From positions 22,459-86,458 of the forward strand of contig NZ_JAEFCA010000004.1 of NCBI RefSeq assembly GCF_016405855.1: a stretch of DNA of 64,000 bases, written 5' to 3'. Below, piece after piece: positions 1 to 64,000 of this stretch. Under the pieces are notes generated by a model. The model saw only the letters and a program-made list of their open reading frames with translations. It was not told the origin of the DNA and did no database searches. The DNA is from Flavobacterium sp. IB48 (GTDB taxonomy: Bacteria; Bacteroidota; Bacteroidia; Flavobacteriales; Flavobacteriaceae). Each line of letters opens with the position of its first letter. Positions within the stretch are counted from its first letter, which is position 1. Both the position numbers and the translations under genes were made by a program.

Positions 1-178
1 GACTTGGCATTATGCAATATCCATAAATCTCCATTCCCTTGTTCTTTCTGCAGTAATCTAATGATTCAACAATGCCCCCAAAATACTCTTCTCTTGTAAA
101 AACATCTATCCAGTATACCGTAGCAAAACTTATAAAGTAAGCTCCAGTTTTATCTCCAAATTTGTATTTTCTGCTCAT
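1..178 (-). CDS. REP-associated tyrosine transposase (RAYT, Y1/IS200-like), 5' part only
   Basis: Reading leftward from an ATG at 178, the frame stays open for 59 codons to the window edge. It begins MSRKYKFGDKTGAYFISFAT and ends with YGYCIMPS, just where Y1 transposases carry the Y..MP(N/S)HxH metal-binding stretch; the HxH itself would lie outside the window. This N-terminus is typical of the single-domain TnpA-REP family, which nicks single-stranded DNA at REP palindromes. A palindrome of the expected kind lies just upstream at 219-233. Too short to tell whether the gene is intact. Confidence 0.75.
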   Translation of the reverse strand, partial: MSRKYKFGDKTGAYFISFATVYWIDVFTREEYFGGIVESLDYCRKNKGMEIYGYCIMPS

Positions 179-212
179 TTATTATTTTTGAGCTAATGTA
201 AGAAATACTTTG

Positions 213-250
213 CGTTCACGAGCGGGACGCTCGCGCCAGCGGGGGGTGAT
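213..250. repeat. REP-like palindrome beside the RAYT gene
   Basis: CGAGCG-GGA-CGCTCG (219-233) is a perfect 6-bp stem with a 3-nt loop, followed by the G-rich stretch GCGCCAGCGGGGGG. It is strikingly G+C-rich for this AT-rich stretch. The position just 5' of a RAYT gene fits a REP element recognised by that enzyme. It also lies just beyond the stop of the gene at 258-899, so it could act as a transcript end for it. Confidence 0.6.
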
Positions 251-257
251 CAGGAAA

Positions 258-899
258 TTAAGCAATTATTTCAACAGGAAGTATTGGTGTAAAATTATGA
301 AAATATGGATGTGAATTCCAATCAAAATATTTAGAACTCGCTGATGATAAAAACTCATCTACACTTTGATAGTCTTCATCATATATATATATATCCCTTA
401 CATTATTGTTTTCATCATAAAATACACTCAAAAAAGGATACCTATATTCGTTTCTTTTATATATATTTAAATCTCCATAAAAATATTTTCTCTGCTCATC
501 TATTTCGTTTGTTTCTAGATTAATGGTACATGATGCAATTAATAATTTCTCATTATTGAAAACTTTAATGCCTTTTGTTTCTAATTCTCCTTTATTATAA
601 AAAAGATATTCCCAATAACTGTCTCCTAAATTATTATTTTGATTGTTATAAAAAAATGTCCAATTATTTCCAGTTGAGGCATATTGACTTATAATTGTTT
701 CTAAATTTTCATTTGAAGATAAATAATAATCACCTCCATCTAAAATTATGTTATTAGTTCTTCCTTGAGGAGCGTATATTTCAACCATTTTTAGTTCATT
801 ATTGTAAAAAAACTCTTTGTTGAAAAATTTTAAATTTTCAACTTGCTGGTTAGTAATGTAATTTCCGTCTTGATTTGTATACTTTATATTTGTATTCAT
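258..899 (-). CDS. Hypothetical protein, candidate immunity protein of the upstream large gene
   Basis: A 213-residue acidic, aromatic- and Asn-rich protein with no signal peptide and no membrane segment. I do not recognise a family. It starts 3 nt after the stop of the 1041-residue gene and is the last gene of the leftward cluster, so the two are probably co-translated. Small soluble acidic proteins encoded directly after a large secreted or released toxin are often its immunity protein; that reading rests on position, size and composition only. The gene is visibly more AT-rich than the region to the right, which suggests recent acquisition. Confidence 0.6.
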   Translation of the reverse strand: MNTNIKYTNQDGNYITNQQVENLKFFNKEFFYNNELKMVEIYAPQGRTNNIILDGGDYYLSSNENLETIISQYASTGNNWTFFYNNQNNNLGDSYWEYLFYNKGELETKGIKVFNNEKLLIASCTINLETNEIDEQRKYFYGDLNIYKRNEYRYPFLSVFYDENNNVRDIYIYDEDYQSVDEFLSSASSKYFDWNSHPYFHNFTPILPVEIIA

Positions 900-902
900 A
901 AT

Positions 903-3900
903 TTAATATTTAAATTTTAAAAATGGTTCAAGGTCATAAGGACCTCCTTCTTTAACAATCGCAAAGTTAATTTTGTTTGGTAAGAAATTAACATCATTAC
1001 GTATGGTTTGTCTAAATTGAATAATAAAATTTTCACCAAAAAGACGTTCAATTCCATCTAATTTCATAAATCCTTTATTTGAAACATTTTGGAAGTCAAA
1101 TGTAAGTTTTTTTTCTTTTGCATATTGGCGAGCTATATAAGTGAAAACCTCAAAATCTTGAGGTTTTAATCTCAACGCAAATTCAAAATCATCTGGAGCA
1201 TCTAAAAGAAAATCACTAGCGTTTAAATGCTCTAATATTTCTCCGTCTATATACTTTCTTATTGAAGACCCTTGAACTACGAGTTCAATTCTCTTAGTAA
1301 AATTAAAATTTAACCAATTGGCGTCTATGTATTTTGTTAAGTCGCTGTCATTTAATTGGTTAACTACTTTATTGATTGTGTCTTCATTCCAAAATTTAAA
1401 TTTAGCGCTAAAATAAGTTTTGCTTTTTCCACAGAAAACTTCAAAAATTTTATCAGTTCTGTTAAAACCGGAGGGATATCCTCTTTTTAAAACTTCATCA
1501 TAAAAAAAAGTAATTTGTTTTACTAATCTATCTTTACTGATTAATTTTCCTTCTTTTGAACCTATGAACATAAAATGAGAGCAAAGTTTGTCAAATGCTG
1601 GGCCAAAAACTTCAGCTTTTGTAAATAAATGAGATACTATTTCTCTCATATCATTTAGGCTGTAATGTGTTGGTATAAACTGTTGTTCTCCAGATAGTCT
1701 TTTAGCAATATCAAAAAGACCCGTGTTTGAGTTATTTGTTAACAATTGCCTTACTCTATCCACAATAGCATTAAGACTTTCAAATTGAGATGATGAATCA
1801 GCAAATTGCAAAATTTTGTTTGCAGTTTCTCTGGCAGTATCACTTCCTCCTAATGCATGAGTCAAATTGTCTACTGAATTTGAATTTGATCCATTTCTGT
1901 CAGCAATATTTGCAACATTTCTAGCCTGTCTTTTGGCGGCTAAGGACGCTATTCCATCACCAACATTAATAGTAAGACATGCGAGTTGAAGTAAACTTAG
2001 AAAAGTTTTTATTCCTTTACAGAATTCACTATTCTCATCACATTCTATGAAATTTCCTAAAAAACTTAAAACCCCAGATGAAAACTCTACTCCACCAACG
2101 ACAACTCTTAAACCATCAATTGTAAAAAGACCTATTTCAGTTGCTGAAAGTGTCTTTGTAGCCCATTTTAGATGTCTGAGTTTTGTTAAATTTGTAATTC
2201 CAGCAAATGTTGTTGCAACATCTACAGTGTATCCTATTAATGTCTCGGTATTGCCTCTAGAAGAATCCTGATCTATAAAAGCTAAAACGAAAACAGGAAT
2301 AAATGAGTTAATATTTTGTCCGTTTAAGTTAATATCTTCACCGCTTGTATGTGATATAGCTGACCTTGTTTCGATATTTGTATTTAATAATGTGATGGGT
2401 TGATAAATATCATAAGTACCATATAGTTGATTGATTACATCTCCATTATTATAAACTATATAATCGTCTGGATCAGGTGTACTGGTATTTGGAGTGGTTA
2501 AAATTGGTTTTAATTTTTGATAAACTTCTATTTTAGAACCTTTGAAGTTAAATGAATAATCATCCCAAAAAACACCCAAAAATTTTTCAGAATAATATGG
2601 AATTATAATTGGTGCAGCATCTGGTCGCTTTAGTTCAAAATCAGTTATTGCATTGTATGTGAAGTTATTACTGTTTATAGTTTCATATTTTGGATCAAAT
2701 GCTATATAATTCGTATAATTAAATGTATAATTAATATTAGTTGTACTTTTGGTTATTGTAACTAAACTTGGAGATGAAGATTTGAGGTTGATTGTATTTT
2801 CTTTATAAGTCCCGTCTTCTTTATACGGGTTATATTTACTAAAATGCCATAGGGTATAAATAGATTCTACAAATTGAGCTTTGGTTTTTGTAGGTTTAAA
2901 ATCAGAACTAAATACATGGTTTATAATGCCTATTACTCCTTCAGTAATTGCAAAACTTGTACTCATACTATCATATAAGCACTGATATAAAACTTTATCA
3001 TTATTTATCTCAGGTCTCTCACTAGTTAAACGAGTCAAAAATAAATTAATACTATCTGTGTCATCTGGATAAAAAGAAAGAATTATTTTTATTACTAAAT
3101 TTTCGTACTCTGCTTTTTCAGTTAGAATACTTAATTTCTTTAGATAGATTTTATTTAATAATTCAATTTTATTTTCAGGAGTAAATATTGATAATGCTTT
3201 TTCAGATAAACTTAATAATAGAATAAATAATTTTTCGTCTTTGCTTGAATCTTTTAATAGTTTTTGCTTATCATAAGCTATTTTATAAAATGACCTTAAC
3301 CTATCTAAATAATTATTTAGTACATTTTCATCGGAATATGCAAATATATTTTGTTTCCAAAAATTTATTTGTAAAATTTTCAATTCATCAAAAGCCGGAT
3401 CATCTAATAGAGGAAAAATAGAATTAATAATATTGTTAATAATTATAGATGCTTTAGTCAATATTAAAACTTTTCTAAATTCAAGTACAGGATCAATACT
3501 GATTAAGGTTTCTACATTGGAAAAATAAAAATTTCTTGCATGCTCTGATAAGATCATATCTTTTTCTACTATCTCATCTTGATTTGATGGCTCCATAATA
3601 CTACCATCCGCTTTAATATAATTTTCAGTTGATTTGAAATTTAATTCATAAGTTATTTTTTTTGTAAGATTTTTATCGTTTTTGTAAGGGGTGAAAAATT
3701 TAATTTTTTCGACTTGAATTTTATCATTTTCTGCAGCAGGAATTAAATATCTATCAAAATTTGAAATCACCAAAGAAGAAAAAGAGGCATGAGATTTTTC
3801 TTTTTTGAAATTCAGGTAATGATTTTCTGAATAATAACCTTCAATTATAGTTTGTATGTTATCGATTCCAAGATCGCTTACTTTAATTTCCTCACAAAAA

Positions 3901-4028
3901 ATATATTTATCACCACTATCAGAGAAAAAACTAATAACTTTTCCATCAATGGTAAATTGTGGATTAGTAAAATTTTTAATTTTTACTGTTTTATTCTGTT
4001 TTAATAAAATGACGGCTTTATCGGACAT
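903..4028 (-). CDS. Large hypothetical protein (1041 aa) with central Gly/Ala-rich hydrophobic region; toxin candidate
   Basis: No recognised family. No N-terminal signal peptide. The first ~600 residues are Lys/Asn/Ile-rich with mixed helical and beta character. Around residues 620-700 lies a hydrophobic, Gly/Ala-rich stretch (for example SGVLSFLGNFIE, then ACLTINVGDGIASLAAKR), with three cysteines nearby, of the sort seen in pore-forming or pretoxin linker regions. The last ~250 residues are charged and look like a separate C-terminal domain. It starts 2 nt after the stop of the 730-residue gene and is followed after 3 nt by the 213-residue gene. Its place behind a lysis cassette suggests a released effector, but no catalytic motif was identified. 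Confidence 0.65.
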   Translation of the reverse strand: MSDKAVILLKQNKTVKIKNFTNPQFTIDGKVISFFSDSGDKYIFCEEIKVSDLGIDNIQTIIEGYYSENHYLNFKKEKSHASFSSLVISNFDRYLIPAAENDKIQVEKIKFFTPYKNDKNLTKKITYELNFKSTENYIKADGSIMEPSNQDEIVEKDMILSEHARNFYFSNVETLISIDPVLEFRKVLILTKASIIINNIINSIFPLLDDPAFDELKILQINFWKQNIFAYSDENVLNNYLDRLRSFYKIAYDKQKLLKDSSKDEKLFILLLSLSEKALSIFTPENKIELLNKIYLKKLSILTEKAEYENLVIKIILSFYPDDTDSINLFLTRLTSERPEINNDKVLYQCLYDSMSTSFAITEGVIGIINHVFSSDFKPTKTKAQFVESIYTLWHFSKYNPYKEDGTYKENTINLKSSSPSLVTITKSTTNINYTFNYTNYIAFDPKYETINSNNFTYNAITDFELKRPDAAPIIIPYYSEKFLGVFWDDYSFNFKGSKIEVYQKLKPILTTPNTSTPDPDDYIVYNNGDVINQLYGTYDIYQPITLLNTNIETRSAISHTSGEDINLNGQNINSFIPVFVLAFIDQDSSRGNTETLIGYTVDVATTFAGITNLTKLRHLKWATKTLSATEIGLFTIDGLRVVVGGVEFSSGVLSFLGNFIECDENSEFCKGIKTFLSLLQLACLTINVGDGIASLAAKRQARNVANIADRNGSNSNSVDNLTHALGGSDTARETANKILQFADSSSQFESLNAIVDRVRQLLTNNSNTGLFDIAKRLSGEQQFIPTHYSLNDMREIVSHLFTKAEVFGPAFDKLCSHFMFIGSKEGKLISKDRLVKQITFFYDEVLKRGYPSGFNRTDKIFEVFCGKSKTYFSAKFKFWNEDTINKVVNQLNDSDLTKYIDANWLNFNFTKRIELVVQGSSIRKYIDGEILEHLNASDFLLDAPDDFEFALRLKPQDFEVFTYIARQYAKEKKLTFDFQNVSNKGFMKLDGIERLFGENFIIQFRQTIRNDVNFLPNKINFAIVKEGGPYDLEPFLKFKY

Positions 4029-4030
4029 AA

Positions 4031-6223
4031 TTATTCAATTAATTTAATTTCTACTGAATTTGTATTGTTATATTGTTGTGTATATTCACTATAATCCTTA
4101 CTGAAATGATATTTTCGATCCAATGAATAAACAAAAACAGGTTTCTCTAGTTTTTCTATCAATTCATTATTGCCTTCAGCATTTTCAGCCACAATACCAA
4201 CTCTATATTTTTGATATTTAATACCTTCAGGAGAAAACAATTCACTTCCATCTTCAAAAAGATCAATCAAAAACAATCGAGGATTTTTCATGTTATTAGA
4301 AATCAAATCTTTTATAGTTTCATTTTCAGCTTTCGTTAATCCTAGAATAATTTTGTTGGGTGTAGAACCATCTAAAGTTTTTAGTTCTAATCCAGTGATA
4401 GTTTCAGTACTGTCAGTAAATAGCTGCAAACTGTAATAATAAGGATCAGGCAACTGGAACGTTTTGCTATTGCCAACTGCGCCACCTGCTGAAGAAGATG
4501 TATAAGTTGTTGAGGTTGTGCTTCCAGTTGCAGAAACAGCATTATTCATGACATCTACAGCTTCTGTTACATAAGTAACACGGGCAACAGTTGGTGTTTC
4601 TTCAATTCCGGTTTCAATAACGTCATTTACTGTTAGAGTTTGTACAATCGAAATTCCCTGTTGTTTTTTATCATAAAACTCATTGATAAGATTTAGTTTT
4701 TCAGAAGTCATTCTGGAGTAACTTTCATCACTTCCTAATTTTAGTAAAGGTTCAGCCTTGATTAAATTGAAAACATTGTCAAAAAAGTTTGCTTGTCTAT
4801 ATGTGATTATAGGATTTCCTTCTTCATCAGGAATTACCTGATCGGTATACATATTCACTTTTCCCTGATAAATCAAAAGACTAAGAGACGAAATATTTTT
4901 ACCGGCAATAGCAGGAGTTGTCAATTGTACTGTAGAAGTTAACTCGCTATAATTTCCTTCCTCATCTTGCGGTAATCTTAAACCATCTGCATTAATGAAA
5001 TTATCTTTTTGTGCATTGGCAACTTTACCAATTTGTCCATAAAAAGCGGTGTTGTTATTGTTGTCGGTTGGAAATTGTAAGTACAGATTATTTGTTGTAA
5101 CCGTATTGGCCTGTTCTTGGTTGTTAATTAAAACCGGCCATCCAGAAGTGCCATAAGTTACGGCTGTCATAGGGACTTCATTGGTTGCCGTATCTTTCAG
5201 CAATCCTGTTTTTAGGTTTTCAGAGCCTTCACCAATTTTATAGTTTTTGTAAAAATCGTAACTGCGTGTACGATCGCTTTGAATATAAACGTACCAATTG
5301 TTTTTCGTCGAAAACTTATTAAGCAGATCATTGTAAATAGCAACTCCTTTTTTCTCCGTTTTTTCTCCAGAAGCAGTTGCTGTAACAACTCCATTTTCAA
5401 CATGAGAACCATAAAAAGCAGCAATATCAATAAATTGAGTGCTTTGTTCGCGCTGTAATTTCTTAATGAAATCTGTTGAACCATTTACTGTAATTTCTGC
5501 GAAAGGCTTGCGAGCATACTCTAAATTGAAAGCAAATTCAGTATTGTCAAAATCATGTTTGTAATCGCCGTAATTTAGAACAACATCAATTCCGCATAAA
5601 CCTTCGGCAAAATTTCCTAAAGATTTTCCAATATCAATTAACGGTAATTCGAAATCGTCTTTTTCATTAAAAGTATCGCCAGCGGCAACAAATTTTGATT
5701 CTTTGAAAAAGAAGTCAGAAAGCGGGATTGCTAAGGTTCCATTAGTGGCATCATCCTCTTTTTCTTTCTCATAGCCAATAAATTTAGCTGTGAAAGGAGG
5801 AACAGGAATAGGTGTTGTTGTTTCGCCTTCTTTTTTTACACGCCCTTCATGAAAAGCGTTGAAATCGATGTTTATCTTGTCAATAAAGTCTGAATACGAT
5901 CCTTCATTCTTCTTAACTAAAGGCTCTGCATCATCAGTAAAAAAGTCGCTTTTCTGCAAACCTCTGTAAATAAAATATTTGATGTTTAGTCCAGGAAAAG
6001 GCTGGTTGTAAGGACGAAGAATTAGATTCACTTTATCAGGATTGCCAGTTTGAGGCTGGATCAAAACAACTCCTTTGCAAATCGAAAAGGCTTTTTTGGG
6101 CGCGTCTAAAGAAAATCTAGAAGTCAGGTTAAAAACAGTTTCAGATTGAGGTCCAAAGCCCTGAGCTGACAACTGTGCGGGAAAACCTCCCGACTCTATA
6201 AAAAAATGGGATTTTGCGGACAT
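4031..6223 (-). CDS. Hypothetical protein (730 aa), structural or carrier-like
   Basis: No signal peptide and no membrane segment. It begins MSAKSHFFIESGGFPAQLSA and is rich in Thr, Asn and Gly with many short alternating-hydrophobic segments, suggesting a largely beta structure. A low-complexity Ser/Thr/Ala stretch occurs near residues 560-580. I do not recognise the family. It is tightly linked to the 1041-residue gene (2 nt apart) and follows the lysis genes by 26 nt, so it probably belongs to the same transcript. It could be a delivery, adaptor or receptor-binding partner of the next protein. Confidence 0.65.
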   Translation of the reverse strand: MSAKSHFFIESGGFPAQLSAQGFGPQSETVFNLTSRFSLDAPKKAFSICKGVVLIQPQTGNPDKVNLILRPYNQPFPGLNIKYFIYRGLQKSDFFTDDAEPLVKKNEGSYSDFIDKINIDFNAFHEGRVKKEGETTTPIPVPPFTAKFIGYEKEKEDDATNGTLAIPLSDFFFKESKFVAAGDTFNEKDDFELPLIDIGKSLGNFAEGLCGIDVVLNYGDYKHDFDNTEFAFNLEYARKPFAEITVNGSTDFIKKLQREQSTQFIDIAAFYGSHVENGVVTATASGEKTEKKGVAIYNDLLNKFSTKNNWYVYIQSDRTRSYDFYKNYKIGEGSENLKTGLLKDTATNEVPMTAVTYGTSGWPVLINNQEQANTVTTNNLYLQFPTDNNNNTAFYGQIGKVANAQKDNFINADGLRLPQDEEGNYSELTSTVQLTTPAIAGKNISSLSLLIYQGKVNMYTDQVIPDEEGNPIITYRQANFFDNVFNLIKAEPLLKLGSDESYSRMTSEKLNLINEFYDKKQQGISIVQTLTVNDVIETGIEETPTVARVTYVTEAVDVMNNAVSATGSTTSTTYTSSSAGGAVGNSKTFQLPDPYYYSLQLFTDSTETITGLELKTLDGSTPNKIILGLTKAENETIKDLISNNMKNPRLFLIDLFEDGSELFSPEGIKYQKYRVGIVAENAEGNNELIEKLEKPVFVYSLDRKYHFSKDYSEYTQQYNNTNSVEIKLIE

Positions 6224-6249
6224 ATTTTAAGTATTAGTAATAAATTTTT

Positions 6250-6750
6250 TTATTTAAACCATTCAGGTCTATAGGTTTTGTACAAGAATCTTCCAATCAG
6301 GAAAAGCAGGATAAGTAGTAGCAATCTTCCTAGCCAGATTTGGACTTTCTGCCAAAAAGTGAGATAGTTAGTAAACTTAGTAATCGTAATCGTTTTCTCT
6401 TGAACATCTTTAACCTGTTTCGATTTCCAATGCGCGTAGAGTTCCTGTTCTTTGAGGTTGCAGTCTACTTGGAGTTTATTGTTATCAAGTCGAACCCTTG
6501 GGCTTTTTAATGTACGCCCTGGTTCGGCTTGAATAACATTTTTAAGAATCACTTTTCCGTTAAGGCATTCTAGTAATGCATTGTAGGAACTGCTGTCTTT
6601 AGCAATTTTAAAAACTGTATCGTGTAAAGTTTCTGTAATAGTAATAGTCTGAGTTTTGTTTTCATTTTGCACTGGTTTCGGACTTCGACACGAAATCATG
6701 ATTAGGATAATGAAAAAAGAAAAAACAAGACATTTTAGTTTTTTTGTCAT
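6250..6750 (-). CDS. Lipoprotein with C-terminal transmembrane segment, spanin-like
   Basis: The N-terminus is a lipoprotein signal: KK followed by a hydrophobic run and the lipobox-like IMISC with Cys at residue 21. Near the C-terminus (about residues 133-160) there is a strong transmembrane helix (VQIWLGRLLLLILLFLIGRF) followed by a short basic tail. A lipidated N-terminus plus an inner-membrane C-terminus, on a 166-residue protein next to an endolysin gene, is the layout of phage unimolecular spanins, which link the two membranes and fuse them at lysis. The middle part is Thr/Lys-rich. The assignment is from architecture, not from sequence identity. Confidence 0.6.
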   Translation of the reverse strand: MTKKLKCLVFSFFIILIMISCRSPKPVQNENKTQTITITETLHDTVFKIAKDSSSYNALLECLNGKVILKNVIQAEPGRTLKSPRVRLDNNKLQVDCNLKEQELYAHWKSKQVKDVQEKTITITKFTNYLTFWQKVQIWLGRLLLLILLFLIGRFLYKTYRPEWFK

Positions 6751-6778
6751 AATTAAGATTGATTTTTAAGTTTTGGTA

Positions 6779-7231
6779 TTAGAGGCGTAAAAAGCCTTTA
6801 ACGGTTTTGATGTCACGTTTTCTTCTGGCTACTTTATAGCCTTCTCGGCCACCGGAATCATTGGTGTTTCCTTCAATGGTATAAATTGTATTTCCGGCAA
6901 TCTTTTCAACAAATCCGGCGTGACCTGTACCGTTATTAAAGTCTAGAATGAAAATATCTCCTGGTTGAGGTGTTTTTTTTACTAAAAGAGGTCTCGAATG
7001 GTATTGATCTAAAACACCTCCCGTTTTCTTTAAAGGATTTTTAGCATTCATTTGGGCTGCGGCGTTCTGTGTGCACCAATAAATAAAAGCCATGCACCAG
7101 GCGTATCCTTTACCAAGTCCGACGCTTCGTAGATAAATTTCGACTTCAGGGCCTGAGTTGCTGTTTCTTGGCATTTCTTCGACACCAATTTGTGCCGTTG
7201 CGATTGCGATCGTTTTTTGAGCTAGTGTCAT
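6779..7231 (-). CDS. CHAP-type peptidoglycan amidase/endopeptidase (phage endolysin-like)
   Basis: A 150-residue single-domain NlpC/P60-CHAP fold protein. The catalytic Cys is C46 in AWCMAF, the His is H104 in GTGHAGFV, and the third position lies in the IEGNT motif (E120/N122), all in the usual order and spacing. The N-terminal half resembles the TIGR02594-type family. Expected to cut peptide bonds in peptidoglycan. There is no signal peptide, so it would need a holin or another lysis partner to reach the wall. Its ATG overlaps the stop of the upstream 95-residue gene by 4 nt (ATGA), which indicates translational coupling in a lysis cassette. Confidence 0.82.
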   Translation of the reverse strand: MTLAQKTIAIATAQIGVEEMPRNSNSGPEVEIYLRSVGLGKGYAWCMAFIYWCTQNAAAQMNAKNPLKKTGGVLDQYHSRPLLVKKTPQPGDIFILDFNNGTGHAGFVEKIAGNTIYTIEGNTNDSGGREGYKVARRKRDIKTVKGFLRL

Positions 7232-7515
7232 GAGCTTTTTCCGTTTAATTGTTTAAATTTTTGTAGTTCGTCAACCAATTGCTGGTTGATCAGCATAAGT
7301 TCTTTGTGCTGTATTTCCATTTTTTTTATGGTTTCTGTAGCGGCGGTAAGTCTTGCTGTAATATCGTCCAGAAGATCACGGTAATATTTTACGGCGCTTA
7401 CGGCATTGTCGAGTTCTGCTGCGCGGTCTTCTGCCAATGATTTTCGCATGGAGAAAAACCAAGTGATAAAAGCGGCAAAAAATGCGGTTAGAGTGGGGTA
7501 TAAAAACTGCTCCAT
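7228..7515 (-). CDS. Small membrane protein with coiled coil (holin- or i-spanin-like)
   Basis: 95 residues. One N-terminal transmembrane helix (about residues 5-22, LYPTLTAFFAAFITWFFSM) is followed by a long charged heptad-like helix to the C-terminus (SAVKYYRDLLDDITARL...KKMEIQHKELMLINQQ). One TM plus a coiled coil next to an endolysin gene fits either a small holin or an Rz-like inner-membrane spanin. It overlaps the endolysin gene by 4 nt. Which of the two roles it plays cannot be settled from the sequence. Confidence 0.65.
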   Translation of the reverse strand: MEQFLYPTLTAFFAAFITWFFSMRKSLAEDRAAELDNAVSAVKYYRDLLDDITARLTAATETIKKMEIQHKELMLINQQLVDELQKFKQLNGKSS

Positions 7516-7834
7516 TGAATGTGTTTAAAGTTTAATGTTGGATTAAAAAATGTTTTTAAAAGACAACCTGAAAGTTGTTTTTTGAGGAAGCTTAACTAGA
7601 AGATTTATCTAGTTTTTGAGGTTCATTTGTTTCCTTTTGAGATTGCAAAGATTGGGTAAAAAAAGCCCTAAATAAAATGAATGCAAGGTCTGCGAACATT
7701 TGTATTCTAGGGCTTTACAGAGTTGTAAGGAAAGCGAACAGAAGTCGTTTTAGATGAAGTAAATGCTTCATCTTTGCATCACAAAAAGGATGCTTTTGAA
7801 GATTAAAAAAGAAGTTTTTTTTCTTTTACAAGTA
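7516..7834. other. Intergenic leader of the lysis genes with two inverted repeats
   Basis: No coding sequence is supported in this 319-bp gap. It holds a hairpin ACAAC/GTTGT (7563-7578) followed by a T-run on the + strand, and a perfect 9-bp inverted repeat AAAGCCCTA (7662-7670) / TAGGGCTTT (7708-7716) with a 37-nt loop. The second could be a structured leader or terminator that delays expression of the lysis genes. I could not assign a clear -7 box here. Confidence 0.45.
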
Positions 7835-8080
7835 TTAAGAAGGTCTTTTTTGATTGCTCATAAGTTCTTCTATTTTTTTTAGTTCAGAAGTGATAGGTGT
7901 ACAGAGAATTTCATACAAAGTAGTTCTCGAAATCGGGTAAACCGGATAGACGTATTTACGCCACACAACAGTAGTTGGAATATCTTCCGTTTTGTGTTTT
8001 TGATACAGTTCTTTAATGAGTTTGTAACGCATTAATTTATTTTTTTGAATTCCGAGACTTCTGTTTGAAGATATAGGCAT
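7835..8080 (-). CDS. Small hypothetical phage-type protein (81 aa)
   Basis: The open frame extends further upstream, but those extra residues are a low-quality Phe/Ile/Leu-rich run from AT-rich intergenic DNA. The internal ATG at 8080 gives a compact 81-residue soluble protein beginning MPISSNRSLGIQKNK, with a segment (VYPISRTTLYEIL) that could be a helix-turn-helix. It lies in the leftward phage-derived gene set between early genes and the lysis cassette. No family recognised; a late regulator is one possibility. Confidence 0.5.
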   Translation of the reverse strand: MPISSNRSLGIQKNKLMRYKLIKELYQKHKTEDIPTTVVWRKYVYPVYPISRTTLYEILCTPITSELKKIEELMSNQKRPS

Positions 8081-8242
8081 GAGAGATAATATTTTGAATG
8101 ATAGAAAAAAGAAAATTTTAAGAAGAACGAAGTTTGAAAAAGAGTTAATAGTTTGAATTATAAAGACATCATATTTAAGACAGCCAAACCATTTGATCAT
8201 ATTCAATAAATGGTTTTACTTCCTGATGCCATTTTTATATTG

Positions 8243-8476
8243 AACCTCGTTCTGAGGTTGTATTTGTTAAAGATTTTATTTAACAATTTAGGTCAGCAAA
8301 CCCCGCATGACAATCCTGTTTCCAAAACCTTTTTAGGTTTGGATTCCAATAGAAAGAATGAGTTTTGGCTGTTTATTATAAGGGCAGAAATCGCCCGTTT
8401 GTCGGTTCCTGATTCTCTTCAGAAAGAAGAAGAAACAGGAACCATTTTTATTTACCTGCTTTTTTCGGCTGCAGGT
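8243..8476. other. Intergenic segment with four consecutive stem-loops
   Basis: Four inverted repeats follow each other: AACCTC/GAGGTT (8243-8259), CCAAAACCT/AGGTTTGG (8322-8342, one bulge), GGTTCCTG/CAGGAACC (8404-8443, with further pairing of the inner TTC/GAA tracts) and ACCTGC/GCAGGT (8454-8476). An 89-codon frame covers the same stretch on the + strand, but it has no family resemblance and opposes all the surrounding genes. A structured RNA or a leader of the 81-residue gene is more likely. Confidence 0.45.
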
Positions 8477-8489
8477 TGAGAGGTCGTTT

Positions 8490-8690
8490 TTAGCCTTTGT
8501 AAGTGGCTGTTGTGTGTTTTTTGAATCTCGGATTTTTGATTACAATACTTTCGTACTGATTAAAAGCCAGTCGTTCTTTTTGGGATAAGTCATGAGTGCA
8601 ATTCCAGTTTCCGAGTCTGTCTTTAAAGATAGTATGTTCATTTACTTTGTAGCTTTCATGATCTGTAATTGGCTTTATTTTTACGCTCAT
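8490..8690 (-). CDS. Small hypothetical prophage protein (66 aa)
   Basis: 66 soluble residues, MSVKIKPITDHESYKVNEHT at the start and KNPRFKKHTTATYKG at the end. This type of small protein (residues resembling 'vN.hti.kd..GnW.C...Ls..E..a...Y') recurs among early genes of Bacteroidota prophages to my recollection; function unknown. Its start overlaps the end of the preceding small membrane-protein gene by 35 nt. Confidence 0.6.
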   Translation of the reverse strand: MSVKIKPITDHESYKVNEHTIFKDRLGNWNCTHDLSQKERLAFNQYESIVIKNPRFKKHTTATYKG

Positions 8691-8823
8691 TCAGGTATTG
8701 TTTAAAAGTTGTTTTTAATTTGAAATAAAACCATTCTCTAAATAAAAGAATCGGTTTTAAATTGGTTAGAATTAACAGGATCGTTAATAACAGTGATAAA
8801 TAAATGTCGTGATTAAGCTGCAT
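8656..8823 (-). CDS. Small membrane protein (55 aa)
   Basis: Starting at the ATG at 8823 (MQLNHDIYLSLLLTILLILT) the product is 55 residues with one transmembrane helix at about residues 8-28 and a basic tail. This start overlaps the stop of the DUF3164 gene by 11 nt, as expected in a compact phage early operon; a start further upstream (8862) would lie deep inside that gene. Function unknown. Confidence 0.45.
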   Translation of the reverse strand: MQLNHDIYLSLLLTILLILTNLKPILLFREWFYFKLKTTFKQYLNERKNKANYRS

Positions 8824-9526
8824 GATTTTGCTCGTTTTGCTGGTTAAAAAAATCAAAAGCATATCCTTGTAAAAAATCTACAGAAGACATCGATAGCGGA
8901 ATATTGGTTCTTACGCCATTTTCATCAATTCGGCAAGCTTCAATAAACCAGCTTGAACGTACAGGTTTAAAAGCTGAAGCAATAATCTCTACACCATCTG
9001 TAAACTCTTCATTGTTAAACTCCTTTGTCAGTTTTTGAAGTTCTAAAACTCTAGAGCCTTTTAGGTTTCCTTTGGCATCTTTTTTTAGAAGATTGAAAAC
9101 AATTTTGACTAAAGAAGCAGTTTCTTTACTAGTTGAAAGAGACGAAATATAGTTCTGAACCTTTTCAATACCAATAGTTACAGTATCGTCCCAACCTTCA
9201 TTAATGCGATAACCGATTGTGATTTCTTCTTTGTCATTAGAAAAAGTATGAGACATTTGTTTTTCTTTAAAACCGTAAACCTGATTTTTTAAATCCAGAA
9301 TAGTTTCAAACAGTCTAAAAGTTTCCGTTTTTGCATTTTGCATCATTTCAGAAGTTTGCTGTAATCTAGAAAGCGCTTTTGGAATCGTTTCAGCAACTAG
9401 TTTTTTATAAGCATCTCTTTCTTCATTTTTCTTGTTTTCAACTCGTTGAAGTGCTTCTTTTAATTGTTGCGCAGAAAATTGAGTTAAATCAAAGGGTTTA
9501 AAATTGTTTGCAGTTGTAGTGTTCAT
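8813..9526 (-). CDS. DUF3164 family protein (Mu-like phage early protein)
   Basis: 237 residues. The N-terminal ~90 residues form a coiled coil (QLKEALQRVENKKNEERDAY and following), the middle contains the family-like YxFKEKQMSHTFSN and the glycine/Trp-containing GYRINEGWDDTV, and the C-terminal part has FKPVRSSWFIEACRIDENG. These are the features of DUF3164 proteins, typically encoded near the transposition genes of Mu-like phages. No MuA or MuB gene accompanies it here, so this looks like a remnant or a repurposed module. Molecular function not established. Confidence 0.75.
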   Translation of the reverse strand: MNTTTANNFKPFDLTQFSAQQLKEALQRVENKKNEERDAYKKLVAETIPKALSRLQQTSEMMQNAKTETFRLFETILDLKNQVYGFKEKQMSHTFSNDKEEITIGYRINEGWDDTVTIGIEKVQNYISSLSTSKETASLVKIVFNLLKKDAKGNLKGSRVLELQKLTKEFNNEEFTDGVEIIASAFKPVRSSWFIEACRIDENGVRTNIPLSMSSVDFLQGYAFDFFNQQNEQNHAA

Positions 9527-9538
9527 AATAATTGGCTT

Positions 9539-9814
9539 TTAGTAAATTAATATTTCTTCTTTAAATGGATCTGCATAATAAGGTTTGAAATTATGGTGTA
9601 AAGCAAGTTTCGAAACCTCTTTTATTTTACTTTCAATATTTGGAGAAACAGGGCGTGGAGAAGCAGTTTCATCATCCAGAATATGCATCCATTGAAAGCG
9701 TTCCTGATTAATGCAGATTCTTTCTCCAGCTGTAAAAGTTTTGCTTCTTTCTGAACAATATTGAAGTGCTAGATATAATAATGCGATACGTTCTTCGATT
9801 TGTGTTTTACTCAT
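9539..9814 (-). CDS. Small hypothetical phage early protein (91 aa)
   Basis: 91 soluble residues starting MSKTQIEERIALLYLALQYC. Its ATG overlaps the stop of the 45-residue upstream gene by 8 nt (ATGAGTAA), and its stop is 12 nt before DUF3164, so it sits in the same transcript. No family recognised. Confidence 0.55.
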   Translation of the reverse strand: MSKTQIEERIALLYLALQYCSERSKTFTAGERICINQERFQWMHILDDETASPRPVSPNIESKIKEVSKLALHHNFKPYYADPFKEEILIY

Positions 9815-9944
9815 AATTTTTCTCTAATTGATTTTTTAATTTGTTAATGTCAGATTCGATTAAACTTCTTTCAGGACTGTTTGGATTTTCGATAAGCCAA
9901 TTTTCCAGTTCCCGAATTTTTTCTTTGATTTGATTTGTTCCCAT
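9807..9944 (-). CDS. Very small phage early protein (45 aa)
   Basis: Reading leftward from the ATG at 9944: 45 codons, MGTNQIKEKIRELENWLIEN at the start and INKLKNQLEKNYE at the end. It is a charged amphipathic helix-hairpin-like peptide. The overlap with the next ATG (ATGAGTAA) and its place as the first clear gene after the divergent promoter argue that it is real. Related short helical peptides with 'NPNSPER' loops occur in Bacteroidota prophages to my recollection. Confidence 0.6.
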   Translation of the reverse strand: MGTNQIKEKIRELENWLIENPNSPERSLIESDINKLKNQLEKNYE

Positions 9945-9955
9945 TTTAATTTGGA

Positions 9956-10030
9956 TTAAAGATTTAATGCTATTTTCTTGTTTTCAGATTTTTTATAAAG
10001 AGCTATTTTTAGATTCGTAGTATTTTCCAT
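9956..10030 (-). CDS. Possible 24-codon leader peptide
   Basis: ATG at 10030, ending 11 nt before the ATG of the 45-residue gene: MENTTNLKIALYKKSENKK followed by IALNL and a stop. It could be a leader peptide of the early operon or chance in AT-rich DNA. Only its position supports it. Confidence 0.2.
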   Translation of the reverse strand: MENTTNLKIALYKKSENKKIALNL

Positions 10031-10192
10031 TCTTTTTGTGTTTTAGGGTAGTATTTTTCTTTTTACGAATATTTATTGTTTTTCCTTTGTAAATCAATTG
10101 TTTATGTGTTGTTTAAAATTGTTTTATTTTATTGTTGTTCAATATTTTCTGGCTTAACCTATTGTTTTTCAATTTTATTTTTCTTTACTTTG

Positions 10193-10247
10193 CAAATATA
10201 ATGTAAAATAATACATTAAAACAAATTTTTAACGTAAAATAATACGT
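10193..10247. promoter_or_regulatory. Divergent promoter region with twin repressor operators
   Basis: ATGTAAAATAATACAT (10201-10216) and ACGTAAAATAATACGT (10232-10247) are two perfect dyads sharing the core GTAAAATAATAC; their centres are 31 bp apart, about three helical turns. The leftward early promoter has a perfect -7 box TATATTTG (10200 to 10193, complementary strand) directly next to the first dyad. A rightward box TTACTTTG (10185-10192) lies on the other side and would drive the repressor gene. The S24 repressor is the obvious ligand. Confidence 0.75.
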
Positions 10248-10253
10248 CTTTTT

Positions 10254-10937
10254 ATGGGGTCAACGGAAAGAGTGCGGGAATATCTTGATTATAAAGGGAT
10301 TACTAAATATAAGTTTTGTAATGATTTAGGATTTTCTAATAAATTTTTAGACAATAGCAGCAATATGGGAACAGATAAAGCGTGTAAAATATTACACTAT
10401 TATCCAGACCTAAGTTCAGAGTGGCTGTTAACAGGAAACGGACCTATGATTAAAGAAGAAAATACTAGCGTTATGGTTATGAATAGTGATAGAAAAACAG
10501 TCGATTCGCTTCATGCAAATCAAGAAATACCTTTGTATGATTTGGAGGCGGTTGCGGGTTTAAGAGAGCTCTTTAGCAGCGGAGAACCGCAAAGAATTTT
10601 GGATACAATAAAAATTCCAAATCTTCCAAAATGCGATGGGGCAATTTCTGTTACAGGAGATAGTATGTATCCTTTATTGAAATCGGGAGATATTATTCTT
10701 TATAAGGAAACGGAATTTGAAAATATCTTTTTTGGCGAAATGTATCTTCTAAGTGTTAAACTGAATGACTGGGAAGAATACATCACTGTAAAATACGTTC
10801 AGAAATCTGATCAAGGACAGGATTATGTGAAATTGGTAAGTCAGAATTCGCATCATCAGCCAAAAGATATTCATGTATCAAAAATATCGGCATTGGCTCT
10901 TATAAAAGCTAGTATTCGTATTAATACTATGATGTAA
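10254..10937 (+). CDS. S24/LexA-type phage repressor
   Basis: 227 residues. An N-terminal helix-turn-helix (about residues 5-60, ending in the typical EWLLTGNGPM) is followed by a linker and a peptidase S24 domain. The catalytic pair is S137 (GDSMYP) and K180 (TVKYVQK), 43 apart as expected; the self-cleavage site is probably the Ala-Gly in AVAGL near residue 101. Such repressors lose DNA binding when activated RecA promotes their self-cleavage, so the leftward operon should be induced by DNA damage. It is transcribed divergently from that operon, and its 5' leader carries the second of two operators. Confidence 0.88.
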   Translation: MGSTERVREYLDYKGITKYKFCNDLGFSNKFLDNSSNMGTDKACKILHYYPDLSSEWLLTGNGPMIKEENTSVMVMNSDRKTVDSLHANQEIPLYDLEAVAGLRELFSSGEPQRILDTIKIPNLPKCDGAISVTGDSMYPLLKSGDIILYKETEFENIFFGEMYLLSVKLNDWEEYITVKYVQKSDQGQDYVKLVSQNSHHQPKDIHVSKISALALIKASIRINTMM

Positions 10938-10985
10938 TTGTTTCAATAAAATTTAGACTTATTTTTAAATAAAAAGAGGATATTA

Positions 10986-11029
10986 AAAATGCTTTAGCTA
11001 AACATTTGAAGTTTTGGCTAAAGCATTTT
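10986..11029. terminator. Bidirectional terminator
   Basis: AAAATGCTTTAGC (10986-10998) pairs with GCTAAAGCATTTT (11017-11029); A/T runs on both sides. It separates the convergent repressor and MarR-GNAT genes. Confidence 0.75.
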
Positions 11030-11044
11030 GATGTTTTATAAATT

Positions 11045-11968
11045 CTATTTGAAAAGTCTCAAATCATAACGCTCCTCATAAAATGTCTTCCCCCATTCGT
11101 GAACTTCTTCAGATTTTGTAACTTCGAATCCCATCATTTTATACATTTGAAGCGCTTTGTCTTGTAAATTTGTGGTAAGCAGAAAAACGTTTTTAAATTT
11201 CTTTTCTCTGCAAAAATCAACGGCATCGGTTAAGAGTTTTTTACCAATTCCGAGACCTCTAAAAGCGGGATCGAGAAGAAACCATCTCAATTGCGCTTCT
11301 TCATTAGGTTGATGCACAATAGCAACACATCCCACAATTTTGTTATTGTATTCTGCCATCCAAATTCGGTCATTTTCTGGAGAATATTTTTCTAAGAAAT
11401 CGTAAAAAGTCTTGATTACATATTTCTCAAAATCAGTTGAAAAATTCGATTCGTTTCCATAGATAAATCCGTGTAAATAAATAATGTAGCCAATATCGCC
11501 AGGAGTAATATTATGGCGATAGGTAATATCTTCACGAGTTATTTTATTTTCTGTCAGCAGATTTCTAACTGTATTCATCGAATCGACTAAAATTTCTTTT
11601 TCAGAATTGTTTAGTTTTTCAATTTTACCCTCAATCTTGTTTTCAGATTTATCATTTAATACGCTTAATAATTCATTTCCAGAATCAGTCAATTTAATAT
11701 TTAAAGCACGTTTGTCTTCAGAAGAAGTGACTTTCTCAATTAAATTTTCTTTTAAAAAGCGTTTTAAAATTCGGCTTAAATATCCTTTATCTAGATTTAA
11801 AATTTCTGTGATTTTTTGGGCCGTTATAGTTTTGCTTTCGCTGATTTCATATAGAATTCGTATCTCAGTCAAAGAATATTCGCTGTCTAAATAATGCTGG
11901 CTTAAAATATCTAAATGCGCCGTATAGAATCTATTGAAACTTCTAATTTTTGAAGTCGTAGTAGTCAT
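11045..11968 (-). CDS. MarR-family regulator fused to GNAT acetyltransferase
   Basis: 307 residues from the ATG at 11968 (MTTTTSKIRSFNRFYTAHLD). A winged-helix MarR domain (about residues 1-140, with the recognition region ITEILNLDKGYLSRILKRFL) is followed by a GNAT domain (about 150-305) with the acetyl-CoA loop in LDPAFRGLGIGKKLL. An upstream ATG at 12025 is excluded because a good promoter (CAA at 12023-12025 and CAAATATA at 11996-12003, read on the minus strand as TTG-N19-TATATTTG) lies between the two. MarR-GNAT fusions are common, with mostly unknown acetyl acceptors. Confidence 0.85.
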   Translation of the reverse strand: MTTTTSKIRSFNRFYTAHLDILSQHYLDSEYSLTEIRILYEISESKTITAQKITEILNLDKGYLSRILKRFLKENLIEKVTSSEDKRALNIKLTDSGNELLSVLNDKSENKIEGKIEKLNNSEKEILVDSMNTVRNLLTENKITREDITYRHNITPGDIGYIIYLHGFIYGNESNFSTDFEKYVIKTFYDFLEKYSPENDRIWMAEYNNKIVGCVAIVHQPNEEAQLRWFLLDPAFRGLGIGKKLLTDAVDFCREKKFKNVFLLTTNLQDKALQMYKMMGFEVTKSEEVHEWGKTFYEERYDLRLFK

Positions 11969-11995
11969 GATTTGTAATATTGTATTGTTGAGGTA

Positions 11996-12025
11996 CAAAT
12001 ATATAAATTTAGTTGCTTTTGTCAA
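11996..12025 (-). promoter_or_regulatory. Promoter of the MarR-GNAT gene
   Basis: On the minus strand: TTG (12025-12023), 19 nt, TATATTTG (12003-11996). This matches the Bacteroidota housekeeping consensus exactly and fixes the start codon of the gene at 11968. Confidence 0.8.
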
Positions 12026-12272
12026 CCATTTTCAATTTTTATTTTTTTTGAAAAGAATTTCAACTGAATAAAATTCATTTTAAGACATTCCTATTAATTA
12101 TTTGTTAAGCACTTTTTCGCTTCAATTCTGCTTTTTATAAGAGAAAGACTGTTATCTCAAACAAAGTTTCTTAGTTTTTGTTCTAAATGCTGTAAACCTT
12201 TATGTAGCGGCTAATTTTCGATCTCAAATGTTAATAATATGTTTCGTTTTAGAAGAGTTTTATTAATGTAAA

Positions 12273-12316
12273 CGTAACCTAATCGACCTACCCTCAGCTT
12301 TAATTTTGGAGACATA
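12273..12316 (+). promoter_or_regulatory. Putative ECF-type promoter motif before the sigma gene
   Basis: CGTAACC (12273-12279), 7 nt, CCTACC (12287-12292), 18 nt, GACATA (12311-12316). The same three blocks with the same spacing recur before the anti-sigma gene. It differs from the housekeeping promoter type, so it is a candidate for autoregulation by the sigma factor. Which blocks are the -35 and -10 is not clear. Confidence 0.5.
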
Positions 12317-12340
12317 TAAGAAGAAACCAATACTTTATAT

Positions 12341-12445
12341 ATGCCAATTTTTAAACAGCACGATCATTATCAAGACAAAATCAGAAAAAGTGTTTTGGCT
12401 CACGCTTTTCATTTGATTAATCATAAAATAATGAATCATGTATAA
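12341..12445 (+). CDS. Possible 34-codon leader ORF overlapping the sigma gene start
   Basis: ATG at 12341 opens a 34-residue frame (MPIFKQHDHYQDKIRKSVLA then HAFHLINHKIMNHV) whose stop overlaps the sigma ATG by 8 nt (ATGTATAA). It is rich in His. The position just after the shared upstream motif and the overlap suggest coupling, but it may be chance. Confidence 0.3.
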   Translation: MPIFKQHDHYQDKIRKSVLAHAFHLINHKIMNHV

Positions 12446-12995
12446 GAAGTTTACAGACGAAGAACTTGTTGAATTATTAAAATCGGGCAAGGACAAAGCT
12501 TTTGATGAACTTTATTTCAGATATCGAGATCTGCTTGTTCGGTTTGTATATCTCCGAATGAAATCAATCGCCATTTCAGAAGAAATTGTGCAAGAAGTTT
12601 TTACCTCTATATGGGAAAGACGCAAGACAATTGTGATTCAAAAAAGTTTTGCCGCGTACATCTACACTTCGGTTCGCTACATGACTTTAGATTACATCAA
12701 ATCGCACGAAGTTACCGATCAATACATTCAGGAGGTTCTAGATAAAAATACTGCTTCGCAAACCAGTTATAATGCTATCGAAGATTCTATCTATTATGAT
12801 GAATTGCAAAAAGCAGTTGACGAGGCGGCATCATTACTTCCTAAAAAATCAAAAGAGGTTTTTATTCTCAGTCGCGTAAAACATTATACTAATAAAGAAA
12901 TCGCCGAAGAATTGAATGTTTCAATCGAAACTGTAAAATATCATATTACGTATGCGCTCAAATTTATGCGTACGCATTTGGGCGAATTCAATTAA
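12438..12995 (+). CDS. ECF sigma factor, FecI-like
   Basis: 185 residues with sigma region 2 (DELYFRYRDLLVRFVYLRMK, EEIVQEVFTSIWERR) and region 4 (LPKKSKEVFILSRVKHYTNK, then EIAEELNVSIETVKYH). This is the Bacteroidota family that works with a FecR anti-sigma factor and a SusC-like receptor carrying an STN domain. FecR, SusC and SusD genes follow in the same direction, which indicates a trans-envelope signalling unit that senses its own substrate. Confidence 0.92.
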   Translation: MYKKFTDEELVELLKSGKDKAFDELYFRYRDLLVRFVYLRMKSIAISEEIVQEVFTSIWERRKTIVIQKSFAAYIYTSVRYMTLDYIKSHEVTDQYIQEVLDKNTASQTSYNAIEDSIYYDELQKAVDEAASLLPKKSKEVFILSRVKHYTNKEIAEELNVSIETVKYHITYALKFMRTHLGEFN

Positions 12996-13039
12996 AAGTA
13001 AACTTCAGATTAAGATCTCAGCTTTTTTCTTAACAGAAG

Positions 13040-13083
13040 CGTAACCTTTTGCGCCTACCTAAAATTACAATTCCCAAGACATA
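13040..13083 (+). promoter_or_regulatory. Putative ECF-type promoter motif before the fecR-like gene
   Basis: CGTAACC (13040-13046), 7 nt, CCTACC (13054-13059), 18 nt, GACATA (13078-13083): the same blocks and spacing as before the sigma gene. Suggests separate transcription of the fecR-susC-susD part by the same sigma factor. Confidence 0.5.
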
Positions 13084-13108
13084 CTATTAAAGACATAAAG
13101 AAATTATA

Positions 13109-14029
13109 ATGCCTGAAAATTCAAATAACGAAATCAAAAATTTTTTAGAAGGAAAGTACTCTCCGAAAGGACAAGAAATGTGGAACAAATGGTACGATCG
13201 TACTGATGATTTTTTTGATAATATGGAAGTGGTTCAATCTGACCGCTCAAAACTGAAAAAAGAATTAAGACAAATAAAGAATACGAATAAAGTTATTTCT
13301 CTTTCATACAAAAACTGGGCTGTTGCGGCTTCTTTGGTTTTCCTTGTCGGATTATCAGTGTTTTTTTACGCAACATCAAATACTGTTGAAAACAAGCAAT
13401 TTGCAGTAAAACTAGGCGAACATGCTCAAATAAAATTAAGTGATGGAACAAAAATCTGGCTAAATGCAGGAAGTGTTCTTAAATATCCGAAGGAATTTAA
13501 AGGCGATACTAGAGAAGTGTATTTAAGTGGTGAAGCTTTTTTTGACGTAGCCAAAGACAAGAAGCATCCTTTTATTATTCATACCAATAAAATGGATACC
13601 AGAGTTCTCGGAACCAGTTTTAATGTTCAAGCGTATCCAGATCAAACGACACAAGAAGTTTCGGTTGCAACCGGGAGAGTAAATGTGAAATCGACTGTAA
13701 CTGATGAAAATGTATATGTAACTCCAGGGCAGAAAGTGATTTTTAAATCGCAAAACAACAAGCTTCAAGCTTTTAAAGATGTTCCGTTGAATACCATTTC
13801 ACTTTGGCGAAAAAATATTATGGTTTTTGAAGAAACGCCTCTTTCTGAAGTTGTGGCCACAATCAATCGTAATTACAATGTTTCAATTGAAGTCAAAAAC
13901 AAGAGTTTAAACGATTTAAAGATTAGCGCTTATTTTAAAGAACTGCCTGCCGATCAGGTAATTGGACTGGTGTGTAATATCGTCAATGCCCAATACAAAA
14001 TGGACTCTGGGGTTTACAAAATCGAATAA
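13109..14029 (+). CDS. FecR-family anti-sigma factor
   Basis: 306 residues. Cytoplasmic N-terminal part (about 1-70), one transmembrane helix at about 72-90 (WAVAASLVFLVGLSVFFYA), then the periplasmic FecR domain (KLGEHAQIKLSDGTKIWLNA, YLSGEAFFDVAKDKKHPFII) and the C-terminal DUF4974-like STN-binding part (TPLSEVVATINRNYNVSIEV). It should hold the sigma factor inactive until the SusC receptor signals through its STN domain. Lies between the sigma and susC genes. Confidence 0.92.
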   Translation: MPENSNNEIKNFLEGKYSPKGQEMWNKWYDRTDDFFDNMEVVQSDRSKLKKELRQIKNTNKVISLSYKNWAVAASLVFLVGLSVFFYATSNTVENKQFAVKLGEHAQIKLSDGTKIWLNAGSVLKYPKEFKGDTREVYLSGEAFFDVAKDKKHPFIIHTNKMDTRVLGTSFNVQAYPDQTTQEVSVATGRVNVKSTVTDENVYVTPGQKVIFKSQNNKLQAFKDVPLNTISLWRKNIMVFEETPLSEVVATINRNYNVSIEVKNKSLNDLKISAYFKELPADQVIGLVCNIVNAQYKMDSGVYKIE

Positions 14030-14100
14030 TTCTTTAAACAACAAAAATAAAACTACGTAGCAACCTAATAAACAAAACAATTACACTAAATCTAAAAACT

Positions 14101-17100
14101 ATGAATGAAAAGCAAATGCGGTATGCCAGCATAAGGACAATAGGAACAAAATTATTCCTATTTATGACTTTGTTTTTTGCCGCACTAACAGTAAAAGCTG
14201 GGAATGTTGACATTAACAAAAGAGTGACTTTAAAAGTAGATAATGAGAGTATAAAGAATATATTTCAAAAAATTGAAAATCAGGTTGATGTGCATTTTAT
14301 GTACGAAAGCAGCCAAGTAAATGCCAATCAGAAATTAAGTTTAAAATTGAGTAATGTAACGCTAGAACAAGCGTTGGATAAGATTTGCGGAAATGTGCTT
14401 AGATATGAGATTGTGAGCAACAATATTGTAATCAAGAAAAACCAGAAAGTTGCTTCTGCTGATCAGAATAAAATTATGGTTTCGGGAACTGTTTTCGGAG
14501 GAGACGACAATATGCCTTTACCAGGAGTTGGAATTAAAGATAAAGGTTCAGACGCAGCAACAGCAACAGATTTTGACGGAACATTTAAATTAGAAGTAAA
14601 CGCTTCAGAAGCGACACTTGTTTTTTCTTACGTGGGTTATATAACACAAGAAGTAAAAGTTACGAGTTCGCAAAACATCACGGTAAAATTAGCAGCCGAC
14701 GTAAAACAGCTTCAAGAAGTTGTAGTTATGGGTTACGGAAGTGTGAAAAAAAATGAAGTTTTAGGAGCGGTTGGTTCTGTTTCTATGAAAGAAACTTCTA
14801 GCAGAACATACAACAACGCAGCTGAATTATTGCAAGGAACAGTTGCCGGAGTTACGGTAATCAACGATGGTGGTGATCCAACTGCATCTCCAACAATCAA
14901 CATTCGTGGTATTGGATCTTTAAACGCTGAAACACCTCTAATCGTTTTAGACGGAATCATTTACAGCGGTTCTTTAAACACTATAAATCCAAATGATATT
15001 GCATCGATAAACGTTTTAAAAGATGCGGCTTCTGCAGCAATTTATGGTGCAAGAGCTTCTGGTGGGGTAATTTTAATTACTTCTAAAAAAGGAGTTTCAG
15101 ATAAAATTAATGTGAATGTAAACTACCAAGGAGGTTTTCAGAATGTTGCTAAAAAATTACAAGTTTTAAACGCTGCAGAATATGCTGATGCTATGAATTT
15201 AGCAAGAGACAATGCAGGTTTGCCAAGAATTCCTGCTTTTGATCCTGCATTTGAACCAACGGCAAGAACAACAAAAACCAACTGGATGGATGAAATTTTC
15301 CGTACAGGAGAAATTCAAGATTTGTCGCTTTCGGTAAATGGAAAAACAGAAAAATCTAATTTCTTTCTTTCTGGAAGTTATAGAAAAAACGAAGGTATTT
15401 TGCTAAATACTTATGGAGAACGTTATACAGTAAGAGCAAATTCTTCTTTCAAATTGGCAGATAATTTCACAATTGGAGAAAATATTTCATACTCATTAAC
15501 AGATGGACAGACTGCTAATACGTCAAGTTCGTATACAGGAGCAATTCAAGCAGCAATTTTGTATCCGCCAAATGCAACGATTTATAGAGAAGATGGTTCA
15601 GGTCAGTTTGGCGGTGTTCCAGAAAAATATATTGGTTCTTACGGAGACGTTATCAATCCGGTAGCGTATTTGAAAAGATTAGACAATAAGAACCCTATTT
15701 CTACCATTTTGATCAATCCATATGCAGAATGGGAAATTGTTTCAGGATTAAAAGTGAAATCGAACTGGGGTTATACAAGAATCCAAGATAATGCATCAGA
15801 CTTTACAGTAAAAGTTACAGAGCCAGGAAAGATCTTCGATTTCAACAGATTGACGTTAAAAAACATAACAACTACAGATTTATTGAGCGAGCAGACTATT
15901 TCTTATGAGAAATCATTCGGAAAACATAATCTGAAAGCTCTAGCTGGATATACGTATCAAGAAACAAAAAGAGACTTCTATACCGTTGAAGGAACTGGTT
16001 TTGACAATGAAGATCCATCACAGCGTTATTTATTAAATGCAAAATTAATTCAGCAGACCGCAGCAGGAAGATCAGATGAAATTATTTCGTCTTATGTGGG
16101 AAGAATTAATTACGATTTCAGTCAGAAATATTTAATCTCTGGAATTGTTCGTCGTGACGGAACTTCAAAATTATTAGAAAATAACCGCTGGAAAGTTTAT
16201 CCTTCAGTTTCCGCAGGTTGGTTAATTTCTGAAGAAAATTTCATGAAAGGTATTGAGCCAATCATCAGCAATTTAAAACTTCGTGCAAGCTGGGGACAAA
16301 TTGGAAACTTAGGAAACCTTGGGCCATATCAATTTAGTGTGCCTTTGGTACAAACTCAGGCTTTAATTGGAGCAGTGCCATCAATTAATTATGGTTATGC
16401 TGAAAGCGAATTGTCAAACCCGAATTTAAAATGGGAAAGTTCTGAACAGACCAATATTGGTTTAGACTTTACGATGCTAAATAATAGCTTGGTTGGATCT
16501 GTTGATGCTTATGTAAAGAAAAACAAAGACATGTTGGTTCGTGACCAATTGCCTGGAGTTTCTGGAACGCCACAAGGAAGAATTGTAAACTCGGGAGATG
16601 TTGAAAATAAAGGAATCGAAGTGAGTTTAACGTACCAAAAAACTCGCGGAGAATTTAAATTTGATGTTACGGCAAACGCTGGATTTTTAAGCAATAGAAT
16701 TGTTTCGATTAAAGACGATTTGAATTCATTAGAGCCGCTTGGTTTAAGCAGAGTTCGTAGTTTGCCATTAGCCAATATTTATCAAGTTGGAAGTCCAGTT
16801 GGAGCTTTCTACGGATATCAGACAAACGGATTATTTCAAAGTAATGATGAGGTGAAAGCGTATGTAAACAAAGATGGTGTAATGTATCAGCCAAATGCAG
16901 TTGCTGGAGATATTAAATTTAAAGATGAAAATGGAGACGGCGTAATCAACAATAGCGATAGAGTAGTGTTAGGAAGTCCTTTCCCAAAAACAACGTATAG
17001 TTTGAATGCCAATTTCAGATACAAAGGATTTGATATGAACATCTTTTTTAACGGAGCTGCAGGAAATAGCGTTTTCAATGCTGTAAAACATACAGGTTTA

Positions 17101-17469
17101 AATGCTTCTTTTCCAGGTTATAACTTATTGTCTGAATCTAAAGAAGCTTGGTCTCCAACAAATACTCATACCAATGTTCCAGTTCTTTCATCAACAGATA
17201 ACAATAACAACTTTGGGCGTATTTCTGATTTGTTTATCGAAGATGCTTCTTTCTTAAGATTGAAAAACGTTTCGATTGGTTATACCGTTAAAGAAAGCTG
17301 GTTGAACGGAAAAGCGAAACTGAGATTCTTTATTTCGGGACAAAACTTATTTACAATCACAAAATATTCTGGAATGGATCCTGAAGTTGGACTTAAAAAC
17401 TTCGGAATGGATTTAGGACGTTATCCGCTTTCTCGTATTTACATGACAGGTGTTAACGCAACTTTTTAA
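14101..17469 (+). CDS. SusC-like TonB-dependent receptor with STN signalling domain
   Basis: 1122 residues. Signal peptide (ending ...AALTVKAG), STN domain (about 35-120, NESIKNIFQKIENQVDVHFM), a carboxypeptidase-D-like beta domain (about 127-200), TonB-box-like VVVMGYGS, plug and SusC-type outer-membrane barrel ending with SRIYMTGVNATF. The STN domain is what couples such receptors to FecR. A start at the internal Met6 is also possible. It forms the outer-membrane uptake pair with the SusD gene 19 nt downstream. Confidence 0.93.
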   Translation: MNEKQMRYASIRTIGTKLFLFMTLFFAALTVKAGNVDINKRVTLKVDNESIKNIFQKIENQVDVHFMYESSQVNANQKLSLKLSNVTLEQALDKICGNVLRYEIVSNNIVIKKNQKVASADQNKIMVSGTVFGGDDNMPLPGVGIKDKGSDAATATDFDGTFKLEVNASEATLVFSYVGYITQEVKVTSSQNITVKLAADVKQLQEVVVMGYGSVKKNEVLGAVGSVSMKETSSRTYNNAAELLQGTVAGVTVINDGGDPTASPTINIRGIGSLNAETPLIVLDGIIYSGSLNTINPNDIASINVLKDAASAAIYGARASGGVILITSKKGVSDKINVNVNYQGGFQNVAKKLQVLNAAEYADAMNLARDNAGLPRIPAFDPAFEPTARTTKTNWMDEIFRTGEIQDLSLSVNGKTEKSNFFLSGSYRKNEGILLNTYGERYTVRANSSFKLADNFTIGENISYSLTDGQTANTSSSYTGAIQAAILYPPNATIYREDGSGQFGGVPEKYIGSYGDVINPVAYLKRLDNKNPISTILINPYAEWEIVSGLKVKSNWGYTRIQDNASDFTVKVTEPGKIFDFNRLTLKNITTTDLLSEQTISYEKSFGKHNLKALAGYTYQETKRDFYTVEGTGFDNEDPSQRYLLNAKLIQQTAAGRSDEIISSYVGRINYDFSQKYLISGIVRRDGTSKLLENNRWKVYPSVSAGWLISEENFMKGIEPIISNLKLRASWGQIGNLGNLGPYQFSVPLVQTQALIGAVPSINYGYAESELSNPNLKWESSEQTNIGLDFTMLNNSLVGSVDAYVKKNKDMLVRDQLPGVSGTPQGRIVNSGDVENKGIEVSLTYQKTRGEFKFDVTANAGFLSNRIVSIKDDLNSLEPLGLSRVRSLPLANIYQVGSPVGAFYGYQTNGLFQSNDEVKAYVNKDGVMYQPNAVAGDIKFKDENGDGVINNSDRVVLGSPFPKTTYSLNANFRYKGFDMNIFFNGAAGNSVFNAVKHTGLNASFPGYNLLSESKEAWSPTNTHTNVPVLSSTDNNNNFGRISDLFIEDASFLRLKNVSIGYTVKESWLNGKAKLRFFISGQNLFTITKYSGMDPEVGLKNFGMDLGRYPLSRIYMTGVNATF

Positions 17470-17488
17470 AAAATAAAAAACAATTAAA

Positions 17489-19024
17489 ATGAAAAAAATA
17501 AGTCTTTTATTATTGAGTTTTGTGCTTTTGGTAAGTACTTCGGCTTGCGAAAGCGAACTTGATGTTGTGCCGCAAGGAGCTCCTTCGAGCGGGAATTTCT
17601 GGAAAACACCAGCAGATGCAAAAGCAGGAGTAAATGCAATTTACGCTTTGTATTCTGATGATAATATGTACGGTCGTGGTTTCTTTTGGCTGAATAATGC
17701 CAGCGATGATATTGGGACTAAACCAAGACAAAATGCAGAAAGAATTAAAAACTTTATTGTAGACGGATCAGAATCGGATACAAAAGACATTTGGAGAATT
17801 CACTACGAAATCATGAAACGTTGTAATGACGTAATTCGTAATATTCCCAATATCGCTTTGGATGAAAGTACAAAAAACGGAATGTTGGGAGAGGCTTATT
17901 TTAATCATGCTGTAATGCATTTAGAATTGGCATACCATTACGGAGACGATCGTGCGGGAATTCCAATTCAAGACAGAGAAAATCCAACGAATGCCTTTGT
18001 GCCTCGCGCAAAAAATGTAGCCGAAAATTACGCTTACATTGCAGCAGATTTAATTAAAGCAGCAGATTTGTTGCCTTATTTTGATCAGCTTACACCAGAC
18101 AATTACGGACGCGCGCACAAAACTGCCGCTTGGGCTTATTTAGTGCGTACTTATCTGTATGCAAAAGATTGGGACAATGCTATTAAATATGCCAATATGA
18201 TTGTGGCTAGCGGAAAACACAAATTATTGGACAATTTTGAAGATGTATTTAAAATCAGCAACAACTGGTCTTCAGAATATATCTGGTCTGTAACTTCAAG
18301 TGCAGAAAATACTTCTTTAGGTTCTATTTTTCCTGGAGTTTGTTTAGAAGATAAAGGATGGGGAGTTTACAATGGTTGGGGAAATTTCTATCCGACAAAA
18401 GAATTATTCGACACTTATGCTGCAAACGATAAAAGACGCAGTGCTACAATTTTACAAAAAGGAGACAAATTTGTTTACTTCGGAGAGACCGTAACTTTCA
18501 ACGAAGGCAATCACGTAGTAAGTTCAAGTAACAGAACGGGTTATCAGTTTAAAAAATATATGGAGCCGTTTAGTTATCCAAAAACGACTTCGGGCGGAGT
18601 AGATATTCGTTATGTAAATGCTAATGGAGACAAGCCTTCAACAGCTTTAAATGTTCCTCTTTTACGTTATGCTGATGTGATTTTGATGTTAGCGGAAGCT
18701 AAACTAATGAAGGGTCAAAATGCAGATACAGAAATCAATATGATTCGCCACCGAGCAGGTCTTACAGATATTTCTGGAGCTACAATGGTCGATTTAAAAA
18801 GAGAGAGAAGATGTGAACTAGCAGGTGAGTGGACAGACCGCCATTTTGATTTAGTGCGTTGGGGAGATGCAAAAGAAACGTACGCGAAACCATTGCATCA
18901 TTATAACGGAAGCGTTATTTATCCTGCTCGTAATTTCAATCCTGCAATTCACCACGTTTGGCCAATACCGCCAGATGAAATCGCAGTAAGTAAAGGAGCT
19001 TTGACTCAAAACCAAGGCTGGTAA
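17489..19024 (+). CDS. SusD-like outer-membrane lipoprotein
   Basis: 511 residues with a lipoprotein signal (LLVSTSACESELDVVP, Cys20), the TPR-like SusD core (AGVNAIYALYSD..., YFNHAVMHLELAYHYG) and the RagB/SusD C-terminal region (RHFDLVRWGD, PIPPDEIAVSK, ending LTQNQGW). It forms the lid of the SusC transporter and helps bind the substrate on the cell surface. The substrate is not evident from the pair itself; the neighbouring phosphatase hints at a phosphorylated compound. Confidence 0.93.
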   Translation: MKKISLLLLSFVLLVSTSACESELDVVPQGAPSSGNFWKTPADAKAGVNAIYALYSDDNMYGRGFFWLNNASDDIGTKPRQNAERIKNFIVDGSESDTKDIWRIHYEIMKRCNDVIRNIPNIALDESTKNGMLGEAYFNHAVMHLELAYHYGDDRAGIPIQDRENPTNAFVPRAKNVAENYAYIAADLIKAADLLPYFDQLTPDNYGRAHKTAAWAYLVRTYLYAKDWDNAIKYANMIVASGKHKLLDNFEDVFKISNNWSSEYIWSVTSSAENTSLGSIFPGVCLEDKGWGVYNGWGNFYPTKELFDTYAANDKRRSATILQKGDKFVYFGETVTFNEGNHVVSSSNRTGYQFKKYMEPFSYPKTTSGGVDIRYVNANGDKPSTALNVPLLRYADVILMLAEAKLMKGQNADTEINMIRHRAGLTDISGATMVDLKRERRCELAGEWTDRHFDLVRWGDAKETYAKPLHHYNGSVIYPARNFNPAIHHVWPIPPDEIAVSKGALTQNQGW

Positions 19025-19048
19025 TCTATAATTTCATTGTGTTTTTTT

Positions 19049-19096
19049 AGTTTTTTACGCTGCAGTCTTAGTCAGGAGACTGCAGTTGTAAAAAAT
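19049..19096. terminator. Terminator after susD
   Basis: CTGCAGTCT (19060-19068) pairs with AGACTGCAG (19077-19085), with T and A runs outside the stem. Confidence 0.65.
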
Positions 19097-19140
19097 AAAG
19101 TTTGTCATTCCGAGGAATGGCAAGTCGAACGCATTCACAC

Positions 19141-19279
19141 AATCTTGTCATTTCGACGAAGGAGAAATCCTCACTAGAAGCTCCACAATCTAAATCCCCA
19201 ATCTTTGCCGAGTTGCTAACGAAGATTTGCTTCGCCTATTCGCTATCGCTCGAGTCTCCTTCGTCGAAATGACAAGATT
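19141..19279. repeat. Long palindromic intergenic repeat (25-bp perfect arms)
   Basis: The arm at 19141-19165 (starting AATCTTGTCATTTCGACG) is the exact reverse complement of 19255-19279; the spacer is 89 bp. A degenerate relative of the arm (TTGTCATTCCGAGGAATG) precedes it at about 19102. Repeats with GTCATTTCGACGAAGGAG-type arms are, as I recall, a dispersed family in Flavobacterium genomes. It fills most of the 395-bp gap between susD and the phosphatase gene and carries no coding sequence. Confidence 0.75.
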
Positions 19280-19419
19280 ACTTTTTACTATGTGCATTTA
19301 AACTAGTGAAACGCCTTTACACATAAAGAAAACTATGTTTCTATGTGTTAAAAATAAATTACAGAAATCCATTTCTAATAAAATTTCCTACAGCTTTAAA
19401 AGAATAAAAATCATTTTCG

Positions 19420-21237
19420 ATGAAAAAAATAATCACCCTTTTTTGCCTTCAATTTTGCTTGTTCGTTCAAGCGCAAGAATACAGTTCTTCAAATATTCAT
19501 TCTCATAACGATTACGAAAGTAAATTACCTTTTTATGGTGCTTATTCTAATGAAACGGGCGTTATAGAAGCCGATGTCTTTTTAGTAAATAATGAATTGT
19601 TTGTGGCACATACTTCTAAAGAAATTGCTTCTCACAATACACTTAAAAGCATGTATTTGGAACCTCTTTCAAACAAATTAAAAACATTGGAAGGAAAAGC
19701 GTATCCGAGCAATAAACCTTTAATATTAATGATTGATATTAAGTCTGATGCCGACTCAACTCTAAAAACAATTGTACAACAATTAAAGACTTTTCCAGAT
19801 ATTATTTCGAATAAAAACATAAAAGTGGTTATTTCTGGAAATAGACCTTTACCGTCACTTTGGAAGGAATATCCCGATTTCATTTATTTTGACGGAAGGC
19901 TGAATGAAAGCTATACTCCAGATCAATTGGCAAGAGTTGAAATGATTAGCGAAGATTTACATGAAATCACAGTTTGGAACGGAAAAGGAGTTTTGACGCA
20001 GCCAGATTCTGAAAAAATTCAGGCAATTATCAAAAAAGTCCACGATCAAAACAAAAAAGTGAGATTCTGGGCTACGCAAGACAACGTGAATACGTATATG
20101 ACTTTAATGAATTTAAAAGTTGATTTTATAGGAACGGATAAAGTAGACGAACTAACTCAATTTATAAATAACATTAAAACGACATTTTACCAGAATACAG
20201 AATTTCACCAAGCTTATGTTCCTAAAAATGTTTTCAAGAATAAACGCCCAAAAAACGTTATTCTCTTAATTGGAGACGGGATGGGATTAGCGCAGATTTA
20301 TTCTGGATATACTGCAAACAAAGGGCAATTGAATTTATTTAATATTCCAACTCAAGGATTCTCGATCACAAAAGCTTCAGATAGTTATATCACAGATTCT
20401 GCCGCAGGAGCAACGGCAATGGCTACGGGACATAAAACTAATAATCGTTTTATAAGTGTTGATGAACAAGGGAAACCGCTTCAGACGATTGCAGAACAAT
20501 TGGCAAAGAAAAACTATAAAACGGCCATTATTTCTGCTGGAAATATTACTGATGCAACTCCAGCTGCGTTTTATGCACATCAGCCAGAAAGAAGTTTAAG
20601 CGAACCAATTGCTAACGATTTTCTTTCAAGTCCGTCAGATATTTTGATTGGAGGAGGTCAGAAAGAATTTATTTCTAGAAAAGATGGTAAAGATTTGTCT
20701 AAAGTTTTAATCGAAAAAGGATACACTTTCTCAGATAAATTCTCGAGTTTAGATACGATTAAAAACAGCAAATTTGTCGTTTTAGAAGATGCAGCGGTAG
20801 TTTCTATAAAAAATGGAAGAGGAGATTTTCTAACAAAATCTTTAGCGAAAGCGACAAACACTTTTTCGAAAACAAAAAATCCGTTTTTTATTATGGCCGA
20901 AGGCGCTCAAATTGATTACGGCGGACATCAGAATAATGTAGAATATGTTGTAAGAGAAATGCTTGATTTTGACAAATTGGTTGGTCAGGCAATGGAATTT
21001 GTAGATAAAAATTCAGAAACTTTGTTAATCGTAACAGCAGATCACGAAACTGGAGGATTATCATTAATTGACGGAAGTATTGAAAAAGGGTACGTTCACG
21101 GAAGTTTTAGTACCAATGATCATACGGCGATTCCGGTTCCTGTTTTTGTTTACGGTCCAGGATCTGAGAAATTCATGGGAGTTTATCAGAATACGGCAAT
21201 TTATGACAAGATTATGGAATTGATTGGAGGAAAATAA
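19420..21237 (+). CDS. Secreted two-domain protein: GDPD/PI-PLC-like plus alkaline phosphatase
   Basis: 605 residues with a signal peptide (IITLFCLQFCLFVQAQ). Residues about 20-265 resemble a phosphodiesterase TIM barrel (HSHNDYES, IEADVFLVNN, LFVAHTSKE, MIDIKSDA). From about 275 follows an alkaline phosphatase domain: metal ligand in IGDGMG, nucleophile S327 in TDSAAGATAMATG, later EGAQIDYGGHQNN and TADHETGG. The two activities could act in sequence, opening a phosphodiester and then releasing phosphate from the product. It lies behind an ECF/FecR/SusCD set but with its own 395-bp upstream gap. Confidence 0.85.
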   Translation: MKKIITLFCLQFCLFVQAQEYSSSNIHSHNDYESKLPFYGAYSNETGVIEADVFLVNNELFVAHTSKEIASHNTLKSMYLEPLSNKLKTLEGKAYPSNKPLILMIDIKSDADSTLKTIVQQLKTFPDIISNKNIKVVISGNRPLPSLWKEYPDFIYFDGRLNESYTPDQLARVEMISEDLHEITVWNGKGVLTQPDSEKIQAIIKKVHDQNKKVRFWATQDNVNTYMTLMNLKVDFIGTDKVDELTQFINNIKTTFYQNTEFHQAYVPKNVFKNKRPKNVILLIGDGMGLAQIYSGYTANKGQLNLFNIPTQGFSITKASDSYITDSAAGATAMATGHKTNNRFISVDEQGKPLQTIAEQLAKKNYKTAIISAGNITDATPAAFYAHQPERSLSEPIANDFLSSPSDILIGGGQKEFISRKDGKDLSKVLIEKGYTFSDKFSSLDTIKNSKFVVLEDAAVVSIKNGRGDFLTKSLAKATNTFSKTKNPFFIMAEGAQIDYGGHQNNVEYVVREMLDFDKLVGQAMEFVDKNSETLLIVTADHETGGLSLIDGSIEKGYVHGSFSTNDHTAIPVPVFVYGPGSEKFMGVYQNTAIYDKIMELIGGK

Positions 21238-21258
21238 TTTCTTAAATAAATTCAAATT

Positions 21259-21287
21259 AAAGGAGCGTCTGGAAAGGTCGCTCCTTT
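21259..21287 (+). terminator. Terminator after the phosphatase gene
   Basis: AAAGGAGCG (21259-21267) and CGCTCCTTT (21279-21287) form a 9-bp stem followed by TATTA. Confidence 0.7.
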
Positions 21288-21301
21288 ATTAATTTCAGAA
21301 A

Positions 21302-21505
21302 TATGTCGCTCCGATGGAGCTTTTATTTTGTGTCTTGAATTTTTAGCTATAAATATTTCGCTCTTCCAGAGCTTGAAAACGTTTTTCAAATCCCAATGAA
21401 ACTATATATTAGTTTTAAATTGTGTCTTAGAAAAGTCCCAGAGGGACGAAATATTTATAGAAATAGAATTGCGGTTTAAGAAAGAGCCCCAGCGGGGTGA
21501 AATAT
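21302..21505. repeat. Cluster of short intergenic palindromes
   Basis: CTATAAATATTTCG (21347-21360) is the exact reverse complement of CGAAATATTTATAG (21447-21460). Between and around them are small hairpins GCTCCGATGGAGC, GTCCCAGAGGGAC and GCCCCAGCGGGG. The gap 21238-21539 has no coding sequence. The pattern matches intergenic repeat elements that I recall from Flavobacterium. Confidence 0.65.
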
Positions 21506-21539
21506 ATTATTTCAGCTAATTTTAAACGTTACATTTTAT

Positions 21540-23144
21540 TTATTTTCCTTTCAACAAATTGATGCTCACTGTTGCTGTATCGGCGTCAGGAAATCTCTTA
21601 AAAATAGATTTATCAGGAAATAATCCTGCTTCTGCGGCAATTGCATTAAAAACATCAATTTCAACAATATATTGGTCCGAAAAACCATGAGTAGCATCAT
21701 AAGCTGTTGCTGGAGTTCGGCCTAAATTATTGGCCGTAAGTTTTGGATTTATGGTATGAAGTTCAATCAAAAGAAGACCAAATTTATGTACATACGGTGA
21801 CCACTTTTGTAAATGTTCTAAAAGATTGTCTTCAACAAGATTATTGCTAATTCTTTTTCCTCTGTAAGCAAATGCACCAGTTGAGGTACTGACTCTTTTC
21901 TCGTTAACATGTTTAGGGTCTTGCCAAATTCTGTTGTGATCTAGAAAAGTTCTCACATTAAGAAGATCTTTCAAATCAATATTATAATTTTCTTGCAAAT
22001 CTTCTGCAAGCAAATCGGGACGGCCAATATCTCCCCAAATTACTTTTGCCCAAATATCTGCATTGATCAGATTGGCTCTGGTTACTTTCAAAGCGGTTTG
22101 GTTATAATCAACTCCAACTATAAACAGCGGATATTCGTCGAGCATTTTTCCTCTTAAAGTTTGCCTGTCAATTACTTCAAAAATATGTTGTAGAAAAGCG
22201 CCATTTCCGCAACCCATATCGAGAATTCCTTTTGGCTGTTCTTCAATAGGAAGATTAAAAAGCTTTATAAGGATTTCATCGACTACTTTAAAATAAGTGT
22301 CGTGAGCGCCACCGCTTCCCCAAACGTTCATTTCGCGATCCACATGAAGTTCGTTTTCACCTTCGGCAGTTATTAAAATATCCGGATTTCCAAAAATCAA
22401 TTCTTCAATTTTAGCAAATGTTGGCAGATAGGAAACCGTAACTCCATAAGCGCTGGCTCTTTTAGCAAAAAATAAACCAGCTTCGGTAAATTGATAATTG
22501 CCATTTTTTTCTAGAAACCATCCCAGATGAACAAAAAAGTCTAAAATCTTTTTAAAATTTTCGGGCGATTTATGAAACTCTTCAGGTCTAAAAGAAGTTT
22601 CCATAAAATACTTATGAAACATTCCGTTCATTGCCAATCGCACGATAGTTGGTCCGATGAGGTAACCTTCAATATGTTTTAAAATTTGCTCTTGAATGCT
22701 ATTCGTTAGAGGATCACTGGAAGGCTCAATTTCGTCTCTCTTTTTATATTTTTCAAAAATGATATTGAGTTTTTCAAAAGGAGTGTCTTCAAACAAACGC
22801 GGATGAAAATGTATAGATAATTGAAGCAATTCTACAACATCTCTGTAAAGATGAAATAATGAAAAAGCAATTTCGGTTTTCTCATTTACAGAAATTGAAA
22901 TAGTCTGTGTTTTATTATTGATTTCATAATCTAAAAATCCTTGAGAAGCGAGAACTCGTAAAGCGATATTTAGATAGCCTTCGTTGGCATTAAAAACCGA
23001 TGTAAGTTCAGATAAAGTGGTTTGCTTTTTATTTAAGATAAAATCTAGTACAGATTTATTTTTTAGCGCTATTGCTACAGGCGCAGTAACTAAGCCGTCA
23101 AGATGCCTGAAAATGGAACTTAAGAGTTGTGATTTATCGGTCAT
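21540..23144 (-). CDS. Class I SAM-dependent methyltransferase with N-terminal winged-helix region
   Basis: 534 residues. The N-terminal part (about 1-110) resembles the winged-helix dimerisation domain of small-molecule methyltransferases (TLSELTSVFNANEGYLNIAL); the SAM-binding motif I is ILDMGCGNGAFLQHIF near residue 302, with an acidic motif II in FIVGVDYNQ. It is longer than usual O-methyltransferases and resembles the AprA-type methyltransferases found with polyketide enzymes, although no biosynthetic genes surround it. Single gene, facing left; substrate unknown. Confidence 0.8.
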   Translation of the reverse strand: MTDKSQLLSSIFRHLDGLVTAPVAIALKNKSVLDFILNKKQTTLSELTSVFNANEGYLNIALRVLASQGFLDYEINNKTQTISISVNEKTEIAFSLFHLYRDVVELLQLSIHFHPRLFEDTPFEKLNIIFEKYKKRDEIEPSSDPLTNSIQEQILKHIEGYLIGPTIVRLAMNGMFHKYFMETSFRPEEFHKSPENFKKILDFFVHLGWFLEKNGNYQFTEAGLFFAKRASAYGVTVSYLPTFAKIEELIFGNPDILITAEGENELHVDREMNVWGSGGAHDTYFKVVDEILIKLFNLPIEEQPKGILDMGCGNGAFLQHIFEVIDRQTLRGKMLDEYPLFIVGVDYNQTALKVTRANLINADIWAKVIWGDIGRPDLLAEDLQENYNIDLKDLLNVRTFLDHNRIWQDPKHVNEKRVSTSTGAFAYRGKRISNNLVEDNLLEHLQKWSPYVHKFGLLLIELHTINPKLTANNLGRTPATAYDATHGFSDQYIVEIDVFNAIAAEAGLFPDKSIFKRFPDADTATVSINLLKGK

Positions 23145-23267
23145 AATGCAAAAATGAAGGTTAGTTAAAAATAATGATTTTTTTCTTACTTAATGCACAT
23201 GATTTTTATGCTAAGGTTTTGCTATAAATTGAATTGAAAAGCCGAGTAAACTTCTGTATAAAGCAAA

Positions 23268-23297
23268 AAAAAACCTCAATAGAATATTGAGGTTTTT
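23268..23297 (-). terminator. Terminator of tRNA-Ser copy 1
   Basis: AAAACCTCAAT and ATTGAGGTTTT form an 11-bp stem with a 4-nt loop; the A-run at 23266-23272 gives the U-run on the minus strand. Confidence 0.8.
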
Positions 23298-23307
23298 TAA
23301 AATTCAG

Positions 23308-23392
23308 CGGAGAAAGAGGGATTCGAACCCCCGGACCTGTTACAGTCAACAGTTTTCAAGACTGCCGCATTCGACCGCTCTGCCATTTCTCC
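23308..23392 (-). tRNA. tRNA-Ser(UGA), copy 1
   Basis: 85 nt on the minus strand. The acceptor stem GGAGAAA pairs with TTTCTCC, discriminator G; anticodon stem GCAGT/ACTGT with loop CTTGAAA, so the anticodon is UGA; a long variable arm and GGTTCGAATCC T-loop are typical of serine tRNA. No CCA is encoded. Identical in sequence and orientation to the copy at 59072-59156. Confidence 0.97.
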
Positions 23393-23424
23393 AGTATGTC
23401 GCAATCGTTGCGTGATTGCGAGTG

Positions 23425-23432
23425 CAAATATA
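23425..23432 (-). promoter_or_regulatory. -7 box of tRNA-Ser copy 1
   Basis: TATATTTG on the minus strand, 33 nt before the tRNA 5' end. The same box at the same distance precedes the second copy. Confidence 0.75.
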
Positions 23433-23673
23433 AGGCGTTTTTTTAATTGTGAAAATTTTTTTTGAATTATTTCTAAAGAAAATAATAGAGTAGTAAAAAG
23501 AACAGCGATCAATAAAGTTAAGGCTTTCAAAGTCAACAGAGAAAGAGACTTTGTAATCTAAAAATATTTTAGCAGAGAAAAGACATCAGTTTTATTGGCT
23601 CTCTGTTTAATTTGTTTCAACTAAACAATTAAATCGTCTGATTTTTAATGTTATACTAATATTTTTCTTATTA

Positions 23674-23700
23674 TTGTAGTATAGTACAGAATAGTACTAA
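23674..23700 (+). promoter_or_regulatory. GntR-type operator candidate 1
   Basis: TTGTAGTATAG followed by TACAGAATAGTACTAA. It contains the dyad TAGTAC-AGAATA-GTACTA (23683-23700) and shares TTGTAGTATAG with sites 2 and 4. A weak -7 box TATTTTTC lies at 23660-23667. Confidence 0.6.
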
Positions 23701-23726
23701 ATCTTACTAACTAATATTGAAAAACT

Positions 23727-26408
23727 ATGCAAGAAAAAATTACAAAAGAAAAAGTATCGGTTAAAAAACTACTGACTTTAATGCTATTTTTATTAACGAT
23801 TTGCAGTTGGAGTCAGAGTTACGAATTTGAAAATGGTACCCGCACTGGAAATGCTGACATTCAAAACTGCGATTCCTGTTCAGGAAAAATTGTCGGTAAT
23901 TTAGGAGGTACTGGTAGCGTTTCTGTAAATGTTACTGTAGCAGCAACGGGTTGGTACAATCTGCAATTGTTTTATTGTACGGGAGATCCACGTGCGATTC
24001 GATTAACAGCTGGTTCTGCCGCGGCGATTGCGATTCCTTGCGAACCGAGTGGAGGATGGAGTACAGCTGCTTCTAAAAACATAAACGTTTATTTGAACAG
24101 CGGCACAACAACTTTGCTTTGGGATAATACCAACTCATGGGCTCCTAATCTCGACAAATTTATTTTAACACCTTTAGCAGCAGGAACTAACCAAACTATT
24201 GCTTTTGGAACAAATAATAGTATCGTTTATAATTTAACCAATAAAACGTATAGCATAAAATTTAATGGTGCGACTGTAATTAGCAATGCATCTGCTTATG
24301 CAAATAGCGATCAGCAGTATGTGAGTACTAATTTTGCTTCAGCGGTTTATAGTTCAGAATCATTTACCGATAATGTGGGAAGCGGAACTAAGCACATTTT
24401 TACTTTAAGTGGAAATTATTCGCTCGGAATGCAGCAGATTTTTTATACCTATACCAATAAAAATTATCTGGCTGTACAAGTTGTGCTGACAGGAAATGGT
24501 TCAAACTGCTATAAAATGTCTCCTTTAACCAGTAATCAGGTAACGCCAAATTTTGGAACAGGAGATACTAGAGCTGTATTTGTTCCTTACGATAACGATG
24601 CCTGGATTCGATATAATGCCTATACTTTAAATTCGGCTGATTTTACAGCATCTGAGGTAACTAATATTTATAATAATACTAATCGTAAAGGTTTGGTAAT
24701 TGGTTCGTTGGAGCATACAAAATGGAAAACAGGTGTTACAGTAAGTGGCGGCGGTTCTTCATCAGCTTATGTTTCGGTAATTGCAGGTTGGACAAAACAA
24801 GATGTAACCCGAGATGCAAGAGGACATGGTTGGGTAAATGTGGGGCAGACAAGTTGCCCTTCTCCAAAAGTAATGATTAATGCTACAGACGATTGGAGAA
24901 CAGGATTCGAAGAATTTGCACAAGCAAATGCAGCAATGCAACCTAAATATATTTTTGACTGGACAGCGCCAAAACCAATTGGATGGAACAGCTGGGGAGC
25001 TATGCAAACCAATATTAACTTGACGAAAGCAAAAGCAGTTGTAGATTTTTTTCATAATGATTGTCCTGCATTTAAAACTCAAGACAATGCTTTATATATT
25101 GATCTTGATTCTTATTGGGACAATATGAGTGATGCTGAGCTAGCTCAATTTGTCACTTATGCAAAAAGTAAAGGTTATAAGGCTGGAATTTATTGGGCTC
25201 CTTTTGTAGATTGGGGAAAATACAATCGTCAGGTTGAAGGAAGTTCATATACTTATAATCAGTGTTGGACAAAAGTTAACGGAAATCCTTTAGAGTTGGA
25301 TGGAGCTTATGCTATGGATCCGACAAGTCCAGGAACTAAGGCTAGAATTCACTATTTTATAAATCGTTTCAAAACCGCGGGATTCGAAATGATAAAAATT
25401 GACTTCTTAACGCATGCGAGTATTGAAGCTGACAGTTTTGCAAATAATCAGCTTCATACGGGTATGGAAGCGTATCAGGAAGGAATGAAATATTTGATTG
25501 ATGAAATTGGCGGAACGATGTTAGTGCAAGCCGCAATATCTCCTAATTTGGCTACTGGCCCTTTTGCGCACGTAAGACGTATAGCATGCGATGCCTACAC
25601 AAACATAAACGAAACAGATTATACTTTGAATAGTACAACTTATGGCTGGTGGCAAAATCAAATTTACGATTATATAGATGCAGATCATATTGTTTTTGGG
25701 ACTGCTTCAATAGGGCAAAATCGTGCAAGATTATTAAGCAGCGTGGTTACAGGAACAGTAATTGCAGGTGATGATTTTTCTGTTGCGGGTCAGTGGAAAA
25801 CAACTGCACAAAGTCTTTTGCAAAATAATGATGTAATGAATGTTGCTCGTAACGAGATGCATTTTATTCCTGCCGATGGAAACACAGGATACAATGCCGC
25901 AAATGTATTTTCTGCAACATACAACAACGTTACTTATGTAGCTGTTTTTAATTACGGAAATACAACGATGACAAATAATATCAGTTTTAGTCGTCTAGGG
26001 CTTGGATCAGGAAACTATACAGTCAAAGAGCTTTATTCTGGAGCGACAAGTACCGCTCAAAGCACATTGAATGTTCAATTGCCTCAAGCAGATGCGGCTA
26101 TTTATGCTATTTCGAACGCAGGAGTGCTAAGTGCGCCAAGTTACAATTGGCCAACTGCTTCTACAAATTATGTCTTTCCTAATCCTGCATCAAACAGTTT
26201 CAGAATTAAGTTTGATCAAGTAATTAATGGTACAGCGACAATTTCATTATATGATATAAGCGGAAAAGAAGTTTGGAAGAATGCTATTACTGCCGAAGAC
26301 ATGATTAGTTCAGAAATACCAGTAAACGGACTTTCAAAGGGTGTTTATATGGTAAAAGTAAAAGCGACTGGACATCCGGTGCAAAACTTTAAGTTTGTTA
26401 AGAATTAA
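23727..26408 (+). CDS. Secreted clan GH-D glycosidase (alpha-galactosidase-like) with CBM and T9SS sorting tail
   Basis: 893 residues. Signal peptide (LLTLMLFLLTICSWSQS); CBM35/CBM6-like domain (about 33-150, YEFENGTRTGNAD ... LLWDNTNSW); a beta region; then a (beta/alpha)8 domain of GH27/GH36 type with GWNSWGAM, ALYIDLDSYWDN and candidate nucleophile D559 in MIKIDFLTHAS. The last ~80 residues are a Por-type secretion tail (YVFPNPASNSFRIKF to ...VQNFKFVKN), so it should be exported by type IX secretion to the cell surface. The next gene encodes a shorter paralogue. The usual GH27 KYDNC motif is absent, so family placement within the clan is open. Confidence 0.82.
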   Translation: MQEKITKEKVSVKKLLTLMLFLLTICSWSQSYEFENGTRTGNADIQNCDSCSGKIVGNLGGTGSVSVNVTVAATGWYNLQLFYCTGDPRAIRLTAGSAAAIAIPCEPSGGWSTAASKNINVYLNSGTTTLLWDNTNSWAPNLDKFILTPLAAGTNQTIAFGTNNSIVYNLTNKTYSIKFNGATVISNASAYANSDQQYVSTNFASAVYSSESFTDNVGSGTKHIFTLSGNYSLGMQQIFYTYTNKNYLAVQVVLTGNGSNCYKMSPLTSNQVTPNFGTGDTRAVFVPYDNDAWIRYNAYTLNSADFTASEVTNIYNNTNRKGLVIGSLEHTKWKTGVTVSGGGSSSAYVSVIAGWTKQDVTRDARGHGWVNVGQTSCPSPKVMINATDDWRTGFEEFAQANAAMQPKYIFDWTAPKPIGWNSWGAMQTNINLTKAKAVVDFFHNDCPAFKTQDNALYIDLDSYWDNMSDAELAQFVTYAKSKGYKAGIYWAPFVDWGKYNRQVEGSSYTYNQCWTKVNGNPLELDGAYAMDPTSPGTKARIHYFINRFKTAGFEMIKIDFLTHASIEADSFANNQLHTGMEAYQEGMKYLIDEIGGTMLVQAAISPNLATGPFAHVRRIACDAYTNINETDYTLNSTTYGWWQNQIYDYIDADHIVFGTASIGQNRARLLSSVVTGTVIAGDDFSVAGQWKTTAQSLLQNNDVMNVARNEMHFIPADGNTGYNAANVFSATYNNVTYVAVFNYGNTTMTNNISFSRLGLGSGNYTVKELYSGATSTAQSTLNVQLPQADAAIYAISNAGVLSAPSYNWPTASTNYVFPNPASNSFRIKFDQVINGTATISLYDISGKEVWKNAITAEDMISSEIPVNGLSKGVYMVKVKATGHPVQNFKFVKN

Positions 26409-26426
26409 AGACTTTTAAAACTTTCA

Positions 26427-26467
26427 AAAATCCCGATTTTCACTTTAGTTGAGAATCGGGATTTTTT
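26427..26467 (+). terminator. Terminator between the two GH-D genes
   Basis: AAAATCCCGATT (26427-26438) pairs with AATCGGGATTTT, followed by more T. The rest of the 341-bp gap is AT-rich and contains the next promoter. Confidence 0.8.
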
Positions 26468-26683
26468 GTTTTGGCTAGAATGTTAAAATGATAATTTTTG
26501 ATTTATAAAATTTTTTGAGATGTATATTTTTAGTTAGATTTTTGAGATTATGTCATAATTATTGTCAAAATGACTATTTTGAAGAAAAAAAATAAAGCTC
26601 TTTTGTAATTGTGTTAAATGTTGATTTTTAGGTAATTATGTTTGTTTGGGCAAAAAAAGTAAGCAGTATTTTTTGCAATGTTC

Positions 26684-26732
26684 TTGCAGGGTAAATTTTA
26701 ATTCGTATCATTGTAGTATAGAATAGTATAAT
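26684..26732 (+). promoter_or_regulatory. Promoter with GntR-type operator candidate 2
   Basis: TTG (26684-26686), 19 nt, TATCATTG (26706-26713, one mismatch to TAnnTTTG). The motif TTGTAGTATAGAATAGTATA (26711-26730) overlaps this box, the position expected for a repressor. Confidence 0.65.
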
Positions 26733-26749
26733 AACCAAAAATAAAATTA

Positions 26750-28801
26750 ATGAAACCACATTGTTTATTAATAAAAAAGCTGTTTTTGTCTGGGATAATA
26801 ATGCTTTTTTTTAGTCCATTTATGCAGGCTCAAAAAAGCATAAAAATGACTTTTGGAAAAAATGGCAACATTACTTATGATGTTAAAAACAAAACAATAG
26901 CAGTAAGCCAATCTGGTAAAAATATTTTTTCTGGAGCAAAAGCTTCGGTTGTTGTTAATGGTAAAACAATTTCTATTAGTGATTATCCTGAAGCGGTTTT
27001 ATCAAAAGAAGCTTTTACAGATAATTTAGGAAAAGGGACAAAGTATATTCTAACTTATAAGGATAAAAACAATCCAACTTTAATTCAAAATTTCTTTACC
27101 TATAATAATCAATCTTATTTTATAACTCAAATTGAAATTTTAGGAAACGAGAAGCAAATAGCAACCAATTATATTGCGCCATTAGATTTAGGAAAAATTA
27201 CTTTTGATAAAGTAGAAAACTTGCAAACTGTTTTTGTTCCTTATGATAATGATGCTTGGGCGAGTTATAATTCTAAAAAATTAGATACAATTTCAAATAA
27301 TACAAGTGCAGAAGTTGGAATAGTATTTAATAACACTTCTAGAAATGGTTTTATAGTAGGTTCTTTAGAACATACCGTTTGGAAAAGTGCTGTAAAATCA
27401 ATCAACAAAAATAAAGAGCCTTTATTCTCGGCTTGGGCAGGTTTTTCTGAAAAAGAAATAACGCGAGACAGCATTGCGCACGGTTTGGTAAGAGGAAACA
27501 AAGTATTGTCGCCAAAATTCTTTGTTGGATATTATTCCGATTGGAGAAACGGAATGGAAGAATATGCTAAAACCAATCGTATTGTAGAAAAACCATATGT
27601 TTTTGAATGGGATAAGCCAACTCCAGTGGGATGGAACAGCTGGGGCGTTTTGATGGAAAAAATCAATTATGAGAATACGACCAAAGTTGCTGATTTTTTT
27701 GCGAATCAAATTCCGCAGTTTCGAGTAGGAAACACAGCTTATATCGATCTTGATTCATTTTGGGATAATATGGTAAAAGGCGGTTTTACAGGAGATTTCA
27801 GCAAACTAAAAGAATTTGCAGATTACTGTAAAAATAAAGGATTAGAACCGGGAGCCTATTGGGCACCTTTTACAGATTGGGGCTGGAAAGACGGACCAAA
27901 CCGTAAAGCAGAAGGAAGCGATTATACTTTTGGCGAAATGTGGACAAAAACTGGAAATACTTATTTTGATTTTGATGGCGCACGCGCAATTGATCCAACA
28001 CATCCTGGTACGCTAAAACGTGTTGATTATGTAATTAATAAACTAAAAGCGTGCGGCTTCAAAATGATCAAAATCGACTTTCTAGGACATGCAGCGGCTG
28101 AATCTTCTTCTTTTTATGATAAAAATGTCACAACAGGAATGCAGGCTTACAAAGTAGGAATGGAGCATTTGGTAAATGCACTAGACGGACAAATGCTTAT
28201 TTATGCCGCAATTTCTCCAAATATGGCAACCTCTCGTTATGCTCATATAAGACGTATTGCATGCGATGCTTGGAAAACTATCGAGCAGACTCAATATACT
28301 CTGAATAGCGTGAATTACGGCTGGTGGCAAACCTATTCGTATGATTATATTGATGCCGATCATGTTGTTTTTGCTGATGTTACAGAGGGAGAAAACCGTG
28401 CAAGATTAATTTCTGCAATAATCACAGGAACATTAATCACAGGAGACGATTACAGTAAGGAAGGAATTTGGAGCAAACGCGCCAAAGAGTGGCTTCAGAA
28501 TAAAGAGTTGCTTAAGATAGTGGCTCATGGCGTGGCTTTTCGACCAGTAGAAGGAAATACAGGAAAAGATACAACTGAAGTTTTTCAGCAGAAAATAGAA
28601 AACGATTGGTATATCGCTGTTTTCAATTATGGAAACGAAGCAAAAAGCTATGCTTTACCATTGGAGAGATTAGATATTCAAAAAGGAAGTTATCAAATCG
28701 AAGATCTTTTTACTTCTCAAAAGAGCGAAATAAAAGACAATACTTTAAATGTAAATCTTGGTTCAAAAGATGCTCATTTGTATAAAATCATAAAACGATA
28801 A
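26750..28801 (+). CDS. Clan GH-D glycosidase (alpha-galactosidase-like), periplasmic paralogue
   Basis: 683 residues with a signal peptide (IIMLFFSPFMQAQ) but neither the CBM nor the T9SS tail of the 893-residue paralogue; the remaining parts align throughout (GWNSWGVL, TAYIDLDSFWDN, candidate nucleophile D443 in MIKIDFLGHAA, ISPNMATSRYAHIRRIACDA). Without a sorting tail it most likely stays in the periplasm. First of three genes in close series with the esterase (10 nt) and GH36 (18 nt). Confidence 0.82.
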   Translation: MKPHCLLIKKLFLSGIIMLFFSPFMQAQKSIKMTFGKNGNITYDVKNKTIAVSQSGKNIFSGAKASVVVNGKTISISDYPEAVLSKEAFTDNLGKGTKYILTYKDKNNPTLIQNFFTYNNQSYFITQIEILGNEKQIATNYIAPLDLGKITFDKVENLQTVFVPYDNDAWASYNSKKLDTISNNTSAEVGIVFNNTSRNGFIVGSLEHTVWKSAVKSINKNKEPLFSAWAGFSEKEITRDSIAHGLVRGNKVLSPKFFVGYYSDWRNGMEEYAKTNRIVEKPYVFEWDKPTPVGWNSWGVLMEKINYENTTKVADFFANQIPQFRVGNTAYIDLDSFWDNMVKGGFTGDFSKLKEFADYCKNKGLEPGAYWAPFTDWGWKDGPNRKAEGSDYTFGEMWTKTGNTYFDFDGARAIDPTHPGTLKRVDYVINKLKACGFKMIKIDFLGHAAAESSSFYDKNVTTGMQAYKVGMEHLVNALDGQMLIYAAISPNMATSRYAHIRRIACDAWKTIEQTQYTLNSVNYGWWQTYSYDYIDADHVVFADVTEGENRARLISAIITGTLITGDDYSKEGIWSKRAKEWLQNKELLKIVAHGVAFRPVEGNTGKDTTEVFQQKIENDWYIAVFNYGNEAKSYALPLERLDIQKGSYQIEDLFTSQKSEIKDNTLNVNLGSKDAHLYKIIKR

Positions 28802-28811
28802 TAGATTCAGC

Positions 28812-30776
28812 ATGAAAAAATATCTTTTAAAAAATATTCTGTTAGCTGTAATAGGACTGGTTTCGGTTGCAGCAAATGCTACAGTAAAGTTGCCTTCTTT
28901 TTTTACTGATAATATGGTTTTGCAGCAAAAAAGCACCGTTCCGTTTTGGGGAGAAAGCAATCAGCAATCAGTATCAGTTACAAGTTCTTGGGATAAAAAA
29001 ACATATAAAGCTGCCGTTGTAAATGGTAAGTGGAATGTAGTTTTAAAAACGCCTGCTTACGGCGGACCTTATACGCTTGCAATAAATGACGGAGAAGTAA
29101 AAACGCTTCAAAATATTCTAATTGGAGAAGTGTGGTTGTGTTCTGGACAAAGCAACATGGAAATGCCGCTTGAAGGCTGGGGAAAAATAGAGAATTATAA
29201 AGAAGAAATTGCAAACGCCAATTATCCTGAGATTCGATTATTGCAAGCAGAACATATAGAAAGCACTTTGCAATTAAATATACTAAAAGTGCAACACAAT
29301 GGATGGAATGTCTGCGATTCTAAAACTATAGCAGATTTTAGTGCAACAGCTTATTTTTTTGCTAGGAAAATTTATAAAGAAAAAAAAATTCCGATCGGAT
29401 TAATCCATTCTTCTTGGGGAGGAACATTGATAGAAGCTTGGACAAGTTCTGGAGCGTTAAGCACCATTCATGATTTTGATGCTCAGATAGAAGCGATGAA
29501 ATCTGAATCAAGCAGAGAAACTTTAGAGAAAAAATACAATGCTGATTTAGCGGTTTGGGAAAAACATCTAGCTAATGCTGACAAAGGATATCAGAACGAA
29601 AAAGCAATCTGGGCTTCAGTTGGTTTTGACGATGCTTCATGGAAAACAATGAAGGTTCCTTCTTTTTTTGACAGCAACGGATTAGGAAATTTTGACGGTA
29701 TAGTTTGGTTCAGAAAAAAGGTTGCCATCGCAGATAATAGTAAAGATTTTACTCTAAGCTATTTTGCCGATGATGATGATATGATTTGGGTAAATGGAAA
29801 TTATATTGGAGAAACAAAAGGATATAACGTAGAGCGTCATTATACCATTCCATCAAAATATTTGAAAAAAGGAGAAAACGTAATTATCATTAGAGTATAT
29901 GACGGAGCAGGAAATGGAGGTATTTATGGAGAAGAAAATATCGCTTTAAAATCAGATAAAGAAATTATTTCCTTAGCAGGAGATTGGAAATACAATATAG
30001 GTGCAGACAGTAAAGATTTGCCTGCACGACCTTATCTGGCTCAGGGGCAAAATAGGCCAAGTGCAATATACAATGCCATGATTGCTCCTTTGGCAGATTA
30101 CAAAATAAAAGGAGTAATCTGGTATCAGGGAGAAAGCAATGCAGAAAGAGCTTTTCAATATCAAAAATTATTTCCGCTGCTTATAAACGACTGGCGAACT
30201 CAGTTTAAAGATAAAAATCTTCCGTTTTTCTTTGTGCAGTTAGCCAATTACAAACAGCAGAAACAAGAACCTGGAGATTCGGATTGGGCAGAATTAAGAG
30301 AGGCACAGTTCATGGCTTTAAAACTGCAAAACACAGGAATGGCAGTAACCACTGATATTGGAAATGGAGAAGATATTCACCCAAAAAATAAACAAGATGT
30401 AGGAGGTCGTCTCGCTAATATTGCTTTAGCAAAAGTGTATAATGCCAAAATCGATTATTCGGGACCGCTTTATAAATCGTTTAAAATTGAAAACAATACA
30501 ATTGTGTTAGATTTTGATTTTAACACTGAAATTAAAGCTAAAGAAGGTATGCTGAAAGGATTTTCTATTGCGGGAGCAGATCAGAAATTTTATTGGGCAG
30601 AAGCAAAAATAGTAAACGGAAAAGTGATCGTATATGCGCAGAACGTTCCAAATCCTGCAGCGGTTCGATACAACTGGGCAGATAATCCAGACGGAAATCT
30701 GACAAATGCATCAGGTCTTCCTGCGTCATCATTTAGAACAGATAATTGGAAAGGAATTACACAAGAAAAGAAGTAA
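28812..30776 (+). CDS. Sialate O-acetylesterase-like SGNH carbohydrate esterase
   Basis: 654 residues, signal peptide (ILLAVIGLVSVAANA). The catalytic Ser is S114 in CSGQSNMEMPL; block III-like GVIWYQGESNAE and the His region near GEDIHPKNK complete the family pattern. A jelly-roll domain (about residues 265-385, VWFRKKVAI ... WVNGNYIGETKGYN) interrupts the hydrolase, as in longer members. Should remove acetyl groups from sugars before the exo-glycosidases act. Between the GH-D and GH36 genes in one operon. Confidence 0.87.
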   Translation: MKKYLLKNILLAVIGLVSVAANATVKLPSFFTDNMVLQQKSTVPFWGESNQQSVSVTSSWDKKTYKAAVVNGKWNVVLKTPAYGGPYTLAINDGEVKTLQNILIGEVWLCSGQSNMEMPLEGWGKIENYKEEIANANYPEIRLLQAEHIESTLQLNILKVQHNGWNVCDSKTIADFSATAYFFARKIYKEKKIPIGLIHSSWGGTLIEAWTSSGALSTIHDFDAQIEAMKSESSRETLEKKYNADLAVWEKHLANADKGYQNEKAIWASVGFDDASWKTMKVPSFFDSNGLGNFDGIVWFRKKVAIADNSKDFTLSYFADDDDMIWVNGNYIGETKGYNVERHYTIPSKYLKKGENVIIIRVYDGAGNGGIYGEENIALKSDKEIISLAGDWKYNIGADSKDLPARPYLAQGQNRPSAIYNAMIAPLADYKIKGVIWYQGESNAERAFQYQKLFPLLINDWRTQFKDKNLPFFFVQLANYKQQKQEPGDSDWAELREAQFMALKLQNTGMAVTTDIGNGEDIHPKNKQDVGGRLANIALAKVYNAKIDYSGPLYKSFKIENNTIVLDFDFNTEIKAKEGMLKGFSIAGADQKFYWAEAKIVNGKVIVYAQNVPNPAAVRYNWADNPDGNLTNASGLPASSFRTDNWKGITQEKK

Positions 30777-30794
30777 AAAATAATACATAATAAA

Positions 30795-32999
30795 ATGAAA
30801 AAACAAAGTATCAATTTAAGGCAGTCTTTTGCGATAGCATTTTTTATTCTCACGAGTTATTGCAGTTCAATAACAGCACAAGAAATTATAGCTGTAAAAA
30901 CAAAATCAAATGCATTGGTTTTACAGGTAAATAAAGGCAAAGAAGTAAGTACTATTTATTTAGGAGAAAAATTGGCAAACGATTCAGATTATGCCAAAAT
31001 ACAAAGTCAGTTTCGTCAAGGAACCGATTATTCAGGTATTTATAATGCCACTTATACTGCTTCTGGATCTAAAAATTTATTAGAACCAGCTATTACCGTA
31101 ACTCATGCTGACGGAAACACTTCGTTAGATTTGTTATATGTAAGCCATAAAACCAACACGGTTAGTACAGGAGTTTCTCAAACCGAAATCACTTTAAAAG
31201 ATCCAGTATATCCTGTTGAGGTTCATTTGTTTATTCAGGCGTATTACGATACTGATGTTATTGAGCAATGGACAACCATTCAGCATAACGAAAAAGGAAG
31301 TATTACTTTAAACAAATATGCTTCGGCTAACTTATATTTAAAAGGATACAACAATTTCTATTTAAACCAATATCATGGTGAATGGGCCAAAGAAATGCAA
31401 TCTGAGGAGGCTAAAATTACTCACGGAATTAAAACTTTGGATACTAAATTAGGCTCACGTACCAATTTATTTCAGCCTTCAGTATTTATGGTTTCTTTGG
31501 ACAAACCAGCTTCAGAAGACGAAGGGAAAGTTTTATTTGCAGGTTTGGAATGGTCAGGAAACTTTAGAACTGATTTAGAACTAGATCCGTTGAATAACCT
31601 TCGAGTAATCTCTGGAATTAATAATGCAGCGGCTGCTTACAAACTGGCTAAAAGCGAAGTTTTTACAACACCTAAATTCTGGTACACTTTATCATCTAAA
31701 GGAAAAGGACACGCAAGCCGTAATCTGCACGATTGGTCAAGAAACTATAAAATCTTGGACGGAAAAGGAGATCGTTTGACATTGTTAAACAACTGGGAAG
31801 CAACCTATTTTAATTTTGATGAAGATAAACTGAAAGTCTTAATTGCTGACAGTAAAAAATTGGGCGTAGATATGTTCTTGTTAGATGACGGATGGTTTGG
31901 AAACACTTATCCGCGTAGCAATGACGATGCGGCTTTAGGAGATTGGGAAGTTAACAAAAAGAAATTGCCAAACGGAATTGGAACTTTAGTTAAAACAGCC
32001 AAAGACAATCAGGTAAAATTCGGAATCTGGATTGAGCCAGAAATGGTAAGTCCGGCAAGTGATTTGTACAAAAAACACCCAGAATGGATTGTAAAACAGC
32101 CAGGAAGAGCAGAACATTATTTCCGTAATCAGTTGGTTTTAGATTTGTCTAATCCAAAAGTTCAAGATTTTGTTTATGGAGTTGTAGACAATCTTTTTAC
32201 CGAAAATCCAGAATTGGCTTATATTAAATGGGACTGTAATGCTGTAATTTATAATGCATATTCTAGTTATTTAAAAGATAAACAAAACAACTTTTATACA
32301 GATTATGTAAACGGACTTTATAAAGTATTGGAGCGTATTCGTGTAAAATATCCAACAATACCAATGATGCTTTGTTCTGGTGGTGGAGGAAGAGTAGATT
32401 ACGGAGCTTTGAAATATTTTACAGAATTCTGGCCAAGTGACAATACAGATCCTTTAGAGCGTGTGTACATGCAGTATGAGTACTCTTATTTTTATCCTGC
32501 TTTAACAATTGCAGCGCACGTTACAGACTGGGGAAAACAGCCTTTAAAATACCGTACAGATGTTGCGATGATGGGAAGATTAGGTTTTGATATTGTGGTG
32601 AAAGAATTAAACGATAAAGACTTAACTTTTACACAACAGGCTATCAAAAATTACCATGCATTAAGCAATACTATTTGGCATGGTGACCAATATCGTTTAC
32701 AAGATCCGTACGGAAATGATGCTGCGTCTGTAATGTTTGTCAATAAAAATGGAAATGAAGGAGTGGTTTTCAGCTATTCTGTTAATTCAAGATATGAAGC
32801 AGGAACACATCTTCCAATAAAATTAAAAGGATTGCAAGCAAATCAAAATTATAAAATAGAAGAAATCAACGTATATCCAGATAAAAAACCAGTAGTAGAA
32901 ACAGCGGTTTATTCTGGCGATTTCTTAATGCAAGTGGGAATCAATCCAAATGTTACGCCATCAAACAGCAGCGTGGTTTTAAAAATTACTAAAGCTTAA
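30795..32999 (+). CDS. GH36 alpha-galactosidase
   Basis: 734 residues with a signal peptide (AIAFFILTSYCSSITAQ). N-terminal beta-supersandwich, then the GH36 barrel: LLDDGWFG, FGIWIEPEMVSP, nucleophile D480 in YIKWDCN and acid/base D549 in PSDNTDPLE. These are canonical for GH36 enzymes that release terminal alpha-galactose from raffinose-type or galactomannan side chains. Full family length. Last gene of the series GH-D, esterase, GH36. Confidence 0.93.
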   Translation: MKKQSINLRQSFAIAFFILTSYCSSITAQEIIAVKTKSNALVLQVNKGKEVSTIYLGEKLANDSDYAKIQSQFRQGTDYSGIYNATYTASGSKNLLEPAITVTHADGNTSLDLLYVSHKTNTVSTGVSQTEITLKDPVYPVEVHLFIQAYYDTDVIEQWTTIQHNEKGSITLNKYASANLYLKGYNNFYLNQYHGEWAKEMQSEEAKITHGIKTLDTKLGSRTNLFQPSVFMVSLDKPASEDEGKVLFAGLEWSGNFRTDLELDPLNNLRVISGINNAAAAYKLAKSEVFTTPKFWYTLSSKGKGHASRNLHDWSRNYKILDGKGDRLTLLNNWEATYFNFDEDKLKVLIADSKKLGVDMFLLDDGWFGNTYPRSNDDAALGDWEVNKKKLPNGIGTLVKTAKDNQVKFGIWIEPEMVSPASDLYKKHPEWIVKQPGRAEHYFRNQLVLDLSNPKVQDFVYGVVDNLFTENPELAYIKWDCNAVIYNAYSSYLKDKQNNFYTDYVNGLYKVLERIRVKYPTIPMMLCSGGGGRVDYGALKYFTEFWPSDNTDPLERVYMQYEYSYFYPALTIAAHVTDWGKQPLKYRTDVAMMGRLGFDIVVKELNDKDLTFTQQAIKNYHALSNTIWHGDQYRLQDPYGNDAASVMFVNKNGNEGVVFSYSVNSRYEAGTHLPIKLKGLQANQNYKIEEINVYPDKKPVVETAVYSGDFLMQVGINPNVTPSNSSVVLKITKA

Positions 33000-33013
33000 C
33001 TAAATTATAAACA

Positions 33014-33037
33014 TTAGTATATATTTGTAATACTATA
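33014..33037 (+). promoter_or_regulatory. GntR gene promoter with operator dyad (candidate 3)
   Basis: TAGTAT (33015-33020) and ATACTA (33030-33035) are inverted around a perfect -7 box TATATTTG (33020-33027). A regulator bound here would occlude its own promoter. Confidence 0.65.
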
Positions 33038-33068
33038 TTTTCTAAATAAATACCTATTAAAACGTTTT

Positions 33069-34085
33069 ATGAAGCAAATTATTCAGCAGATCAAAAATCT
33101 TGAATCTATTAATTCCTTATCTAAACATGAGCAATTGGTTCAGGGGATAATTAATGCCATTGATGAAAAGGTAGTCACAAAAGGCGATTTGCTTCCGTCT
33201 GTAAATACTTTTATAAGCGAACTGGGTTTTGCAAGAGAAACCATTGCAAAAGCTTATAAAGAACTTGTTCACAGAGGAATAATCGAATCCAAAAATAGAT
33301 TGGGTTACTTTGTTGCCACTAATGATGTAAAGCAGGAGTTGAAAGTTGCATTATTGATCTTTGCATTTGATATTTTTCAGGAAACGTTTTATGAGAATTT
33401 TAGAAAAGGGCTTGGAAAGAATGTGCAATTGGATATTTTTTTCCATCACAATAATTTTAGCACATTCGAAAACATTGTTCAGAATATAAAAGGAAAATAC
33501 GGAATGTTTGTTATTGCTCCGATTCCTAGCAAAAAAACGCCAGATGTCTTAAAACAACTTCCAACAAACAGAGTGTTATTGGTAGACCGTTTTATAGAAA
33601 CAGATGAAGATTATAATTATGTTGCACAAGAGTTTGGAGATTCGTCTTACAATGCTTTTGTGCAGCTTAAAGATAAAATTAAAAAATACGACGAATTAGT
33701 TTTCTTCTTTAAACCGTCGTCTGCAGAACCTAATGAAATTTTAAATTCCTTCAAAAGATTCATGAAAGATTATGATATCAAAGGAGTTATAAAAGAGGAG
33801 TATACGGCTGGTTCTCTAGAAAAAGGAAAAGTGTACTTTACCATTCATAATCTCGAACTTTGGGAAATGTTGAAAGACTCAAAAATCAAAGGTTTGAAAA
33901 TTGGTAAAGACATTGGGTTTATCTCACACAATGATGATATTGTAAAAGAGATTATTTTTGATGGTGTCACAACATTTTCTACTGATTTCGCAGAAATGGG
34001 AAAAAAAGCAGCCGATTTTGTTTTAAACAGAAAAAAAACTCAGGAAATCATTCCAACAATTCTTATAGATAGAAATTCGTTGTAA
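33069..34085 (+). CDS. GntR-family regulator with LacI-type sugar-sensing domain
   Basis: 338 residues. N-terminal winged helix of GntR type (about 15-80, GDLLPSVNTFISELGFARET, HRGIIESKNRLGYFVA) followed by a periplasmic-binding-protein-like sensor (about 95-335, VALLIFAFDIFQETFYENFR, GFISHNDDIVKEIIFDGVTT). Such regulators in Flavobacteriia control sugar loci and release DNA upon binding a sugar. The symporter gene starts 3 nt downstream. TAGTATA sites at its own and three nearby promoters are its likely targets. Confidence 0.88.
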   Translation: MKQIIQQIKNLESINSLSKHEQLVQGIINAIDEKVVTKGDLLPSVNTFISELGFARETIAKAYKELVHRGIIESKNRLGYFVATNDVKQELKVALLIFAFDIFQETFYENFRKGLGKNVQLDIFFHHNNFSTFENIVQNIKGKYGMFVIAPIPSKKTPDVLKQLPTNRVLLVDRFIETDEDYNYVAQEFGDSSYNAFVQLKDKIKKYDELVFFFKPSSAEPNEILNSFKRFMKDYDIKGVIKEEYTAGSLEKGKVYFTIHNLELWEMLKDSKIKGLKIGKDIGFISHNDDIVKEIIFDGVTTFSTDFAEMGKKAADFVLNRKKTQEIIPTILIDRNSL

Positions 34086-34088
34086 TTT

Positions 34089-35681
34089 ATGAACGTTTCA
34101 TCCATTGTTAGTTTTTTACTAATAACAGGTTTAGTTGCCGTAATTTCAGCATTAAAAACTCGGAAAAAAAAGGTTCAGACAACAGATGGACTTTTTTTTG
34201 CCGATCGTAACAATAATTTTTTTATCGTTGGAGGAGCCTTACTATTGAGCAATATCAGTGCTAATCAGTTTATAGGCGAAAACGAATCTATTTACAATAA
34301 TAATATGAGCGTGATAGCATGGGGCGTAAGTTCTGTGCTAGCCATGCTTTTGGTTGCTGAGTTCTTCCTGCCAATTTATTTCCGTACTGGAGCCATGACC
34401 ATTCCAGATTATCTAGGAAAACGTTACGATCATTCTACTAAAAGACTAGTTTCGATAATATTTCTCTGCAGTTATGTGGTCAATTTGCTTCCTGCTGTTT
34501 TATATGGAGGCGCAGTTGCCTTAACCGGAATGTTTAATTTTTTACAACCTTTAGGATTAACCTATTGGCAGAACATTTGGTTTATGGTTTGGGTAATCGG
34601 ACTTACAGGATGTGCTTATTCTGTTTTAGGCGGTTTGCGCGCCATATCAATTAGTGACACGGTTTTAAGTATCGGATTGCTGACAATTGGAATTGCTTTT
34701 CCGTATTTTGGATTCAAATATTTAGGGAACGGAGATTGGTTTAAAGGTCTCAATATTCTGCTTTCAGAACACAAAGAACATTTAAATTCTATTGGCGGAT
34801 CTCAAGATGAGATTCCGCTTAATACCATTTTTACAGGAATGTTTATCATGAATCTGTACTATTGGGGAATGGAACAATTTATTGTGCAGCAAGCGCTTTC
34901 GGCCAAAAGTTTATCGCATAGTCAAAAAGGTATGGGATTGGCTTGTTTAGGAAAGTTGCTTTGCCCTTTCATTATTAATATTCCTGGTTTAGTTGGAGTT
35001 CATCTTTACGATAAATTAGAAAATACAGCAGAAGTTTTTCCGCTAGTAATAAAAGATACATTGCCAGGAGTAATGATTGGTTTAACTGCCGCTGTAGTTT
35101 TGGGTGCTGCAATTAGTACTTTTAATGCGGGACTTAATAGCAGTAGTACATTATTTGTGCTTAACCTCTATAAACCGTGGTTGGAGAAAAGAAACAAAGA
35201 AGTAACAGAAAGGCATCTGGTTTACACTGGACGCAAGTTTGAGATTATTGTCTCGGCTCTAGCAATGTTTTCAGCTCCATTTATCATTTTTAGCAAGGCA
35301 GGTTTTTATACCTATTTGCAGCAATTAGGAGGCATGTTTTGTGTGCCAATTTTTACCATTATTCTAGTAGGTTTTGTATTTAAAAAAGTACCGCCTCAAG
35401 CAGCAAAAATTGGGATGATATTTTTTATTCTTAGCTATATTATTTTTAATTACCTTCTAGATATTCAACTGCATTATCTGCATATGTTAGCTTTGCTATT
35501 TGTGCTTACTTCTGTATGTATGTTGGTGGTTTCTAAATTTTATCCTAGTTACAGTTATGCTGAAATTAAACTGGAATCGGTTGAATTAACTCCTTGGAAG
35601 AATCGATATTGGTATTTCGCCCTTTTATTGATTGGTATGCTGAGTATCTTTATATTATTTTCAAAATGGGGAGTCGCATAG
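34089..35681 (+). CDS. Sodium/sugar symporter (SSS family, SglT-like)
   Basis: 530 residues with about 14 transmembrane helices. Characteristic stretches: LLLSNISANQFIGENESIYN near residue 55, TGCAYSVLGGLRAISISDTV, and the ISTFNAGLNSSSTLF segment near 350. It resembles sodium/glucose cotransporters, so it should carry the monosaccharide freed by the periplasmic glycosidases into the cytoplasm. Translationally linked to the GntR gene. Confidence 0.88.
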   Translation: MNVSSIVSFLLITGLVAVISALKTRKKKVQTTDGLFFADRNNNFFIVGGALLLSNISANQFIGENESIYNNNMSVIAWGVSSVLAMLLVAEFFLPIYFRTGAMTIPDYLGKRYDHSTKRLVSIIFLCSYVVNLLPAVLYGGAVALTGMFNFLQPLGLTYWQNIWFMVWVIGLTGCAYSVLGGLRAISISDTVLSIGLLTIGIAFPYFGFKYLGNGDWFKGLNILLSEHKEHLNSIGGSQDEIPLNTIFTGMFIMNLYYWGMEQFIVQQALSAKSLSHSQKGMGLACLGKLLCPFIINIPGLVGVHLYDKLENTAEVFPLVIKDTLPGVMIGLTAAVVLGAAISTFNAGLNSSSTLFVLNLYKPWLEKRNKEVTERHLVYTGRKFEIIVSALAMFSAPFIIFSKAGFYTYLQQLGGMFCVPIFTIILVGFVFKKVPPQAAKIGMIFFILSYIIFNYLLDIQLHYLHMLALLFVLTSVCMLVVSKFYPSYSYAEIKLESVELTPWKNRYWYFALLLIGMLSIFILFSKWGVA

Positions 35682-35732
35682 TTCTAAAATTCTAAGAATC
35701 AGAGAAATTAAGATTTAAAACTTTTTGATAGA

Positions 35733-35756
35733 GATGCACTATAGTGCATCTTTTTT
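35733..35756 (+). terminator. Terminator after the symporter gene
   Basis: GATGCACTATAGTGCATC (35733-35750) is a perfect palindrome followed by TTTTTT. The remainder of the 447-bp gap is AT-rich, with the susC promoter at its right end and no supported gene. Confidence 0.85.
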
Positions 35757-35983
35757 GTTTCACTTAAGAAGTAAAATCTTGTTTTTTTTTGAAAATTAAG
35801 TTTGCTAGACTAGGAATTAAATTCATACGATTTTCCTTGTTTTAAGCATAATACTTCTAATGTTTTGTCTGATATTTCTTTAAAACGATTCGCTATCTAT
35901 TCTGTTTTTCGTTTTTATTCCTGTGTATTTGTATTAAAGACGAAATAAATCACTGAAAAAAATAGCAAATTCTTAAACATAAA

Positions 35984-36040
35984 TTTGGATGTAATAAAAA
36001 TATTTGTATGTTTGTAATGTTGTAGTATAGTATAGTATAA
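35984..36040 (+). promoter_or_regulatory. susC promoter with GntR-type operator candidate 4
   Basis: TTTG (35984-35987), 19 nt, TATGTTTG (36007-36014): a full Bacteroidota promoter. TTGTAGTATAG starts at 36020 and is extended by two more TAGTA units to 36040, placing it across the expected transcription start, a typical repressor position. An 89-nt leader follows. Confidence 0.7.
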
Positions 36041-36128
36041 GTCAATTCGTTTTCTCATATTCTAGATGCTCAATAAACAAATAAAAAAACTAACTCTCTA
36101 ATTTATTAACTAAAAAAACCAAATTATT

Positions 36129-39100
36129 ATGAGAATTGCAATAAGATACTTATGCTTCTTAGTAGTTATGCTTTCTGCCGGTACAGTTTATTCCCAAACC
36201 ATAACCGGTAAAGTTACAGATAATGAAAACTTACCTTTGCCTGGAGCAACCATTCTGGTAAAAGGTACTAAGATTTCTACAGCTACAGACATTGATGGTA
36301 GTTACAAATTAACAAACGTAAAATCTGGCTCCACACTAGAATTTAGTTTCATCGGATTTGATTCAAAGACTGCAACAGCAAGTAAATCTGAAATTAATAT
36401 TTCTTTGACTCCAAGTACACAAGAACTGACTGAAGTTGTAATCGTGGGGGCCAAAATGAAAAAAGGAGATTTAACAGGAGCTGTAAGTAGTGTTTCTGGT
36501 GACAAGCTTCGAGAGGTTCCTACGCCAAACGTAGTGCAAGCACTTCAAGGGCGTAGTTCTGGTGTATATGTGCAACAAAGTGCTGTTCCTGGTCAAGCAG
36601 GTTCAATTAGAATTAGGGGGAATAATTCTCTAAACTTTGGAGGTAACCCAATATTTGTAATTGATGGTTTGATTACCGATAGCAATTTTGAAAACATTAA
36701 CCCTGACGATATTGCGAGTATGGAAATTCTTAAAGATGCTTCTGCTACCGCATTATATGGTTCAAGAGCGGCTAATGGAGTAATCGTAATTACAACCAAA
36801 AAAGGTTCAAGAACAGGAGAAGCAAAAATACAGTATGATAGCTGGACAGGTGTATCTGAATTTGCAAGAACTATCCCTTTGATGAATGGCCAGCAGTTAT
36901 TTGATCTAAGAGTTGATGCTTATGCAAATCGCTATATGGATGAACATCCAGGGGCTGATCGTGCTGCTTATATCAATCAAATTAAATCAGATGGTTCTAC
37001 AGTATTTGCGCCTTATGAATTGGAATCTTATAGAACTGGTAAAAGTTACAATTGGTTAGACCAAGTAACGCGTTCAGGCTTTCAAACTAACCATAATTTA
37101 AGCTTTAGCGGAGGAGGAGAGAAAGGAACTTATTTTGTAAGCTTTAATTATGTTGACCAAGAGGGACTTCTTAAAAACTCTGATTTTAAAAGATATAACG
37201 GAAAAATTAACCTTACGCAAGATTTAAAATCATGGTTGCAGTTCGGTACCAATACTACTTTTTCAAGAAGTGAAACTAACTATCAAGAAGGAAGCGCTTT
37301 TGGAGTGGCATTGGGAGCAAATCCATTATTGCCTATAGATCCTAAGGCTACTTATCTTAGATATGGTGAAGTATTTGACCAAAATCTTTATAATCCGATA
37401 AAAAGTCTTGATATCATAAATTCAAGTACACGTAATAGACTTACAAGCAGTAATTTTTTAAGCCTAAAACCAGTAAAAGGACTTGATATCAGAACTACTC
37501 TTTCTATAGACGTTACAGATCAGGCAAACTTTGATTATGTGCCAAGTTATACAGGGCAGTCGCTTAGAAACTCTATGAACGGAGAAGCGCATCATTACAG
37601 ATATTCACAATTTAATTACCAATGGGATAATACCGCAACTTATAGCAGAGTCTTTGCTGAAAAGCATGATGTAAGTTTAATGGGAGGATTCTCTGTGATG
37701 AGCAACTCAGATAATTCAACCGATGTTAGAGCTCGCGGATTTGTTAGTGATGATTTGACCTATATGGCTTTATCTGGTGCTTATCAAAAAGATAATGCGC
37801 AGTTGGGTTCAAAATTTACAAATTATTCAAACCAATCGTATTTCGCTAGATTGAACTATACTTTTGATGGAAAGTATAATATTACAGGTACAATAAGAAG
37901 AGATGGTTCTTCTAAATTCGGTCCTAACAACAAATGGGGAACCTTTCCTTCAGTAGCAGGAAGTTGGGATATTGCTAAAGAAAATTTCCTTCAAGGATTT
38001 GAAAAATTAAGCCAGCTTAAGTTTCGTGTAGGATATGGTATGGTTGGTAATCAGAATGTGGATCCTTACAGATATTTTGCCTTGTATAATGCACAAGTGA
38101 GCAACAATTCTGGGACTTATGTGTCTGACAACTATATTGATAATTTTGATTTAAGATGGGAAAAACAAAAACAATTTAATATTGGGTTAGATGCTGGTTT
38201 CTTCCAAAACAGACTGACTGCAAGTGCTAACTATTTCCATATAAATAATGACGACCTTTTAATGATTCGCAATATGCCAGTTTCATCTGGATATAAATAC
38301 AAGCTGGATAATATTGGTGCTACTACTAATCAGGGTTTCGAATTAGAGCTTAGCGGCGACATTATTAAAAACAAAGATTTAAGATGGAATGTTTCTGCTA
38401 ACATATCATCAGCAAAAAATAAGGTTACAAAACTTTATGGAGATGCTACAGAGATATACAATTTAGGTGGTTATAGCAACAATGAGATCCAACGTACAGG
38501 AAACTTTTTCTTAGGCCAATCAGTAAACACAGTTTATGTATTTCAATATGATGGTATAGCACAACAAGGAGAAGACCTTAGCAAAGTAAATTACGGAAGC
38601 CGAACTGTTCAGCCTGGAGATATTAAAATTAAAGATCGTAATGGAGACGGTGTAATAAACGATCAGGACAGATATGTGGTTGGTGATTTAAATCCTGATT
38701 ATTATGGTGGTTTTTCTACAGATGTTAATTACAAAGGTTTTGGATTAAATGCCGTATTTGCTTATTCAATAGGAGGTAAGAGACCAAGCGGAACTTACGA
38801 AAGTTACATGAACTCAGGAGGAATGAGTGCAGCACACACAGATCTTTTGGATCGTTGGACTCCTACTAATACTAATACAGATGTGCCAAGAGCTTATTAT
38901 GGAGGAGGAAGATATACTTTAGGCGAAACAGATAAGGCAATTCAAGACGCTTCATTCTTAAGATTAAATGCACTTACATTATCGTATACATTAAAAGATA
39001 AAGTTGCAGAAAGTGTTTTTCTTAGAAACGCAAGATTTTATCTAACAGGATCTAATTTATTTATCATTACTAAGTATAAAGGCTATGATCCTGAAGGAGG

Positions 39101-39155
39101 AGATTCTTATCCAATGTCTAGAATGATAGTTATGGGATTAAATGTAACTCTTTAA
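36129..39155 (+). CDS. SusC-like TonB-dependent receptor of the glycan locus
   Basis: 1008 residues. Signal peptide (FLVVMLSAGTVYSQ), carboxypeptidase-D-like domain (about 22-100, GKVTDNENLPLPGATILVKG), TonB-box region EVVIVGAKMKKG, plug (VVQALQGRSSGVYVQQ) and barrel, ending RMIVMGLNVTL. No STN domain, so it is not of the FecR-signalling type, consistent with control by the GntR regulator instead. The susD gene follows after 26 nt. Confidence 0.95.
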   Translation: MRIAIRYLCFLVVMLSAGTVYSQTITGKVTDNENLPLPGATILVKGTKISTATDIDGSYKLTNVKSGSTLEFSFIGFDSKTATASKSEINISLTPSTQELTEVVIVGAKMKKGDLTGAVSSVSGDKLREVPTPNVVQALQGRSSGVYVQQSAVPGQAGSIRIRGNNSLNFGGNPIFVIDGLITDSNFENINPDDIASMEILKDASATALYGSRAANGVIVITTKKGSRTGEAKIQYDSWTGVSEFARTIPLMNGQQLFDLRVDAYANRYMDEHPGADRAAYINQIKSDGSTVFAPYELESYRTGKSYNWLDQVTRSGFQTNHNLSFSGGGEKGTYFVSFNYVDQEGLLKNSDFKRYNGKINLTQDLKSWLQFGTNTTFSRSETNYQEGSAFGVALGANPLLPIDPKATYLRYGEVFDQNLYNPIKSLDIINSSTRNRLTSSNFLSLKPVKGLDIRTTLSIDVTDQANFDYVPSYTGQSLRNSMNGEAHHYRYSQFNYQWDNTATYSRVFAEKHDVSLMGGFSVMSNSDNSTDVRARGFVSDDLTYMALSGAYQKDNAQLGSKFTNYSNQSYFARLNYTFDGKYNITGTIRRDGSSKFGPNNKWGTFPSVAGSWDIAKENFLQGFEKLSQLKFRVGYGMVGNQNVDPYRYFALYNAQVSNNSGTYVSDNYIDNFDLRWEKQKQFNIGLDAGFFQNRLTASANYFHINNDDLLMIRNMPVSSGYKYKLDNIGATTNQGFELELSGDIIKNKDLRWNVSANISSAKNKVTKLYGDATEIYNLGGYSNNEIQRTGNFFLGQSVNTVYVFQYDGIAQQGEDLSKVNYGSRTVQPGDIKIKDRNGDGVINDQDRYVVGDLNPDYYGGFSTDVNYKGFGLNAVFAYSIGGKRPSGTYESYMNSGGMSAAHTDLLDRWTPTNTNTDVPRAYYGGGRYTLGETDKAIQDASFLRLNALTLSYTLKDKVAESVFLRNARFYLTGSNLFIITKYKGYDPEGGDSYPMSRMIVMGLNVTL

Positions 39156-39181
39156 TCAAATTAATTTTAAAAATTATTTTT

Positions 39182-40714
39182 ATGAAAGCAAAAATTATAG
39201 CCTTTATGGCTCTAGCTATATTATCAGGATCCTGCTCTTCAGATTTTTTGGATGAAGACCCTAAAAGTTCACTTACTGCTGCCCAAGCTTATGGCAGTTT
39301 AGGAAAAATAGAACCTGTTCTATTAGGAGCTATAACGAATTGGAGAAATATGCAAAAAGACCGTGCTGGTCTTTATACTTCTCTTGGTACAGACGAAGCG
39401 CAACAAGGAGCTTTGCAGGTAACTGGAGATGCAAACCAAGCAGGACTTGATTTGTACAATGGTTTTTTAAGCCAGGAGAATCAGGCAATTGGGCAATTAT
39501 GGAATGACAGATGGCCAGTAATTGAAGTAGCGGCACAATCTATTAGAGCATTAGGAATCAATACTGAAGAAGATAGCGCAAAACGTGACCTTTTAATGGG
39601 GGAAGCTAGTTTTTTAAGAGCTACATTAATGTTTGAGCTTACACAATATTGGGGAGAAATACCAATTAACGATAAAGCAAAATCGGCAGAATTTGGCTTA
39701 AAACGTCAGCCTCTACCTTTGGTGTATTCTTATATAGTTGCCGATTTGGAAAGAGCAGTTGAAAAACTTCCTGCAACACAGAGCAATCCTGCATTTCCTG
39801 CAAAAGGAGTGGCTCAAGCACTATTAGGGAAAGTATATCTATATGCTCCACAAGCGTCAGGATACCGTGATTATGCCAAAGCAAAACAATGGTTTGAAGA
39901 AGTTATTAAATCTGGAAAATACAGTTTATTGCCTAATTATGCAGATGTTTTTAGCCCAGATCATGCTAACTCTCCAGAATCTTTATACGAATGGCAGTAT
40001 ACTAATAACTGGCCAGATAACAACCAAATACAATGGCAGACAGGCTCAAGAGTTTTGGCTAACATGGATCAGTACGCTTATTTTGGTGGTTATGACTTAA
40101 TTCTTCCTACTCAATATTGCTATAAAGATAAAACTGATGGAGGAATATGGGAAGCAGGTGATATGCGTAAAGCGGCGAGCATTCGTTATGACTTTACCTA
40201 TAAAGGAGTTGTGCCAACACTTCCAGCTGGTTTTGGTGGTGATGAGTTGGATCCGCACATTAAAAAATACGAAGATATTCGTGTAGATGGAAAACAATCG
40301 TTTTGGAATTCAGGAAAAAACAAACCATATATCAGATACTCTGACGTATTACTTAGCTACGCAGAATGTTTAAATGAATTAGGAAACACAACAGAAGCCG
40401 AAGGATATGTAAATCAGGTTCGTACAAGAGCTTTTGGAGGAACATTGCCTGATGCTATGAAATGGAGTGGACTTTCTCAAACGCAATTTAGAGTTCAAAT
40501 TTTGGATGAACGTATGCGTGAATTAGCTTTTGAAGGTTGGAGAAGAATGGATCTTATTCGTACAGGAAAATTGGTAGAATTAGTAGGTGCTCGCAACAAA
40601 TGGGCTAAACAAAACGGTACAATTGCTGAATTTCACAACCGTTATCCTATTCCGATTGGAGAGATCAAGCTTAATGATGAAATTGGTCCAGAGGATCAAA
40701 ATCCTGGTTATTAA
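39182..40714 (+). CDS. SusD-like lipoprotein of the glycan locus
   Basis: 510 residues; lipoprotein signal (MALAILSGSCSS, Cys18). SusD core (GEASFLRATLMFELTQYWGE) and RagB C-terminal region (RMRELAFEGWRRMDLIRTGK, NRYPIPIGEIKLND, ending EDQNPGY). Partner of the SusC just upstream for capture of oligosaccharides at the surface. Confidence 0.95.
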   Translation: MKAKIIAFMALAILSGSCSSDFLDEDPKSSLTAAQAYGSLGKIEPVLLGAITNWRNMQKDRAGLYTSLGTDEAQQGALQVTGDANQAGLDLYNGFLSQENQAIGQLWNDRWPVIEVAAQSIRALGINTEEDSAKRDLLMGEASFLRATLMFELTQYWGEIPINDKAKSAEFGLKRQPLPLVYSYIVADLERAVEKLPATQSNPAFPAKGVAQALLGKVYLYAPQASGYRDYAKAKQWFEEVIKSGKYSLLPNYADVFSPDHANSPESLYEWQYTNNWPDNNQIQWQTGSRVLANMDQYAYFGGYDLILPTQYCYKDKTDGGIWEAGDMRKAASIRYDFTYKGVVPTLPAGFGGDELDPHIKKYEDIRVDGKQSFWNSGKNKPYIRYSDVLLSYAECLNELGNTTEAEGYVNQVRTRAFGGTLPDAMKWSGLSQTQFRVQILDERMRELAFEGWRRMDLIRTGKLVELVGARNKWAKQNGTIAEFHNRYPIPIGEIKLNDEIGPEDQNPGY

Positions 40715-40790
40715 TATCTAAAAAAACTTTAAATAGTAATTTTTTATTTTTTGGTCATGTGATTTGGTTAATATCACAGTTTTGATTTGT

Positions 40791-40862
40791 AATGCCATTT
40801 TGGGTATAGGTGTAGTAACAGTAGTGAGCTTTTCTGTTAGAAACTGAGCCCAAAATGGCATT
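40791..40862 (+). terminator. Large nested stem-loop between susD and the GH2 gene
   Basis: AATGCCATTTTGGG (40791-40804) is the exact reverse complement of 40849-40862; inside, TAACAG (40817-40822) pairs with CTGTTA (40834-40839). No long T-run follows, only CCTATTTTAA. It could end most susCD transcripts, stabilise them, or let a fraction read on into GH2. Confidence 0.6.
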
Positions 40863-40904
40863 CCTATTTTAATAAATTACAATTTTATAATCATTCAAAT
40901 AACA

Positions 40905-43850
40905 ATGAAATTCTATACTATTCAGTTTTATCTCTATTTATTTGTTTTAAACGCCTTATCGTTAAATTTTTATGCTCAAAATAGAGTAAGCTTAAATTCT
41001 TCTGATATTGCTTGGAAAGTAAAACCCCAAGCAGAAATTGGAAAAGACAGTCTTAAAATATTTACTCCAAACTATTCAGATGCCGATTGGGTAAAAGCAG
41101 TTGTTCCGGGAACTGTCTTTAATTCTTATGTAGTAAGCGGATTAGAAAAAGATCCAAATTTCGGCGATAATATTTATCAAGTCGACAAAGCAAAATATGA
41201 CCGCAGTTTCTGGTATCGAACAGAATTTACGATTCCTGAAAACTTCACTAAAGAAATTATCTGGCTTAATTTTGAAGGAATAAATCGCGAAGGAGAAATT
41301 TATCTTAACGGAAAAAAAATCGCAGTTTTAAGCGGTATGATGCAGCGAGGAAAATTTGATATTACAAAATTGGTGCATCGTAAAGCAAAAAACGTTTTAA
41401 ACATTCTGGTAAGCATTCCTAAACAGCCTTTAAACAATTACGGAAGCCCAACTTATATTTCTAGCGCTGGCTGGGACTGGATGCCATATGTTCCAGGATT
41501 AAATTCAGGTGTTACAGATGACGTATTCTTAAGCAACACTGATAAAGTAACTATTGCAGATCCTTGGGTTCATACCAGCTTGCCAACAAATGCTCGTGCC
41601 GATCTTGAAATAAAAGTAGACCTTAAAAATTCATCAGCACAAAATCAGGAAGGTGTTCTTACCGGAGTTATTATGCCAGGAAATATCACTTTTTCTAAAA
41701 AAGTAAGTCTTGATGCCGATGGAATTACAAATGTAAAATTAACAAAAGAACAGTTTCCAGAACTTTCCATTCAAAATCCGAAATTATGGTGGCCAAACGG
41801 TTACGGAGATCCTAATTTATACACTTGTCAGTTTACGTTTAAAATTGGAAATGTAGTTTCAGATAGCCAGAAAATAACTTTTGGCATCAAAAAATATACT
41901 TATGATACAGAAGGTGGCGTGCTCCATATTTCCATTAACGGAAAACGTGTTTTCTTGAAAGGAGGAAACTGGGGAATGAGCGAATACATGCTGAGATGCA
42001 GAGGCGAAGAATATGACTTGAAAGTCAAACTTCATAAAGAAATGAATTACAATATCATTCGCAATTGGTTAGGCTCAACTACAGACGACGAATTTTATCA
42101 GGCCTGCGATAAATACGGTATAATGGTTTGGGATGATTTCTGGCTGAATGCCAATCCAAATCTGCCATTAGATATTCACGTTTTCAACAGTAATGTAATC
42201 GAGAAAATAAAACGCGTTAGAAACCATGCAAGTATTGCACTTTGGTGCGGCAATAACGAAGGTCTTCCGCAACCTCCATTAAATGGTTGGATTGCCGAAA
42301 ATGTAAAAACATTCGACAACAACGATCGTTATTATCAGCCATGCTCCAATACAGGAAATTTAAGCGGAAGCGGACTTTGGGGAAATAAAGATCCGAGATT
42401 CTATTTTACAAAATATCCAGAACCTTATGCAGGAACAGGCGACGGACCAAGCTGGGGATTAAGATCTGAAATAGGTACAGCCGTTTTTCCTAATATAGAA
42501 AGCTTCAAGAAATTTATTCCAGAAAAAGACTGGTGGCCAAGAAACGATATGTGGGACAAGCATTTCTTTGGACAAAAAGCATTCAATGCAACTCCAGATA
42601 ATTATGATAAAAGCATAAACGAGCGCTATGGAAAACCTAACAATTTGGAAGAATACACAAGAAAAGCCCAATTATTAAACATTGAAACTAACAAAGCCAT
42701 GTATGAAGGATGGTTAGACCATATGTGGGAAGACGCTTCGGGAATTATGATCTGGATGAGCCAGTCGTCTTATCCAAGTATGGTGTGGCAGACTTACGAT
42801 TATTATTACGATTTAACGGGAGCCTATTGGGGCGTAAAATCGGCTTGCGAGCCTATGCACATTCAGTGGAGTCCAGTGAATAATTCGGTAAAAGTAATTA
42901 ATACCACAGGAACCGATTATAAAAATCTAAAGGCAGAAGCTATTGTCTACAATTTAGATGGAAAACCAGTGACGAAATTCCAACAAAATGCCGTTGTAGA
43001 TTCTTATTCAAATACAGCAACAGAAAGCTTTGTGATTCCGTTTTACTCGAATCAGAAAGATTTGGCTTTTCAAAAGAATGTTACAGCATCTTCTACAGAT
43101 GGAGGAAATGTAAAAGACATTGTTGACGGTGATTCTAATACCAGATGGGCAAGTAATTCAACAGACAATGAATGGATTTACGTAGATCTTGAAAACGAAT
43201 ACGTGATCAATCGCGTGACTCTAAATTGGGAAAATGCTTTTGGGAAAGAATATAAAATTCAGATAAGTTCAGATGCAAAAAACTGGACCGATGCAAGTGT
43301 AATAAAAGACGGAAAACAAGGACTTCAAAATATAGCATTTGATGAGGTAAAAGGACGTTATGTTCGAATGTTAGGCATAAAACGAGGTTCTGGATGGGGT
43401 TATTCTTTATACGATTTTCAGGTTTTTGGAGCAGAAAATAGTACAGATACTTCAGATTTAAGTCCAGTGCATTTTATTCGCTTAAAGCTAAAAGACGCTC
43501 AGAACAAGGTAATCAGTGAGAATTTTTATTGGAGAGGAACCAATATGAAAGATTTTACAGCATTGAACAAACTGCCAAAAGCAAACGTAAATGTAACTTC
43601 GAAAGTGGTAAAACAAAACGGAAAATATGTGGTAAAAGCAAAAGTTTCCAGTACATCAGGAATTGCTTTTGGAATTCAGATGCAGGTTTTAAATGATAAA
43701 TCAGGAACTCAGATATTACCCGCAATTGCAAGCGACAGCTATTTCACTTTGTTAAAAGGAGAAAGCAAAGAAGTTATAATAGAATTTGATGAATCAGCTT
43801 TAAAAAATGGAGAAAAGCCAGTTGTAAAAGCGATTCCATACAATAAATAA
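40905..43850 (+). CDS. GH2 family exo-glycosidase with C-terminal CBM32/discoidin domain
   Basis: 981 residues; signal peptide (ending LSLNFYAQ). Sugar-binding and Ig-like domains, then the GH2 barrel: GWDWMPYVPGLNSGV, acid/base E452 in CGNNEG and nucleophile candidate E522 in RSEIG. The pattern is nearest to beta-mannosidase/exo-beta-glucosaminidase type members rather than LacZ. A F5/8-type domain lies at about residues 725-845 (VTASSTDGGNVKDIVDGDSN, then TRWAS). Acts on a beta-linked terminal sugar; exact specificity open. Confidence 0.85.
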   Translation: MKFYTIQFYLYLFVLNALSLNFYAQNRVSLNSSDIAWKVKPQAEIGKDSLKIFTPNYSDADWVKAVVPGTVFNSYVVSGLEKDPNFGDNIYQVDKAKYDRSFWYRTEFTIPENFTKEIIWLNFEGINREGEIYLNGKKIAVLSGMMQRGKFDITKLVHRKAKNVLNILVSIPKQPLNNYGSPTYISSAGWDWMPYVPGLNSGVTDDVFLSNTDKVTIADPWVHTSLPTNARADLEIKVDLKNSSAQNQEGVLTGVIMPGNITFSKKVSLDADGITNVKLTKEQFPELSIQNPKLWWPNGYGDPNLYTCQFTFKIGNVVSDSQKITFGIKKYTYDTEGGVLHISINGKRVFLKGGNWGMSEYMLRCRGEEYDLKVKLHKEMNYNIIRNWLGSTTDDEFYQACDKYGIMVWDDFWLNANPNLPLDIHVFNSNVIEKIKRVRNHASIALWCGNNEGLPQPPLNGWIAENVKTFDNNDRYYQPCSNTGNLSGSGLWGNKDPRFYFTKYPEPYAGTGDGPSWGLRSEIGTAVFPNIESFKKFIPEKDWWPRNDMWDKHFFGQKAFNATPDNYDKSINERYGKPNNLEEYTRKAQLLNIETNKAMYEGWLDHMWEDASGIMIWMSQSSYPSMVWQTYDYYYDLTGAYWGVKSACEPMHIQWSPVNNSVKVINTTGTDYKNLKAEAIVYNLDGKPVTKFQQNAVVDSYSNTATESFVIPFYSNQKDLAFQKNVTASSTDGGNVKDIVDGDSNTRWASNSTDNEWIYVDLENEYVINRVTLNWENAFGKEYKIQISSDAKNWTDASVIKDGKQGLQNIAFDEVKGRYVRMLGIKRGSGWGYSLYDFQVFGAENSTDTSDLSPVHFIRLKLKDAQNKVISENFYWRGTNMKDFTALNKLPKANVNVTSKVVKQNGKYVVKAKVSSTSGIAFGIQMQVLNDKSGTQILPAIASDSYFTLLKGESKEVIIEFDESALKNGEKPVVKAIPYNK

Positions 43851-43858
43851 GAGTTCTA

Positions 43859-43896
43859 TTTCTACAAGGTTTCTAAAAACCTTGTAGAAATTTTTT
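43859..43896 (+). terminator. Terminator after the GH2 gene
   Basis: TTTCTACAAGGTTT (43859-43872) pairs perfectly with AAACCTTGTAGAAA (43877-43890), followed by TTTTTT. Confidence 0.9.
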
Positions 43897-43971
43897 AAAG
43901 TTTTTTAATACAAATTAGGGCAGATTAAAAATTATTATAATTTCTTTAATCTGTGGCAAAAGAATAAAACT

Positions 43972-46311
43972 ATGAATATGAAAATAATCAAACGGTTTCT
44001 TTTTGTACTACTGCCATTTCTAGGTTATTCGCAAAATAATCAGCTAGAACTATGGTACACAAAACCAGCTTCTCAATGGGAAGAAACATTGCCTTTAGGA
44101 AACGGGCGTTTAGGAATTATGCCTGATGGCGGAATTGAAACCGAAAAATTAGTCCTAAATGATATAACACTTTGGAGCGGATCTTCGCAAGATGCAAATA
44201 ATTATAAAGCCTATACTTTTTTGCCGCAAATAAGAGAATTATTATTGGCCAATAAAAACAGTGAAGCTGAACAGCTTATCAATCAAAATTTTGTTTGTAC
44301 AGGTCCTGGTTCAGGAAGCGGTGACGGTGCCAATGTACAATTTGGATGCTATCAGGTTTTGGCTGACATGACATTAAAATTTGATTATAAAACCAAATCT
44401 CAACCTGTAAATTACACCAGAAATCTAAACATTCGAACCGCTCTTGCTTCAACTCAATTTGCGATTGACGGAATAACGTATAAACGGGAATATTTTGCAG
44501 GTTTTGACGATGATGCTCTTTTTGTGAAATTGACTTCAAGCAAAAAAGGGAAATTGAATTTCACAGTTCAATTGAATAGACCAGAGCATTTTAAAACCGA
44601 AAACGGAAATGACAATTCTCTTGTAATGACAGGACAATTGAACAATGGAATTGACGGAAAAGGGATGAAATATAAAGCCAAAGTAAAAGCTAAAATTATA
44701 GATGGAAGCGCTTTTTATGCCAATAATACCATTGAAGTAAAAAATGCAACTGAAGTAATTCTGTACATTTCAGCAGGAACAGATTTTAAAGATAAAAGTT
44801 TTGAGTCTTCTGTAGATAAAATTTTGGATGTAGCGATGCAGAAAAAATACGACGATCAGAAGAAAATACATATTCAAAATTATCAGAAACTGTTTAATCG
44901 CGTGGCTTTAAATTTTGGAAAACCAGTTCAGAAAACATTGCCAACAAATGAACGTTTAGATGCGTTTTTAAAAGAACCAGATTCAGATACTGAGCTTCCC
45001 GTTTTGTTTTACCAATACGGACGTTATTTAAGCATTAGCAGTACAAGAGTCGGATTGCTGCCTCCAAATTTGCAAGGTTTATGGGCGCATCAGGTTCAAA
45101 CTCCGTGGAATGGCGATTATCATCTTGACGTAAATGTTCAGATGAATCATTGGGCATTAGAAACAGGAAATTTATCTGAATTGAATCTTCCGCTAAAAGA
45201 TTTGGTAAAAGGAATGGTTCCTTACGGAGAAAAAACGGCAAAAGCCTATTACAATGCTGATGGATGGGTGGCGCATGTGATCACGAACGTCTGGGGATTT
45301 ACAGAACCAGGAGAAAGTGCTTCTTGGGGAATTGCAAAAGCAGGATCAGGCTGGCTTTGCAACAATTTATGGAATCATTATTTGTATACCAAAGACCAAA
45401 ATTATCTAGCAGAAATTTATCCGATAATCAAAGGAGCAGCTCAGTTTTACAACAGCATGTTGGTAAAAGATCCGGAAACAGGTTGGCTAGTAACTTCGCC
45501 ATCAGTATCGCCAGAAAATTCATTTTTGCTTCCAAATGGTCAGGACGCGCATGTTTGCATGGGGCCGACAATCGACAATCAAATTGTACGTGAATTGTTT
45601 AATGGTGTAATTACAGCTTCTGAAAAACTCGGAATCGATTCTGAATTGCGAAATGATTTGGAAAAAAGGCTGAAATTATTACCGCCTTCAGGAGTTATTG
45701 GTCCAGACGGAAGAATTCAGGAATGGCTGAAACCTTATAAAGAACCAGATCCGCAGCATCGTCACGTTTCTCATTTGTACGGATTATATCCAGCCTCTTT
45801 AATAACCCCAGAAAGTACTCCAGATTTAGCAGAAGCAGCAAAGAAAACTTTAGAAGTTAGAGGAGACGACGGCCCAAGTTGGTCAATTGCTTATAAAATG
45901 CTTTTCTGGTCTAGATTAAAAGACGGAAACAGAGCTTATAAATTATTGAAAACCATTTTAAGGCCAACTCTTGCAACAAATATCAATTACGGAGCCGGAG
46001 GAGGAGTTTATCCGAATCTGCTTTCTGCTGGCCCGCCTTTTCAAATTGACGGAAATTTTGGAGCTACGGCAGGAATTGGAGAAATGCTAATACAAAGCCA
46101 TGCAGGATTTATCGAATTATTGCCGGCAATGCCAGACGCTTGGCTAAAAGAAGGCGAAGTAAAAGGATTAAAAGCAGAAGGCAATTTTACCATAAATATG
46201 AAATGGAAAAATGGTAAAATAATACAATACGAAATACTGTCGCCATCACCTGAAAAAGTAAAAATCAAAGTGAATGGAGAATTAAAAGAAACCACCTCTT
46301 CTAAATTGTAG
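43972..46311 (+). CDS. GH95 alpha-L-fucosidase / alpha-L-galactosidase
   Basis: 779 residues; the Met at 43978 may be the true start (MKIIKRFLFVLLPFLGYSQ signal peptide). Typical GH95 N-terminus (LWYTKPASQWEETLPLGNGR, LGIMPDGG) and catalytic (alpha/alpha)6 region (GLLPPNLQGLWAHQVQTPWN, DYHLDVNVQMNHWALE, HVSHLYGLYPASL, FQIDGNFGATAGIGEML). Inverting enzymes that remove alpha-1,2-linked L-fucose or L-galactose from glycan ends. Downstream of GH2 behind a terminator, so possibly in its own transcript. Confidence 0.92.
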   Translation: MNMKIIKRFLFVLLPFLGYSQNNQLELWYTKPASQWEETLPLGNGRLGIMPDGGIETEKLVLNDITLWSGSSQDANNYKAYTFLPQIRELLLANKNSEAEQLINQNFVCTGPGSGSGDGANVQFGCYQVLADMTLKFDYKTKSQPVNYTRNLNIRTALASTQFAIDGITYKREYFAGFDDDALFVKLTSSKKGKLNFTVQLNRPEHFKTENGNDNSLVMTGQLNNGIDGKGMKYKAKVKAKIIDGSAFYANNTIEVKNATEVILYISAGTDFKDKSFESSVDKILDVAMQKKYDDQKKIHIQNYQKLFNRVALNFGKPVQKTLPTNERLDAFLKEPDSDTELPVLFYQYGRYLSISSTRVGLLPPNLQGLWAHQVQTPWNGDYHLDVNVQMNHWALETGNLSELNLPLKDLVKGMVPYGEKTAKAYYNADGWVAHVITNVWGFTEPGESASWGIAKAGSGWLCNNLWNHYLYTKDQNYLAEIYPIIKGAAQFYNSMLVKDPETGWLVTSPSVSPENSFLLPNGQDAHVCMGPTIDNQIVRELFNGVITASEKLGIDSELRNDLEKRLKLLPPSGVIGPDGRIQEWLKPYKEPDPQHRHVSHLYGLYPASLITPESTPDLAEAAKKTLEVRGDDGPSWSIAYKMLFWSRLKDGNRAYKLLKTILRPTLATNINYGAGGGVYPNLLSAGPPFQIDGNFGATAGIGEMLIQSHAGFIELLPAMPDAWLKEGEVKGLKAEGNFTINMKWKNGKIIQYEILSPSPEKVKIKVNGELKETTSSKL

Positions 46312-46324
46312 TTAATAACAACCC

Positions 46325-46367
46325 TAATCCTGCAAGGCCTTTTTTGAGTTTGCAGGATTAATTTTTT
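46325..46367 (+). terminator. Terminator after the GH95 gene
   Basis: TAATCCTGCAA (46325-46335) pairs with TTGCAGGATTA (46350-46360), followed by ATTTTTT. Confidence 0.85.
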
Positions 46368-46384
46368 AAAACAAAGTTTTTATC

Positions 46385-48652
46385 ATGATTTTAAAAAACA
46401 TAATAATCATAGGCAGTTTATTCGCTTCTGTGATAGCAAGTGCGCAGAATTCAGAAAGAATTGCTTCACATGTTAATCCGTTTATTGGAACGGGAGCAGC
46501 AGATGGATCGCCTTTGTCTGGAAATAATTTTCCTGGTGCCACAGTTCCTTTTGGAATGGTGCAGCTTAGTCCAGATACGCGCAGCACACCAGATTGGAGT
46601 GTAGCCTGCGGTTATAATTACAATGACACCACAATTGCAGGCTTTAGCCACACTCATTTAAGCGGAACAGGCGTAGCCGAATTATTTGATGTAATGCTGA
46701 TGCCTTTTAGCGGTGCAATTGTGAAAGAAGCTGAAGGAGAAAATGCCTATCAGTCGAAATTCTCTCATAAAAATGAAACAGCAAAACCTGGTTATTACAG
46801 TGTTCAATTATTAGATTATCAGGTAAAAGCAGAATTAACGGCAACTACACGAGCGGGTTTTCATAAATACAGTTTTCCTAAAAATAAAGAAGCGCATATT
46901 ATCATCGATTTAGATCATTCGATGAAAAAATCAGATTGGAACACGCGAATTATTGCCTCCCAATTATCATTTCCAAATAATCATACAGTTGAAGGATATC
47001 GCATTATTACAGGTTGGGCGCCTATGCGAAAAGTATATTTTCATGCAGAGTTTTCACAGCCTATAATTCGTAATCATGTTAAAGACGGCGGTAATAGTTA
47101 TGATAATGCTAGAATAGTAAACGGAAATGCCATAAGAGCCATATTAGATTTTGATGTTTCAAAACAGCAGGAAGTTTTTGTAAAAGTGGGAATCTCTGCA
47201 ACAAGTATAGAAAATGCACGATTGAATGTAGAGTCTGAAATTCCTGCTTGGGATTTTGAAAAAAAGGTAAAAGAGGCAGATGCCGTTTGGGAAAAAGAAC
47301 TCGGTAAAATAAAAATTGATGGCACAGACGAGCAAAAACAGATTTTCTACACTGCTTTGTATCACACTTATATTCAGCCAAATACTTTGTCGGATGTAAA
47401 TGGAGATTATCCTTCGGCAGATTTTACAGTTAAAAATGCTTCAAAACCTTATTATTCTACCTTTTCTTTGTGGGACACGTATCGTGCAGCGCATCCGTTA
47501 TACACTTTAATTCAGCCAGAACGTTCAGCCGATTTCGTAAACAGCATGCTGGCGTATTATAAAGTTTTTGGCTATTTACCAATTTGGCAACTATGGGGAC
47601 AAGAAAATTATTGTATGATTGGAAATCATGCTATTCCAGTAATTGCAGATGCAGTAATGAAGAATTTACCAGGAATTGATTCCAATTTGGCTTACGAGGC
47701 TATTAAGAACTCAGCAATGCGCGAACACCCTGGATCTCCGTTTGGTATCTGGGAAAAGTTTGGATATATTCCAGAAAACTTAAAATCACAATCGGTTTCA
47801 CTTACTTTAGAAATGGCTTACGATGATTGGTGTGTGGCTGAATTAGCAAAGAAATTAGTTAAAATAGAAGACTATAATCATTTTACAAAACGCTCTCAGT
47901 TTTATAGAAATCTATACGATAAAGAAATTGGTTTTTTTAGAGCTAAAGATGATAAAGGAAATTGGATTGGTCCATTTGATCCTTTAAAATATGGCGCTAA
48001 TGGCGGTTATCCGTTTACAGAAGGAAATGGATGGCAATACTTTTGGTATGTTCCTCAGGATGTAAAAGGCTTAATTAGCTTAGTTGGAAATGATCAATTA
48101 TTTACTAAAAAACTAGATACATTTTTTACTTTAGAAGATAAACCAGAAGAAGTAAATGATAATGCTTCAGGTTTTATTGGGCAATATGCGCACGGAAACG
48201 AACCGAGCCATCATATTGCGTATTTGTACAACTATGCAGGTCAACCGTGGAAAACACAAAAATATACTGCTGAAATCATGAAAAAGATGTACAATACTAC
48301 TTCATCAGGTTATTCTGGAAATGACGATTGCGGTGAACTTTCGGCTTGGTATATTTTTAGTGCCATGGGATTTTATCCTGTAAATCCAGCAAACAGAATG
48401 TATGTTATTGGCTCTCCAATTTTGAAAGAAGCAATAATTGAATTGCAAGGCGGAAAAACGTTTAAAGTAACTGCCAAAAATGTATCAGATCAAAATGTTT
48501 ACATTCAGAGCGCAAAACTAAATGGTAAGACTTACACTAAAACCTTTATTAAGCAGTCAGATTTGGATTCCGGAGGAACTTTAGAATTTGTTATGGGATC
48601 AAAACCTAATAAAAAATGGGGAATAAGAACAGAAGATAGACCTGCAAATTAA
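46385..48652 (+). CDS. GH92 alpha-mannosidase
   Basis: 755 residues; signal peptide (IIIIGSLFASVIASAQN). Opens with the family signature VNPFIGTGAADGSPLSGNNF and PGATVPFGMVQLSPDTR; later GFSHTHLSGTGVAE, FSLWDTYRAAHPLYTL, EGNGWQYFWYVPQD and YSGNDDCGELSAWYIFSAMG, where the calcium-binding and catalytic acids of GH92 lie. Calcium-dependent, inverting exo-alpha-mannosidase, periplasmic or surface. Confidence 0.95.
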   Translation: MILKNIIIIGSLFASVIASAQNSERIASHVNPFIGTGAADGSPLSGNNFPGATVPFGMVQLSPDTRSTPDWSVACGYNYNDTTIAGFSHTHLSGTGVAELFDVMLMPFSGAIVKEAEGENAYQSKFSHKNETAKPGYYSVQLLDYQVKAELTATTRAGFHKYSFPKNKEAHIIIDLDHSMKKSDWNTRIIASQLSFPNNHTVEGYRIITGWAPMRKVYFHAEFSQPIIRNHVKDGGNSYDNARIVNGNAIRAILDFDVSKQQEVFVKVGISATSIENARLNVESEIPAWDFEKKVKEADAVWEKELGKIKIDGTDEQKQIFYTALYHTYIQPNTLSDVNGDYPSADFTVKNASKPYYSTFSLWDTYRAAHPLYTLIQPERSADFVNSMLAYYKVFGYLPIWQLWGQENYCMIGNHAIPVIADAVMKNLPGIDSNLAYEAIKNSAMREHPGSPFGIWEKFGYIPENLKSQSVSLTLEMAYDDWCVAELAKKLVKIEDYNHFTKRSQFYRNLYDKEIGFFRAKDDKGNWIGPFDPLKYGANGGYPFTEGNGWQYFWYVPQDVKGLISLVGNDQLFTKKLDTFFTLEDKPEEVNDNASGFIGQYAHGNEPSHHIAYLYNYAGQPWKTQKYTAEIMKKMYNTTSSGYSGNDDCGELSAWYIFSAMGFYPVNPANRMYVIGSPILKEAIIELQGGKTFKVTAKNVSDQNVYIQSAKLNGKTYTKTFIKQSDLDSGGTLEFVMGSKPNKKWGIRTEDRPAN

Positions 48653-48682
48653 ATTTTCCTATTTTTATATATTAGAAAAAAT

Positions 48683-48717
48683 AAAAGGTTTGATGAAATG
48701 AATCATCAAACCTTTTT
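48683..48717. terminator. Bidirectional terminator between GH92 and the DUF5107 gene
   Basis: AAAAGGTTTGATGA (48683-48696) pairs with TCATCAAACCTTTT (48703-48716); T-runs result on both strands. The two genes are convergent. Confidence 0.9.
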
Positions 48718-48738
48718 CTTCAAAAAACTGTTTTTATA

Positions 48739-51700
48739 TTAACCTATAAAAACTGATTCTTCATTTTTTAGAAGAGATAAATGTATCGTAACCCCTGAAT
48801 GGCTTTTCTCTTCTGCTAGAACACTATTAAAAGTTTGTTCTGCTTCAGCTTTTTTATCAAGACCTAAAAGACCTAATCCTTGCATATACAAGCAGTGAAT
48901 TTTGTTTCGTTTGTCCAGATCATCTTCCCAAATCATAAGATCTGGAAGTGATACCGCAAAATAATCAATCGTAACATGATCGTTTACGTGTTTTTTTGCG
49001 TAAGCTACGAGCTTTTCAAAACGTTTATTCGCTTCAGCAAAATCATTTAATTTCAGATAAGCCAAGCCTTGATAGAAAATTTTGTCAGGCTGTTGGTCAT
49101 TATAAAAAATAGCTGCTGTTGGTTCTTCTAAACCTTGCGTTGCTTTTTCCCACCAATTATTAGCTTGTTGTAGATCGCTTTTCTTTTCATAAGCAACACC
49201 AAGCCAGTAATGGATATCATTTTCCTGTGCTCCAGGTAATTTTCCTTCACCTAAATTATCAGGATAAATTTGTGCTTGTTCCAAAAGCGTTATGGCTTTA
49301 TCATAGTTTCCTTGCGCAATTTCCTGTTTCGCAATTTCAGTTAAAGAAATCAAATATTGCCCGCTTACTTTTCCTTCACCGCCTTCCCAAGGATGGAACA
49401 TTCGGTTTTGCAGTAACGTAAGTGCTTTATCGTGTTTCCCTAAAAGATTATACAAAGCAACTCTTTCTAAATACACGTCATCTCTTTGAATAACCAATTC
49501 TAAATGTTTTTCTAAGAAGGCCAACCTGAAAACCAAATCTCTATTTAAACGTTTGTACAACTGATCCAATTCCATTAGAATTCTTGCATCTTCCAAATCA
49601 AGTGAAAAAGCTTTTTCCAGACTTGCTAGTGCTTTTTGCTCATCGTTCAATTTGTTGTAATAAGCCAATGAAAGATTACGGTGTACAGTTGGAAAACTAT
49701 CATCAATTGAAACCGATTTTTCCCAACACGAAATCGCATCATCATAAAATTTTGATGCATACCAAAAGTTTCCTAGATAATACAGCGCTTTTGCATCGTT
49801 AGTCTGTTTCTCGATAACTTCTGAAAGCACCAAAGCAGCTTCAATCTGATTTGGGAAACAATAATCAGGTTTTGCTTGAGAAGCCATCTTGAAACATTTT
49901 TCAGCTTGATTAAAATCATTCAGCTTTTCATAAAACGAACCCGCAAAATACCAAGCCATCGGATAGGTATTTTCGTCTTTTAATCCTTCACTTAATAAAG
50001 CAGAAGCTTCTTGATACAAACCTGCTGCATTGTAATCTAAGGCATATTCGATATACGTATGAATGTTGTTTCGAATAAGTGCATTTAAATACGTTAAATC
50101 CTGTTTGTCATTACTTAGAAGATACTTTTCGAATAGTAATCCAAAATTGAAAGAATCATTCTCTAAATAAGCATTAGCAAGCTGAATCGCTTTCTCTTTT
50201 TGGTTTAATTTTCTAAGAAAAGCCACCTGCAAATGCAATGCTTTATGATCTTCTGTATTTTTAGAAATCGCTTTTTGAATGTGAGTCAAAGCTGAATCGA
50301 AATCACCTTTTAAAGCATCAAGCTGCGCTACATAAAAATAACCCTGATTCTGCCAAGCTGCATTCCAAGTCGATTTGTAAAAAGCATCGTATGCTTCTTC
50401 GTTTTTATTCTGATATTTAAGTGACAATCCTAAATTGAAATACGCTTCTCCATCGTACGGATTTGGATTTCGCTGTGTAAGCGTTTTAATAGCAGCTCTG
50501 AAATATGGCTCACTTTCTGCAAATTTTGCTCGACGCATCAGCCATAATCCCATTGCATTATTAGCACGAACATCACCAGAATCACGTTTAAGCGCTTCTT
50601 CGTAATACGGAATCGGACTATAAGTGGCGTGTCTGTATTGCTCTAAATGCTGCGCTGTCAGGAATAATTGCTCGTTATTTTCTATATCTTCAGGTGCAAG
50701 AGCAGGTTTTGCAGCTTCTGGAATCTCATCTTCGTTTTGAGCTTCGTAATTCCAATCTACTAAAACTTTATCATCAGCATCTGTTACAGTAATTGACAAT
50801 CCTTCTAAACCTGATGAGGTATTGAAATCAATTGTTTCTTCAAATGAATTGTATGGCGATGCATCATATTGTTTTTGGAATAAAACTGAGCCATTATTTT
50901 TTAAAGTCACCGTCGTTTTTGGATAAACTCCAGTTGTGTATGCTTTAATAACTAATTGATCGCCGATGTTTTCTAAGTTAACCATCGCATTTTTGGTTGC
51001 ATTTTTTACTACTCCCAAATCACGATATGGCATAAAATACTGTGTGAAATCTTTTTGCTCGCCTGGCATAATCCAAGTAAAATCAGGCTGATTATCTGTA
51101 TAAACACCACACATCAATTCGATATACGGACCATCTTCATCAGTAAGATTTCTGTCCCAAGCACGTCCAAAATCGCCATGTCCCCAAGTCCATTGTTTTT
51201 TTCCTGGAGAAACATGATGATTGGCAACGTGCAATAAGCCACCTTTTGAATCATTTTCGTATCCGCCAACAAAATTATATTTTGAAGCAATCGCCATATA
51301 AGAAGTCGGAACCGGAATGTTTTTATAACGTGAAATATCTGTTCCAGGCGAATAATCGACTTTATAATACGTTCCTTTTGCAATTGGGAAAGAGGAAACA
51401 TCACGTTTTCCGTGATCAAAAACAGCATTTACATCAGGCGGAAAAACTGATTGATAATCGTCGTTTACTTTTACAGCAGGATTTGCCCACCATAAAAAAG
51501 TCTGTGGAAATGACGTTCTGTTGTATAATTGCGCTTTAATTTCTAAATACGCTTTATCAGGATATAATCTGAAACCAGCCATACCTTTGGTTCTAAACAT
51601 ACGCTCAACTTCACTGCACCAAACTGTTGCGCTTCCGTCTTCATGTTCTTCAATCGTAAAATCTACAGGATCAAATGTAGTTGGTCTGTGGTGTTGAGGC

Positions 51701-52056
51701 CAGTTAAATTCGATTCCGCCAGAAATCCACGGACCTGTAAGTCCTACCAATGCAGGTTTTACAACCTGATTGTAATATACAAAATGACGGTTTTTAGTTT
51801 TGTCATAAGCCATATGAACTCTTCCGCCAAGTTCAGGCAGAATCATTATTTTAATGAATTCATTTTCAAGATATACGGCCTGATATTCTTTATCTGTTTT
51901 TTCGTCCGCGATTTTTTCAATAACCGGATAAGGATATACCGATCCGTTACTTCCCTGATACACTCTTTTCTCAATAAATACAGGATTTTTTTCAGGTTTG
52001 CCCACCTCATAAGTTGGCAGGATTATTTTTTCCTTCCAAACATTTACTTTTTGCAT
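48739..52056 (-). CDS. DUF5107 and TPR-repeat protein
   Basis: 1105 residues without a signal peptide. The N-terminal ~400 residues form the DUF5107 beta domain (NEFIKIMILPELGGRVHMAY, PWISGGIEFNWPQHH, FLWWANPAVKVNDD), related in fold to aldose-epimerase/supersandwich proteins. From about 470 on there are many TPR-like helical repeats (GEAYFNLGLSLKYQNKNEEA, ALYYLGNFWYASKFYDDAIS). Proteins of this build are widespread next to sugar transporter genes in Bacteroidota; a carbohydrate-binding or processing role in the cytoplasm is likely. Starts 18 nt after the stop of the MFS gene. Confidence 0.82.
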   Translation of the reverse strand: MQKVNVWKEKIILPTYEVGKPEKNPVFIEKRVYQGSNGSVYPYPVIEKIADEKTDKEYQAVYLENEFIKIMILPELGGRVHMAYDKTKNRHFVYYNQVVKPALVGLTGPWISGGIEFNWPQHHRPTTFDPVDFTIEEHEDGSATVWCSEVERMFRTKGMAGFRLYPDKAYLEIKAQLYNRTSFPQTFLWWANPAVKVNDDYQSVFPPDVNAVFDHGKRDVSSFPIAKGTYYKVDYSPGTDISRYKNIPVPTSYMAIASKYNFVGGYENDSKGGLLHVANHHVSPGKKQWTWGHGDFGRAWDRNLTDEDGPYIELMCGVYTDNQPDFTWIMPGEQKDFTQYFMPYRDLGVVKNATKNAMVNLENIGDQLVIKAYTTGVYPKTTVTLKNNGSVLFQKQYDASPYNSFEETIDFNTSSGLEGLSITVTDADDKVLVDWNYEAQNEDEIPEAAKPALAPEDIENNEQLFLTAQHLEQYRHATYSPIPYYEEALKRDSGDVRANNAMGLWLMRRAKFAESEPYFRAAIKTLTQRNPNPYDGEAYFNLGLSLKYQNKNEEAYDAFYKSTWNAAWQNQGYFYVAQLDALKGDFDSALTHIQKAISKNTEDHKALHLQVAFLRKLNQKEKAIQLANAYLENDSFNFGLLFEKYLLSNDKQDLTYLNALIRNNIHTYIEYALDYNAAGLYQEASALLSEGLKDENTYPMAWYFAGSFYEKLNDFNQAEKCFKMASQAKPDYCFPNQIEAALVLSEVIEKQTNDAKALYYLGNFWYASKFYDDAISCWEKSVSIDDSFPTVHRNLSLAYYNKLNDEQKALASLEKAFSLDLEDARILMELDQLYKRLNRDLVFRLAFLEKHLELVIQRDDVYLERVALYNLLGKHDKALTLLQNRMFHPWEGGEGKVSGQYLISLTEIAKQEIAQGNYDKAITLLEQAQIYPDNLGEGKLPGAQENDIHYWLGVAYEKKSDLQQANNWWEKATQGLEEPTAAIFYNDQQPDKIFYQGLAYLKLNDFAEANKRFEKLVAYAKKHVNDHVTIDYFAVSLPDLMIWEDDLDKRNKIHCLYMQGLGLLGLDKKAEAEQTFNSVLAEEKSHSGVTIHLSLLKNEESVFIG

Positions 52057-52074
52057 GATGTAATGAAATTTAAA

Positions 52075-53481
52075 TTATTGAATATGTTTTGATTGATCAG
52101 CAGCCATAAGCTCCTCAATCTCTTCAAGACTTTTGTTTTTTGTTTCAGGAAGTTTTCTGAAAACAAATAGAAATCCTAAGGCACAGATAATTCCATACAG
52201 CCAGAAAGTGCCTGACGTGCCCAGATAGTTGTTAAAAATTGGAAAGGTCTGTACTAATATTGCAGAAGCAATCCAGAGCGCAAAAGTGGCAATAGACATT
52301 GCTACACCTCTAATTCGGTTAGGGAAAATTTCAGATAAAATAACCCAAGTAATAGGAGCAAGAGACATTGCATAAATGGCAATGGCTAATAATACCAATA
52401 GCAACAATGGAAATCCGGTAACATTGGTATAATAAAAATATCCTAGTAAAGCATAGATTACAGCAAGTGCTCCAGAACCAAAAAGCATTAGTTTTTTACG
52501 GCCTAATTTGTCTACAGTTCCCATAGCAACTAGAGTGAAAACCAAGTTAATGCTTCCTGTTATCACAATATTCATGAACAAATCGTTTATACTGTAACCA
52601 GCCGAAACAAAGATTTCTTGAGCGTAATTGAAAATGATATTAATACCGCACCATTGTTGGAAAGCGGCCAATACGATTCCGATAATTAAGATCGAAAAAG
52701 CTTTTTTGTCGAATAATATTTTGAAATCGGTCTTTTCGCTTTCGTGTGTAAAAGTTTCTTTAATTTTTGAAAGCTCTTCTCTAGCATAATCAATTCCTCC
52801 AATTTTAGCAAGAGTATCTTCTGCCGAATTTTGATTCTCTTTTTTAGCCAAATATCTTGGGCTTTCTGGAATCAGAAACATCAATAGAAAGAAAAGAACA
52901 GCCGGGAAAAATCCTGCCCAAAACATCCATCGCCATCCAGTTTGTCCGTTCCAAGAAGCAAGAATCTGTGCGTGAGAATAACCAGTTGGAATAACTTCTG
53001 TGATTAGCATGTTTGTAATCTGTGCTGCAAGAATTCCGATAACTACGGTAAGTTGGTTTATGGACACGAAAAGTCCGCGGGTTTCCTGAGGTGCGATTTC
53101 TGCAATATATAAAGGCGAAATGGTAGAAGCAACTCCAATTCCGATTCCTCCAATAATACGCCAGACAATAAATATGTTGAAGGTTTCTGAAGCTCCTGTT
53201 CCAATTGCCGATAAGGAGAATAATACGGCGGCAGCAATCAGTAGAGGACGTCTTCCGTAAGTATCGGCTAGTTTTCCTGCAACAGCAGCACCTGCCACAC
53301 AGCCAACAAGAGCACTGCTCATTGCCCAGCCTTGAAGAGCTGGAGAATCTGAAATGCCAAAATAAATTTCGTAAAATGGTTTTGCTCCGCCAATAACAAC
53401 CCAGTCGTAGCCAAAGAGTAAACCACCCAGTGCTGCAACTAGACTAATTGATAGTAAAAAGGTATAATTGTAATTTTTCAT
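52075..53481 (-). CDS. MFS sugar porter (XylE/GLUT family)
   Basis: 468 residues, 12 transmembrane helices. Sugar-porter signatures: GGLLFGYDWVVIGGA, GKLADTYGRRPLL, RIIGGIGIGVASTISPLYIA, PESPRYLAKK in the loop between halves, and PETKNKSLEEIEELM at the end. Proton-coupled uptake of a monosaccharide. In one leftward operon with the DUF5107 gene; the AraC regulator next door probably controls it. Confidence 0.92.
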   Translation of the reverse strand: MKNYNYTFLLSISLVAALGGLLFGYDWVVIGGAKPFYEIYFGISDSPALQGWAMSSALVGCVAGAAVAGKLADTYGRRPLLIAAAVLFSLSAIGTGASETFNIFIVWRIIGGIGIGVASTISPLYIAEIAPQETRGLFVSINQLTVVIGILAAQITNMLITEVIPTGYSHAQILASWNGQTGWRWMFWAGFFPAVLFFLLMFLIPESPRYLAKKENQNSAEDTLAKIGGIDYAREELSKIKETFTHESEKTDFKILFDKKAFSILIIGIVLAAFQQWCGINIIFNYAQEIFVSAGYSINDLFMNIVITGSINLVFTLVAMGTVDKLGRKKLMLFGSGALAVIYALLGYFYYTNVTGFPLLLLVLLAIAIYAMSLAPITWVILSEIFPNRIRGVAMSIATFALWIASAILVQTFPIFNNYLGTSGTFWLYGIICALGFLFVFRKLPETKNKSLEEIEELMAADQSKHIQ

Positions 53482-53609
53482 AAAAAGGTTTTAATAGCTT
53501 TTGTAAAATTAGCGGAATCGGAACCTTTGATTTATGGATATTTTTTTTGAATAGATGGATTATAATCTGATTTTTTGGCATCATGTTTTAAAATCCGAAA
53601 ACAATTGCG

Positions 53610-54518
53610 TTACTGCTTATATTCTGTTCGATATTGAATAGGTGATGTACTCATTATTTTCTTGAATAAACGGGAGAAATATAGCGGATCATTAAAACCT
53701 AAATTAAAACTGATTTCTTTTATGCTCATAGTCGTAAAACTTAGGTATTGACAGGCTTTCTGCATTTTTAGATAATTGAAATAATGTATAGGAGAATACC
53801 CCGTCTGTTTCTTAAATAAGGTAAAAAAATGTGATGATGAATAATTAAAATAAGCTGCAACATCGTTTATTTTTAACGAAAGTTCCAGATGATTTTTCAT
53901 ATAATCAATAGCCGACTCAATAGTATTATCCTCTGAAAATTTTCGGTTTTTTTGAATGAAAAATTTCTCATACAAAAAGGTATTCAGTAGCTGCCATAAA
54001 GATAAATTGGCAAATTCGAGATTGCTGGAGCTGTAACCATCTTCCATAACGTCTAATATGTTGTCAAATAGTTCGATACGTCTTTCTTCAAGCGATAATT
54101 GCGGAGCGGTATCAGGATATTCGGTTATGAATTTATCGTAAAAATAAGGTGCTTGTGGTCCAGTAAAATGAATCCAATAAATACTCCACGGATTTTGTTT
54201 TAAAGCATAATAATCATGCGCAACTTCTGGCGGAATAATATAAAAGGTATTGGCTTTGAGTGTAATGGTTTTGTTTTCTCGGCTAATAATGCCTTCTCCT
54301 TTATAACAATAAATCAGGATATATTGTTTGCTTCCGTGTTTTCGCTTCATGGAATGATGGCTCGCATTAGGAAAAACGCCAATATCGGTAAAATACAAAC
54401 TCGAAATAAGCGGATTCTTTTTGATATTGGAAAGTATGTTTTTAGGAATTACAATCATGCGCTGTCCTAAAAAACCTTCTTTAACTTTTATTTTTTCCTT
54501 TTGCGATGCGTTTTTCAT
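53610..54518 (-). CDS. AraC-family transcriptional regulator
   Basis: 302 residues. N-terminal cupin-like sugar-binding domain (about 45-180, GEGIISRENKTITLKANTFY, PPEVAHDYY, IYWIHFTGP) and a C-terminal pair of HTH motifs (about 205-300, LKINDVAAYFNYSSSHFFTL, MSIKEISFNLGFNDPLYFSR). Typical of activators of sugar uptake operons such as those for alpha-galactosides. Divergent from galM, upstream of the MFS operon. Confidence 0.9.
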   Translation of the reverse strand: MKNASQKEKIKVKEGFLGQRMIVIPKNILSNIKKNPLISSLYFTDIGVFPNASHHSMKRKHGSKQYILIYCYKGEGIISRENKTITLKANTFYIIPPEVAHDYYALKQNPWSIYWIHFTGPQAPYFYDKFITEYPDTAPQLSLEERRIELFDNILDVMEDGYSSSNLEFANLSLWQLLNTFLYEKFFIQKNRKFSEDNTIESAIDYMKNHLELSLKINDVAAYFNYSSSHFFTLFKKQTGYSPIHYFNYLKMQKACQYLSFTTMSIKEISFNLGFNDPLYFSRLFKKIMSTSPIQYRTEYKQ

Positions 54519-54655
54519 TTTCCTGAATCTTGTTTTTCAAATATCATAATTTAATCCATGCTTTCAAAAAAAATGTCCATTTTAAGCACAATTATCAAAA
54601 GTAAATTTGAAATTCTAATCTAACTTAAATCTTTTCTGACCTTTTTTAAACCAAT

Positions 54656-55687
54656 ATGAATTCTACCAATATAATTGCATACGAGTCTTTTGGCTGGTTT
54701 GCAGATCAAGAAGTTTTCAAATTTACTATTACAAACAGCCAAGGAAATTATGTGGAGCTGCTTAATTATGGTGCCATAGTAAAATCCATAGTTGTGCCAG
54801 ATAAAAATGGGAAGAAAGAAAATGTAGTTTTAGGTTTTCCTACTTTAGAAGGTTATTTAAAAGACAAGGCTTATATCGGAGCGACAATCGGGCGTTTTGC
54901 AAACCGAATAAATAATGCTTCGTTTTCTATTGAGAATAAAACGTATTATCTGGATAAAAACGACGGAAAAAATAGCAATCACAGCGGTTCAGCAGGATTT
55001 AATTCTAAAGTATTCGATTTTAAAATAGAAAACGATGCTGTGATTTTTTCACTTGAAAACAGAAGTGGAGAAGGCGGTTTTCCGGGAGATGTAAATCTAA
55101 AAGTGATTTATAAATGGACTGATCAAAACGAATTGAAAATTCAGTTTTTGGCGGAAGCCAGCGAATCGACTCCGCTTAATTTTACCAATCATTCTTATTT
55201 CAATTTATCTGCTTGTCAAGATAAAATTCACAATCATAGATTAACCATTCAAGGATCAAAAATATTAGAAAGTACGGCCGACTATATTCCGACAGGAAAA
55301 ATTATACTAGCTGACGAATATTTATTTATGAATGATAAACTGGGTGACGTAATGCAAAACAAGGGACTAAATCTTTATTATGTTTTAGATCGCAATCGTG
55401 TTGATGAAAAACTTGTTTGTAAATTGATTGAAGAAAAATCAGGTAGAATAATGCGAGTTTATACTTCATATCCGGGTGTGCAGCTTTATACAGGAGATTA
55501 TTTAGACAGTGCACTAATCGGTGAACATTCTAAATTATACCAATCTTTTGACGGACTTTGTTTAGAATGTCAGTATTATCCTGACAGTCCCAATCATGAA
55601 TATTTTCCTAACACTTTATTTGGAGCAGGTCAAATCTACGATGAAACCATTGCTTATACTTTTGATATAGTAACTGACAAAATTTAA
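54656..55687 (+). CDS. galM: Aldose 1-epimerase (galactose mutarotase)
   Basis: 343 residues, no signal peptide. GalM signatures: ETTIGRFANRI-like IGATIGRFANRINNASF, NHSGSAGFNSKVFDF, the catalytic His in FTNHSYFNLSA and the catalytic Glu in LCLECQYYPDSPNH. Interconverts alpha and beta anomers of galactose or glucose, which feeds sugars freed by retaining or inverting alpha-glycosidases into metabolism. 24 nt before the GH97 gene and divergent from the AraC gene. Confidence 0.92.
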   Translation: MNSTNIIAYESFGWFADQEVFKFTITNSQGNYVELLNYGAIVKSIVVPDKNGKKENVVLGFPTLEGYLKDKAYIGATIGRFANRINNASFSIENKTYYLDKNDGKNSNHSGSAGFNSKVFDFKIENDAVIFSLENRSGEGGFPGDVNLKVIYKWTDQNELKIQFLAEASESTPLNFTNHSYFNLSACQDKIHNHRLTIQGSKILESTADYIPTGKIILADEYLFMNDKLGDVMQNKGLNLYYVLDRNRVDEKLVCKLIEEKSGRIMRVYTSYPGVQLYTGDYLDSALIGEHSKLYQSFDGLCLECQYYPDSPNHEYFPNTLFGAGQIYDETIAYTFDIVTDKI

Positions 55688-55711
55688 CTATCACCTTTAA
55701 ATATTTATATA

Positions 55712-57643
55712 ATGAAAAAAAAGTTTGTAAACCGATTTTTAATTGTCCTGATGCCGTCAGTATTTTTTCTGCTGACGAATTGTAAGGCACAGAATACATC
55801 ACTTTCGCTAAAATCTAAGGACAATCTCAATCAGATCTCACTGTCTTTAAGCGAAGACGGACAATTGTCTTATAAAGTTACGCGTCATGATAAAGCTGTT
55901 ATACTTGATTCTCCTCTTGGATTGACTTTCGAGAATGATGATTTTACTACTGGATTATCTGTTGTAAATGTTTCTCCAATAGAAGAAAAACGTGAGAAAT
56001 ATGAACTTAAAGTAGCCAATAATAAAACAGCTGATCATGTTTTTAAAACCAAAAGCATCACTTTCAAAAACAAACAAGGTGCTTTGATGACGATAGACTT
56101 AATTGCAGGAGAAGAAGGTGTTGCTTTTAGATATAAGTTTGATAATAAAGTGAATGGATCAAAAGTTCTTAAAAATGAAATAACAGGATTCCATATCGAT
56201 CAAAAAGCAAAAGGATGGTTGCAACCTTATAATAAGGCTGGAGATTATACACCAGGTTATGAAGATTTTTATGTAAATGTAAAATCAGGAGATCCAATAA
56301 GCGGTGCTCGAAACGAATCTATTGGTTGGTGTATGCCAGCACTTTTTAATGTAAACGATGCTAAAAACTGGGTACTGATTGCAGAATCTGGTACAGACGG
56401 TTCATTTCCAGGCTGTCATTTAGCGCCAGATTCTAAAAACGGAATGTACACCATTGCCTTTGCTAAAAATGATGAGAAATTTACTTTGCCATTACCAGAT
56501 AAAGGAAATGCATATCCTGAGTCTGCAGAACCGTGGACAATGCCTTGGAGAGTTATTATGATTGGAGATAATGCAGGTAATATTTTATTGTCTACAATGA
56601 TTACTGATTTAGCTCCAGCTTCTAAAATTAAAGATGTTTCTTGGATTCAATCTGGAAAAGCGGCTTGGTCGTGGTGGTCGCATCCAGAAGATTTTACGCC
56701 AGAAATGTATAATAAATTTACGGATGTTTCGGCTTCATTTGGTTTCAAATACACGCTTTTTGATGCTGGTTGGGAAAAAGCCAACAAGGAAGGGAAAATT
56801 GTAGATTATGCATTGTCTAAAGGAGTGCAGCCATTAGTTTGGGGATTTTCAGCAGAATACTTTGATTCAGAAAAAAGAAAAAAGAGATTTAAAGAATTGG
56901 CTGAAATGGGAATAAAAGGAGTAAAAATTGACTTTTGGTGTTCAGACAGGCAAGAAGTTATGGCAGCTTTGCAAGGCGTTTTTGAAGATGCAGCAAAAGA
57001 ACATTTATTGGTAAACTTACATGGAACAACAGTTCCAAGAGGCTGGCACAGAACATGGCCGAATTTTGTAACCGCAGAAGCTATTTTAGGAACAGAAAGT
57101 TATTTTTATGAACCAAGATTTCCAGAAAAAGCAGCAGAACAAAATACCGTATTGCCTTTTACAAGAAACGTTGCTGGTCCAGCTGATTACACGCCATTTG
57201 CTTTAACTTTTAGAAAATATACACGTTTAAATACTTCGGTTCATGAATTGGCAATGGCTATGATTTATACCTCAGGGATTATTCATTTTGCCGATTCGGA
57301 AGAGGTTTTTAATTCATTGCCAAATGAACTTAAAGATTTGTTGAAAGAAATGCCTGCCACTTGGGATAAAACTGAGGCTATTGTGGCAGAACCAGGAAAA
57401 TCAATCGTGTTGTCACGTAAAAAAGATAATCTTTCTTATATCATCGGAATAAACGGAACTAACACAGTTTTACCTGTTTCTATTGATCTGACTAAATACG
57501 GAAAAGGGCATTCAAAATTCAGAATCATTTCTGAAGGTAAAGACCCATTGATGGATTTTAAAGTAGAAACTCATCCAATTGATGCTAAGTGGAAATACAA
57601 TATGGCTCCAAAAGGAGGTTTTATTATTGAGTTTGTAAAGTAA
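55712..57643 (+). CDS. GH97 glycosidase, probably retaining alpha-galactosidase type
   Basis: 643 residues; signal peptide, with Cys near residue 24 (FFLLTNCKAQN) that may be lipidated. GH97 N-terminal supersandwich, barrel and C-terminal domain are present: SGKAAWSWWSHPED, YTLFDAGWEKAN, GVKIDFWCSDRQ, LVNLHGTTVPRGWHRTWPN, ILGTESYF. D407 in KIDFW stands where retaining GH97 alpha-galactosidases keep an Asp nucleophile, while SusB-type inverting alpha-glucosidases use Glu residues elsewhere. That favours an alpha-galactosidase. Operon with galM. Confidence 0.88.
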   Translation: MKKKFVNRFLIVLMPSVFFLLTNCKAQNTSLSLKSKDNLNQISLSLSEDGQLSYKVTRHDKAVILDSPLGLTFENDDFTTGLSVVNVSPIEEKREKYELKVANNKTADHVFKTKSITFKNKQGALMTIDLIAGEEGVAFRYKFDNKVNGSKVLKNEITGFHIDQKAKGWLQPYNKAGDYTPGYEDFYVNVKSGDPISGARNESIGWCMPALFNVNDAKNWVLIAESGTDGSFPGCHLAPDSKNGMYTIAFAKNDEKFTLPLPDKGNAYPESAEPWTMPWRVIMIGDNAGNILLSTMITDLAPASKIKDVSWIQSGKAAWSWWSHPEDFTPEMYNKFTDVSASFGFKYTLFDAGWEKANKEGKIVDYALSKGVQPLVWGFSAEYFDSEKRKKRFKELAEMGIKGVKIDFWCSDRQEVMAALQGVFEDAAKEHLLVNLHGTTVPRGWHRTWPNFVTAEAILGTESYFYEPRFPEKAAEQNTVLPFTRNVAGPADYTPFALTFRKYTRLNTSVHELAMAMIYTSGIIHFADSEEVFNSLPNELKDLLKEMPATWDKTEAIVAEPGKSIVLSRKKDNLSYIIGINGTNTVLPVSIDLTKYGKGHSKFRIISEGKDPLMDFKVETHPIDAKWKYNMAPKGGFIIEFVK

Positions 57644-57674
57644 TAATTGATTGGTAAAATGAATTACAAAAAGA

Positions 57675-57703
57675 GGTGCTTAAAATTTTTAAGCGCCTTT
57701 TTT
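57675..57703 (+). terminator. Terminator after the GH97 gene
   Basis: GGTGCTTAAAA (57675-57685) pairs with TTTTTAAGCGCC (one G-U), followed by TTTTTT. Confidence 0.85.
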
Positions 57704-57854
57704 ATTACGTGAAAAAATAACAATGAATAATATCTGTTTAGTAAAAGAAACTAAGAGTATTAAGATCTTAGGAATTCAAAAAAATGAGCTTCATTTTTAA
57801 AATATAATATTTACTTTTAGTAATTGATTTTATGAATCGACTAATACCAGAAAT

Positions 57855-58805
57855 ATGAGTTCTCAAAACCAAAAAAATGAAATAAGCCGACGCAGTTTTT
57901 TACAAACCAGTGCAAAATTCGCGGCCGCAGGAATTTACTTAGGTGTTTTTGGAATGCCTGAACTATTCGGAAATGTTGTCGTAGAAAAAAAAGATGTTCA
58001 GATTCCAGATGTCAAGCTGAATAACGGTGTCAAAATGCCTATACTAGGATTTGGTACATATGGTCTTAGTGGGGAAGTATGCCAGCAATCAGTTGCTGAA
58101 GCTATATCGGCAGGTTATCGTCTTCTTGATACTGCAAAAGTGTATGGAAATGAAGAAGCAGTGGGCAGAGGCATAAAACAAAGCGGAATTGACAGGAAAA
58201 AGCTTTTTGTTACATCAAAACTATGGGTTGATGATGCTGGTTATGAAAATGCTAAAAAAGGTTTTGAAGAGACACTAAGAAAACTGCAACTTGAATATCT
58301 TGATCTGTATCTGATTCATCGTCCAAGAGGTGATGTGAAAGGATCTTGGAAAGCAATGGAAGAACTTTACAAAGCAGGAAAAATTAAAGCGATTGGCATA
58401 AGTAATTTCGATCCAATACAACTAGCGGATCTTTTATCTTATGCTGAGGTAAAACCTGTGATAAATCAAATTGAAACACACGCTTATTTTCAGCAGACAA
58501 ATGACTATAAGGTATTAAAACAGCATAATATCCAAATGCAAGCATGGGCTCCTTTTGCAGAAGGGCGTAATGGTCTTTTTACAAATGAAATATTAACTAA
58601 AATTGCTCAAAAACATGGTAAAACTACAGCGCAGGTAAGTTTGAGATGGCATTACCAACGTGGCATTGTAGCTATTCCGAGATCTTCTCAAAAAGTACAT
58701 ATTATAGAAAATCTTGACATTTTTGATTTTAAACTTGATAGTGCTGATATAAAAGAAATTGAAAAGCTTGACTTAAATAAAACGCAGTTTCCAGAATGGA
58801 CTTAA
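57855..58805 (+). CDS. Aldo/keto reductase with Tat signal peptide
   Basis: 316 residues. The N-terminus carries a twin-arginine motif (SRRSFLQ) and a hydrophobic stretch (FAAAGIYLGVFG), so it is exported folded, presumably with NADP(H) bound. Catalytic tetrad visible: Asp and Tyr in LLDTAKVYGNEE, Lys in VTSKLW, His in YLIHRPRGD. NADPH-binding IPRSSQKVHIIEN near the C-terminus. A periplasmic reductase at the end of a sugar locus may act on an aldose or keto-sugar. Just before tRNA-Ser copy 2. Confidence 0.87.
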   Translation: MSSQNQKNEISRRSFLQTSAKFAAAGIYLGVFGMPELFGNVVVEKKDVQIPDVKLNNGVKMPILGFGTYGLSGEVCQQSVAEAISAGYRLLDTAKVYGNEEAVGRGIKQSGIDRKKLFVTSKLWVDDAGYENAKKGFEETLRKLQLEYLDLYLIHRPRGDVKGSWKAMEELYKAGKIKAIGISNFDPIQLADLLSYAEVKPVINQIETHAYFQQTNDYKVLKQHNIQMQAWAPFAEGRNGLFTNEILTKIAQKHGKTTAQVSLRWHYQRGIVAIPRSSQKVHIIENLDIFDFKLDSADIKEIEKLDLNKTQFPEWT

Positions 58806-59003
58806 GGTTGGTTTATACAAAAAAATGGAGATTGAAAACAAAAGTTTAAAAGAAGAAGTGTTATTGTTGCAAAATGCTGTTTTATTGTCAAAAAAAGAGT
58901 GATTAATGTCTTTTAGAGTAGTAAATTAACCTCCAAATGATTGCTAAATCTGGCGTTATGATTTAGGTCTTCAGAAGTCTTGAAAACATAATTGTAAAAG
59001 CAG

Positions 59004-59037
59004 AAAAACCTTTAAATCGTAGGATCTAAAGGTTTTT
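59004..59037 (-). terminator. Terminator of tRNA-Ser copy 2
   Basis: AAAAACCTTTA (59004-59014) pairs with TAAAGGTTTTT (59027-59037); usable on both strands and lies 35 nt beyond the tRNA 3' end. Confidence 0.75.
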
Positions 59038-59071
59038 GTTTTTTGAAGATTTTCTTAGAAATCTCATGAAG

Positions 59072-59156
59072 CGGAGAAAGAGGGATTCGAACCCCCGGAC
59101 CTGTTACAGTCAACAGTTTTCAAGACTGCCGCATTCGACCGCTCTGCCATTTCTCC
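59072..59156 (-). tRNA. tRNA-Ser(UGA), copy 2
   Basis: 85 nt, base-for-base identical to copy 1 and in the same orientation: anticodon UGA, long variable arm, no encoded CCA. Similarity continues about 75 bp upstream through the promoter, whereas the 3' flanks differ at once. Confidence 0.97.
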
Positions 59157-59188
59157 AGTATGTTGCTCTCATTGTCTGATTGCGGGTG

Positions 59189-59196
59189 CAAATATA
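59189..59196 (-). promoter_or_regulatory. -7 box of tRNA-Ser copy 2
   Basis: TATATTTG on the minus strand, at the same distance from the tRNA as in copy 1. Confidence 0.75.
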
Positions 59197-59307
59197 AGAC
59201 GGTTTTTCGGTTCTGAAAACTTTTTTTAGACTTTTTTTTGAAGTTTTTTAAAATAATTTTCAAGTATCTAAGTATCAGTATTTCCGAAAAAGAGATTTTT
59301 TAAAAAA

Positions 59308-59706
59308 TTAATCCAAATCGTCTAAAATTGGCGTTGGTTTTTTGTTTTCATCGACAGCAACAAACGAAAAAGTTCCTGAAACAACCGTTTCGCGAAGCTC
59401 AGAATACATTTGTTCCATAAAAATATCGACATGAATTTTACAGCTTGTTCTTCCAACGCTATCTACTTTTGCCACTAATTCGATTAAAGTTCCTGCCGGA
59501 ATTGCTTTTTTAAAGTCAATTTGACCTGTAGAAATCGTTACAACTTTTTTACGGCTAAAACGCGTAGCACAGATAAAAGCAACTTCATCCATAAGATGTA
59601 GTGCCGTTCCTCCAAAAAGAGTATCGTAATGATTGGTTGTGCTAGGAAAAACGGCTTTAAAAATTCGAGTTTCTGATTTTTGAATTCTTTCTTCTACTGT
59701 TCCCAT
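59308..59706 (-). CDS. Acyl-CoA thioesterase (hotdog fold, YciA/ACOT-like)
   Basis: 132 residues from the ATG at 59706 (MGTVEERIQKSETRIFKAVF), which lies 1 nt after the ribBA stop; the longer frame from 59748 would overlap RibBA. Hotdog-fold hallmarks: FGGTALHLMDEVAFICATRF with the catalytic Asp, and the central VTISTGQIDFKKAIPAGTLI. Hydrolyses acyl-CoA thioesters in the cytoplasm. Translationally coupled to ribBA. Confidence 0.88.
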   Translation of the reverse strand: MGTVEERIQKSETRIFKAVFPSTTNHYDTLFGGTALHLMDEVAFICATRFSRKKVVTISTGQIDFKKAIPAGTLIELVAKVDSVGRTSCKIHVDIFMEQMYSELRETVVSGTFSFVAVDENKKPTPILDDLD

Positions 59707-59707
59707 A

Positions 59708-60841
59708 TTAGTATTTAACGTATTCTGTAATTTCAAGTCCGTATCCAATCATACCAACTCGTTTTGTTTGTTCTGTATTTGAAACCAATCTAATTTTAGA
59801 AATATCTAAATCATGAAGAATTTGAGCTCCAATACCATAATCTTTGCTGTCAATAATAACTTTTGGCGCTTTTAAAGTTCCGTTGGCTTGTAATGACTTA
59901 AGTTCAGAAATTCTGTTTAAAAGGTTAACAGCTGTCATGTCTTGATTAATGAAGATAACAGCACCTTTTCCGTTCTCATTAATCACTTTAAACATATCGT
60001 CTAATTGCTGTTCTGCATTATTAGTCAATGTGCCTAGCAAGTCGTTATTTACCTGAGAAGAGTGAATTCTCGTTAAGATAGGTTCGCCAAGATTCCAAGT
60101 TCCTTTGGTTAAGGCAATATGTATTTGCTTATTTGTAGTTTGTTCGTAAGCTCTTAATCTGAATGTTCCAAAACGAGTTTCGATATCAAAATCTTCTTTT
60201 TTAACAATCAAACTATCATGCTGCATTCTATAAGCAACCAAATCTTCGATAGAAACTAGTTTTAGATCAAACTTTTTAGCGACTTTAATCAATTCTGGCA
60301 AACGCGACATTGTTCCGTCTTCGTTCAAAATTTCGCAGATTACACCTGCTGGTTTAAATCCTGCCAAACGTGCAAAATCAATTGCAGCTTCGGTATGTCC
60401 AGTTCTTCTTAAAACACCGCCTTGTTTAGCTATTAAAGGGAAAATATGTCCAGGACGAGCTAAATCGTGAGGTTTTGTATTTGGATCGACTAAAGATTGA
60501 ACTGTTTTTGATCTATCGGCAGCAGAAATACCTGTAGTAACTCCTTGGCCTTTTAAATCAACAGAAACTGTAAAAGCAGTTTCCATATGATCTGTGTTAT
60601 TGGTTACCATTGCGCGAAGATCTAATTCTTTGCATCGGCTTTCTGTAAGTGGTGTACAAATTAATCCGCGTCCGTGAGTAGCCATAAAATTGATCATTTC
60701 TGGTGTTACTTTTTCGGCCGCAGCCAAAAAATCTCCTTCATTTTCGCGATCCTCATCATCGACTACAATGATTACTTTACCTTGACGAATATCTTCTATA
60801 GCTTCTTCAATGGTATTCAGTTGTATTTTTGTTGTTGACAT
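59708..60841 (-). CDS. ribB: RibBA-type protein: DHBP synthase with degenerate GTP cyclohydrolase II domain
   Basis: 377 residues. Residues about 8-205 are 3,4-dihydroxy-2-butanone 4-phosphate synthase, with the acidic metal site VVDDEDRENEGDF and the HTEAAIDFARLAG motif intact. Residues about 206-377 align with GTP cyclohydrolase II, but the zinc-binding CxxGD...CDC motif is replaced by HSSQVNNDLLGTLTNNAEQQ (about 259-278), with none of the three cysteines. So only the first activity in riboflavin synthesis is expected; the second half may be structural or regulatory. A separate cyclohydrolase should exist elsewhere. Starts 2 nt after lptG ends. Confidence 0.92.
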   Translation of the reverse strand: MSTTKIQLNTIEEAIEDIRQGKVIIVVDDEDRENEGDFLAAAEKVTPEMINFMATHGRGLICTPLTESRCKELDLRAMVTNNTDHMETAFTVSVDLKGQGVTTGISAADRSKTVQSLVDPNTKPHDLARPGHIFPLIAKQGGVLRRTGHTEAAIDFARLAGFKPAGVICEILNEDGTMSRLPELIKVAKKFDLKLVSIEDLVAYRMQHDSLIVKKEDFDIETRFGTFRLRAYEQTTNKQIHIALTKGTWNLGEPILTRIHSSQVNNDLLGTLTNNAEQQLDDMFKVINENGKGAVIFINQDMTAVNLLNRISELKSLQANGTLKAPKVIIDSKDYGIGAQILHDLDISKIRLVSNTEQTKRVGMIGYGLEITEYVKY

Positions 60842-60843
60842 AA

Positions 60844-62298
60844 TTATTTTTGCTTTTGAGCAGGTAAAAACCGCTCAGAGATTTTCTGAAATAGTTTTGA
60901 AATCGGAGTTGTAATTGCATCAAAATTAATTAGCCCATTGTCATTTGTGGCGCGATAGGTTAATAATACTGCGAGTGGAGACAAGATGAAAGATGACATC
61001 CATGATCCCATAAAAGGGGTCATTCCGCCTTCTTGAGATAGTCTTTTTCCGAATGTATTGATGAAATGGAAAGTAATAAAAATTAAAACCGCAAATACAA
61101 TAGGAAGTCCAAGTCCTCCTTTTCTAATAATCGCACCAAGTGGAGCTCCAATAAAGAACATTAAAAAGCAAGCAAAAGCAATAACGAATTTCTCGTATAA
61201 TGCGAGAAGGTGTTTATTAATGTCTCGTTGTTTGTTCTTTAAATCTTGTTGAGTAGTGTCAATAGAGTATATATTGCTCGTTATATTGCTTCCAGCCATT
61301 TTTAAAATATCTACCTTGTCTTTGTTAGAGTAAATAGATAAAAGATCATTTGGAAGCGGTTTCTTCTTGATGTTTTTTTGAGTATCTCTGTAGATTTTTT
61401 TAATTCCGACACGCTGATTAATATTCTCTGAGAAGGAAATAATTTCGTTGTTTAAATTCTTGTTTAATGAGTCTAAAGTATAACGTAATTCATTAACATT
61501 AAGCATTCCATTTGTTCCTGCAATGCTTTCTTTGCTGTCGTCAACTTTATTTAGTTCAGATAAGTCAATATTGATGATCTGTGTTTTAAATTTTCCTTTT
61601 ATAAAAGGCATTTTCGCACGATCTTCATATTTTTTTGGAGTAACGTCTTGATAATAATAACCATCATTTAAAACCAGTTTTAAAATGCTTGATTTTTCAT
61701 TACTAACTAACAAACCGGTTTTAGCTTTAATTACGGTTTTGTTTTCACCCATATTATTTGCTTTCTCGTGAATTGTTACGCCAGTAAGACGGTTGCCATT
61801 TTCGCCAGATTTTTTATTTACTTTAATGTTATAAGTGCCAACATCGTTAAACTGGCCTTCAGCAATAGCCATTGCGGGTTTGGCTTGTGCGATGTTTTTT
61901 CTAAAATTAACAAATTTATATTCTGCATACGGAATAACGTTATTTGCAAACCAAAATGCAACAATACTTAAAACGCAAATAAAAATGATCAAGATTCTCA
62001 TAGCTCTTTGCAGTGAGATTCCTGAAGATTTCATGGCTGCGAACTCGTAATTTTCGGCTAGATTTCCGAAAGTCATAATTGATGCTAGTAAAACCGATAA
62101 AGGCAAAACCAGAGGAATAATACGAGGCATAGAAAAAAGCAGGAATTTCACGACCAATATTAAGTCGAGATCTTTACCTGCTAGTTCTGAAATAAATAGC
62201 CATACTGTTTGAAGTATGAATATGAAAAATAAGATTACAAATACCGTAGTAAATGTAAGTAAGAATGTTTTTAATAAGTATTTGTCTAGTATTTTCAA
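60844..62298 (-). CDS. lptG: LptG/LptF-type LPS export permease (YjgP/YjgQ family)
   Basis: 484 residues. Three N-terminal transmembrane helices (about 10-35, 55-80, 100-120; ILDKYLLKTFLLTFTTVFVI, RIIPLVLPLSVLLASIMTFG), a large periplasmic beta-jellyroll, and three C-terminal helices (about 360-450, FVIAFACFLMFFIGAPLGAI). Part of the inner-membrane LPS extractor with LptB. Members of this family in Bacteroidota are hard to split into F and G; the symbol is tentative. In a core-gene row with lolA and ribBA. Confidence 0.88.
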   Translation of the reverse strand: MKILDKYLLKTFLLTFTTVFVILFFIFILQTVWLFISELAGKDLDLILVVKFLLFSMPRIIPLVLPLSVLLASIMTFGNLAENYEFAAMKSSGISLQRAMRILIIFICVLSIVAFWFANNVIPYAEYKFVNFRKNIAQAKPAMAIAEGQFNDVGTYNIKVNKKSGENGNRLTGVTIHEKANNMGENKTVIKAKTGLLVSNEKSSILKLVLNDGYYYQDVTPKKYEDRAKMPFIKGKFKTQIINIDLSELNKVDDSKESIAGTNGMLNVNELRYTLDSLNKNLNNEIISFSENINQRVGIKKIYRDTQKNIKKKPLPNDLLSIYSNKDKVDILKMAGSNITSNIYSIDTTQQDLKNKQRDINKHLLALYEKFVIAFACFLMFFIGAPLGAIIRKGGLGLPIVFAVLIFITFHFINTFGKRLSQEGGMTPFMGSWMSSFILSPLAVLLTYRATNDNGLINFDAITTPISKLFQKISERFLPAQKQK

Positions 62299-62306
62299 CC
62301 TTCTGA

Positions 62307-62999
62307 TTAATCTAATTTATTGATGTAGTATTTCGGGTATTTACTCGCTACAAAGGTAAATTGATTTTTTGATAATGGCTGATTGGTTTTAAAAGAATTA
62401 ACGGTTAAAGTTGTTTTTGTTCCGTTTTTTCCAGTTTCAATCAAATTGTAGATGTGTTTTGTCTGAACGTCAACACCTAACAAAATTTCTTTTCTTTGGT
62501 CTTTTCCGCTGGTTGGTACTAATTTGATGTATTGAATTTTTCTTCCTTTTACATTCTGAACAATGTCCATGTTGTATTTGTAGCCAGAATTAAAGAAAGT
62601 AAGCATTTTTGAAGGAGTGATTGCATTATCATCTTTCTCGTTTACTTTAGAAATAGTAACTTCTTCGTCTTCTGGAACAATAGTGTAAGTTTTCTGACCG
62701 TCAAAAATTTTAGTAACGCCCATGAAATTCAAAACATATTGGTTTCCTTTCATTGTTACGTTTCCTTTACTGTCTTGATTGATGTTTTCTTTGGCATTGT
62801 TCAAAGAATACTTAAAATCGATAACAATATTGTCGTAGCTTTTTATTTTAGAAGTTACTTCGTTCAATAAATCTTTCGCTTTTTTATCTTGAGCCTGAAT
62901 AGAAGTGAAGCTCAAAAGCAATATAACTGCCATTTGAAAACACTTTTTGGTCATGTTTGTGATAGAATTGTTGTTGATTTCTTGAATTTTTGCTTTCAT
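62307..62999 (-). CDS. lolA: LolA-like outer-membrane lipoprotein carrier
   Basis: Soluble periplasmic chaperone of lipoproteins. The ATG at 62999 is 7 nt past the ftsK stop; a start at 62954 (MTKKCFQMAVILLLSFTSIQ) would give a classical signal peptide and is equally plausible, whereas 63044 would overlap ftsK. Mature part has LolA features: DLLNEVTSKIKSYDNIVIDF, KGNVTMKGNQYVLNFMGVTK, IFDGQKTYTIVPEDEEVTIS, and the conserved end NSFKTNQPLSKNQFTFVASK. Confidence 0.88.
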   Translation of the reverse strand: MKAKIQEINNNSITNMTKKCFQMAVILLLSFTSIQAQDKKAKDLLNEVTSKIKSYDNIVIDFKYSLNNAKENINQDSKGNVTMKGNQYVLNFMGVTKIFDGQKTYTIVPEDEEVTISKVNEKDDNAITPSKMLTFFNSGYKYNMDIVQNVKGRKIQYIKLVPTSGKDQRKEILLGVDVQTKHIYNLIETGKNGTKTTLTVNSFKTNQPLSKNQFTFVASKYPKYYINKLD

Positions 63000-63006
63000 G
63001 ATTGGA

Positions 63007-64000
63007 TTAATTTTGTTCATTATTAAAAAATTGATCAAGAGCATTTAAATCTAAGATGTTTACACTGCGTGCTTTACTGCCTTCAAACGGACCAACAATA
63101 CCTGCTGCCTCAAGTTGATCGATCAAACGACCGGCTCTGTTGTATCCTAGTTTTAATTTTCGCTGCAATAAAGAAGCAGAACCCTGTTGTGCATTGACAA
63201 TTATCTCTGCCGCTTCTCTAAATAAAGTATCTCTTTCAGAAATATCTATATCAAGATTAATGCCACTTTCTTCGCCAACGAACTCTGGAAGCAAATAAGC
63301 TGTAGCATATGCTTTTTGTCCGCCAATAAAATCGGTAATTTTTTCCACTTCTGGAGTGTCAATAAAGGCGCACTGAACGCGAATTACGTCGTTTCCATTA
63401 GTGTATAATAAATCTCCGCGTCCAATAAGCTGATCTGCACCTTGAGTATCCAAAATAGTTCTAGAGTCAATTTTAGAAGTTACTCTAAACGCAATTCTGG
63501 CAGGGAAGTTGGCCTTAATTAAACCTGTAATAACGTTTACAGAAGGTCTTTGTGTTGCGATAATTAAGTGAATACCAATAGCACGCGCTAATTGAGCTAA
63601 ACGAGCAATTGGAACTTCGACTTCTTTTCCTGCAGTCATAATTAAATCGGCAAACTCATCGACAACCAAAACGATGTATGGTAGAAATCGGTGTCCTGCT
63701 TCAGGATTTAATTTTCTAGACTTGAATTTTTCGTTGTATTCTTTAATATTACGAACCATCGCATCTTTTAATAAAGAATAACGATTATCCATTTCTGTAC
63801 AAAGTGAATTTAAAGTATTGACAACTTTTGCATTGTCAGTAATAATAGCGTCTTCTGTATCTGGAAGTTTAGCTAAATAATGTCTTTCAATTTTATTGAA
63901 AAGTGTAAGCTCTACTTTTTTCGGATCGACCAAAACAAATTTTACTTCTGCAGGATGTTTCTTGTATAACAATGAAGTTAACACGGCATTTAATCCAACA
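63007..64000 (-). CDS. ftsK: FtsK/SpoIIIE DNA translocase, C-terminal part
   Basis: The frame enters from the right window edge (VGLNAVLTSLLYKKHPAEVK), so the Walker A region and the membrane part are outside. Present are Walker B (YIVLVVDEFADLIM), HLIIATQRPSVNVITGLIKA, the GRGDLLY loop and the C-terminal gamma winged helix (ASLLQRKLKLGYNRAGRLID), which reads KOPS-like sequences. Chromosome segregation at the division septum. The GTG at 63984 is internal, not a start. Confidence 0.95.
   Translation of the reverse strand, partial: VGLNAVLTSLLYKKHPAEVKFVLVDPKKVELTLFNKIERHYLAKLPDTEDAIITDNAKVVNTLNSLCTEMDNRYSLLKDAMVRNIKEYNEKFKSRKLNPEAGHRFLPYIVLVVDEFADLIMTAGKEVEVPIARLAQLARAIGIHLIIATQRPSVNVITGLIKANFPARIAFRVTSKIDSRTILDTQGADQLIGRGDLLYTNGNDVIRVQCAFIDTPEVEKITDFIGGQKAYATAYLLPEFVGEESGINLDIDISERDTLFREAAEIIVNAQQGSASLLQRKLKLGYNRAGRLIDQLEAAGIVGPFEGSKARSVNILDLNALDQFFNNEQN

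Follow-up and report, generated by a model that had tools for sequence, protein, structure and literature searches.

What controls the glycan-utilization genes of Flavobacterium sp. IB48, and through which DNA sites? The window (the whole stretch of 64,000 nucleotides analysed here) carries a susC/susD pair (TIGR04056 and SusD_RagB) together with glycosidases assigned to GH families, which identifies a PUL (Table 1). Most likely, a sugar-sensing GntR protein represses these genes via head-to-tail pentads at gene starts, a reading that we draw from comparative sequence analysis.

Table 1. Features of the island, in window coordinates; operators are predicted.
Feature	Position	Strand	Remark
Operator 1, TAGTA-TAGTA-CAGAA-TAGTA	23677..23696	+	upstream of 893-aa gene
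893-aa protein, glycosidase-like	23727..26408	+	Melibiase_C domain and T9SS sorting tail; secreted
-7-like box TTAATTCG, 683-aa gene	26698..26705	+	read from aligned sequence
Operator 2, TAGTA-TAGAA-TAGTA-TAATA	26714..26733	+	upstream of 683-aa gene
683-aa alpha-galactosidase-like protein	26750..28801	+	Melibiase_C; remote sequence similarity to alpha-galactosidases of known structure
SASA esterase/GH2-N protein	28812..30776	+	10 bp 3' of 683-aa gene
GH36 alpha-galactosidase	30795..32999	+	domain search
TAGTAT-N9-ATACTA dyad	33015..33035	+	encloses gntR -7 box TATATTTG (33020-33027)
GntR winged-helix and LacI-type sugar-binding domain regulator, 338 aa	33069..34085	+	domain search, predicted fold
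Sodium:solute symporter (PRK10484 family)	34089..35681	+	starts 3 bp after gntR
susC -7 box TATGTTTG	36007..36014	+	perfect box; Operator 3 begins eight bases later
Operator 3, TAGTA-TAGTA-TAGTA-TAA	36023..36040	+	about +5 to +22 of inferred susC transcript
SusC/RagA TonB-dependent transporter	36129..39155	+
SusD-like lipoprotein	39182..40714	+

The regulator and its gene neighborhood

The N-terminus of the 338-aa regulator is a GntR winged helix (PF00392; E 1.4e-9; 37.9 bits, with a cut-off of 27). Peripla_BP_3 scores below its cut-off in this protein (23.0 versus 26.5 bits), and the predicted model (mean pLDDT 92), a winged helix plus a LacI/RbsR-type domain, has RbsR, CcpA, LacI, and PurR at the top of its fold matches; by this model, the C-terminal half is predicted to be LacI/periplasmic-binding-like. 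The SASA esterase/GH2-N gene probably shares an operon with the 683-aa gene, to which the GH36 gene probably belongs as well. An AraC-type protein is encoded in the same island (53610-54518).

Pentad arrays at three promoters

The first-pass annotation had placed the 11-mer TTGTAGTATAG at the promoters of the 893-aa, 683-aa, and susC genes, and three exact copies, each upstream of its gene, lie on the + strand at 23674-23684, 26711-26721, and 36020-36030. The window contains 14 copies of the shorter TAGTATA, taken there as the operator (7.3 expected), a count reached in 1 of 100 shuffles. In the predicted operator, pentads follow one another in tandem and in one orientation, with the consensus T[A/G]GNA-TAGWA-TAGNA-YAG.

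The -7 consensus of F. psychrophilum is TAnnTTTG, at -12 to -5 (PMC9723704). As previously suggested, the motif overlaps or follows a -7 box at two promoters, coming after TTAATTCG at 26711 and after TATGTTTG at 36020; these predicted operator positions would suit a repressor. In 12 of 17 aligned genomes, TTAATTTG or TAATTTG stands in place of the box of the 683-aa gene. No clear -7 box was seen at the promoter at 23674.

The bare 11-mer has 5 exact matches in the 5.6-Mb genome, versus 6 for its reversed control. Three of the five fall at promoters within one 12-kb island; the remaining two (C1 and C34 of the genome) both lie inside open frames and were rejected as operators. The degenerate tandem pattern YAGNAYAGNAYAGNAY, which comprises three pentads (YAGNAx3), matches only these three promoters genome-wide (4 overlapping matches, all on the + strand; 1 in the reversed control). 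The motif is thus not common at unrelated promoters, three such pentads occurring nowhere else in the genome. Positions, tandem architecture, and genome-wide uniqueness of the sites, as well as their predominant sense orientation (see below), are read directly from the DNA.

Conservation and co-occurrence with gntR within Flavobacterium

The 24-bp core of Operator 2 has a mean identity of 97 per cent over 17 genomes (13 of 24 bases invariant), versus 59 per cent for its flanks. In the Operator 3 core, 22 of 24 bases are invariant in 16 genomes, with flanks at 87 per cent. Operator 1 is kept in eight aligned promoters (window included) as a NAGNN array with variable fourth bases.

The 17-bp core TAGTATAGWATAGTATA is present in 18 of 398 genus genomes, and 17 of these 18 are exactly the genomes with a GntR at least 92 per cent identical. 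The remaining match is a simple TACTA tandem repeat; its genome (G322) yields no GntR match at E<=1e-60, and the match was discarded. The reversed core matched one genus genome only (G063), 18 times.

This comparison across genomes upholds one part of the regulon proposed at first pass, its link to the GntR gene; the TAGTATA dyad does not hold up as an operator. The TAGTAT/ATACTA dyad does enclose the gntR -7 box in the window, but as a conserved autoregulatory site it lacks support: among 17 aligned Flavobacterium gntR promoters (window included), the left half and the -7 box TTAGTATATATTTGTA are invariant and the right half varies; the full dyad is present in 4 and absent in 13. Clear pentad sites do occur at gntR promoters of other lineages, namely Chitinophagaceae, Saprospiraceae, and some Pedobacter.

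Pentads beside GntR homologs across Bacteroidota

All loci outside the genus were retrieved by GntR similarity; GntR-less PULs were covered within the genus, with the 17-bp core only. At 59 loci of GntR homologs, the pentad scan gave 100 matches (neighboring registers counted separately) versus 1 in reversed sequence. Pentads stand beside many, not all, homologs down to about 30 per cent identity; they occupy promoters of susC, glycosidase genes, and gntR, almost always in the sense direction. Across 77 loci, 126 of 138 separate sites are intergenic and have the start of a sense gene (susC, gntR, or GH genes) no more than 300 bp away. Only two have just an antisense gene near, and one of these (L159) is actually upstream of gntR; the 8 of 138 that fall within genes, with scores at the threshold, were taken as chance. 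Seven of the 59 loci have no site at a threshold of 15.5 (L122, L136, L152-L155, and L164); weaker sites exist in L152, L154, and L155, and also in L178 (15.0), whose GntR is identical to that of L164. A site lies directly upstream of the GH36 gene in L114-L117, and sites with an off-pattern first pentad lie upstream of an alpha-fucosidase-type gene in L169 and L170 (GntR 31-32 per cent; the L169 protein was scanned).

The periodicity also emerged from a test that presupposes no pentad. In the regions preceding susC at 47 non-Flavobacterium loci, direct self-similarity reached z 12.4 at lag 5 and z 11.9 at lag 10; the top 8-mers, TAGCATAG and TAGTATAG, occurred in 21 and 20 regions (at most 14 in shuffles), and their reverse complements in 1 and 0. 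At gntR promoters, the same test gave z 4.9 at lag 5, with pentad 8-mers within the shuffle range.

At 39 more distant loci (about 28-36 per cent), 24 matches were found versus 4 in the control. Among these loci, pentads were not found at the gntR promoter in, for example, L188, L195, L197, L200, L201, and L204-L209, and a 10-bp ACCAGT direct repeat takes their place in L191, L194, L211, L212, and L214-L216; family-wide use of pentads is therefore not proven. In the window's own genome, we found four GntR/LacI-type paralogs, each with its own half-turn or one-turn direct repeats, placed either at the promoter of the paralog or at the divergent one; of these repeat sets, two are unique in the genome.

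The spelling of the pentads changes with the recognition helix of the regulator. With E57, 57 of 60 sites have a fourth base that is not C in the first pentad, whereas with K57 or R57 this base is C in 23 of 24 and with Q57 (one locus) in 2 of 4, a correlation that rests on few events (three changes on the tree). L168 and the 893-aa-gene sites in three aligned Flavobacterium are exceptions. Like the co-occurrence with GntR, this correlated change is a direct observation from the sequences.

Alternative readings of the arrays

Most GntR regulators, AraR included, bind palindromes (PMC4494728, PMC4218819), and the GntR protein might recognize a conventional inverted repeat hidden in an AT-rich array whose pentads are incidental. 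Because TA steps are self-complementary, TAGTATAGTATAGTA shows near symmetry around its middle G; leaving that G aside, the arrays are pseudo-palindromic, and a symmetric reading is therefore compatible with sequence alone. By eye, TAGTA-N8-TACTA-like pairs appear in some 893-aa-gene and gntR promoters, and the best inverted repeats slightly exceed those of shuffles, both in susC regions (7.28 versus 6.98, sd 0.04, of 8; first 40 regions, 8 shuffles) and in gntR promoters (7.05 versus 6.82, sd 0.09, of 8). Such pairs are, however, absent from the 683-aa and susC sites, and the motif's self-similarity reaches 0.95 at direct lag 5 but does not exceed 0.74 at any inverted centre (in sites selected by pentad score). 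Direct lags 5 and 10 are also the strongest in the unselected test, and array direction follows the gene (126 sense-gene sites versus 2 antisense-only). We therefore regard a hidden palindrome as unlikely.

The arrays could also act in RNA, as UAG every five bases at the transcript 5' end read by a TRAP-like RNA-binding protein. TRAP reads (G/U)AG repeats, and the predominant sense orientation and the location of most sites at the transcript start would suit such an element. Yet the genome holds no TRAP homolog (PF02081; the control was found in B. subtilis), the arrays have only 3-5 units, and their spelling follows a DNA-reading helix. Moreover, the Niabella gntR-promoter array (L165 and L167) lies upstream of and overlaps the likely -7 box, and the L184 and L186 repeats lie upstream of TATATTTG; these arrays are thus probably outside the transcript. 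Given the missing homolog and these positions, we rejected the RNA element as very improbable. That another regulator of the island reads the motif seems more improbable still: the AraC-type protein is a candidate, direct repeats suit such proteins and are reported for hybrid two-component systems (PMC3878776), but 47 of 52 non-Flavobacterium loci have a SusC gene close to GntR, the remaining neighbors vary (among ten listed loci, FG-GAP/UnbV proteins, PNGase F, GH130, and GH43 with an FGGY kinase), and the array recurs at gntR's own promoter in several lineages.

Proposed mechanism and known systems

We thus return to GntR acting on direct pentads. It is probable, in our judgment, that the 338-aa protein is a sugar-responsive GntR/LacI-type repressor that assembles on the arrays over the three promoters and is released by sugar. 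Binding, repression, oligomeric assembly, and effector are what we infer here. The cytoplasmic regulator would bind an oriented array of three to five YAGNA pentads, and the arrays would cover three transcription starts, those of susCD, the 683-aa-GH/SASA/GH36 operon, and the 893-aa-GH gene; gntR and the symporter would probably also be controlled, through the 683-aa operon. On the model of E. coli NanR, the protein would probably bind as two or three adjacent dimers, successive ones shifted by about half a helical turn, and would block RNA polymerase until a sugar that the pathway sets free, perhaps galactose or an alpha-galactoside, dislodges the repressor. The neighboring genes suggest alpha-galactosides over arabinose; since neighbors differ between loci, no single effector sugar follows from gene context.

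NanR belongs to the FadR subfamily and has an FCD-type C-terminal domain; Pfam and the fold search place a LacI-type domain here, outside that subfamily. On (GGTATA)3, which lies downstream of the polymerase site, NanR assembles as three dimers at successive offsets of about half a turn (PMC8012715). Shared with NanR are tandem repeats spaced by less than half a turn and placed downstream of the polymerase site, three target operons, and a sugar effector (a presumed one here); the lag-5 and lag-10 signals and the -7 box positions indicate half-turn-spaced direct repeats over the promoter start. Unlike GGTATA with its spacers, the predicted operator has a five-base YAGNA unit, and the modeled C-terminal half is LacI-type, over PULs in Bacteroidota.

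Bacillus subtilis AraR shares the GntR winged helix, a GalR/LacI C-terminal domain, and a sugar-catabolic role (PMC4494728), but its operators are palindromes, At(T/A)tGTaCGTAcaa(A/T)T (PMC4218819), and here we see direct pentads with lower inverted similarity. Bacteroides FucR and ManR, compared on these points only, share phylum, GntR family, and sugar-catabolic role, and workflow 2 of their study looked for palindromic motifs (PMC3878776). GntR-type helices also act on direct repeats in MocR/GabR-type regulators, NagQ, and FarR (PMC4494728, PMC5320631); MocR differs in its aminotransferase-like C-terminal domain and in the distance between its repeats, two or three helical turns (PMC5320631). 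PMC12125979 describes an unrelated regulator. TAGTA-type operators were not found in the accessible portions of the open-licence literature searched, to which this statement is confined.

Sigma/anti-sigma pairs are one of three main modes of control described for SusCD loci. The other two are SusR-like regulators and hybrid two-component systems (PMC3878776). The arrays would add the predicted operator code of a cytoplasmic family of repressors that would act on PULs in Flavobacterium, Pedobacter, Chitinophaga, Aquimarina, and Saprospiraceae relatives. A motif search that presupposes palindromic sites for GntR proteins would overlook the arrays. Natural variants are available in both protein and operator, a NanR-like half-turn array becomes testable on a LacI-type body, and regulons may be readable from genomes. 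More tentatively, and with somewhat less than even confidence, we propose that YAGNA arrays locked to the direction of transcription may be the general operator of a phylum-wide Bacteroidota GntR/LacI-type family, with clade spelling set by the recognition helix and NanR-like half-turn assembly separately evolved on a LacI-type body.

Promoters without the array

The GH95, GH92, and galM/GH97 promoters had been said to lack the motif, and the degenerate genome scan and the promoter sequences agree. Because GH2, GH95, GH92, and galM/GH97 have no site, at least two control units in the island are compatible with the data; the alternative is read-through from susCD. F. daejeonense does carry a pentad site ahead of a GH95 gene, 431 bp upstream.

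Probable operator sites of the GntR island

In the window, exact copies of TTGTAGTATAG lie at the promoters of the 893-aa, 683-aa, and susC genes, where the first-pass annotation had placed a TAGTATA operator set, and each is upstream of the start codon. In the 5.6-Mb genome this 11-mer alone is not rare (five matches vs six for the reversed control); three of the five matches are in this island and the remaining two are inside open frames. Each of the three sites is made of tandem repeats of a 5-base unit of the YAGNA type (pentads; see table), and in the genome the tandem pattern YAGNAYAGNAYAGNAY is confined to these three promoters (four overlapping matches, none on the opposite strand, and one for the reversed control). 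The proposed GntR regulon is real and its likely regulator is identified, but its operators are built differently from what had been suggested, as tandem pentads.

The island comprises two Melibiase_C proteins (893 and 683 aa), a SASA esterase-like protein, GH36, the GntR gene, a sodium:solute symporter, SusC, and SusD, followed in our inventory by a GH2-type protein, GH95, GH92, a TPR protein, a sugar transporter, an AraC-type regulator, galM, and GH97. Only 10 bp separate the 683-aa and SASA genes and 18 bp the SASA and GH36 genes; gntR begins 69 bp later and the symporter gene 3 bp after it. Because of this close spacing, gntR may be partly controlled from the operator of the 683-aa gene. 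A domain scan finds a GntR winged helix in the GntR protein, and its C-terminal domain is predicted to be of the LacI type: the AlphaFold2 model has a mean pLDDT of 92, and its best fold matches include RbsR, CcpA, LacI, and PurR.

The AraC-type regulator is a candidate for a second control unit. Hairpin-like inverted repeats, noticed by eye, are possible terminators or processing sites that would bear on read-through. Adjoining the GntR island is a different type of control, in which genes for an ECF sigma factor and a FecR-type anti-sigma factor precede a SusC-size gene (so assigned by size alone) and a SusD-like gene.

Coordinates of pentad sites, regulators, and accompanying features
Feature	Location	Identity (per cent)	Sequence	Remark
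ECF sigma/FecR unit	window 12438-19024
893-aa gene site	window 23674 (TTGTAGTATAG)		TAGTA-TAGTA-CAGAA-TAGTA	TTGTAGTATAG 53 bp from start codon
683-aa gene site	window 26711 (TTGTAGTATAG)		TAGTA-TAGAA-TAGTA-TAATA	TTGTAGTATAG 39 bp from start codon
gntR (338 aa)	window 33069..34085 (+)
susC site	window 36020 (TTGTAGTATAG)		TAGTA-TAGTA-TAGTA-TAA	TTGTAGTATAG 109 bp from start codon
Inverted repeats	window 40788-40872, 43866-43890, 46325-46362			between susD, GH2, GH95, and GH92
AraC-type regulator	window 53610-54518			cupin domain; between sugar transporter and galM/GH97
Paralogue C4	C4:34296-35255	36	CAGAA-CGGAA-CAGAA-CGGTA	unique in genome
Paralogue C11	C11:937966-938961	34	CCAGTACCTACCAGT	10-bp direct repeat, unique in genome
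Paralogue C32	C32:393669-394688	30	AAGGA-TAGTA-CAGGA-CAGTT	at divergent promoter nearby
F. daejeonense site	locus L110 12817			431 bp upstream of GH95 gene
Repeat in genome G322	locus L081 1498-1532		TACTA	simple tandem repeat
Aquimarina sp. RZ0 array	locus L168 8620-8650		TAGTA	upstream of ECF sigma gene

Conservation within Flavobacterium

GntR has a match at E<=1e-60 in 23 of 398 genus genomes, 17 of them at 92–100 per cent identity. TAGTATAGWATAGTATA is present in 18 of the 398, namely these 17 and G322, a genome without a close GntR in which the copy is a simple repeat; the reversed control occurs in a single genome (G063, 18 times). In an alignment of 17 genomes that includes the window, mean identity at the 683-aa gene is 97 per cent over the 24-bp core vs 59 per cent over its flanks, and 13 of the 24 core bases are invariant. 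The susC core is invariant at 22 of 24 bases in 16 genomes, within flanks that are also well kept (87 per cent), and at the 893-aa gene (eight rows) the core has 91 and the flanks 70 per cent identity, the fourth base of the pentad being variable. At the gntR promoter, core and flanks alike have 85 per cent identity, and only the left pentad and the -7 box are invariant; the dyad reported there is kept in only 4 of 17 aligned genomes, which argues against its role as an operator.

Pentads outside the genus

The system is not confined to the window: it amounts to a predicted code of oriented pentads, used by GntR/LacI-type regulators of the Bacteroidota. Close GntR homologs are scarce outside the genus (E<=1e-70 in 9 of 395 order genomes; E<=1e-60 in 10 of 385 phylum genomes), and more distant ones (E<=1e-20) occur in 28 of 198 genomes. 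A protein search of genome contigs yielded 77 named loci with GntR relatives of 31–99 per cent identity. The four-pentad score gave 100 matches in 59 of these loci (L112–L170) vs one in reversed sequence, with seven loci lacking any. Across the 77 loci there are 138 separate pentad sites; 126 of them are intergenic and no more than 300 bp from the start of a gene in the sense direction. The genes that follow the sites comprise susC, gntR itself, those of the 683-aa and 893-aa types, GH36, and a few others. A weight matrix built from 63 of these 126 has the consensus T[A/G]GNATAGWATAGNAYAG. Some of the 126 are also near an antisense gene (e.g., at 86 bp in L167), and in divergent regions the orientation of an individual site is therefore sometimes uncertain. 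Eight of the other 12 sites are within genes, and three have no assigned sense gene: those in L159 and L165 directly precede gntR, a gene miscalled in its start or frame at these loci, and that in L097 overlaps a GH2-type gene start, antisense. The last is the F. daejeonense site; L058, a stretch fetched from the same genome, contains no SusC match.

Pentads need not be assumed to detect this periodicity. In 47 susC and 52 gntR upstream regions from outside Flavobacterium, compared with block-of-two shuffles, the susC regions have z-scores of 12.4 at lag 5 and 11.9 at lag 10 (remaining lags <=3.4), and the gntR regions 4.9 and 2.9. The commonest 8-mers upstream of susC are TAGCATAG and TAGTATAG (21 and 20 regions; shuffles <=14), and their reverse complements occur in one and zero susC regions; upstream of gntR, pentad 8-mers show no excess over shuffles in the 52 regions. 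Inverted repeats slightly exceed shuffles (susC, 7.28 vs 6.98; gntR, 7.05 vs 6.82, of 8).

In L145, L160, and L161 (Aquimarina, Saprospiraceae), the GntR-adjacent susCD is followed by large FG-GAP/UnbV_ASPIC proteins, not glycosidases. The Aquimarina sp. RZ0 array lies ~1.4 kb before a GntR homolog with the altered helix CANKT.

Proposed mode of action

The -7 box of F. psychrophilum, TAnnTTTG, is reported at -12 to -5 (PMC9723704). Applied to the susC promoter, this spacing locates the array at roughly +5 to +22, a position from which a repressor blocks initiation; the 683-aa array would lie likewise if TTAATTCG is its -7 box. Action of the pentads at the RNA level is unlikely, since the genome has no TRAP gene and the arrays of Niabella and of loci L184 and L186 are upstream of likely -7 boxes. 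GntR proteins are described as usually binding palindromes, with direct-repeat exceptions of the NanR, NagQ, FarR, and MocR types (PMC4494728, PMC5320631). The best precedent is E. coli NanR: its (GGTATA)3 operator, which lies downstream of the polymerase site, is reported to be occupied by three dimers with an offset of roughly half a turn from one to the next (PMC8012715). Given these exceptions and this precedent, we read the pentads as a putative array of half-turn steps that would accommodate two or three dimers of a sugar-responsive repressor of the LacI type, whose binding, assembly, and effector we infer.

Recognition helix and operator spelling

In the aligned loci, operator spelling varies with the recognition helix. 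Where residue 57 is E (mostly ARET), the fourth base of the first pentad is not C in 57 of 60 sites; with K or R (mostly ARKT) it is C in 23 of 24, and with Q (a single locus) in two of four. The K57 label corresponds to three changes on the GntR tree and hence to few independent events. In a more distant clade (36–38 per cent identity, helix SRDT), the gntR promoter itself bears arrays such as CAGAA-CAGAA-CGGAA-CAGTA; genes for GH43 and an FGGY kinase are among its neighbors in both of the scanned loci. Over 39 loci of more distant homologs there are 24 matches vs four in the control, so a number of distant loci lack pentads. In the genome of strain IB48 itself, where 10 of 29 candidates were scored, there are at least four GntR/LacI-type paralogues (see table).
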